NCBI GenBank assembly: GCA_025360715.1
Contig: JANYBS010000039.1
Span: forward strand, 1 to 33,901
Direction: 5' to 3'
DNA: 33,901 nt
Source: Candidatus Eiseniibacteriota bacterium
GTDB lineage: Bacteria > Eisenbacteria > RBG-16-71-46
The stretch's first letter is position 1; each line of letters opens with the position of its first letter. Positions 1 to 33,901 of this stretch are shown one piece after another. The position numbers and the translations under genes are program-made. The notes under the pieces were generated by a model. That model saw only the letters and a list, made by a program, of their open reading frames with translations. It made no database searches and had not been told where the DNA came from.

Positions 1-2600
1 TCGGTCTCGATCGCCAGCGGCTTGAGCCCGCTCGCGCGATCGCGGCGCAGGAAGCCTTCGATCACTTCGCGGCCCTGCGCGAACATGCGCTCCTCGTGCG
101 CGAGCGTGAGGAAGCCCTCGCTGGCCCAGGCGCTCTGGTAGGCCGCGATCACGTCGGCGGTCTCGATGGGCAGGCCCTTCATCACGTGCTGATGGAAGAT
201 CTTGATCGCGTGATGGATCGCGTTGCCGTACATGAGCACTGGCGAGTTGGGCAGCGGCACGTGCGCGACATCGGTGTAGTAGTAGCGCAGCGGGCATTCC
301 AGATAGCGATCGATCGCCGAGTGCGAGAGCACGACCGGTTGGTCGTCGGGGATGACCGGCATGGCGGGGGACGGTGCATCGGGCGTGGGCGCATAGCGCG
401 CGATGGCTTCGAGCGCCGTGGAACCCTTGGCGCCCTTGGGTGGCGCCGGTAATCCGAGCGCCTCGAGTACGAAGCGGCTCGGCTTCGCCGCGCGTTTGCC
501 GCCAAGGTCCTGCGCGTGGCACATCACGAGCCGGTCGCGGGCGCGAGTCATGCCCACATAGAACAAGCGCCGCTCTTCGCGATAGTGCTCTTCCTTCTCG
601 TCGCCGCCGGCGTGCCGCAGCTCGGCGGGAAACGGCAGGCTGTCGCCTTTGGGGTATTGCGGGAAGCGCTGCTCGGTGAGGTCGACCAGATACACGGTGG
701 GGAACTCCAGGCCCTTCGCGCCGTGCGCGGTGAGCAGGCTCACGCTCTGCTCGTCGGCTTCGAGTTCGGCAGCGGCGGGGTCGTCGCCCATCTCGATGAG
801 TAGGTCCAGATGCGGGATGAAATGGTCCACGCGGTCGCGGCGAAGCAGGGGTCCCACGCGCGAGAGGATGCCGAAGAGTTTGTTCAGGTTCTGCGCGCGC
901 TCCAGGTTCTCGGCCGATTCGTCGGCCACGAGCTGTTCGAGCATGCCGCTGCCTTGCACGAACGCGTAGAGCACTTCGGATGTCGGGCGGTTCACCGCGA
1001 GCCCGGCAAGGTCGCGGTGCAACTGCGCGAAACGCCCGATCGCGGCAGTGGTGTGTTCCGCAAGCTCGCTGCCGCGCGCCGCGGCGATGGCCACGCGCAG
1101 CAGGCCGCGGTGCGATTTCTTGGCGAGCGCGCCAAGCGTGGCGAGGTCCTCGGGGTCGGCGCCGAACAAGGGATCGCCGAGCGCCATGTACACCGACGCG
1201 CTGTCGTCGGGGTCGGCGAGCGAGCGCAGCGCATTCAGGCAGAGCAGCACCTCGGGCCGCGAATAGAGCCCGCGCATACCCACGCGGCGGAAGCGCACGC
1301 CCTTGGCGGCCAGCGCCAGCGCGAACGGATCCAGATGATTGTGTGCGCGCGCCAGGATCGCGAAGTCGCCCGGCATGGCGCGGCCTTCTTCGACTGCGGC
1401 GGCGATCTCGTTCGCCACGATGTCGGCTTGGTCGCTCGCGGTCTGGAACGCGCGATGCTCGACCACGCCGTCGTATACCGCGTCGGCCTTGTCGCGGCGT
1501 TCGGCCGTGAGGCGCTTGTCGTAGCCGCGCGCGGACTCCAGACGGTCGGGATCGTTGTTGCGGATCATCTGGTGCGAGCGGTCGAGGATGTTCTGGCCCG
1601 AGCGGTAGTTGCGCTTGAGCAGCACCTCGCGCGTGCCGGGGAAGGCGTCGAGGACCTCGAGCAGGTTCTGCACCTTGGCGCCGCGGAAGCGGTAGATGCT
1701 CTGGTCGTCATCGCCGACGACGGTGAGGTTGCGGCGCTTGCCAGCGAGCAGCTTCACGAGCTCGAACTGCACGTGGTTGGTGTCCTGGAACTCGTCCACG
1801 AGCACCCAGCGGAAGCGCTCCTGATATTCGCTCAGCAGGTACGGCCGCTCGCGCAGCAGCCGCAGCGCGAGGGCGATCTGCGAGCCGAAGTCCACGCGGC
1901 CGCTCTCGAACATGAGCTTTTCGTAGTGCACGTAGGCTTGCGCCTTCTCCAGCTCGGCTTCGGCGCGGTCGCGCTTCTCGGGGTCGTCGCCCGCGGCCGC
2001 GGTCAGCGCATGCGCGAACGCCAGATACTGCGCCGGGGACACATCTTCGTTGCGCGCGCGGTCGAACACGCTCGTGAGCGCCTTCAGATGCGCGTCGGGA
2101 TTGCCCAGCGGCAGGTAGCGCTTGAGCCCCAGATCGAAGAGGTGCTCGCGCAGGAACACCAGGATCTCGGCTTGGTTCTCGACGCGCAGCTGCGAGGTCA
2201 GGCCCAGCTCCACCGCGTGCTCGCGCACGAGCCGGTCGCAGAACGCGTTGAACGTGGCGATGGTGGCGCCCACGAGCCCATAGGGCACCAGCTCGTCGAC
2301 GCGCCCTTCCATCTCGGCGGCGGCCTTGTCGGTGAACGTGAGCGCCAGGATCTGCTCGGGCCGCGCCTTCTTGGCGGCGATCAGCCATGCGATGCGCCGC
2401 GTGATCACCTGCGTCTTGCCGGTGCCGGCGCCGGCCACGATCAACATGGGCCCTTCGCCGTGCGTGACCGCTTGGTGCTGTTCGGGATTCAGGTTCTCGA
2501 GGATCGCCTCGATCGACGCGCCGGTGCGGATGCTGGATGCGCCGGTGGCCGCCCCGGGCGCCTGCGCGTCGCCCGCATTCGCGTCTGCGAGTTCGCTCAT
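1..2600 (-). CDS. UvrD-family DNA helicase with C-terminal PD-(D/E)XK-like nuclease domain (3' end outside window)
   Basis: This is a superfamily 1A DNA helicase, expected to unwind DNA with ATP in repair or recombination. Seen: after a 35-residue extension come the Q-motif region (LNPEQHQAV), Walker A AGAGTGKT (residues 56-63), Walker B DEFQDTN (about 267), motif III GDDDQSIYRFRGA (about 295) and a KRNYRSGQNIL motif. After the helicase core, near residue 765, LSHSAIDRYLECPLRYYY and GNAIHHAIKIFHQ resemble the start of the AddB/RecB-like nuclease domain (PDDEXK_1), whose first Cys can ligate an Fe-S cluster. The frame is open to base 1, so the catalytic D/E-K residues and any remaining Cys lie outside. 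The ATG at 2600 overlaps the upstream peptidase stop as ATGA, so the two are probably cotranscribed and translationally coupled. AdnA/AdnB-like or a stand-alone helicase-nuclease are the likely identities; plain UvrD/PcrA is less likely because of the tail. Confidence 0.93.
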   Translation of the reverse strand, partial: MSELADANAGDAQAPGAATGASSIRTGASIEAILENLNPEQHQAVTHGEGPMLIVAGAGTGKTQVITRRIAWLIAAKKARPEQILALTFTDKAAAEMEGRVDELVPYGLVGATIATFNAFCDRLVREHAVELGLTSQLRVENQAEILVFLREHLFDLGLKRYLPLGNPDAHLKALTSVFDRARNEDVSPAQYLAFAHALTAAAGDDPEKRDRAEAELEKAQAYVHYEKLMFESGRVDFGSQIALALRLLRERPYLLSEYQERFRWVLVDEFQDTNHVQFELVKLLAGKRRNLTVVGDDDQSIYRFRGAKVQNLLEVLDAFPGTREVLLKRNYRSGQNILDRSHQMIRNNDPDRLESARGYDKRLTAERRDKADAVYDGVVEHRAFQTASDQADIVANEIAAAVEEGRAMPGDFAILARAHNHLDPFALALAAKGVRFRRVGMRGLYSRPEVLLCLNALRSLADPDDSASVYMALGDPLFGADPEDLATLGALAKKSHRGLLRVAIAAARGSELAEHTTAAIGRFAQLHRDLAGLAVNRPTSEVLYAFVQGSGMLEQLVADESAENLERAQNLNKLFGILSRVGPLLRRDRVDHFIPHLDLLIEMGDDPAAAELEADEQSVSLLTAHGAKGLEFPTVYLVDLTEQRFPQYPKGDSLPFPAELRHAGGDEKEEHYREERRLFYVGMTRARDRLVMCHAQDLGGKRAAKPSRFVLEALGLPAPPKGAKGSTALEAIARYAPTPDAPSPAMPVIPDDQPVVLSHSAIDRYLECPLRYYYTDVAHVPLPNSPVLMYGNAIHHAIKIFHQHVMKGLPIETADVIAAYQSAWASEGFLTLAHEERMFAQGREVIEGFLRRDRASGLKPLAIET

Positions 2601-3703
2601 CGCGGTCCTTCGGGCACGCGCAGGTCGAGCGGCGCCTGGTTCAATCTCCGGGCGCCGCCTTCTGCGACCACGACGATGTCCTCGAGCCGCACGCCGAAGC
2701 GTCCGGGCAGGTACACGCCGGGCTCGACGCTGTGGACCATGCCCGCCTCGAGCGTCTGCGTGTTGCTGCCGACCAAGTAGGGTTCCTCGTGGATCTCGAG
2801 ACCCAGCCCGTGGCCCGTGCGGTGCGTGAAGTGCTCGCCGAGCCCTGCGGACTCGATGATGGCGCGCGCGGCGGCATCGACGCTCTCGGCCGTCGCGCCG
2901 GTCTTCGCCGCCAGGATCCCCGCCGTGCGCGCGGCGTTGACCACCTCGAAGACCCGAAGAACCTGCCGCGGTGGTTCGCCCAGGAAGAACGTGCGCGTGA
3001 TGTCGGAGCGGTAACCGCGTGTGGTCGCGCCCAGATCGAGCAACAGCACCTCGTCGGCGGCGATGAGGCGGTCGCCCGAATGATGATGCGGGCTCGCGGA
3101 GTTCGGCCCCGATGCGACGATCGCCCACGGCTCGGTGTCGCCGAGCGCTTCGAAGCGCTGGAAGATGTAGCGCTCCAGCTCGCGCTCGCTCATGCCGGGG
3201 CGCGCGTGACGCGCCGCCTCCATGACGACCTGGTCCGCATGACGCGCGGCCTCGGCGAGGATCTCGAGTTCCACTTCATCTTTCACGGCCCGCGGGGCCG
3301 CGAGTACATGGGCGGCGGGCGCGCACTTCGCCATCGCGGCCAGGCGCAACACCTGCGCCACGCGCAGATCCTCGCCGAGCAACACGCTCGTCGCCGGCGT
3401 GATGCACGCGCGCGCGACGAGTAACGCGATGGGATCGTCCTGCTCATCCCAGATGAGCAGGTCCATGCCGGGCATCGCCTCGGCGAGCGGAGCCGCCTCG
3501 AGTCTCGGCGTGATGACGAACGGCTCGCCGCTTGCCGGTAGCGCGAGTGCGACGAGGCGCTCGGTCATACGCGCATGCGCGAGCGTGAGCCAGAAGAAGT
3601 CCGCCGACGCGGGAACGATCAGCCACTGCGCGCCGGAGGCAGCGAGCGCGGCCTGCACACGCGCGAGACGGGAGAGGGCCATGGTGGGAGCCATGCCGGG
3701 CAC
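2597..3703 (-). CDS. M24 family metallopeptidase (Xaa-Pro aminopeptidase/dipeptidase type)
   Basis: A cytoplasmic pita-bread-fold peptidase expected to cleave X-Pro dipeptides or remove N-terminal residues next to proline. Seen: a creatinase-like N-terminal domain (about 1-150), then the M24 domain with all five dinuclear-metal ligands in order: D223 and D234 (LLLDLG, RSDITRTF), H298 (TGHGLGLEIHEEPYL), E327 (HSVEPGVYL) and E341 (RLEDIVVV). The length of 368 residues is normal. The start is uncertain: GTG at 3703 has an AGAGGA about 9 nt upstream, while ATG codons at 3694 and 3682 are alternatives. A TAGCGT -10-like box at 3707-3702 would even make 3694 leaderless. It overlaps the following helicase gene by 4 bp and is divergent from the lipoprotein gene at 3787. 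No signal peptide is visible. Exact substrate preference cannot be read. Confidence 0.93.
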   Translation of the reverse strand: MPGMAPTMALSRLARVQAALAASGAQWLIVPASADFFWLTLAHARMTERLVALALPASGEPFVITPRLEAAPLAEAMPGMDLLIWDEQDDPIALLVARACITPATSVLLGEDLRVAQVLRLAAMAKCAPAAHVLAAPRAVKDEVELEILAEAARHADQVVMEAARHARPGMSERELERYIFQRFEALGDTEPWAIVASGPNSASPHHHSGDRLIAADEVLLLDLGATTRGYRSDITRTFFLGEPPRQVLRVFEVVNAARTAGILAAKTGATAESVDAAARAIIESAGLGEHFTHRTGHGLGLEIHEEPYLVGSNTQTLEAGMVHSVEPGVYLPGRFGVRLEDIVVVAEGGARRLNQAPLDLRVPEGPR

Positions 3704-3730
3704 GCTAGCCCGTCCTCTTCATGAACCGCA

Positions 3731-3750
3731 AGCGGGCGGCAGCGGGCGGC
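3731..3750. repeat. perfect 10-bp tandem duplication in divergent promoter region
   Basis: The decamer AGCGGGCGGC occurs twice back to back, followed by a partial echo (AGGCAGG). It lies in the 83-bp gap between the divergent M24 peptidase and lipoprotein genes. It could be a slippage product or a binding site; nothing in the sequence decides. Confidence 0.6.
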
Positions 3751-3773
3751 AGGCAGGCCCCGCACGGATGCTC

Positions 3774-3786
3774 TACATTGGGTGCC
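3774..3786 (+). promoter_or_regulatory. possible -10 element giving a leaderless lipoprotein mRNA
   Basis: TACATT at 3774-3779 sits 7 nt before the ATG at 3787, the distance expected if transcription starts at the start codon itself. No good Shine-Dalgarno precedes this ATG, which fits leaderless translation, but no convincing -35 box is visible either. Confidence 0.3.
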
Positions 3787-5367
3787 ATGGCATTTCCTAC
3801 ATGGATCACGCGCCGCGCGCAGGTCTGGCAAGCGGCCGTTCTTGCGGTGTTCGCCCTTGGCGCCTGCGCCCCGCGCACCTTGGCGCCCGTGCGCACGAGC
3901 GCGCTCTGGATCGCCGGCCACTCCGAGCCCGCGTTCGCGCCCGATGGTCCGCCCGACGCGTTGCGCGCGTCGCTCGAACGCCTGCTGTCACGCGGCCTTG
4001 TGGAGTGCGACTCGGCCGGCGCCGTGCAAGGTGCGCTCGCCGAGCGCTGGGTGTGGAGCGCCGACAGCCTGACGCTCACTTTCACGGTGCGCGAGGGCCT
4101 GCGATACACGAACGGTGCGCCGATCACGAGCGCCGACTTCGCCGCCGCGCTCACCGCGGGGCTCGGGCGCGAGGACCATGCCACGCGCGCGTGGCTGCTG
4201 CAGGCTGTGCGCGGCATCGACAAAGTGCGCGCGGGACGCCCGCTGCCGGCGGGGGCGGCTCTGGGCGTGGAGACGCCCGATGCGCGCACGCTCGTGCTGC
4301 ATCTGGCCAAGCGCGACCCGCTGTTGCTCCAGCGCCTGGCGACGCCGGGGATCGCCACGCCGTTCCAACAACGAGCCGGCATCGCCTGGGCGCAGGCGGT
4401 GGGCGCGGGGCCGTACCGCGTGCTGGCTGGCGATGCGGGCCGTGCGCTCACGCTCGTGCGCGCCGACACGTGCGCGTGGGCGATCGCGCGCGTCGATACG
4501 TTGCGTGTGCGCTTCATCGTGGGCACGCCACGCGTGCGCACCATGCTGCGCGCCGCGGGCGCGGACCTGGTCTGGCCATTGCCTCCGGCGTTGCTCGACG
4601 AGCCGTTGCCGGCGTCCTGGTCGCTGGTCAAACGCGTTGCCGAGCCGGTCCGCCGGTTGCTGCTCGTCTTCCGCGCCGACGTTCCCCCCACCACGCAACT
4701 GCCGGCACGCAATGCGCTCGCCCACGCGATCGATCCTCGCGAATTGTTCTCGGCCATGGGTGCACGCGCGGAACTTTCCGACCTCTGGCTCCCGGGCGCC
4801 GGGCCGTTCGAGCTGCCCAGCTACGACCTCACGGAGAGCCAGCGCTGGCGTGAGCAGGGCCATCTGGGCGCGTCCTTCCACATCCTTCTCGGGTTCGACG
4901 CCGATGGCGCCGGTGCCGAGGTGGCCCGTGCCCTTCAGGGGCAGTGGGCGCGGGCCGGGCTCTACGCCGAACTGGCGCCGGTTCGCGGGCCGCAGGTACT
5001 GGCGGCGCCGCTCGCGCCGGTCGCGCCGCAGGCGCTGCTCGTGGAGTCCCAGGCAGCGATCCCCGGCGCGGCTGCAGAACTGGCGACGCTGGTCATGCCC
5101 TTGCGCGGCCCGGCGGTGGGGGGCTTCCGAGGCGGGTGGCGGACGCGGGAATTCGATAGCTGGGTCGCAGCGCCCGATGCCCCGGCGCCACTCGATGCGG
5201 CCGCGGCGCAGAACCGGCTGGCCGAGCAATGCCTGGCCATACCCATCGCCGACCTGCCCTGGTGCTGGTTACAGCGCTCCGAGGGCCGGGCTGCGGCGTT
5301 CCACCCGCGTTTCGGGCCAGAGTACGCAACACTTCGTTCATTTCGTTCTCACACACTGAACCGTTGA
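3787..5367 (+). CDS. solute-binding protein family 5-like lipoprotein
   Basis: A lipid-anchored periplasmic protein resembling oligopeptide/nickel-type ABC transporter binding proteins (SBP_bac_5). Seen: starting at ATG 3787, a signal peptide with two Arg at 9-10, a hydrophobic stretch and a lipobox LGAC with Cys27. The body has family hallmarks such as GALAERWVWSADSLTLTFTV (binding-protein strand: prediction of poor wild-type query avoided, read as motif only) and REGLRYTNGAPITSADF, the usual signature near the N-terminus, then GAGPYRV further on. Mature length (about 500) is normal. The frame is open back to 3721, but only the 3787 start gives a proper lipoprotein signal. No ABC permease or ATPase gene is next to it, so it is an orphan binding protein here. 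It could deliver peptides to a distant transporter or have a sensing role. The second half matches the family less clearly. Confidence 0.82.
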   Translation: MAFPTWITRRAQVWQAAVLAVFALGACAPRTLAPVRTSALWIAGHSEPAFAPDGPPDALRASLERLLSRGLVECDSAGAVQGALAERWVWSADSLTLTFTVREGLRYTNGAPITSADFAAALTAGLGREDHATRAWLLQAVRGIDKVRAGRPLPAGAALGVETPDARTLVLHLAKRDPLLLQRLATPGIATPFQQRAGIAWAQAVGAGPYRVLAGDAGRALTLVRADTCAWAIARVDTLRVRFIVGTPRVRTMLRAAGADLVWPLPPALLDEPLPASWSLVKRVAEPVRRLLLVFRADVPPTTQLPARNALAHAIDPRELFSAMGARAELSDLWLPGAGPFELPSYDLTESQRWREQGHLGASFHILLGFDADGAGAEVARALQGQWARAGLYAELAPVRGPQVLAAPLAPVAPQALLVESQAAIPGAAAELATLVMPLRGPAVGGFRGGWRTREFDSWVAAPDAPAPLDAAAAQNRLAEQCLAIPIADLPWCWLQRSEGRAAAFHPRFGPEYATLRSFRSHTLNR

Positions 5368-5454
5368 CCCGGGCCTTCGGCAATCTCTACGCTTATGTCC
5401 CCGATGGCGATGGGTTCGTCGTGCCCAATGCCTGGCCGCCCTGACACCGGACCG

Positions 5455-5479
5455 TCACTTGCTTGTCATCTGTAAGTGA
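5455..5479. promoter_or_regulatory. inverted repeat upstream of the C25 peptidase gene
   Basis: TCACTT at 5455-5460 and AAGTGA at 5474-5479 form a 6-bp dyad with a 13-nt spacer in the gap between the lipoprotein and peptidase genes. This could be a regulator site or a weak RNA hairpin. A weak promoter-like pair TTGACC (5364-5369) and TACGCT (5388-5393), 18 nt apart, lies further upstream. Confidence 0.3.
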
Positions 5480-5536
5480 AGGTCGCCGCACCGCATGCCG
5501 TCCGTCCAGTGCCACGTCTCTGGGAGACCCCGACTC

Positions 5537-8500
5537 ATGCTGCGATACCGTTCCGTCGCGATCCTTGCTGCCGTCCTGATCAGCTGCGCCACTGCGGCTC
5601 AGGCATCCGTGACCTTGGAGCGCGATTTCAGCTACGACGCGCAGCGGGTCAAGCTCACGCAGAAGGAAGGCTACTCCTACGTCGCGGCGAAGACCGCCAT
5701 GCGCGAGTTGGCTGCAGGCCGGCCGGACCTCCCGTGGCTCTCCGAACGTGTCGAGCTTCCGCAGGGCATGGAAGTCACGAGCGTCGAGGTCGTCGACGTC
5801 CAGGCCGAGGCGCTCGCCAGTGGCGCGCACCTGCCTTCGGCAGAGGTGCCGCACCCGGGTCTGGGGCCGATCGAGCGCTCCAAACCTGATCCTGCCTACT
5901 TCAACAGCGTCGGCTTCCAGCCGGCGCAGCTCGTGGCGTTGGGCGCGCAAGGCGACATGCGCGGTCATCGCTATGCCTATCTGCGCGTCGCGGGTGCGCG
6001 CTGGGAGCCGACGACCGGCACGCTCGAGCGCATCTCGCACGTGAAGGTGCGCATCACGCTCGAGCCTTCGCGCACGCAGGCCGTGACGCGTGAGCGCATC
6101 GTGCGTGAGTGGGAAGACGAAGGCCTGCCGAGCGGCATCCCCACGAAGGAACTGGGCGCTGCGCTGGCCAGCGCGACGCCGCTGGGCAAGGGCAAGACCG
6201 CGCCGTTCCGCGCGACGCAAGTGCCGTCGGTGCTGGGCAGCCCGGTCGCATATGTGATCGTGACGAACGATGCGATGGCGCCGGCGTTCCAGCAGCTTGC
6301 CGACTGGAAGACGCAGAGCGGCGTCCCAGCGGTCGTGCGCACCACCAGCTTCATCCGCCAGCAGTACCCCGCCGCCGCCGATGACGCCGAGCGCATCCGG
6401 CTCTTCCTGCGCGATTGCTACTCGCGTTGGGGCACCAAGTGGGCGCTGCTGGGCGGTGACACCGACGTGATCCCCGCGCGCCAGGCCTTCACGACGTTCT
6501 ATGGAGGCGAGAGCATCGCGACCGATCTCTACTACCAGTGCCTCGACGGCAACTGGAACGCCGACGGCGACAGCCTCTACGGCGAGGGCTACTACGACAA
6601 CACCGACCCGGGCGACAACGTCGACCTGCTGCCCGAGCTGTACGTGGGCCGCGCGCCGGTCCTCACGCTTTCCGACGCGCAGACGTTCGTGAACAAGACG
6701 CTCCAATACGAGAAGACGCCGCTGGGCACTTACGAGGACAAGTGGCTCATGTTCTCCGAGGTGCTCTTCCCGCAGGGCTGGCAGCCGGGGCAGGACACGT
6801 CGCTCGACGGCGCCGAACTCACCGAGGACCTTCTTCCGGTGACCGATCAGATGCCCAACGTGCATGTGGGCCGTCTGTACGAGAACTACACCGACGTGCG
6901 CTGGCGGCCCGGTTCGCTGCCGGAGCACAAGGCCGGCATCCTGGATTCACTCAGCTCGGGCTATGGCCTGGCGATCCACGTGGGTCACGGCTATCGCAAC
7001 ATCATGGAGGTCGGCGACGGAAGTATGACGAACGCCGATGCCCTGGGGCTGACCAACGGTAACAAGCTCTTCAACCTCTACGCGATCGACTGTACGTCCA
7101 ACGCCATCGACTTCCCGTGCATCGGTGAGGCGTTCATCCTCAACCCGAATGGCGGCGCGGTCACCAACATCGGCTCGACGCGCTTTGACTTCCCGGCGGC
7201 CGGCCGTGCGTATCAGGTCGAGTACTTCCGCAAGTTCGTCGAGGACAGCGTGACGGCGGTCGGCGAACTCGAGGCGCGCCAGAAGCTGCCGTTCATCGCC
7301 TACTCTTCCTATGATGGCGTCAACCGCTGGACGCAGATGACGCTGCTCATGCTCGGCGACCCCGAGTTGCGCATGTGGCGCGGCAAGCCGCGTCTGCTCT
7401 CGGTCTCGGCGCCGGCGTCTGTCGCGGTGAGCGATTCCCAGTTCACGGTGACGGTCACCAGCAACAGCCTGCCGGTGGCGAACGCGCGCGTCACGGCTTA
7501 CAAGGCGGGCGATGACTTCCGCTCGGTCATGACGAACGCGGCGGGCGTCGCGCTTGTGCCGTTCCGCCCGGACTCGATCGGCTCTTTCACGCTCACGGTC
7601 ACGGCGTTCAACGCGCATCCGGCGCAGCAGCAGGTCACCATCACCGCGACCGCGGCGCCGCTGCTCGTCGAGACCACGCCGGTGATCCTCGACAACAACA
7701 CCGGCGGCCGTGTCGGAGATTCGAATGGCCAGCTCGATGCCGGCGAGACCGTCGACCTGATCGTTCCGGTGCGCAACAATGGCGGCGCGACCGCTTCCAG
7801 CGTCACGGCGAACCTGAGCACCACGTCGGCGTCGGTCGTGATCGCGACAGCGACGGCCGCTTATGCCGCGGTCGCGCCGGGTGCCACGGTGCAGCCGACG
7901 GTGGCGTTCCGCGTGAGCCTGCCGGCCGGACTCGCAGACCAGAGCGAGATCCCATTCAAGTTCGACGTTTTCGATGGCGCGGGTCACGTGTACCACGAGA
8001 CGTTCCAGGTCACGGTGCATGCGCCGGAGCTGCGCACGTTCTCGCACATCGAGTCCGAGGCGGGCGGCAACAACAACGGCCGTCCGGACGTCAACGAGGT
8101 CGTCACCTACGCGCTGCAGCTGCGCAACCAGGGTACGGGCATCGCGCACGGCGTCACGCTCAAGCTGCGCAGCCCTGATAGCCTGTCGGTCATCACCGAC
8201 AGCACGTCGACCTTCGGCGATATCGCGCCGGGAGCGACTGCCACAGGCGATGGCGTCATCTTCAAACCGCTCTCCACTTCGGCCAAGTTGCAGTTGGTCG
8301 TCTCGGATAACTTCGGCGTGCGCTGGACGCAGACGCTCGACATCACGTCGCCATCGTTCCCGCTCTGGTTGCTGGGCACGGGCGCGGCCACGAGCATCGC
8401 GCTCACGTGGGCGCACAACACCGAGCCCGACCTGATGGGCTACTGGATCTACCGCAGCACGGCGCCCGCAGGCCCGTTCCTCAAGGTGAACCCGGTGCCG

Positions 8501-10258
8501 ACCGACCGGGTCTCGTACTACAACGACGAGAACCTGACACCGCTCACCAAGTACTACTACGAGGTCTCCGCCGTCGATTCGTCCGGTAACGAGTCGCTGC
8601 TGTCGTCGCCGGCGAACGCCAGTACCAACGCGCCGAATCACTCGATCTTCCCGATCCCGATGGGCCGCAACACGCCGTCGTCGGTCGCGCTCGAGTACAT
8701 CTACAGCGCGCAGCAGATGGACATCGTCGCGGGCTCCGATGTGCTCTACCTGTTGCACGCCGACGGCTCGGCGCCGGTCGATGCCGACGGCTCGGGTGCC
8801 ACGCAGGGCGACTTCACGACGCGGGGCAGCTACTACGCCGCGGGTCCGTCGGTCGCGAACCTGGACGGCACCGGCTGGTCGATCATCGCGCCGGCGTGGG
8901 ATTCTTCCGGCGTCTACGTGTTCGACAAGGCTGGTCAGGTGCGCCCGGGCTTCCCGGTCGTGGGCCCGGCGGGCGGTATCTGGTCTTCGGTCGCCTGCGG
9001 TGACGTCGACGGCGACGGCAAGCTCGAGATGTTCTGGGGCTCGAATGACCGCCAGTTCTACGGCGTGCGTTCCAACGGTACCGAGATCATCGACGGCGAT
9101 GCGAACCCGAGTACGAAGGGCGTCTTCAAGCTCCTCGGCCAGCAGTACAACTACGGCACTCCGGCGGTCGCCGACATCGATGGCGACGGCAAGTGCGAGA
9201 TCCTCATGGGCGGTTTCGACGGCACGCTCTACGCTTGGAAGGGAAATGGCGCGAACGTGCCCGGATTCCCGATCTTCCTCGGCGGCAACATCACGTCGTC
9301 GGTCGCAGTCGCGTATCTCGACGGACCCGGCGACACGGTGCCCGAGATCATCTGCACGAGCTCGAACGACTCCATGTACGTTTTCGAGCCTAATGGCTCG
9401 CGCCGCCCCGGCTTTCCGATCTGGCTGCGGATGGATGGCGTGAGCAAGACGCCGTCGGTCGCGATCGCGGACATGAACGGCGACGGTTTCAACGACATCG
9501 TGCAGTGCTGCACGAACGGCGGCATCTACGTCGTCAATCGTGACGGCACGTTGGTCTTCCCGTGGGCAAACATCCGCTACAGCACGCTCACGAGTGGCGC
9601 GTCGGAGAGCAGTCCGGTCGTGGCCGACATCAATGGAGACGGCCGTCCCGACATCATCATCGGCGACGAGAACGCCACGCTCACGGCGATCTCGGGCCTG
9701 ACGGCGACGGTGCTGCCGGGCTTCCCGATCCAGTTGGCTGGCGAGGTCCGCGGTTCCGCGGCCGTGGCCGACATCGACCGCGACGGCAAGACCGAGATCG
9801 TGCTCGCCGACTGGGACAAGAACCTGTACGTGTGGGATTACGACTTCCCGTTCCAGCCCACCGGTACGGCGGCGTGGCCGCAGTTCCACCACGACGCGCG
9901 CCGCACGGGCTTCGCCAGCGCCCCGAATTTCGTGGGTGTCGATGAGACCGACCCGGGCAACCAGCCGGTCACTGCGCTCGAGTTCGCGGCTCCCTCGCCG
10001 AACCCGTCGCGGACGACGTCGCGGATGTGGTTCGGCATCCCGGCCGGCCTGGCAGGCCAGTCGTACGAGTTCTCGATCTACGATCTGAACGGCCGCCGCG
10101 TGAAGCGCGTCGATACGGGCAGCGCGCGTGCAGGCCGCTTCTCGCTCAAGTGGGACCTGCGTGACGAGTCTGGCCGCAACGTGGAAGGCGGCGTCTACTT
10201 TGCCCGCTTCACCGTGGGCGGCAAGAGCCTCTCGCGCAAGATGGTGGTGCTGCAGTAA
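5537..10258 (+). CDS. secreted gingipain-type (C25) cysteine peptidase with FN3, FG-GAP/VCBS-like repeats and FlgD-like C-terminal domain
   Basis: A large exported protease, 1573 residues, from ATG 5537 with GGGAGA about 9 nt upstream. Seen in order: an export signal (residues 1-23, AQA before Ser24, though LISC at 14-17 could instead be a lipobox); a propeptide-like region (24-230); the C25 domain (about 235-620) with likely catalytic His484 (HVGHG) and Cys519 (AIDCTSNAID), spaced as in gingipains; a beta-sandwich (about 630-710); two CARDB-like sandwiches each opened by an Asp/Asn-rich loop (GDSNGQLDAGE, GNNNGRPDVNE); an FN3-like module (about 956-1035); five or more repeats with D-x-[DN]-x-D-G cores (about 1154, 1212, 1311, 1363, 1411), probably a calcium-binding propeller; and a FlgD_ig-like tail (about 1480-1573, ending GGVYFARF...KMVVLQ). 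The tail resembles type IX secretion sorting domains. The gene ends at a strong terminator, so it is likely monocistronic. Specificity is unknown. Confidence 0.93.
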   Translation: MLRYRSVAILAAVLISCATAAQASVTLERDFSYDAQRVKLTQKEGYSYVAAKTAMRELAAGRPDLPWLSERVELPQGMEVTSVEVVDVQAEALASGAHLPSAEVPHPGLGPIERSKPDPAYFNSVGFQPAQLVALGAQGDMRGHRYAYLRVAGARWEPTTGTLERISHVKVRITLEPSRTQAVTRERIVREWEDEGLPSGIPTKELGAALASATPLGKGKTAPFRATQVPSVLGSPVAYVIVTNDAMAPAFQQLADWKTQSGVPAVVRTTSFIRQQYPAAADDAERIRLFLRDCYSRWGTKWALLGGDTDVIPARQAFTTFYGGESIATDLYYQCLDGNWNADGDSLYGEGYYDNTDPGDNVDLLPELYVGRAPVLTLSDAQTFVNKTLQYEKTPLGTYEDKWLMFSEVLFPQGWQPGQDTSLDGAELTEDLLPVTDQMPNVHVGRLYENYTDVRWRPGSLPEHKAGILDSLSSGYGLAIHVGHGYRNIMEVGDGSMTNADALGLTNGNKLFNLYAIDCTSNAIDFPCIGEAFILNPNGGAVTNIGSTRFDFPAAGRAYQVEYFRKFVEDSVTAVGELEARQKLPFIAYSSYDGVNRWTQMTLLMLGDPELRMWRGKPRLLSVSAPASVAVSDSQFTVTVTSNSLPVANARVTAYKAGDDFRSVMTNAAGVALVPFRPDSIGSFTLTVTAFNAHPAQQQVTITATAAPLLVETTPVILDNNTGGRVGDSNGQLDAGETVDLIVPVRNNGGATASSVTANLSTTSASVVIATATAAYAAVAPGATVQPTVAFRVSLPAGLADQSEIPFKFDVFDGAGHVYHETFQVTVHAPELRTFSHIESEAGGNNNGRPDVNEVVTYALQLRNQGTGIAHGVTLKLRSPDSLSVITDSTSTFGDIAPGATATGDGVIFKPLSTSAKLQLVVSDNFGVRWTQTLDITSPSFPLWLLGTGAATSIALTWAHNTEPDLMGYWIYRSTAPAGPFLKVNPVPTDRVSYYNDENLTPLTKYYYEVSAVDSSGNESLLSSPANASTNAPNHSIFPIPMGRNTPSSVALEYIYSAQQMDIVAGSDVLYLLHADGSAPVDADGSGATQGDFTTRGSYYAAGPSVANLDGTGWSIIAPAWDSSGVYVFDKAGQVRPGFPVVGPAGGIWSSVACGDVDGDGKLEMFWGSNDRQFYGVRSNGTEIIDGDANPSTKGVFKLLGQQYNYGTPAVADIDGDGKCEILMGGFDGTLYAWKGNGANVPGFPIFLGGNITSSVAVAYLDGPGDTVPEIICTSSNDSMYVFEPNGSRRPGFPIWLRMDGVSKTPSVAIADMNGDGFNDIVQCCTNGGIYVVNRDGTLVFPWANIRYSTLTSGASESSPVVADINGDGRPDIIIGDENATLTAISGLTATVLPGFPIQLAGEVRGSAAVADIDRDGKTEIVLADWDKNLYVWDYDFPFQPTGTAAWPQFHHDARRTGFASAPNFVGVDETDPGNQPVTALEFAAPSPNPSRTTSRMWFGIPAGLAGQSYEFSIYDLNGRRVKRVDTGSARAGRFSLKWDLRDESGRNVEGGVYFARFTVGGKSLSRKMVVLQ

Positions 10259-10289
10259 CGCGCCATCGCCGATTGTGACCTTCAGCGAA

Positions 10290-10319
10290 ACGGGCCCTCT
10301 GCGCGAGGGCCCGTCTCGT
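10290..10319 (+). terminator. Rho-independent terminator after the C25 peptidase gene
   Basis: A perfect 10-bp stem, ACGGGCCCTC (10290-10299) with GAGGGCCCGT (10305-10314), has a 5-nt loop and is followed by CTCGTTTT. It starts 31 nt after the stop codon. Confidence 0.9.
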
Positions 10320-10339
10320 TTTAGTCGCGCGCGTACTGC

Positions 10340-10368
10340 TTGCTCCGGCCTGCGGGCGTGGTTACTGT
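10340..10368 (+). promoter_or_regulatory. possible gltX promoter
   Basis: TTGCTC (10340-10345) and TACTGT (10363-10368) are exactly 17 nt apart, just after the terminator and 45 nt before the gltX ATG. Each box matches the sigma70 consensus only in part. The position and spacing are the main support. Confidence 0.35.
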
Positions 10369-10413
10369 CGCGCGCCCACGACAGAACCCGCCGCTTCGAT
10401 CGGAGTGCCCTGC

Positions 10414-11880
10414 ATGAGTGTCCGAGTCCGATTCGCCCCGAGCCCGACCGGCTTCCTGCATGTCGGTGGCGCTCGCACGGCGCTCTACAACTATCTCTTC
10501 GCACGCGCCCAGGGCGGCGTGTTCGTGCTGCGCATCGAGGACACCGATGCCGAGCGCTCCACGGATGCTTCAGCGAATGCGATCCTGGAGGGCATGCGTT
10601 GGCTGGGTCTGACATGGGACGAAGGCCCCGGCGTGGGCGGGCCACACGGGCCGTACTTCCAGTCGCAGCGGCGCGCGCTCTACAACAAGGCCGCCGCCGA
10701 CCTGCGTGCACGGGACACGGCGTATCCGTGCTTCTGCACGGCGGAGGAGCTCGAGCAGCGGCGCGCGGCCCAGGCGCAACGCGGCGAGGCGCCACGCTAC
10801 GATGGCCAATGCCGGCATCTGACGGCGCAAGTGCGGGCGGATCGCGAGGCCGCCGGCACGCCATTCGCGCTGCGCTTCGCGCTGCCGGGAGCGGGGGAGA
10901 TCGCGTGGGATGACGTCGTGCGCGGCCGCATCGTGTTCCAGAACGAGGTGCTCGACGACTTCGTCCTTGTGCGCTCCGATGGCCTGCCCACCTACAACTT
11001 CGCGTGCGTCGTCGATGACCTCGACATGCGCATCACGCACGTGTTGCGCGGCGACGATCACATCTCGAACACGCCGCGGCAGCTGCTGATCTACGCTGCA
11101 CTGGGCAGCGAGCCGCCGGTGTTCGCGCACGCGTCGATGATCCTGGGGCCCGATGGCAAGCGATTGAGCAAGCGCCACGGCGCGACATCGGTAGAGGCCT
11201 TCGGTGACCTCGGCATCCTGCCCGAGGGCATGGCTAACTTCCTGGCGCTGCTCGGCTGGGCTTACGACGGCAAGCAGGAGCTCTTCTCGCTGGGCGAACT
11301 CGAGCGCATCTTCGACATCGCGCGCATCGTGCCGAGCCCCGCGGTATTCAACACCGAGAAGCTCGAGTGGATGAACGCCCAGCATTTCAAGGCGCTCGCT
11401 CTCGAGGAGCGCGAGCGACGCGTGGTGGCGTTCCTTGCGCAGCGCGGTCACGACCTGTCCGCGCGCACGAGCGCGTGGATCTCGGTGTTCGTCCGTGCGC
11501 TCGGGGACCGCATCAAGACGCTCGTCGATGCCGAGACCTATGGCGCGTTCGCGCTGCACGAAGAGGTGGTGTTCGACGCCGAAGCCTGGGCCGACGTGTT
11601 GGCCAAAGATGAAGCGGGACCGCGCCTGGAGCGCTTGGCCCAGGTACTGGCGGCGCTGCCGGTGGCGGGCTTGGGCGAACTCGAGATCGCGACGCGCGGA
11701 CTCGCCGCGGAGGTCGGCATCAAGCCCGGTGAGCTCATGGGCCTGGCGCGCGTGGCGCTCACCGGCCGCAAAGTGGCGCCCGGGATCTTCGAGGTGATGT
11801 GGTTGCTGGGGCCGCAACGCACGCTGGCGCGGCTGCGCAGCGCCGCGGCGCGATGGGCGTTGGAGCGCGCGAGCGCTTGA
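10414..11880 (+). CDS. gltX: glutamate--tRNA ligase (class I)
   Basis: Charges tRNA-Glu (and, in organisms lacking GlnRS, also tRNA-Gln) with glutamate in the cytoplasm. Seen: the ATG at 10414 has GGAG 8 nt upstream; an in-frame GTG at 10405 overlaps that site and is less likely. The N-terminus RFAPSPTGFLHVGG carries the HIGH-type motif (H16-V-G-G). KRLSKR at 249-254 is the KMSKS-type motif. A zinc site like that of the E. coli enzyme is complete: C106-x-C108-x24-C133-x-H135. The C-terminal anticodon-binding region (about 320-488) includes the usual FNTEKLEWMNAQHF junction. Length 488 is normal. Two tRNA genes, Gln and Glu, follow directly. Whether it is discriminating or non-discriminating cannot be decided by eye. 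Confidence 0.97.
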   Translation: MSVRVRFAPSPTGFLHVGGARTALYNYLFARAQGGVFVLRIEDTDAERSTDASANAILEGMRWLGLTWDEGPGVGGPHGPYFQSQRRALYNKAAADLRARDTAYPCFCTAEELEQRRAAQAQRGEAPRYDGQCRHLTAQVRADREAAGTPFALRFALPGAGEIAWDDVVRGRIVFQNEVLDDFVLVRSDGLPTYNFACVVDDLDMRITHVLRGDDHISNTPRQLLIYAALGSEPPVFAHASMILGPDGKRLSKRHGATSVEAFGDLGILPEGMANFLALLGWAYDGKQELFSLGELERIFDIARIVPSPAVFNTEKLEWMNAQHFKALALEERERRVVAFLAQRGHDLSARTSAWISVFVRALGDRIKTLVDAETYGAFALHEEVVFDAEAWADVLAKDEAGPRLERLAQVLAALPVAGLGELEIATRGLAAEVGIKPGELMGLARVALTGRKVAPGIFEVMWLLGPQRTLARLRSAAARWALERASA

Positions 11881-11910
11881 GCGCACGAGCCAGCGGCCCG
11901 GCACGGTGAC

Positions 11911-11939
11911 TTGCGCTCCATCGTACGAGTGGGTAGATT
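11911..11939 (+). promoter_or_regulatory. probable promoter of the tRNA-Gln gene
   Basis: TTGCGC (11911-11916) and TAGATT (11934-11939) are separated by 17 nt. The -10 box ends 13 nt before the mature tRNA 5' end, a usual distance for tRNA promoters, in the gap after gltX. Confidence 0.5.
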
Positions 11940-11952
11940 CCCCGTCCGCGTT

Positions 11953-12026
11953 TGCCCGGTAGTGTAACGGTAGCACGACAGGTTCTGGCCCTGTTAGTCG
12001 AGGTTCGAATCCTTGCCGGGCAGCCA
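11953..12026 (+). tRNA. tRNA-Gln (anticodon CUG), CCA encoded
   Basis: A full cloverleaf is visible. The acceptor is TGCCCGG/CCGGGCA, including a U1-A72 pair. The D arm contains AACGGTA. The anticodon stem ACAGG/CCTGT holds loop TTCTGGC with anticodon CTG. The T arm is CGAGG-TTCGAAT-CCTTG. The discriminator is G, followed by encoded CCA at 12024-12026. U1-A72 is typical of bacterial tRNA-Gln and is known as an element recognised by the amidotransferase GatCAB. Confidence 0.95.
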
Positions 12027-12157
12027 GCTTCTTCCGCTTCAACTGCTCACCTGCTTAAGCGGTCGGTGGGCCGCTGGCCCGCTTCACCCAGGATCCTCCC
12101 GCTTCGTGCCTGCGGGGCGTGCGATCCGCTCGCAGCAGCAACATCCACAAGTTTCGT

Positions 12158-12233
12158 GGCGCTATCGTCTAGGGGTCTAGGACGGATGGTTCTCAGCCAT
12201 CAAACCGGGGTTCGAATCCCCGTAGCGCTACCA
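12158..12233 (+). tRNA. tRNA-Glu (anticodon CUC), CCA encoded
   Basis: The cloverleaf has acceptor GGCGCTA/TAGCGCT (pair 1-72 is G-U), anticodon stem GATGG/CCATC with loop TTCTCAG (anticodon CTC), and T arm CGGGG-TTCGAAT-CCCCG. The discriminator is A, with encoded CCA at 12231-12233. It follows tRNA-Gln by about 130 nt with no obvious promoter of its own, so it may share that transcript. Confidence 0.95.
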
Positions 12234-12246
12234 CTTCGCAGGAACG

Positions 12247-12279
12247 GACCCGCCCGAGACTCGCTCGCGCGGGTCTTGT
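12247..12279 (+). terminator. probable terminator after tRNA-Glu
   Basis: GACCCGC (12247-12253) pairs with GCGGGTC (12269-12275), a 7-bp stem with a 15-nt loop, followed by the modestly T-rich TTGT. It lies 14 nt after the tRNA CCA. The poor T tract lowers certainty. Confidence 0.5.
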
Positions 12280-12351
12280 CATGACAGGCCGGTGGCGCTT
12301 CGAGTCGTGCTGCCGCAACGAGGTGGTCCCGATGGCCAGAGGTGCGCACCG

Positions 12352-13245
12352 ATGACGTTGCCCCGTACGATCGCCGTCACCGGCGCGCTGGGCTTTGTCG
12401 CCTCGCACCTGCTGCCGCGCATCGAGGCGCTGGGCGCCACGCCCTTGCTGGTCGTGCGTCCCGGCCGTGAAGCCGACGCTGCGCGCGCGTATCCCGGGCG
12501 CGAGATCCGCACCGGCGGTCTCTCGCAGCCCACCACGCTCGCGCAGACCTTCGAGGGTGCGCATGCCATGGTCCATCTGGCCGGCATGTCGCTCGCGCCG
12601 GACTTCCTGCCCGCCGCGATCGCCGCCGGTGTGACCAGCGGCGTGTTCGTGAGCTCGGCCGGTGTGCACACCAAGCTCGTGAGCCCGGCCGCCGAGGCCA
12701 AGCGCAGTGGCGAACGCGCGGTCTGGGATTCGCCGATGACGGGAGTGGTGCTGCGACCGAGCATGATCTACGGCACGCCGCGCGACCGGAACCTGGTCCG
12801 GCTCCTGACGTGGATCGAACGCTGGCGCTTCGTGCCCGCGCCGCTGGGCGGCATCACGCTGCAGCAACCGGTGCACGTCGACGACCTCGTGCAGGCCATC
12901 CTCGCCAGCCTTGCGCGGATCGCCAACGGCGAACCGATCGAGCGAGAGTACGACGTCGGCGGCCCCGAGGCGATCTCGCTTGCCGAGATGGTCCGCCAGT
13001 GCGGGGCCGCGCTCGGCGTGAGCGCCGGCATCCTGCCGCTTCCGCTGGCGCCGGCGCATGGTGCCGCCATGCTGGCGCGGCGGCTGAAGCTGCCGTTCCC
13101 GGTGCGACCGGAGCAGGTCCTGCGGCTGACGGAGTCCAAGGCGGTGGACATCGGCCCCGCGCGCCGCGACCTGGGCTTCGCGCCACGGCCCTTCGCCGAG
13201 GGGATCGCCGCCGAGGTGCAGGCGATGCGGCACGAGAGCCGTTAG
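12352..13245 (+). CDS. NAD(P)-dependent epimerase/atypical SDR family protein (NDUFA9-like)
   Basis: A Rossmann-fold protein of the extended/atypical short-chain dehydrogenase group, 297 residues. The ATG at 12352 has AGAGGTG upstream; an in-frame GTG at 12292 overlaps the tRNA region and is less likely. Seen: nucleotide-binding VTGALGFVASHL (G11-x-x-G14-F15), then MVHLAGM, a VSSAG strand, LRPSMIYG, and a C-terminal substrate domain. The Tyr of the catalytic YxxxK is missing: the aligned stretch reads AAEAK, keeping only Lys. Such loss is seen in atypical SDRs of the NDUFA9/YbjT kind, which may bind NAD(P) without classical catalysis. It sits between the tRNA pair and the exopolysaccharide operon and is probably a separate unit. 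Substrate unknown; a sugar-nucleotide role is not supported by motifs. Confidence 0.85.
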   Translation: MTLPRTIAVTGALGFVASHLLPRIEALGATPLLVVRPGREADAARAYPGREIRTGGLSQPTTLAQTFEGAHAMVHLAGMSLAPDFLPAAIAAGVTSGVFVSSAGVHTKLVSPAAEAKRSGERAVWDSPMTGVVLRPSMIYGTPRDRNLVRLLTWIERWRFVPAPLGGITLQQPVHVDDLVQAILASLARIANGEPIEREYDVGGPEAISLAEMVRQCGAALGVSAGILPLPLAPAHGAAMLARRLKLPFPVRPEQVLRLTESKAVDIGPARRDLGFAPRPFAEGIAAEVQAMRHESR

Positions 13246-13288
13246 CAGCGGAGATTCCGCTCGCCGGCGCCGCAGGCGGCGGGAGAGC

Positions 13289-13323
13289 GCCGCAAGGCTT
13301 TGCAAAGCGCTTGCATGAGCGGC
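13289..13323. promoter_or_regulatory. compound inverted repeat just upstream of the operon promoter
   Basis: The core GCTTTGCAAAGC (13297-13308) is a perfect 12-bp palindrome. It is enclosed by GCAAG (13292-13296) and CTTGC (13310-13314), with a further GCCGC/GCGGC pair at the outside. It starts 44 nt after the SDR stop and ends 24 nt before the -35 box. It lacks a T tract, so it may be an operator for a dimeric regulator, or a transcript-end hairpin for the upstream gene. Confidence 0.45.
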
Positions 13324-13347
13324 CCTAAACCCTTTGCGGCCCGCCAG

Positions 13348-13376
13348 TTGACCCATCTCTACCATGTGCCTATCAT
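13348..13376 (+). promoter_or_regulatory. likely main promoter of the exopolysaccharide operon
   Basis: TTGACC (-35, 13348-13353) and TATCAT (-10, 13371-13376) have the ideal 17-nt spacing. They match the sigma70 consensus at 5 of 6 and 4-5 of 6 positions. This would place the transcript start near 13383 and leave a leader of about 220 nt before the first start codon. Confidence 0.55.
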
Positions 13377-13454
13377 CGCGGTTCCTAAGAGCCGGGACCC
13401 CGCTTGCTCCGACGGTTCGATCGATCCTGCGGAAAGCCGGTAGGCCGATGCGCA

Positions 13455-13540
13455 CGCCCGTTCCCCCATGTCCAGGCGCCGCACCGACGGGTGCCCCGGG
13501 TCACACTGGCCGCCGCATTGGCGTTGGGTGTGAACCGGGG
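13455..13540 (+). promoter_or_regulatory. structured 5' leader with two abutting hairpins
   Basis: Hairpin A pairs CGCCCGT (13455-13461) with ACGGGTG (13487-13493). Hairpin B begins at the next base: CCCCGG (13494-13499) with CCGGGG (13535-13540), then a 2x2 internal loop, CACAC (13502-13506) with GTGTG (13528-13532), then CGCC/GGCG around GCATT. The two stems could stack end to end. There is no T tract, so it is not a simple terminator. It may be a regulatory leader RNA; it matches no riboswitch I can name. Confidence 0.35.
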
Positions 13541-13601
13541 GTCACTTTCAGGGCCCGGATGGCCGATTGCTATGGTCTGGGGCACCTGAAGGTCAGGGCT
13601 C

Positions 13602-16223
13602 TTGAGAACCGGAGACGATCTGTCCGCTCAGCCTGAGATCCGCTTCCGTAAAGCACCTCGCTTCCTGGTGCTGACGGTCTGCTATGCGTCGATCGTGAAC
13701 CTGGCGTTCCTTGCCGCGCTGCAACTGCGCTTCGAGGGCCAGGTCCCGTCGCGTTTCTGGATCGGCTACCTCGATATCGCGCCCGCTTTCACGCTCTTCT
13801 CGCTGCTCGCCTACTTCGTCGCCGGCCTCTACCACGGGCTCTGGCGCTATGCGAGCACAGTCACGCTCTTCCAGATCTTCAAGGGCGTCACGCTGTCGGC
13901 TGCCACGCTCGTCGTGCTGCTGCTGCTGCTCCCGGACCGGCTGTTCCCGACCAGCGTCATCGCCATCCTGTGGCTGATCGAACTGGTGCTCGTTGGCGGC
14001 GTGCGCTTCGCCTGGCGTCTCATGCGCGAGCGCGTACTCGGCCCGCATACCGGACACTCGGTGCCTGCGCTCGTGATCGGCGCGGACCAGAGCGGCGTGA
14101 ACCTCGTCCAAGAGATGCGCCGCCGCATGAACAACGAGGAAGCGCTCATGCCGGTGGGCTTCCTTGATGACGACGAACGCATGACGGGCCACCTGATCGA
14201 AGGGCTCAAGGTGCTCGGCACGGTGGCGGACCTGCCAACGGTGCTGCGTGAGAAGCACATCGAGATGGTCATCGTCTCGGACCCCGACATCCCCGGCCGA
14301 GTGCTGCGTGACGTCGCGCGCGTCTGCACCGAGGCGTCGGTGCGCGTCAAGACGCTGCCCGGGCTCTCGGACCTGCATCACGGCGCACGCCCCACGCTCG
14401 CGCAGATGCGCGACATCCGCATCGAGGACCTGCTCGGCCGCGAGCCGGTGCAACTCGACCTCGAGGAGGTCGGCGAGTTCTTGCGCGGCCAGCGAGTACT
14501 CGTGACGGGTGCTGGCGGCTCGATCGGGTCAGAACTCGCGCGGCAGGTTAGCAGTTTCGGACCCACCGAACTCGTGCTGCTCGACCACGCCGAGAACGGC
14601 CTCTACTTCATCCACCACGAACTGGTGGCGAAGCAACTGGGCTTCCCGATCCATGCCATGGTCTGCGACATCCGCGACTCGTCCGGCGTCGAGCGCACGT
14701 TCCAGCGCTTCCAGCCCGCGGTCGTCTTCCACGCTGCTGCGCACAAACATGTCCCGCTGCTGGAATCCAGCCCGCGCGAGGCGGTGCTCAACAACATCGT
14801 CGGCACGCGCAACCTGGTGGACTCGGCGGACCGGCATGCGGTGCGCAAGTTCGTGCTCATCTCCACCGACAAGGCCGTGAATCCCACGAGCGTCATGGGC
14901 GCGTCCAAACGCGTGTGCGAGATGCTGCTGCAGAGCGCCTCGCAGCGCAGCCAGACCAAGTTCTGCGCCGTACGCTTCGGCAACGTGCTCGGCAGCGACG
15001 GCTCCGTGATCCCGCTCTTCCAGCGCCAATTACAGCGCGGCGGCCCGATCACGGTCACGCACCCGGAAGCGCGCCGCTACTTCATGACCATCCCCGAGGC
15101 CGTGCGTCTGGTGCTGCAGGCGGGCGCCATGGGCCGCGGCGGCGAGGTCTTCCTCCTCGACATGGGAGAGCAGGTGCGCATCCTGGACCTGGCGCGCCAG
15201 CTCGTGCGCCTGGCCGGCCTGCGCGAGGGCGAGGACATCGAGATCGTCTTCACCGGCCTGCGCCCCGGCGAAAAGCTCTACGAGGAACTGCACTCGCACG
15301 ACGAGAAGACGCGCATCACGCGGCACGAACGCATCCTCAACTGGGACCTTTCGGCGCGCGATGAGACGGGCCTGCGCACCGATGTCGCGTATCTCGAGGC
15401 GATCGCCGAGGAAGGCGATCCCCAGGCGGTCAAGGACAAGCTGCACGACATCGTTCCGGAGTACCGCGAGCCGCGTCCCGAAGAGCTGTTGCTCTCGCAC
15501 ACGCCGGCGATCGAGCAGAGCGACGTGCGCCTGCCTGCGGCAACGGCGATCGAGCCGGCGGCGCCTGCCGACTGGGCCGACGTGCTGCGGCAGACGTTCG
15601 ACGTGGGGCTGGCAGGCGCGCTGCTCGTGCTGGGTTCGCCGCTCTGGGCAGCGGTCGCGCTCGAGGCGCGCTTGCGCGGTGAGCGCGAGATCCTCCAACG
15701 CGAGGTACGCATCGGCCGCACGCGGCGCTACGCGGTACGGCGCGGCGCTGCGCAATCGGTGGCGATCGATCGCCGCAGCATCGAGCGCCGCACACAGGAC
15801 CTGCTCGGCGCGCCCATCACCTGTGCACGGTTCCGCGCGGACCTGGGGCCCGTCAGTCGATTGATCGCGCGTCACCGGCTCGACAAGCTGCCGTGGTTGC
15901 TCAACGTGATCCGCGGCGACATGGCGCTCGTGGGCCCCAAGCCCGAGAAGGAGGAGCTCGTGCTGCGCTGGCAGCACCTGGTGCCCGACTACTCGCGCCG
16001 GTTCGCCGTGCGTCCGGGACTGACCGGTCTCGCGCAGGTCTCGGGCATCTCGGATTGCGACGCCGACGGGGTCGTGCGGCGCGTCCACTATGACCTGTTC
16101 TACGTCGAACATCGCTCGCTGCTGCTGGATCTGCGGACCCTGGCGCGCACGCTCGCCGTGGTCATCCGCCGGCCCCGCACGGGCGAGCCGGGGGTCGCGG
16201 GCGAAGTACGGCCCGCTGCCTGA
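13602..16223 (+). CDS. fusion: membrane sugar-nucleotide 4,6-dehydratase (WbpM/CapD type) + divergent phosphoglycosyl transferase domain
   Basis: An inner-membrane protein of 873 residues. No ATG is near the N-terminus. TTG at 13602 has AAGG 9 nt upstream; CTG at 13620 with GGAG close by is an alternative. Seen: four hydrophobic helices (about 20-140), a CoA-binding-like Rossmann domain (about 150-270), then a Polysacc_synt_2 dehydratase with TGAGGSIG (302-309), HAAAHKHVPLLE and STDKAVNPTSVMGASK; M432 replaces Tyr of YxxxK with K436, as in WbpM-type UDP-GlcNAc 4,6-dehydratases. From about 660, a Bac_transf-like domain is fused. It keeps GDMALVGPKP and RPGLTGLAQVSG, but the catalytic DE of DELPQ reads D761-K762 (LDKLPW), and the KFRSM and GP-x-FFRQ signatures are lost. 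The first part probably makes a keto-deoxy sugar nucleotide. The second may be inactive, regulatory or altered in chemistry. It is the first gene of the operon. Confidence 0.9.
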   Translation: MRTGDDLSAQPEIRFRKAPRFLVLTVCYASIVNLAFLAALQLRFEGQVPSRFWIGYLDIAPAFTLFSLLAYFVAGLYHGLWRYASTVTLFQIFKGVTLSAATLVVLLLLLPDRLFPTSVIAILWLIELVLVGGVRFAWRLMRERVLGPHTGHSVPALVIGADQSGVNLVQEMRRRMNNEEALMPVGFLDDDERMTGHLIEGLKVLGTVADLPTVLREKHIEMVIVSDPDIPGRVLRDVARVCTEASVRVKTLPGLSDLHHGARPTLAQMRDIRIEDLLGREPVQLDLEEVGEFLRGQRVLVTGAGGSIGSELARQVSSFGPTELVLLDHAENGLYFIHHELVAKQLGFPIHAMVCDIRDSSGVERTFQRFQPAVVFHAAAHKHVPLLESSPREAVLNNIVGTRNLVDSADRHAVRKFVLISTDKAVNPTSVMGASKRVCEMLLQSASQRSQTKFCAVRFGNVLGSDGSVIPLFQRQLQRGGPITVTHPEARRYFMTIPEAVRLVLQAGAMGRGGEVFLLDMGEQVRILDLARQLVRLAGLREGEDIEIVFTGLRPGEKLYEELHSHDEKTRITRHERILNWDLSARDETGLRTDVAYLEAIAEEGDPQAVKDKLHDIVPEYREPRPEELLLSHTPAIEQSDVRLPAATAIEPAAPADWADVLRQTFDVGLAGALLVLGSPLWAAVALEARLRGEREILQREVRIGRTRRYAVRRGAAQSVAIDRRSIERRTQDLLGAPITCARFRADLGPVSRLIARHRLDKLPWLLNVIRGDMALVGPKPEKEELVLRWQHLVPDYSRRFAVRPGLTGLAQVSGISDCDADGVVRRVHYDLFYVEHRSLLLDLRTLARTLAVVIRRPRTGEPGVAGEVRPAA

Positions 16224-16259
16224 AGAAGTGGCTTGGAAACACCGAAGACTGACGAGAAC

Positions 16260-16291
16260 GGGGCTTGTCCGGCCCCACGGTGAAGTAAGAT
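16260..16291 (+). promoter_or_regulatory. possible internal promoter/hairpin before the export protein gene
   Basis: The 141-bp gap has TTGTCC (16265-16270) and TAAGAT (16286-16291), 15 nt apart, shorter than ideal. The -35 region overlaps a small hairpin GGGGC (16260-16264)/GCCCC (16272-16276). It is the only sizeable gap in the operon. Confidence 0.25.
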
Positions 16292-16364
16292 GCCGGCGAC
16301 CAGCCGGGATGGTGCCTGCAGGGTGCCAGCCGGAACGGGAAAGCCGCGCGTCCAGGAGGGACAC

Positions 16365-17339
16365 ATGATCGAGGTTCTGCTGAGTCACGCCCGGCGCCCG
16401 GCGCTGTGGGCGGCAGTGTTGCTGGGCTTGATGCTCTCGGGCGTCGCCGGCTCGGCCCACGCTGAAGACTACGTACTCGGATCCGAGGATGTGATCTCGG
16501 TCTCCGTGTGGCTGCACCCGGAGCTCGAACGCTCGGTGGCGATCAACGCCGACGGCAACATCACGCTGCCGCCCGTAGGCGATATCAAGGCCGCCGGCCT
16601 CACGTCGAAGCAGCTCTCCGACAAGATCGCCGACCGCCTTTCATCGTACCTGCGCCAGACGACCACAGTCACGGTGAGCGTTGCGCAGTACCTCTCGCGC
16701 AGCGTCTTCATCTCGGGCGCGGTCGCCAAGCCCGGCCGTTTCGGCTTCGAGCGCATCCCGACGATCGTCGACGTGCTCGGCCAGGCGGGTGGCGCGCTGA
16801 CTGGCGCCGACCTCTCGAACGTGCAGATCATCCGCAAGGACGGTGCTCAGCGCCGCACGCTGAGCGCTGATCTCTCGGCGAGCCTGCGCACCGGCGACAC
16901 GAGCGGCCTGCCGGCGTTGCAGCCCGGAGATGCCATCGTGATCTCCAGCAACGCGAATGGCGCCGGCGCGAGCGCGGGTGAAGGCGTGGCCGTGCTGGGC
17001 GAGGTGAGCAAGCCGGGCCTGTACGCGGTCGCGACGAATCAGGACATCTGGGCCGTGCTGGCCTCCGCGGGCGGCCTGACCGCGCGCGGCCGTCTGGACG
17101 ACGTGCGGTTGCTCACGCGTTCCGAAGGCGGCCAGACCGTGACGACGCTGGATCTGAAGGGCGTGCTCACCAAGGGCAGCCGTTCACCGATCGTGGTCAA
17201 GCCCGGCGATGTGGTCGTGGTCATGCCGCAGGGCGCGAACGTGTGGACTGGGCTCGTGAGCTTGATGTCGCTGTCGCGTGACGCCCTGAACGTGGTGGTG
17301 CTGCTGGACTACTTCAACAACCGATCGACGACGAAGTGA
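16365..17339 (+). CDS. polysaccharide export protein (OPX/Wza family, SLBB domains)
   Basis: A periplasmic or outer-membrane channel component for exopolysaccharide, 324 residues. The ATG at 16365 follows a strong AGGAGGG (16354-16360); the frame is open to an ATG at 16290 without such a site. Seen: a Sec signal peptide of 33 residues (cut AHA before Glu34) with no lipobox; Poly_export domain (about 35-115, starting DYVLGSEDVISVSVW); SLBB 1 (about 118-200, VFISGAVAKPGRF) and SLBB 2 (about 205-290, VAVLGEVSKPGLY). The C-terminal helix is short and Wza-like barrel-forming features are not obvious. This size class may need a partner outer-membrane protein. It stands directly before the co-polymerase/kinase gene, as in Wzx/Wzy loci. 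Confidence 0.93.
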   Translation: MIEVLLSHARRPALWAAVLLGLMLSGVAGSAHAEDYVLGSEDVISVSVWLHPELERSVAINADGNITLPPVGDIKAAGLTSKQLSDKIADRLSSYLRQTTTVTVSVAQYLSRSVFISGAVAKPGRFGFERIPTIVDVLGQAGGALTGADLSNVQIIRKDGAQRRTLSADLSASLRTGDTSGLPALQPGDAIVISSNANGAGASAGEGVAVLGEVSKPGLYAVATNQDIWAVLASAGGLTARGRLDDVRLLTRSEGGQTVTTLDLKGVLTKGSRSPIVVKPGDVVVVMPQGANVWTGLVSLMSLSRDALNVVVLLDYFNNRSTTK

Positions 17340-17353
17340 CCCTCCGAGGCCCG

Positions 17354-19600
17354 ATGAGCGAGATCCCAGCAGGCGTGACAGCGCCGGTGGACCCGGCCGA
17401 GATGCTCCGCACGGTATGGCGGCGCAAGTGGCTGCTGTTCATCCCGTGGCTCGTCGCCATCGCCATCGGCGTGGCTGCCGCATTCCTGCTCAAGCCGATC
17501 TACATGAGCTCCACGCTCATGCTGCTCGACCGTGGCCAGAGCATGCAGGGGCCGCTCGGCAACCTGGCGAGCGTCGATGTCGACCAGCAGGCCGACATCA
17601 TGCGCGAACAGGTGCAGAGCACGCTCTTCCTCAAGAGCGTGATCGCCGCCACCGGCGTCAAGCAGGACGCCGCGACCCGCGCCTGGGCGCTCAAGGGTGC
17701 CAAGCGCTATCCCGGCATGCAGCCCGACGAACAGGTCGAAGCGTTCCTGGTCGACGAGCTGCGTGACGCGATCAGCATCAAGCGCAGCAAGGGCAAGTTG
17801 TTCCAGGTCACGGTCGAGGACTATGACCCCGATCGCGCGCGCAAGTTCTGCGACGCGGTCGCGAACCAGTTCGTGGCCTCCTCGCGTGCCCGGCAGATGG
17901 AAGCCGTCGAGGCGCAGCAGGAGTTCAGCGTCCAGCAGCTGCAGGTCTACCAGCGCGAGCTGCAAGTGGCCGAAGGCAAGCTCGAGGCGGCGCGCCGTTC
18001 GGCGATCTCCTCGACGATCACCGGCAGCACCGTGAACGACAAGAACATCACGTTCGCTTCCACCTTGCTCGAGCAGGCCGGAACCGACCTTGAAGAGCAG
18101 CGCCAGCGTGTCTCGGACCTGCGCGCGTCATTCGCGGGCAGGCTGCGCGAGAACGATCCCGGCGCGATCTCGGGCCCCGAGGTCAATGCGCTCATCGGCC
18201 AGCTGGGCTCGCTGCAGAACCAGCTTGGCCGCGCGCAGCTCTCCGAGGGCACGGTCGGCGGTGGCGCCGGCATCCGGCTGTCGATGGCCCGCAAAACCGC
18301 CGACCTCGAGGCGGCGCTTGCCGCGAACGCCGCGCGCTCCCTGCCGGCGCTCTCGCAGGACGCGCGCGACCTGGCGATCCGCTACCGCGTGGCGCAGGCC
18401 GACCTGCAGGCGCGCGAGTCGTGGCACAGCTGGCTGTCTTCGCAGGTGAACAGCTTCCAGCGCACGATGGTCCTCGCGCCGGACCGCGAACTCGACATCG
18501 CCCATCTGCAGGCCGAGGTCGACCAGAAGCGCAGTCTGTATAACGCCTTCCAGCAGCAGTCGGCCGCCGCGCAGATCGCCGAAGCGTTCCAGAACGCCAA
18601 GGTGAGCGGTCGCTTCATCATCATGGAGCAGGCCAACCGGCCGCTGTCACCCAGCAAGCCCAATCGCGTGCTGCTCGTGCTGCTGTCGGTGATCGTCGGC
18701 GGCATGATCGGCGTGGGTACGCTGCTGGTGGTGGAACAGCAGGACCAGTCCATGCGCAGTGCCGACGAGGTCGAACGCCTGCTCGACCTGCCGGTGCTAG
18801 GCGCCATCCCGCGCGTCGAGGACCTCGAGCGCATCCGCCGCCGGCCGCGCCCGCAGCAGGGCGCTGGCGCGACCACGCCCGGTGCGCTGCCCGCGCCGCG
18901 CGACCAGGGCCTCATCCAGCGGCTCAAGCTCGAGAGCCCGCTCGGCCTGGAGTTCAAGCGCATCTACCTGAACCTTGCGCGCACGACGGGGCGTAGCCTG
19001 CCCGAGACGCTCATGATCACCAGCTCCACTCGCGCCGAGGGCAAGACGACCACAGCCGCCTGCTTGGGGATCACGCTCGCGCGCGAACACAAGCAGCGCA
19101 CGCTGCTGGTCGACTTCGACCTGCGCAGCCCCGCCCTGCACCGCGCGCTGGGCCTGCCGGGCAGCAGTTGGGGGCTCTCGCAGATGCTCCAGCAACGCAA
19201 CTTCGATGAGCGCTTCGTGCGCCAGACCGCGCTGCCGGACCTGGACTTCCTGCCAGCCGGCCGCAGCGAACGTCCGGCGGCGGAACTCATCGACCAGGAT
19301 TCCGTCGCGTGGTTCCTGCGCGAGGCGCGCGCGCGCTATGCGCTGATCGTGATTGATGCCGCGCCGAACCTGGCCGTACCCGACCCGCTCATCCTGGGCC
19401 GCGCGATCGAAGGGGTGCTCTACGTGATCAAGGCCGGCTCCACGGTGCGCAAGGCCGCTGAGCACGGCGTGCGCATCCAGCGTGAAGCCCGCGACAACGT
19501 GATCGGTGTGCTCATGAACGACGTGGGCGAGTTCCTGCCGCAGTACTACGGCTACAAAGCCAACTACTACGGCTACAAGTCCGAGGCGGCCGAGGGCTGA
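17354..19600 (+). CDS. polysaccharide co-polymerase fused to BY-type tyrosine kinase (Wzc family)
   Basis: An inner-membrane protein of 748 residues that controls chain length and export of polysaccharide. The ATG at 17354 has GAGG upstream; a GTG at 17336 overlaps the preceding stop and is less likely. Seen: Wzz domain with TM1 (about 26-46), a long coiled-coil periplasmic part (about 190-410), and a Pro-rich TM2 (about 435-460, after PSKPNR). Then the cytoplasmic kinase: Walker A SSTRAEGKTTT (K564; Arg-Ala where Pro-Gly is usual), Walker A' LLVDFDLR (D587, D589), and Walker B-like YALIVIDAAP. The tail QYYGYKANYYGYK (730-742) holds six tyrosines, the expected autophosphorylation cluster. The gene follows the OPX gene by 14 nt, so the export pair is coupled. 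Confidence 0.94.
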   Translation: MSEIPAGVTAPVDPAEMLRTVWRRKWLLFIPWLVAIAIGVAAAFLLKPIYMSSTLMLLDRGQSMQGPLGNLASVDVDQQADIMREQVQSTLFLKSVIAATGVKQDAATRAWALKGAKRYPGMQPDEQVEAFLVDELRDAISIKRSKGKLFQVTVEDYDPDRARKFCDAVANQFVASSRARQMEAVEAQQEFSVQQLQVYQRELQVAEGKLEAARRSAISSTITGSTVNDKNITFASTLLEQAGTDLEEQRQRVSDLRASFAGRLRENDPGAISGPEVNALIGQLGSLQNQLGRAQLSEGTVGGGAGIRLSMARKTADLEAALAANAARSLPALSQDARDLAIRYRVAQADLQARESWHSWLSSQVNSFQRTMVLAPDRELDIAHLQAEVDQKRSLYNAFQQQSAAAQIAEAFQNAKVSGRFIIMEQANRPLSPSKPNRVLLVLLSVIVGGMIGVGTLLVVEQQDQSMRSADEVERLLDLPVLGAIPRVEDLERIRRRPRPQQGAGATTPGALPAPRDQGLIQRLKLESPLGLEFKRIYLNLARTTGRSLPETLMITSSTRAEGKTTTAACLGITLAREHKQRTLLVDFDLRSPALHRALGLPGSSWGLSQMLQQRNFDERFVRQTALPDLDFLPAGRSERPAAELIDQDSVAWFLREARARYALIVIDAAPNLAVPDPLILGRAIEGVLYVIKAGSTVRKAAEHGVRIQREARDNVIGVLMNDVGEFLPQYYGYKANYYGYKSEAAEG

Positions 19601-19638
19601 GCCCCTCGCGAGCGTCCAAGAGTCAGGAGCCCGGTCCG

Positions 19639-21222
19639 TTGCGCAGCCTCCGTGTCCTTCGCAACGTCATCACGAACTACCTGCGCTTCTTCTTGGCGGG
19701 GGCGATCGCATTCGTGCTGACGCCGTTCATGGTCCGCCACCTCGGCGACCGTGACTATGGCCTCTGGGTGACCTTGTTCTCGCTGACCGGCTACTTCGGT
19801 CTGTTCGATCAGGGCATCCGGCCCTCGCTCGTGCGCTACGTGTCTCGCGACCACGCCGCCGGCGACCGCGACGGCCTCTCGCGCACGATCAGCAGCGCCT
19901 TCGCGCTCTACAGTGTCGTCGCGATCATCGCCCTGGCCGTGGCCGTGGTCGTCGCGCTGCAAGCGCCCGCGTGGATCCGTGTGGACGCCGACCTGCTCAA
20001 GGTCGCGCCGGCGCTCATCATGGTCGTGGGGCTCTCGATCGCGCTGGGCTTCCCGCTGGGCGTCTTCGGCGCCGTGTTATCGGGCCTGCAGCGCTACGAC
20101 ATCGCCAACGCGCTCGGCATGATCGTGGGCGTGCTGCGCGCGATCCTGTTCGTGGTCGTCCTGCGCTTGGGTGGCGGCCTGCTCGACCTGGCGTGGGCCT
20201 CGCTCGTGATGAACGTGCTGGGTCACGCGGCCTCGTGGATCTACGCGCAGCGCCTGCTGCCGGGTGTGAGCTACGGCCCGCAGTGGGTCACGCGCGAGCA
20301 CCTGCGGCGTATCGCCAGCTATGGCGGATACGCGTTCATCGGCGCACTCGCCACCAACATCGCGTTCCAGACCGACGCGCTTGTGATCACGCCTATCCTG
20401 GGCGCCGCGCTCGTCACGCCGTTCGCGCTGGCGTCGGGTCTGGTCGACAACGCGCGCACGCTCGTGCATTCGGCGGCGTACGTGCTCTCGCCCACGGCGA
20501 GCGAGATGGACACGCTGGGAGAGGGCGACAAGCTGCGCATGATGCTCGTCGCGGGCTCGCGCTACTCGGTGTTGGTCAGCTGGCCGGTCCTCGCCGGGCT
20601 CATCATCTTCGGCTCGAACCTGCTCACCACGTGGGTGGGGCCCAAGTATGCTTCCGCGGGCCTGTTGCTCGCGGTCCTCGCGGTGCCCACCATGGTCGCT
20701 CTGCCGCAGGCCACCGCGTCGTCGCTGCTCTTTGGCGTGAGCCGTCACAAGGGCGTCGTGCTCCTGTCGATCCTTGCGGCGTTCATCAACCTGGGCCTGT
20801 CGCTCTGGTGGGCTCGCTGGCCGGCGCCGATGGCGTGGCTTTTCGGCGTGGCCCTCAGCCCGGGGCTGGTGGGTGTGGCCATGGGCACCGCCGTGCCGTT
20901 GTTCTTCGTGAGCGGCATCGCGACGATGGTGTTCGCATGCCGGGCGCTCTCGCAGCCGTTCGCGCACTATCTGTGGGAGGGCATGGTGAACCCTGGCTTG
21001 TTCACGCTCGCGTTCGCGCTGCCGGCCATGCTCGTGCAGCGTCTCTGGCACCCTTTAGGTTGGCTTCCGATCCTGGGTTCCTGCGCGGCGTGCTGGCTGG
21101 TATTTGCGGCCGTGGTCCTGCGTTTCGGCATCCGCGAGCCGGATCGTGCGCGTTGGGGCCGAATGATGCCGGGTCTCTTCGGTCGCAAGCGTGCGGCCGC
21201 TGGCGAAGGAGGTGTCTCATGA
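19639..21222 (+). CDS. Wzx-type polysaccharide flippase (MOP superfamily)
   Basis: An integral membrane protein of 527 residues with many hydrophobic helices, expected to flip the undecaprenyl-linked repeat unit across the inner membrane. Seen: the start is TTG at 19639 with AGGAG 9 nt upstream and no nearby ATG. The N-terminus (NVITNYLRFFLAG...FMVRHLGDRDYGLWVTLFSLTGYFGLFD) has the polysaccharide biosynthesis protein signature of Wzx/RfbX. The gene begins 38 nt after the kinase stop, and its TGA overlaps the next ATG as ATGA. No soluble domain is present. The sugar unit it moves cannot be read from sequence. Confidence 0.92.
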   Translation: MRSLRVLRNVITNYLRFFLAGAIAFVLTPFMVRHLGDRDYGLWVTLFSLTGYFGLFDQGIRPSLVRYVSRDHAAGDRDGLSRTISSAFALYSVVAIIALAVAVVVALQAPAWIRVDADLLKVAPALIMVVGLSIALGFPLGVFGAVLSGLQRYDIANALGMIVGVLRAILFVVVLRLGGGLLDLAWASLVMNVLGHAASWIYAQRLLPGVSYGPQWVTREHLRRIASYGGYAFIGALATNIAFQTDALVITPILGAALVTPFALASGLVDNARTLVHSAAYVLSPTASEMDTLGEGDKLRMMLVAGSRYSVLVSWPVLAGLIIFGSNLLTTWVGPKYASAGLLLAVLAVPTMVALPQATASSLLFGVSRHKGVVLLSILAAFINLGLSLWWARWPAPMAWLFGVALSPGLVGVAMGTAVPLFFVSGIATMVFACRALSQPFAHYLWEGMVNPGLFTLAFALPAMLVQRLWHPLGWLPILGSCAACWLVFAAVVLRFGIREPDRARWGRMMPGLFGRKRAAAGEGGVS

Positions 21223-22247
21223 GCCGTCCCACCGTCTCTGTCGTGCTCGCGGTCTACAACGCGGCGTGGTGCATCGAGCGGGCGCTGGACACCGTCATGG
21301 CCCAGACCGCGCCGCCCTTGGAGGTGATCGTCTGCGACGACGGGTCGTCGGACGGAACCCCCGACCTCGTCGAGCGCCGCTACGGGGTACGCGTGCGCGT
21401 CATGCGGCTGCCGCACCAGAACGCTTCGGCGGCGCGCATCCCGGGGCTAGCGGCTGCCTCGGGCGACTGGCTCGCGTTCCTCGATGCCGACGATTGGTGG
21501 GCGCCGGAGAAGCTGGAGCGCCAACTCGAGTTCCTCGAGAAGCATCCCGAGGTCCGCTGGCTCACGAGCGATGGCGAGTACATCTCGGACGATGGCCTGA
21601 TCCGCCAGTCGTGGCTGAGCGACTACTTCGATCCCGTGCGCGACCGCGTGGGCGATCTGTTCGAACCACTGGCGCGCCGGTGCTATCCGCTCATGAGCTC
21701 GATGCTGGTCGATGGCAACGCCTACCAGCAGATCGGCGGCATGGACCCGCGAATCGTCTATTCTCATGACTACGACCTGTGGCTGCGCCTTGCTGCGCGC
21801 TTCCCGGGCGCAGTCATGGCGGACCGGCTCATCTCATACTGGTCGCACCCGAACGCGCTGTCTCGCAATTACGAGGCGCGGCACCGCGACGACCTCATGC
21901 TCATGGAGCGGATCGCCGCCGGCGAGCTGCGGCCCGAGCCGGCTATGCGGGAACTGGGTGAGGAGCGCGCTTCGACGCTCGCATTCCAGATCGGCCTGAA
22001 CTGCCTTCGCACGGGGCGTGGAGCGGAAGGCCGGGCGATCCTGCGCCGTGCGGCGCGCAGCGGTCCGCCGCGCCGGCGGATGCTGGCGACGTTCGCGGCC
22101 TCGGTGCCCGACTTCCTGTTGCCGCAGCTCATGCGCATGCAGTGGCTCAAGGGAGCGATCACCTCGACACGTGGGGCGATCCATGTGGAGCGTGACGCGG
22201 CGCCTCCCGCCGTCGCCACGGGGCACGACCGGGCGGACTCCGCATGA
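21219..22247 (+). CDS. glycosyltransferase family 2 (first of a tandem pair)
   Basis: A GT-A-fold inverting glycosyltransferase of 342 residues that adds a sugar to the growing lipid-linked unit on the cytoplasmic side. The ATG at 21219 has AAGGAGG 6 nt upstream and overlaps the flippase stop; open frame upstream to 19971 is only antisense-free read-through inside the flippase. Seen: VSVVLAVYNAAWCIERALDT, CDDGSSDGTPD, metal-binding DADD (89-92, FLDADDWW), and a GGMDPRIVYSHDYDLWLRL acceptor motif (ED-like pair replaced by HD-YD). Resembles its downstream neighbour closely in layout. Donor sugar unknown. The last 80 residues are basic and Ala-rich without a clear membrane helix. Confidence 0.92.
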   Translation: MSRPTVSVVLAVYNAAWCIERALDTVMAQTAPPLEVIVCDDGSSDGTPDLVERRYGVRVRVMRLPHQNASAARIPGLAAASGDWLAFLDADDWWAPEKLERQLEFLEKHPEVRWLTSDGEYISDDGLIRQSWLSDYFDPVRDRVGDLFEPLARRCYPLMSSMLVDGNAYQQIGGMDPRIVYSHDYDLWLRLAARFPGAVMADRLISYWSHPNALSRNYEARHRDDLMLMERIAAGELRPEPAMRELGEERASTLAFQIGLNCLRTGRGAEGRAILRRAARSGPPRRRMLATFAASVPDFLLPQLMRMQWLKGAITSTRGAIHVERDAAPPAVATGHDRADSA

Positions 22248-23287
22248 GTGGCGCGCTACGCATCTCGGTCGTGATCCCCTGCCACGACGGCCTGCCCGAC
22301 GTGCTCGAGGCTGTTGCCTCGGTGCTGGCACAGACCGCGCCGGCGCACGAGATCGTGATCGTCGATGACGCTTCGAGCGACGGCTCTGCGAGAGCGCTCG
22401 AGCAGCGATTCGGCGAGCGCGTGAAGTTCGTGCGCGGGCATTTCGGCAGCGCCTCGGCCGCCCGCAATGCCGGCTGGCGTGCGGCCGCCGGTGAGTGGGT
22501 CGCGTTCCTCGATGCGGACGACTTGTGGTTCCCCGATAAGCTCGCGGTGGCCGCCGAACGTCTCGCCGCCGCACCCAAGGCCGATTGGTTCTTCAGTGAT
22601 GGCGCCTTCCGTACGCTCGACGGCCAGTGGCACGCGTCGTGGTTCGGGCTCTATGCGGATCTGGTGGAGCCCTATGTGGGCTCGCCGGTGGCACAGCTTT
22701 TCGAAGTGAACTTCGTGCTCACGTCTTCCACGATCGTGCGCCGTTCGGCGCTCGAGGCCGTCGGGGGCTTCGATGAGGCGCTCACGCACGCCGAGGATCT
22801 GGATCTGTGGATCCGTCTCTCTCGCGCCGGGCTCGCGACGGGCTCGCGCCGCGCGCTCGTGCGCTATCAGCATCGCGAAGGCGGCCTCACGCAGCAGACC
22901 GTGAAGCGGCTCGAGGGCGGTTGGATGTTGTTCTCGCGGCTCGCGGCCGACCCGGCCCTCGCGCCCGGCCTGCGCCGGCGCGCGCGGCGCCGCGCGTCGC
23001 TCTATGCCTACAAGCTGGCTCTGCATGCTCTGCGCGGCGGCCATGGCGGCGCGGCGCGCGAGCACTTCTCGCGGGCATGGCTGGTCCCCGAGCGCGTGGT
23101 GCCGGTGTTGCTGGGCTTCGTGGCGACGCTGCTGCCTGCGGCCCTCTTCCAGCGGCTGCGCGGACGCAGCAGCGCCGTCGCCCTGGCCACGCCCATGGTC
23201 GCGGTGCGGCGCGTCGCGCTGCGGGGCGAGGATGATCCCGGAGCCGGCGATGCAGGTGCGAACGGCCGCGCTGGGGAGCGATCGTGA
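22244..23287 (+). CDS. glycosyltransferase family 2 (second of a tandem pair)
   Basis: A GT-A-fold enzyme of 347 residues. It shares a 4-bp ATGA overlap with the preceding GT2. Seen: ISVVIPCHDGLPDVLEAV, VDDASSDGSA, the DxD-type motif DADD (90-93, FLDADDLW), and an acceptor-site motif GGFDEALTHAEDLDLWIRL, where ED is the likely catalytic base region. The C-terminus has an amphipathic or hydrophobic patch (VVPVLLGFVATLLPAALF) that may bind the membrane. Similarity in motif order and length to the upstream gene suggests an old tandem duplication followed by divergence. The sugar donor is unknown. Confidence 0.92.
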   Translation: MSGALRISVVIPCHDGLPDVLEAVASVLAQTAPAHEIVIVDDASSDGSARALEQRFGERVKFVRGHFGSASAARNAGWRAAAGEWVAFLDADDLWFPDKLAVAAERLAAAPKADWFFSDGAFRTLDGQWHASWFGLYADLVEPYVGSPVAQLFEVNFVLTSSTIVRRSALEAVGGFDEALTHAEDLDLWIRLSRAGLATGSRRALVRYQHREGGLTQQTVKRLEGGWMLFSRLAADPALAPGLRRRARRRASLYAYKLALHALRGGHGGAAREHFSRAWLVPERVVPVLLGFVATLLPAALFQRLRGRSSAVALATPMVAVRRVALRGEDDPGAGDAGANGRAGERS

Positions 23288-24780
23288 ACCGGGAGCCTGA
23301 AGGCGTCCGGCGCGTGGATCCTGCAGGCGAGGTGCGCGTCGCCGCGCACCGCCAGGCCGAAGCGATCTCCCGGCACATGGTGACTTACGCGGCGATCGCC
23401 GTCGTGATCATCATCATGTGCGCTCTCATCGCGCTCGACTACCTTTTCGTTCAGGAGACGCACCGCGTCATCAAAGTACTCATCGGCGTGACCGCGCTCG
23501 GCGCGATCCTTGCCATGCCGCGTCTGGGACTGCTGCTCCTGCCGGTCGTGACGCCGTTCCTGCCGTGGGTGCCGCCGACGCCGATACCCGGGCTCAATCC
23601 GCTGAACGTCCTCTTGTTCTCGATCTTCGGGACCTTCGCCCTGGGCCGCATCCTTGCGCGCCAGGACGTTTTTCGTCCGACGCGGCTCGGACGGATCCTG
23701 GGATTTCTGCTGCTTCTGTGCCTGGTGTCCATCTTCCGCGGCGCCGCCGTGCCCACGGGCTATATCTATGACGCCCGCGCGACCAGTCTGCAGTTCTTCC
23801 GCGCAGCGACCACCTTTGCACCGTACTTCATCTATCTCTCCATGCTGCGCGACCGCACGGAGCGCCGGCGCGTCGCGTGGGCACTGCTCATCGGCCTGCT
23901 GCTCGAGGGCCTCGTCACGATGAAGCTCGGCCGCAACGGCTCGGGCAGCCGGGCGATCGGCACGATCGGCCAGTCGAACGAACTGGGTGCGTACCTCGCG
24001 ATCTTCAGCGTGATGGGCGCGGCGATGATGGCGGGTACACGCAACTGGTTCGCCAAGCTCTCGATCGCCGCGATCGCGGGGATCGGCGTGCTCGGCGTCA
24101 TGTTGTCGGTCTCACGGGGCAGTCTGCTCGCGCTCGTCGCCGGCCTGGTGGTGGTCGCGTGGCGCAGTTCCAAGTGGGTCGTGGGGTTGCTGGTGCTGGC
24201 GCTTGCCCTAGGCCCGATCTGGCTGCCGGACTACGTCATGGACCGCATCAAGAGTTCGTCGGTGCAGGTCGAGGGCAGCGACGAGGCCACGGTCGACATG
24301 GCGGCCGAAGCTCGCCTCGAGACGTGGCGCACGATCCTCACGGTCGTGCAGGATCACCCGCTCGACGGCGTGGGTTTCGCCGGACTGGCTTATGTACTTC
24401 CCGATGTGGGCTCCGAACTGGGCTTGGAGGAGGTCAAGGATTCCGCCCACAACACCTTCCTGCGCATGCTCAGTGAGATGGGCGCGGTCGGACTGGCGCT
24501 GTTCGTCTGGCTGCTCTGGAAGGCCTGGGTGCTGGGCGACCAGGGCGTGCGCCGTGCGCGCGATGCGTTCGACCGCTCGCTCGCGGTGGGCCTGTGCGGC
24601 GCGGTCGTGACCATGGTGGTCTCGTGCGCGTTCGGGGACCGTTTCTTCAGCGTGATCATCTCGAGCGGATTCTGGATCCTTTGCGCGCTTGTCGACCATC
24701 AAGTGCAGAACGAGCCGGCCGCCGAGCCGGCGCTTGCGGTGGTTCCGCGCGCGCGCCGCTTCGGAAGGGCGCGCGCATGA
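23284..24780 (+). CDS. O-antigen ligase/Wzy-type polymerase family membrane protein
   Basis: A polytopic inner-membrane protein of 498 residues, expected to polymerise flipped repeat units in the periplasm. The GTG at 23284 overlaps the previous stop as GTGA and has GGGGAG 5 nt upstream. Seen: about ten or more hydrophobic helices from residue 35 on, and the Wzy_C (PF04932) signature in the last third: HPLDGVGFAGLAY, a large periplasmic segment, then SAHNTFLRMLSEMGAVGLALF (in the HN-x-FL and EMG positions; H389). It sits in a locus with flippase and co-polymerase, so polymerase is more likely than ligase. The family cannot be split by sequence alone. Confidence 0.88.
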   Translation: MNREPEGVRRVDPAGEVRVAAHRQAEAISRHMVTYAAIAVVIIIMCALIALDYLFVQETHRVIKVLIGVTALGAILAMPRLGLLLLPVVTPFLPWVPPTPIPGLNPLNVLLFSIFGTFALGRILARQDVFRPTRLGRILGFLLLLCLVSIFRGAAVPTGYIYDARATSLQFFRAATTFAPYFIYLSMLRDRTERRRVAWALLIGLLLEGLVTMKLGRNGSGSRAIGTIGQSNELGAYLAIFSVMGAAMMAGTRNWFAKLSIAAIAGIGVLGVMLSVSRGSLLALVAGLVVVAWRSSKWVVGLLVLALALGPIWLPDYVMDRIKSSSVQVEGSDEATVDMAAEARLETWRTILTVVQDHPLDGVGFAGLAYVLPDVGSELGLEEVKDSAHNTFLRMLSEMGAVGLALFVWLLWKAWVLGDQGVRRARDAFDRSLAVGLCGAVVTMVVSCAFGDRFFSVIISSGFWILCALVDHQVQNEPAAEPALAVVPRARRFGRARA

Positions 24781-25796
24781 GTGGCCGTGCCCTGCGCTGG
24801 CTGCTGAGCCTTGGCGTGCGCGCGCCGCGCGCACATGCGGGTGCGCCGCGCCTGACGATCATCCGTCAGCACCGGATCTATCGCGCCGAGGAACGTCCGC
24901 TCTACCGCCTGGGCGTGAGCGAGGCGATCTTCGAGGCACAGGTCGCATCGTGCGTCGCGGCCGGGCTCACGCCCATGACGGTGGCTGATGGCCTCGCGTG
25001 GCTGGCCCGCGGCGAGCGCGGCCACCGCGTGGCCTTCACGTTCGACGACGGCTATGCGGATAACGCCACGCACGCGGTGCCGATCCTGGCGCGATACGGC
25101 GCCAAGGGCACGTTCTACCTGGCCGCCGGCCTGATGCAGGAGCAGCGCGCGCCATGGTGGGACGAACTCGCATGGTGCCTCACCGAAGCCACGCGCAAGC
25201 GCGCGAGCATCGACTTCGGCGCGCAGCCGGTGGCGCTGGAGCTGGGAACATGGGCGGGGCAGAGGGTTGCGCTCGGCGCGCTGCTGCCGCTGCTGCGCGT
25301 GCCGCCGGACGAACAACGCGCGCGCTTCGATGCGCTGAGAGGCGCGACCGGCGTGAGTTCGCCCGCGCCCTGCGAGCTGGCTGGCTGGCCTCTTGCGGCG
25401 CGGTTCGCCGAGGCTGCCATGGAGGTCGGGGCGCACACCCTGTCGCATCCGTTCCTCACACTGGTACCGCCGGCGTCGCAGGCCAGCGAGATCGCGGACT
25501 CCGCGGCGCTCATCCGTGAACGGCTGGGCGCCCCGGTGACCGGGCTCGCGTACCCGAATGGCGACCACGACGAAAGTGTCGTGCGCGCCGCGCAGGCCAG
25601 CGGGCTCACGTACGCGGTCACCACGAATGCGGGTGACTGCCGCGACGTGCGCGCGCCATTCCGCCTTCCGCGCCGCGCGCTCACCGAGGGCGCCTGCATG
25701 GGCCCTGGGGCGCGCTTCTCGGCGCACATGCTGCGCGCGGAGCTGACCGGCGCGTTCGATCCCTTGCGTCGCGGGCGCGTCGAGGCGGGCACATGA
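24777..25796 (+). CDS. polysaccharide deacetylase (NodB-homology domain)
   Basis: A metal-dependent carbohydrate esterase (CE4-like) of 339 residues that would remove N- or O-acetyl groups from the polysaccharide or its precursor. The ATG at 24777 overlaps the polymerase stop as ATGA. Seen: an N-terminal region RIYRAEERPLYRLGVSEAIF typical of this subfamily, then NodB motif 1 TFDDGY (D90, D91), motif 2 HTLSHP (H220, H224) and motif 3 LAYPNGDHDE (258 on). Asp and both metal-binding His are present, so activity is plausible. The stretch between motifs 1 and 2 has a roughly 100-residue insert (WWDELAWCLTEATRK...), common in exopolysaccharide/XrtA-linked members. No clear signal peptide is seen, so the location is uncertain. 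Confidence 0.9.
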   Translation: MSGRALRWLLSLGVRAPRAHAGAPRLTIIRQHRIYRAEERPLYRLGVSEAIFEAQVASCVAAGLTPMTVADGLAWLARGERGHRVAFTFDDGYADNATHAVPILARYGAKGTFYLAAGLMQEQRAPWWDELAWCLTEATRKRASIDFGAQPVALELGTWAGQRVALGALLPLLRVPPDEQRARFDALRGATGVSSPAPCELAGWPLAARFAEAAMEVGAHTLSHPFLTLVPPASQASEIADSAALIRERLGAPVTGLAYPNGDHDESVVRAAQASGLTYAVTTNAGDCRDVRAPFRLPRRALTEGACMGPGARFSAHMLRAELTGAFDPLRRGRVEAGT

Positions 25797-26953
25797 GCGC
25801 GCCGACACCGGGCTCGCCGCCGCGCCGGATCCGGCTGTTGTACGTGGCCGGCAACTTCGTCACGGGCGGCGCGGAGCGTCACCTGCTCGAGATGTGGCGG
25901 CGGCTGGACCGCACGCGCTTCGACGTGCGCATCGCCTGCCTGCGCCGCGAGGGCGCGTTCACGCCGCAGGTCGAAGCGCTCGGCTTGCCCATCATCGATC
26001 TGGAAGTGACCAAGCTCTACAACGCGACGGGCGTGCGCGGCTTGCTCCGCCTCATCTCGTTGGTGCGCGAATTCCGGCCCGACGTGATCCATGGATATCT
26101 CTTTGGTCCGAACCTGTTCGCGGCGCTTGCCGGGCGGCTGTGCGGCGTGAAGGTCGTGGCGGTGGCCAAAAGAAATGTCGACGCTTTCGAGACGCCGCGG
26201 CAGATCGCCGTGCAGCGCATGGCGCACCGCTGGGCCACGCATGTCACTGCGGTGAGCGAAGAGGTCGCGCAGAGCTCCGTGGCACTGGGCGTGCCGCGCT
26301 CGCGCGTGACGGTGATCGAGAACGGTGTCGACATCGCCCGCTTCGATGGCCAGGACGCGAGTGGCGATGGCTTGGGCTTGCCCGCGCGTGCCGCGGACGT
26401 GCCGCTCATCGGCAGCGTCGGCTGCCTGGCACCTCGCAAGGACTACGGCACGCTGATTGCCGCGCTCGCGCAGATGCGCGACCAAGGCGTGGCATTCGCA
26501 TGCGCGATCGCCGGGGAGGGACCGGACCGTCCAGCGCTCGAAGCACAGGCCGCACAGCTGGGCTTGAGCGCACAGGTGGCGTTCCTGGGCGAGCGCCGCG
26601 ATGTGGACCGGCTGCTGCCGGCGTTCGATGTGTTCACGCTCTCGTCACGCGAGGAGGGCATTCCGAACGCTCTGCTCGAAGCCATGGCGGCGGCTCGCGC
26701 TTGTGTGGTCACCGACGTGGGCGGCAATCGCGAAGTGCTGCGCGATGGTGTGACCGGCTGGCTCGTGCCGGCGCAGACGCCCTCTGCGCTGGCGGACGCG
26801 CTCACGCAGGCCATGCGCGATTCCCGCGAGGCGCAACGCCGCGGCCACGCCGCACGCGAGGCGATGCTGACCGAGCGCAGCATCGATGCGATGGTGCGGC
26901 GGCATGAGAAGTTCTACGAAGACGCACTCGGCCGCGACGAGGTGGCGTCATGA
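25793..26953 (+). CDS. glycosyltransferase family 4 (first of three in a row)
   Basis: A GT-B-fold retaining glycosyltransferase of 386 residues, joined to the deacetylase by ATGA overlap. Seen: N-terminal donor/acceptor fold with VAGNFVTGGAERHLLEM (glycine loop), DVIHGYLFGPN, VSEEVAQ and VIENGVDIARF, then the Glycos_transf_1 domain with GSVGCLAPRKDYGTLI, AGEGPDRPALE and the EX7E motif E288-x7-E296 (REEGIPNALLEAM). All family signatures are intact. The donor is a nucleotide sugar of unknown type. No membrane helix is seen. Confidence 0.93.
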   Translation: MSAPTPGSPPRRIRLLYVAGNFVTGGAERHLLEMWRRLDRTRFDVRIACLRREGAFTPQVEALGLPIIDLEVTKLYNATGVRGLLRLISLVREFRPDVIHGYLFGPNLFAALAGRLCGVKVVAVAKRNVDAFETPRQIAVQRMAHRWATHVTAVSEEVAQSSVALGVPRSRVTVIENGVDIARFDGQDASGDGLGLPARAADVPLIGSVGCLAPRKDYGTLIAALAQMRDQGVAFACAIAGEGPDRPALEAQAAQLGLSAQVAFLGERRDVDRLLPAFDVFTLSSREEGIPNALLEAMAAARACVVTDVGGNREVLRDGVTGWLVPAQTPSALADALTQAMRDSREAQRRGHAAREAMLTERSIDAMVRRHEKFYEDALGRDEVAS

Positions 26954-28179
26954 CGCCTGCGGGCGCTTCGCGCCAGCCGAGCATGCTGTACGTGACGACC
27001 ACGTTCCCGACGCTCGCGGCGTTCATCGAGAATGAGGTCAAGCGCCTGCATGCGCGCGGCGTGCGCGTGCAGGTGGTGACGTTGCGGCGCAAGAGCACCG
27101 AGTACCAGCCGGAACATGCGCCGCTGCTGGAACTCACGCAGGAGATCGGCTCGCCGTTCGCGCTTGCGGGGTGGGGCGCGTTGCTCGCGTGGCTGGTCCG
27201 CAAGCCGCACGTGCTGGTCCCCGAGGTGGCGCACATGCTGTGGGCATCGCGCCGCAGCGCGTACGCGCTTGCCGGGCACCTTGCATACCTGCCCGCGGCC
27301 GCACGCGTGGCGAGCCTGGCTCAGGCCGAGGACATCGATCGCATCCATGGCGCATGGGCGCACTTTCCGGCGTCGGTCGCCTATCTGGCTGCAAAGCTCA
27401 CGGGCCGGCGCTTCAGCATGGCTGCACATGCCGGCGCCGACCTGTATCGCACGCAGGCGTTCCTGGCTCCCAAACTGCTTGCGGCGGACTTCACCACCGC
27501 TTGTGTGCGCGGCAACGCCGACATGCTGCGGCTCTTGGCGCCGGGCGCGCGCGTCGAATGGCTCTACCACGGCACCGACCTGAAGCGCTTTGGCACCATC
27601 GTGCGCGCGCGAAGCGCCGAGCCGATGCTGCTGGTGGTGGGCCGTTTGGCGGCGCCCAAGGGCTTCGATGATGCGCTCGTCGCGCTCGGACACCTGCGCG
27701 CGCGCGGACTCACGCCGCGCTTCGTGATCGTGGGCGACGGCCCCCAGCGCGCGGCGCTCGAGGACCTGGCCCGTTCGCAGGGCGTCGAATCGCAGGTGGA
27801 GTTCCGCGGTGCGCTCGACCACGACGGCATCGCGCCGCTGTACGCGCAGGCGTGGATGCTGCTCGCGCCCAGCAAGGTCATGGCGAATGGCCGCCGCGAC
27901 GGCATCCCCAATGTGGTCATCGAAGCGATGGCGGCGGGGGTACCGGTGGCGGGCACGCGCGCGACCGGCATCGAAGAAGCGGTGATCCCCGGACGCACCG
28001 GCGCGCTGTCGGATCCGAACGACCCCAAGGCGCTGGCGGACGCGATCGAGCCGCTGCTGCGCGACGCGGCCGAAATCGACCGCCTGGGCGCGATCGCGCG
28101 CACCTCGGTGACCGAGACGTTCGACGCGGATGCGAACTTCGAGAAGCTGTGGGCTTTGTTCTTCGCGGCCGCTTCATGA
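26950..28179 (+). CDS. glycosyltransferase family 4 (WcaL/AmsK-like, second of three)
   Basis: A GT-B-fold enzyme of 409 residues with ATGA overlap at both ends. Seen: YVTTTFPTLAAFIENEVKRL, a start typical of colanic-acid WcaL/AmsK-like enzymes, then IHGAWAHFPASVAYLAA, HAGADLYR, and LYHGTDLKRF. The C-terminal domain has VGRLAAPKGFDDAL, VGDGPQRAALEDLA and a modified EX7E motif in which the first Glu is Asp (D317-x7-E325, RRDGIPNVVIEAM). The Asp substitution is common in this subgroup. WcaL adds galactose in E. coli colanic acid; the sugar here is not predictable. Confidence 0.92.
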   Translation: MTPAGASRQPSMLYVTTTFPTLAAFIENEVKRLHARGVRVQVVTLRRKSTEYQPEHAPLLELTQEIGSPFALAGWGALLAWLVRKPHVLVPEVAHMLWASRRSAYALAGHLAYLPAAARVASLAQAEDIDRIHGAWAHFPASVAYLAAKLTGRRFSMAAHAGADLYRTQAFLAPKLLAADFTTACVRGNADMLRLLAPGARVEWLYHGTDLKRFGTIVRARSAEPMLLVVGRLAAPKGFDDALVALGHLRARGLTPRFVIVGDGPQRAALEDLARSQGVESQVEFRGALDHDGIAPLYAQAWMLLAPSKVMANGRRDGIPNVVIEAMAAGVPVAGTRATGIEEAVIPGRTGALSDPNDPKALADAIEPLLRDAAEIDRLGAIARTSVTETFDADANFEKLWALFFAAAS

Positions 28180-29312
28180 CCATGCGAGTCATGCACGTGG
28201 TCGAGGCCATGCATCAGGGCGGCGCCGAATCGCTCGTGGTCGAGCATGTGCGGCTCGCGGCGCCGGGCATCCAGAACACGGTCGTGGCGCTCAATCGTGG
28301 CGGGCCTTCGCTCGAAGCGGCCGCGGCAGCCGGCGCCGATACGGTGCTGCTCGGCAAGGGTGACGCGCGGCTCGCGGGACTCTTCAAGCTTTCGGCGCTC
28401 ATGCGGGAGCGCCGCATCGATGTGGTGAACGGTCACAATCCCACGGGCGCCATGTATGCGACGCTCGCGGCGCGCATGGCCGGCGTGCCGGTCGTGGTCC
28501 GCACCGAGCACAGCATTCACTATCCGGGCCGGGGTTTTCGTTTCTACGGTCCCATCGAGTCGCTCATCACCACGCTGAGCGACCGGGTGATCTGCGTCTG
28601 CGAGGCCTCGCGCGCGAGTCACGCGTCGCGCTTCACGGGGCAGGAGCACAAATTCATCACGGTCTTGAACGGCATCTCCGATCCGCCGGTGCCGGCGCCC
28701 GATCGCGATGCGACGCGCGCCGCGCTGGGGCTTGCCGCCACGCAGCGAATGGCGCTCACCGTGGGCAGCCTGACCAAGCAGAAGTCGCAGGACGTGATGC
28801 TGCGCGGCTTCGCGCGCGCTGCCGCGCGGGTGGAGGGCGCGGTGCTGCTCATCGCCGGCGAGGGTGTACTGCGCGAGCCGCTTCTGGCATTGCACCGAGA
28901 GCTCCAGTTGGGCGAGCGCGTGCGGTTCCTGGGGCCGCGTACCGACGTGCCCACCCTGATGGCCGCGTGTGACCTGTTCGTGTTGTCGTCCTCACGCGAG
29001 GGGCTCTCGGTGACGCTGCTCGAAGCGATGCGCGCCTCGCGCGCCTGCCTCGCCACCCAGGTGGGCGGCAATGGCGAAGCCGTGGCTGACGGCGTGACCG
29101 GCCGCATCGTGCCGGTGGGAGACGATGCCGCCATGGGAGATGCATTCGTGGACCTGCTCGAACATCGCGAGCGCCTGGCCGCGTTCGGCGCAGCCGGGCA
29201 TGCGCGCTGGCGCGAGCGGTTCACGGCCAGCGGCATGGTCGGCGCGACCGAGCGGCTCTATCGCGATGCGCTCGCAGCGCGCGGGCGGGAGGTGGCGCAT
29301 GCGGCTGCTTGA
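28176..29312 (+). CDS. glycosyltransferase family 4 (third of three)
   Basis: A GT-B-fold enzyme of 378 residues from ATG 28176 (ATGA overlap with the preceding gene); an ATG two codons later (28182) is also possible. Seen: MHVVEAMHQGGAESLVVEH, VVNGHNPTGAMYATLAA, RTEHSIHY, VSEASR-like VCEASRASHASR, VLNGI, then VGSLTKQKSQDVML, AGEGVLREPLLAL and an EX7E motif E275-x7-E283 (SREGLSVTLLEAM). Its last 14 bp overlap the CapA-like gene. Open frame upstream to 27852 lies inside the preceding gene and is not coding. Donor unknown. Confidence 0.92.
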   Translation: MTMRVMHVVEAMHQGGAESLVVEHVRLAAPGIQNTVVALNRGGPSLEAAAAAGADTVLLGKGDARLAGLFKLSALMRERRIDVVNGHNPTGAMYATLAARMAGVPVVVRTEHSIHYPGRGFRFYGPIESLITTLSDRVICVCEASRASHASRFTGQEHKFITVLNGISDPPVPAPDRDATRAALGLAATQRMALTVGSLTKQKSQDVMLRGFARAAARVEGAVLLIAGEGVLREPLLALHRELQLGERVRFLGPRTDVPTLMAACDLFVLSSSREGLSVTLLEAMRASRACLATQVGGNGEAVADGVTGRIVPVGDDAAMGDAFVDLLEHRERLAAFGAAGHARWRERFTASGMVGATERLYRDALAARGREVAHAAA

Positions 29313-30456
29313 GCCCGCGGGGGAGCCGTACTTCACTCTGGCTGCGATCGGCGACGTGGGCGTTATCGGCAGCGCCCGCGCGCGCGCAGCGCGCGAAGGC
29401 TGGGACGCGCCGTTCGCCGCGCTCGCGCCGGCGTTCGCCGCCGCCGACCTGTCGTTCGCTAATCTGGAGTTCCCGGTCGGACGCCGCGACTGGGTCAAGG
29501 CTGGCCGCGCCGATGAGTTCTTTCACGACGACGACATCGCCGCAGCGCTCGTGCGCGCCGGCGTGAAGGTCGTCTCACTGGCCAACAACCACATGATGGA
29601 TTGCGGACCGCAAGGTCTGGCGCGGACGCTCGAGGTCTGCCGCTCAGCCGGCTTGGCGGTGATGGGCGCGGGCGCCGACCTGGCGGCGGCGCGTGCGCCT
29701 GCGCGCTTCACCGTTCGCGGCACGCGCGTGGCGCTGCTCGCGTACTCGCAGACCAGCACCGATGCCGCGGGCGCCCAGTCGCCGGGCATCGCGCCGCTAG
29801 ATCCCATGATGATCACCGAGGACGTCGCGCGCGCCCGTTCCCAGACGGACGTCGTGATCGTCTCTGTGCATTGGGGTTCCATGTACGTGGACTACCCTCC
29901 GCCACGCGTGCTCGATCAGGCCAAGGCGATCCTCGCCGCCGGGCCCGACGTCGTGCTGGGGCACCATCCGCACGTGCTCCAAGGCGCGGAGCGCCGCGGC
30001 CGGACGATCGTGCTCTACAGCATGGGCGACGCGGTGTTCAACTGCCGCGCCGGCGACTTTCACGCCCAGGTCTCGGCCCAGGTGCGGCTCGAGAGCGCGG
30101 TGTTCATGCTCACACTGGCGCATGACGCCCATGGACTCGACGTGCAACCCCTGCAGCTGGACGATGACGGTTTCCCCTCCGCCGCCGCGGGGCCGCCGGC
30201 CGACGCGGCACTCGCGCGGTGGCGCGGATTGAGCGATGGTCTTGCCGACGCGGAGGCGCGCTTTGCTGCCGAGGGCGCGCCACGATTGCTGCAATACGAA
30301 CTCCAGAGCCTTGGCACTTACGTGCGCCAAGGTCGATGGGATCGCGTCGTGAAGCTGCTGGGGTCGGTGCGGCCGCGTCATCTGCCGCTGCTATGGACCG
30401 CGCTCACGCGAGGGAAGAAGAAGGCCGCTGACCCACCTGCAAGGAGATCTGCATGA
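29299..30456 (+). CDS. CapA/PgsA-like metallophosphatase-fold protein
   Basis: A 385-residue member of the PGA_cap family (calcineurin-like fold), named for the poly-gamma-glutamate capsule protein CapA; in polysaccharide loci its exact role is unclear. The ATG at 29299 follows GGGAGG and overlaps the GT4 gene by 14 bp. Seen: metal-site motifs in order G18-D19-V20, NLEFP (55-59), LANNHMMDCGPQG (H98), HWGSMY (H191), GHHPHV (222-226) and YSMGDAVFN, where most relatives have YSLGNFVF. The metal-binding set is complete. No signal peptide is seen, although CapA proteins are usually outside the membrane, so a cytoplasmic role is possible. It is embedded between a glycosyltransferase and a methyltransferase, so a repeat-unit modification is conceivable. 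Confidence 0.9.
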   Translation: MRLLEPAGEPYFTLAAIGDVGVIGSARARAAREGWDAPFAALAPAFAAADLSFANLEFPVGRRDWVKAGRADEFFHDDDIAAALVRAGVKVVSLANNHMMDCGPQGLARTLEVCRSAGLAVMGAGADLAAARAPARFTVRGTRVALLAYSQTSTDAAGAQSPGIAPLDPMMITEDVARARSQTDVVIVSVHWGSMYVDYPPPRVLDQAKAILAAGPDVVLGHHPHVLQGAERRGRTIVLYSMGDAVFNCRAGDFHAQVSAQVRLESAVFMLTLAHDAHGLDVQPLQLDDDGFPSAAAGPPADAALARWRGLSDGLADAEARFAAEGAPRLLQYELQSLGTYVRQGRWDRVVKLLGSVRPRHLPLLWTALTRGKKKAADPPARRSA

Positions 30457-31331
30457 GCAACGCCGCGGATAACGCACGTGAGCGCTTCGAGCGCTTCGTG
30501 CGCTGGACCATCCAGAAGGAGTACGGCCCCATCCAGGCGCGGCTGCCAGAAGGCGAGCGTGCGGCTTTCGCGGACTACTACAAGAACCTGCCCAAGCCCG
30601 GCGATGAGGCCGCGATCGCGCGCTACCTGCGCGGCTTCTGGCGTAGCGAGGCCGGCTGGACGGCGCGCTGGATCGGCGAGCGCGCCAAGGCGATCGGCGC
30701 GCGTCCACGCGTGATGGACGCCGGCTCGGGCTTCGGCACGTACGCGATGCTCTACGCGTCGGCGGGCGCCGATGTCGTGGGCGCCGATCTGCGCCCGGAC
30801 CGCTTGGCGGCGGCGCAGACTCGCCTCGAGTTCCACCGCGAGTCCACCGGCGAGACGTTGCCCGTGCGCTATGACCGAGCCGACCTCACCAAGGAGTGGG
30901 ACGGCGACTACGACCTGGTGTGGGTCTACAACGCGCTGTCGCACATCGATCCGGTCGAAGGCTTCCTGGAACAGGTGCGCAAGCACCTGAAGCCCGGCGG
31001 TGTGCTGGTGATCGGCGACATCAACGGCGCGCACCCCAAGCACCACAAGCGCCTGCAAGAGATCCGCGGCGACGATGTGCACCCCGGCTACACGGCGCCC
31101 GACGGCCAGCACTACACTTATGCCATGGAACGCGAATTCCCGCCGGGGGAGATCCGCCAGATCTTCGAGGCGAATGGCCTGCGCATGGTCCATCACGAGC
31201 TCTTCTGGGGCGGTCTCGGCATGTTGCCCGAGCCGGTCTACCAGCTGGCCATGCGGCCAGTGCAGAGTATGTGGTGGTTCGGACACCAAGTGGCGCTGCG
31301 GCAGCTGGTCGTGGCCACGCCCGCTCGCTGA
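30453..31331 (+). CDS. class I SAM-dependent methyltransferase
   Basis: A Rossmann-fold methyltransferase of 292 residues, likely to methylate a sugar of the polysaccharide or another operon product. ATGA overlap with the CapA-like gene, with AAGGAGA 7 nt upstream of the ATG. Seen: an N-terminal cap (1-85), motif I VMDAGSGFGTYA (87-98), the acidic end of strand 2 (VVGADLRPDRL), DYDLVWVYNALSHIDPVEGF as motif post-I/II, and the LKPGGVLVIGD strand (motif III). The C-terminal third (REFPPGEIRQIFEANGLRM) is of the UbiE/Methyltransf_11 kind. The substrate cannot be inferred; its place in the operon points to the exopolysaccharide. Confidence 0.92.
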   Translation: MSNAADNARERFERFVRWTIQKEYGPIQARLPEGERAAFADYYKNLPKPGDEAAIARYLRGFWRSEAGWTARWIGERAKAIGARPRVMDAGSGFGTYAMLYASAGADVVGADLRPDRLAAAQTRLEFHRESTGETLPVRYDRADLTKEWDGDYDLVWVYNALSHIDPVEGFLEQVRKHLKPGGVLVIGDINGAHPKHHKRLQEIRGDDVHPGYTAPDGQHYTYAMEREFPPGEIRQIFEANGLRMVHHELFWGGLGMLPEPVYQLAMRPVQSMWWFGHQVALRQLVVATPAR

Positions 31332-31354
31332 CTTCATTCAAGGACCCCGCTTCG

Positions 31355-33199
31355 ATGCGCGTGCTCTTCGTGACCCAGTACTTCCCGCCCGAGACCGGCG
31401 CCGCGCCTGCGCGCGCCCGGCATCTTGTGCGCGCGCTCGTGCGCGCCGGGCATGAGGTGCGCGTGGTCACGGGGCTGCCGAGCCATCCGGCCGGCGTGAT
31501 CCCGCCGCAGTGGCGCGATAAAGCAGGCACGCGCGAGACATTCGAAGGCGCTGCGCTGGAACGCGTGTGGCTGTACGCGACGCCGAACAAGACCGCGCTG
31601 CGGCGGCTCTGGAACCACCTGAGCTTCGCGCTCTCGGGGCTGCCGGTGCTGCTGTCGGGGCCGGCGCCCGACGTGGTGATCGCGACGACGCCGCCGCTCT
31701 TCCACGGGCTCTCGGCCATGATCGCTGCGCGGCTGCGCGGGGCGGTATTCGTGAACGACTGCCGCGACGACTGGCCGCATGCCGCGATCGCACTGGGCGA
31801 GATGCGGCCCGGTCTGGTGGCGAACGTCCTCGACGGTATCGCGCGCGCGTTCCAGTCGCGTGCGGCGCGCATCCTGGTCGTGACCCCGGGCATGCAGAGC
31901 CAGCTGGCTTCGCGCGGTTTCGAGGCGCGCAGGCTGGTGTTCCTTCCCAATGGTGCGGACACCGAGCTGTTCCGGCCGCGCAGTGGCGCGGGTCTTCCAC
32001 AAGCGAGCGCGGCCGGAGGCCGCGCACCGGCTGAACCGTCGTCGCCCTTCACAGTCCTCTATGCCGGCACGCACGGCCTGGTGCACGGCATGGAAGCCAT
32101 CATGGATGCGGCCGTGCTGCTGCGCGAGGAAGGCGTGCGTTTCCGCTTCGTGGGCGACGGTGTGGCCAAGGCGGCGCTGCAGCAGCGCGCGCAAGCCGAA
32201 AGCCTGACGAACTGCGTCTTCGAGCCCAGCGTCGCGCCGGAGCACCTCGTGGCGCTGCTGCACGAGGCCGATGCGTGCATCGCCACCACGCGCGGCAGCA
32301 GCTTCGCGGGCGAGACGATCCCCGTGAAGATCTTCGACTATCTCGCGGCCGGCTGTCCGGTCGTGGCCGCGGTGTGCGGCGATGCCGCCAGTGTGGTGGA
32401 GCGTTCGGGCGGCGGCCTTGTGGTGCAACCCGAGAGCGGCTCCGCGATCGCCGAAGGCGTGCGGCGGCTCCAGTCCGACTCGGCGTTGCGCGCCCGACTG
32501 GCCGAGTCCGGCCCGCGCTTCGTGGAGCGCGAGCATTCGCGCCGCGCGATCGGCGAGAAGCTCGTCACCACGATCGCGGAAGCGCATACCGAGGCGAAGG
32601 GGCGGGGGATCGCGCCGCGGCCCGCCGGTGTGCATGGTGCGCTCAAGCGCCTGATCGACATCGTGCTGTCGGCCGTGGGCCTGATCGTCGCGTGGCCGGT
32701 GATGCTGCTGCTCGCGACCGTGATCCGGCTCGATTCGAACGGCCCGGCGCTCTTCCGTCAGAGCCGCATCGGCCAGGGCTCGCGGTGGTTCACGCTGCTC
32801 AAGTTCCGCAGCATGGCGGCCGGCACACCCGACCTGGCCACGCACCTGGTGCAGCCCGGCGTCGTACGCGTCACCCGCATCGGCGCGTTCATCCGCCGCA
32901 CGAGCCTGGACGAGCTGCCGCAGCTCTGGAACATCCTGTGCGGCGACATGACGCTCGTGGGCCCGCGCCCCGCGCTCCACAATCAGTACGATCTCATCGC
33001 GCTGCGCCAGCAGGCGGGAGTCGATGCCCTGCTGCCGGGCCTCACGGGCTGGGCGCAGATCAACGGCCGCGACGAGATCCCCATGGCGCAGAAGGTGGCC
33101 TACGACGCCGAGTACCTGGAGCGCCTCTCGCTGGGTTTCGATCTCGAGATCCTCGTGCGCACGGCGCTCACGCTCTTCACCATGCGAGGCGTGCGATGA
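31355..33199 (+). CDS. fusion: GT4 glycosyltransferase (WbuB-like) + intact monotopic phosphoglycosyl transferase
   Basis: A 614-residue two-domain enzyme. The ATG at 31355 has AAGGA 10 nt upstream. Seen: residues 1 to about 410 form a WbuB-like GT4 (FVTQYFPPETGAAPARARH, VNDCRDDWP, FLPNGADTELF, YAGTHGLVHGMEAI, E320-x7-D328 in GETIPVKIFDYLAAG). Residues about 428-614 form a Bac_transf domain with all hallmarks: KRLIDIVLSAVGL plus the re-entrant helix, GPALFRQSRIGQG, KFRSM, the catalytic pair D519-E520 (TSLDELPQL), VGPRP and PGLTGWAQINGR. The second half can transfer phospho-sugar to undecaprenyl phosphate and start the unit; the first would add the second sugar. Fusions of this kind are known among monotopic phosphoglycosyl transferases. 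The operon therefore has its own intact initiator even if the domain at 15580-16200 is dead. The gene overlaps the exosortase start by 4 bp. Confidence 0.93.
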   Translation: MRVLFVTQYFPPETGAAPARARHLVRALVRAGHEVRVVTGLPSHPAGVIPPQWRDKAGTRETFEGAALERVWLYATPNKTALRRLWNHLSFALSGLPVLLSGPAPDVVIATTPPLFHGLSAMIAARLRGAVFVNDCRDDWPHAAIALGEMRPGLVANVLDGIARAFQSRAARILVVTPGMQSQLASRGFEARRLVFLPNGADTELFRPRSGAGLPQASAAGGRAPAEPSSPFTVLYAGTHGLVHGMEAIMDAAVLLREEGVRFRFVGDGVAKAALQQRAQAESLTNCVFEPSVAPEHLVALLHEADACIATTRGSSFAGETIPVKIFDYLAAGCPVVAAVCGDAASVVERSGGGLVVQPESGSAIAEGVRRLQSDSALRARLAESGPRFVEREHSRRAIGEKLVTTIAEAHTEAKGRGIAPRPAGVHGALKRLIDIVLSAVGLIVAWPVMLLLATVIRLDSNGPALFRQSRIGQGSRWFTLLKFRSMAAGTPDLATHLVQPGVVRVTRIGAFIRRTSLDELPQLWNILCGDMTLVGPRPALHNQYDLIALRQQAGVDALLPGLTGWAQINGRDEIPMAQKVAYDAEYLERLSLGFDLEILVRTALTLFTMRGVR

Positions 33200-33901
33200 G
33201 CACGTCGCTCACGAACGTGACGCCGCGCCGCAGCGCGCTGCCGGGCTGGGCACAGCTGCTGCTGCTGATGGTGCCCATCGCGGTGGCCTATCACAACGCG
33301 GCGTCGTCGTTGTGGTCCACGTGGATGACGAACGACAACTACTCGCATGGCCCGCTCGTGCCGCTCACGTCGCTGGCGCTGGTCTGGATACGCCGCGACG
33401 TCCTGCGCGAGCGTGCCGTGGCGCCCGACGCACGCGGGTTGGTCTTGGTGGCTCTCGCGTGCGCGATGCATGTCTTCGGCGTCCGCGCGGATCTCTTCGC
33501 GCTGCAGGGGTGGTCGTTCATCGTGCTGCTCTTCGGGTTGACTCTCGCGCTGCTGGGCATGCCGCTGCTGCGCGCCCTCGCCTTCCCGATCGGCTACCTG
33601 GGCTTCATGCTCACATTCCCGCCAGTCGTCATGAACACGGCGAGCTATGCGCTCAAGGGGATCGCGACCCTGGCGTCCACCGTGATCGCGAGGGCGTGCG
33701 GAGTGGAACTGCACCGCCAAGGCATGTCGATCTTCATCCATGGTGGCGAACTGCGTGTGGAGAACGCTTGCAGCGGCCTGCGCTCGCTGCTGGCACTGCT
33801 CGCGACCGGGACGCTCTTCGCGTACTTCCAGAAAGGCGGCCCGTTGCGCCGCGCCGCCGTACTCGTTGCCGCCCTGCCGATCGCGGTGCTGGGCAACGTG
33901 G
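33196..33901 (+). CDS. exosortase (EpsH/Xrt family), 3' end outside the window
   Basis: A polytopic membrane transpeptidase-like protein that processes and anchors proteins with PEP-CTERM-like tails, typical of Gram-negative bacteria making exopolysaccharide. The ATG at 33196 overlaps the previous stop as ATGA. Seen in the 235 visible codons: TM helices from residue about 18, the family signature NDNYSHGPLVPLTSLALVW, and the likely catalytic Cys192 in ENACSGLRSL. The conserved Arg expected after LGNV lies just beyond the window. The gene is in the operon but no PEP-CTERM substrate gene is visible. The subtype (Xrt letter) cannot be given without the rest. Confidence 0.93.
   Translation, partial: MSTSLTNVTPRRSALPGWAQLLLLMVPIAVAYHNAASSLWSTWMTNDNYSHGPLVPLTSLALVWIRRDVLRERAVAPDARGLVLVALACAMHVFGVRADLFALQGWSFIVLLFGLTLALLGMPLLRALAFPIGYLGFMLTFPPVVMNTASYALKGIATLASTVIARACGVELHRQGMSIFIHGGELRVENACSGLRSLLALLATGTLFAYFQKGGPLRRAAVLVAALPIAVLGNV

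Follow-up and report, generated by a model that had tools for sequence, protein, structure and literature searches.

Two phosphoglycosyl transferase fusions, one with a conserved and probably inactive transferase domain, in an exopolysaccharide-like operon of an Eiseniibacteriota bacterium

Phosphoglycosyl transferases (PGTs) are described in passages of PMC10942596 as gatekeepers at the point where undecaprenyl phosphate, which is scarce, becomes committed to a polymer, and fusions of monotopic PGTs with other enzymes of glycan pathways (Bi-PGTs) are presented there as an established class; neisserial PglB is an acetyltransferase/PGT (part of PMC11130364). The same passages call the N-terminal domains common to WbaP and PglF puzzling. 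For S. aureus capsule 5, excerpts of PMC6441080 describe a pathway in which CapD, CapN, CapM and CapL (a dehydratase, a reductase, a PGT and a GT-B enzyme, respectively) lead to the lipid-linked monosaccharide and disaccharide. The DE and PRP motifs of PGTs are described in part of PMC10653937, and the catalytic residues K59, R88, D93, E94 and R111 are named in part of PMC12802240.

We analysed a stretch of 33,901 nucleotides, here called the window, from a Candidatus Eiseniibacteriota bacterium (assembly GCA_025360715.1, contig JANYBS010000039.1, positions 1 to 33,901 of the forward strand). An earlier note on this DNA had reported two different PGT fusions in one operon, one altered and one intact, and this is borne out: the dehydratase-fused copy at 13602-16223 reads LDK and PKP, and the copy fused to a GT4 glycosyltransferase at 31355-33199, where the coordinates are as the note gave them, has intact LDE and GPRP motifs. 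The surprising member of the pair is the conserved, probably dead PGT.

The window operon

The genes form one co-directional run in which most neighbours share a 4-base overlap, and they follow one another from the dehydratase-PGT fusion to the exosortase in the order given below. Several of the assignments are matches below NCBIfam cut-offs.

12292..13245, + strand: NAD-dependent epimerase/reductase-like gene, a weak candidate for a 4-keto reductase (partial PF01370 match, 39.6 bits)
13602..16223, + strand: PglF-type dehydratase with an altered PGT, 873 aa, TTG start (domain matches, model)
15573..16169, + strand: probable pseudo-PGT domain of the dehydratase fusion (alignment)
16290..17339, + strand: Wza-like polysaccharide export protein (NCBIfam, synteny)
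17336..19600, + strand: Wzc-like chain-length determinant/tyrosine kinase (NCBIfam, synteny)
19639..21222, + strand: flippase-like (Wzx) protein (weak NCBIfam match, synteny)
21219-22247 and 22244-23287, + strand: two GT2-like glycosyltransferases (matches below model cut-offs)
23284..24780, + strand: Wzy_C (O-antigen ligase/polymerase) protein (domain match)
24777..25796, + strand: polysaccharide deacetylase (domain match)
25793-26953, 26950-28179 and 28176-29312, + strand: three GT4 glycosyltransferases (domain matches)
29299-30456, + strand: CapA-like PGA_cap protein (domain match)
30453-31331, + strand: methyltransferase (domain match)
31355..33199, + strand: GT4-PGT fusion, 614 aa, ATG start (WcaI-like GT4 at about 1-405, monotopic PGT at about 424-614)
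33196..33901, + strand: EpsH-family exosortase, incomplete at the window end (PF09721, 162 bits on the portion present)

By gene content the operon resembles exopolysaccharide systems of the Wzx/Wzy type, with an exosortase in addition. The GT4-PGT gene had been taken for the last of the operon, which it is not: its last 4 bases, stop codon included, are shared with the exosortase gene, which continues past the window end. The general exosortase model TIGR02602 scores above its cut-off on this partial gene (130 against 106), and none of the XrtA-system models (export, chain length, kinase, exosortase, glycosyltransferase) reaches its NCBIfam cut-off in the window, with pepcterm_export at 137 against 180 and the XrtA exosortase, on the gene cut by the window end, at 141 against 208.

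Autophosphorylated Wzc proteins end in a Tyr-rich tail, and such a tail (YYGYKANYYGYKS) forms the C-terminus of the Wzc-like protein (window 19530-19600). The window also encodes, at 5495-10258, a 1587-aa secreted-looking protein which, judged by eye, we take to have a C25-like peptidase part, FG-GAP-like repeats and a C-terminal sorting-like domain.

The dehydratase-fused PGT domain

The 873-residue protein starts with four long helices, taken as transmembrane (its membrane part was judged from the helices of the predicted model), followed by a CoA_binding_3 domain (residues 80-226), the dehydratase (about 293-620; Polysacc_synt_2 at 299-579, 386 bits) and the altered PGT (about 658-856; PF02397 at 664-855, 106 bits against a cut-off of 27). 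Its dehydratase part matches the C. jejuni PglF structure 5bju at 2.2e-90, and the SDR domain carries TGxGGxIG and an intact STDKAV motif, the sequence features of a PglF-like UDP-GlcNAc 4,6-dehydratase.

A profile of the dehydratase C-terminus (A1) detects the full-length fused domain in 18 of the 47 class genomes, including 13 of the 20 in the family, and a truncated form in G024. Two of these loci (G001, G017) are cut by contig ends and one (G010) has a frame break in the N-terminal part. Among the other family genomes, G016 lacks the central part of the domain, G008, G011 and G015 have contig ends or fragments at this locus, and G014 has a distant dehydratase only; G018 and G019 have the dehydratase without the fused domain. 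No such fusion was found among the matches in the 338 genomes, of 385 in all, that lie outside the class, with the best six candidates per genome scored: no A1 match there with an E-value of up to 1e-40 sits in a frame longer than 497 aa. A Wza-like gene follows the fusion in all 18 genomes with downstream sequence, the window and the truncated G024 included, and a Wzc-like gene comes next wherever the contig continues.

For the catalytic site we followed five alignment columns, those of PglC K59, R88, D93 and E94 and a further Arg taken as that of the PRP motif. In the window domain the dyad reads LDK (E to K), the Lys is replaced by Arg, the first Arg by Ala, and PRP has become PKP; the Asp is the one catalytic residue kept. 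The full set is present in none of 19 aligned dehydratase-fused domains, a set that includes the window and the truncated G024 and leaves out the partly deleted domain of G016: the Lys is kept in 0/19, R88 in 4/19, the Asp in 16/19, the Glu in 1/19 (G017) and the PRP Arg in 1/19 (G010). By contrast, all five residues are present in every one of 113 other PGT domains. These comprise 110 aligned domains (21 PGTs including the GT4-PGTs, nine standalone class PGTs and 80 survey sequences, the best 80 of 586, from named genomes), which had been cut out by intact-dyad patterns, and three standalone loci that alone failed those patterns and were read by eye; the PGT-like domains of the GT2 chains described below lie outside this set. 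A further PGT outside the alignment, L060 of G086, has intact dyad and PRP motifs. The fused domain thus scores as PF02397 but lacks the catalytic residues of an active monotopic PGT. Other features persist, including the helix-break Pro (17/19) and the C-terminal Asp (18/19), both present in the window domain, which also has an Arg-rich insert. Eight Arg of this insert and two Tyr are invariant in all 17 rows of the A1 alignment. The insert had been considered an invention of the dead domain, which was rejected, as live standalone PGTs of the class have an Arg-rich insert too.

Two sequence details stand apart. L016 (G017) has an intact DE dyad with most other catalytic residues lost, while G009 of the same genus has DK; the DE may perhaps be a reversion. 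The eight family dehydratase-pseudo-PGT proteins outside the window's genus (L010-L017) end in a KGVTR-like tail, which is absent in G000 (the window genome), G003 and G004 of that genus.

The AlphaFold2 model of the domain has pLDDT values of mostly 81-96 outside the insert and superimposes on PglC 8e37 with a TM-score of 0.81 over the target; it was built with an alignment containing PGT rows, so that the fold match is not independent of homology. The domain is predicted to keep the PGT fold with the re-entrant helix and its break Pro. The model of the whole protein (pTM 0.50) does not fix the arrangement of the domains.

Selection acts on the altered domain much as on the intact one. In NG86 comparisons of G000 with its four genus mates, the dead domain has a dN/dS of 0.26-0.33 and the live PGT one of 0.26-0.29, with the GT4 part at 0.25-0.31 and the dehydratase at 0.15-0.20. 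The 19 fused domains form a single clade in the PGT tree (support 1.0). Duplication of one PGT within the operon was rejected, the two PGT domains falling in separate clades. The dead domain sits on a long branch which FastTree places near a mainly survey (large-PGT) group (support 0.85), and the sequences scoring next best to profile A1 are standalone small PGTs of the class. The dehydratase tree, which is without G002, G004, G007, G018 and G019 and includes G010 with its frame break, serves as a rough guide.

From these observations the dehydratase-fused domain is probably a maintained pseudo-PGT that is no longer catalytic. We found no report of a conserved PGT pseudoenzyme in the open-access literature searched, and these fusions may have been described before. 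The earlier note had proposed a division of labour rather than simple redundancy. Redundancy is indeed unlikely, given an altered copy without the full catalytic set in 19/19 domains, but a division between two working PGTs fails because the dehydratase-fused copy is probably not a working PGT. It is conceivable that this copy still works with an altered active site, the Asp acting as nucleophile and Lys standing in for Glu, so that the operon has two initiators for different sugars. The retained Asp, the DE of G017, the purifying selection on the domain and the occurrence in the class of reverse-order PGT-PglF fusions with an intact dyad speak for such an enzyme. We regard it as very improbable, however, since the Lys of the KFR motif is lost in 19/19 domains and the PRP Arg and the Glu in 18/19 each, and the replacements of the Glu vary (K, R, T, S, G, A) with no single new residue.

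A second reading, that the dead PGT is no more than a remnant in decay or an additional, passive membrane anchor, draws on its partial deletion in G016, truncation in G024 and absence from G018 and G019. Against it stand the whole-domain fused profile matches in 18/47 class genomes, a dN/dS of about 0.3 like that of the live PGT and the eight invariant Arg of the insert, and the protein already has four long N-terminal helices. A passive remnant therefore agrees poorly with the selection data, and we consider it doubtful.

The dead PGT could also serve as a regulatory target rather than a dock, with the domain sensing UDP/UMP or undecaprenyl phosphate, or being bound by Wzc, and so throttling the dehydratase. 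The adjacency to Wza and Wzc, with Wzc encoded two genes downstream, is consistent with this, as are the two Tyr and the Arg array invariant in 17/17 rows; one may speculate that the Arg array is the partner of the Tyr-rich tail of Wzc. Precedents appear in parts of two papers, where tyrosine phosphorylation by CapAB activates S. aureus CapM (PMC6441080) and a bound response regulator activates a large PGT (PMC12802240). The Tyr and the Arg-rich insert also occur in live standalone PGTs of the class, however, so that their conservation is not specific, and we hold this regulatory role to be a lesser possibility. A dock beside the live PGT and the export complex and a regulatory target of Wzc or nucleotides both fit the data.

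The GT4-PGT fusion and its pairing with the dehydratase fusion

In the second fusion GT4 families match above their cut-offs between residues 18 and 387, and PF02397 matches at 431-608 with 192 bits (cut-off 27). The NCBIfam family PRK10307/WcaI covers about the first 400 residues with 179 bits, below its cut-off of 276. The PGT part has intact LDE and GPRP motifs with catalytic residues K483, R514, D519, E520 and R538, so that by PF02397 match and catalytic residues it belongs to the monotopic PGT superfamily, and its predicted fold matches PglC 8e37. The model of the whole chain (pTM 0.47, mean pLDDT 60 in the GT4 half) is too uncertain for the mutual orientation of the active sites.

An assembly error can be excluded as the origin of this chain, which occurs at full length in 11 of 118 genomes searched: nine of the 20 family genomes, the window included, and two outside the class, G115 and G081. 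Identity is 61-75% across the eight family relatives, 45% in G115 and 33-35% in G081. An alignment of the full-length chains shows a conserved P-K-FD region in the GT4 part, and K, R, D, E and R are invariant at the catalytic columns in 11/11. Since these residues are kept throughout, it is plausible from sequence that one chain performs the first two steps of assembly.

Fused and unfused PGTs of the family form one clade (support 0.97), nested with PGTs of other groups, and repeated loss of the GT4 part is therefore the simpler reading of these small trees. In G006, G009, G012 and G017 an unfused PGT with an intact dyad stands before the exosortase, beside the dehydratase-pseudo-PGT fusion; the gap between its match and that of the preceding gene is about 95-245 bases, and the GT4 part is therefore gone from that place. 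These four genomes also lend some weight to an alternative in which the two parts are a loose gene fusion lacking functional coupling and the GT4 works at a later step or at another position of the repeat unit, as they keep the PGT, which is thus independent of the GT4. Retention of the fusion at 61-75% identity in the eight family relatives and at 45% in G115 argues against it, as does the S. aureus GT-B enzyme, which according to part of PMC6441080 adds the second sugar directly after the PGT. A loose fusion thus appears rather unlikely. The GT4-PGT is a natural candidate for passing the lipid-linked first sugar directly to the second transferase.

A search of relatives for the paired fusions gave a mixed answer. 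Eight family genomes carry both, on one contig in five of them (G000, G003, G005, G010 and G013), and the distribution tracks lineages and synteny rather than being random. The pairing is common and not obligate, with G006, G007, G009, G012, G017, G115 and G081 as exceptions. G007 keeps the dehydratase-pseudo-PGT and has a methyltransferase followed by the exosortase with no PGT between them (two other PGTs lie elsewhere in its genome); the dead domain is therefore not dependent on that partner alone, which speaks against a dock that serves only this PGT and counts against the functional proposal below. No full-length GT4-PGT was seen in the six class genomes outside the family that have the dehydratase-pseudo-PGT (best ten candidates per genome scored), and G115 and G081 have the GT4-PGT with no match to the dehydratase-pseudo-PGT.

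Proposed function and comparison with known systems

We propose that this part of the operon serves as initiation module for an exopolysaccharide system that is Wzx/Wzy-like and linked to an exosortase. The dehydratase would convert UDP-GlcNAc into a UDP-4-keto-6-deoxy sugar, which the product of the upstream gene perhaps reduces. The PGT part of the GT4-PGT would then move the sugar-1-phosphate onto undecaprenyl phosphate, and its GT4 part would attach the second sugar to give a lipid-linked disaccharide. The pseudo-PGT may act as a docking or regulatory module at the membrane interface, holding the donor-making enzyme beside the live PGT and the Wza/Wzc export complex. The likeness to S. aureus CapD, CapN, CapM and CapL is the ground on which we assign both the first and the second transfer to the GT4-PGT chain; we infer a 6-deoxy-HexNAc as the probable first sugar. 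Domain make-up, loss of catalytic residues, selection and synteny are what can be seen directly, and the reactions, the sugar and the docking are our interpretation of them; on balance we lean towards the proposal as a whole.

Gene neighbourhoods bear on it in both directions. Four PGTs from outside the class fall in the PGT clade of the GT4-PGT, and two of them (G111, G098) have a PglF-like dehydratase and a PF01370 reductase no more than a few genes away; in G109 the dehydratase is about 9 kb away and in G115 it is on another contig, and this distance counts against the proposal. The dehydratase fusion is preceded by a PF01370-like gene in the window, in G001-G005 and G010, and at a contig edge in G008; no such gene was found in the upstream DNA examined from G006, G007, G012 and G013. 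That the reductase candidate is partial and missing upstream in four relatives is a further point against, together with the dehydratases of G018 and G019 that have no dead domain, the Asp (the proposed nucleophile) retained in 16/19 domains and the DE of G017.

The class holds other PGT fusions. In four open reading frames (one in G018, two in G011 and one in G023) an intact-dyad PGT lies N-terminal to a PglF-like dehydratase in one frame of 814-894 aa.

L222:4379-7060, - strand: reverse-order PGT-PglF fusion (sequence reading)
L223:309-2972, + strand: reverse-order PGT-PglF fusion (sequence reading)
L224:5043-7529, - strand: reverse-order PGT-PglF fusion (sequence reading)
L229:8600-11041, + strand: reverse-order PGT-PglF fusion (sequence reading)

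Other chains (L265, L266, L267, L268 and L274-L289) combine a GT2, a membrane part, a DUF and a PGT-like domain, the GT2 part being seen in the first four. PF02397 barely detects this domain (21-34 bits in the first four), and the D-E dyad is absent from all 19 readable open reading frames of the 20 taken out. Profile A6 was made from four of these proteins. Of the 27 class genomes outside the family, 25 have a match that begins at the first positions of the profile, and in some the match covers the membrane part only.

With the reverse-order fusions and the dyad-less GT2 chains in the same class, the dead domain is less of an oddity. We tentatively raise the idea, which we think may well be wrong, that dead PGT domains are a recurrent docking or regulatory module of surface-polysaccharide assembly in this class, with a PglF-fused family (19 genomes, one of them truncated) and a GT2-chain family. 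If so, such domains would bring donor synthesis together with initiation and elongation at a single site on the membrane, and this would also explain the N-terminal domains common to PglF and large PGTs. The pseudo-PGT in any case bears on that puzzle, which is stated in passages of PMC10942596 for PglF-like dehydratases and large PGTs, and a selected, apparently inactive PGT tied to a donor-making dehydratase is a natural system for testing how donor supply and initiation are coupled.

Among known systems, the GT4-PGT is closest to the Bi-PGTs (neisserial PglB, and PglB2, an ATP-grasp/PGT), in which a PGT domain is likewise joined to a glycan-pathway enzyme; here that enzyme is a glycosyltransferase instead of a sugar-nucleotide modifier, and the chain would count as a new member of that class or, at the most, as one of its variants. 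The dehydratase fusion, with its dead PGT, is not bifunctional in that sense. It shares with C. jejuni PglF (the protein it was aligned to) and S. aureus CapD an N-terminal membrane part, a CoA-binding-like domain and an SDR dehydratase, but has an extra C-terminal pseudo-PGT of about 200 aa. With the large PGTs WbaP and WcaJ it shares membrane helices, a PF13727 domain and a C-terminal PGT, but a dehydratase of about 330 residues stands between the PF13727 domain and the catalytically altered PGT, and it falls outside the large PGTs. The likeness to S. aureus capsule 5 is one of pathway roles: four separate enzymes act there, whereas here PGT and GT4 are fused and a dead PGT is attached to the dehydratase. 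Finally, XrtA/PEP-CTERM loci have, like the window, Wza, a Wzc-like chain-length protein/kinase, an exosortase and glycosyltransferase genes, but the window proteins score below the cut-offs of the XrtA-system models.
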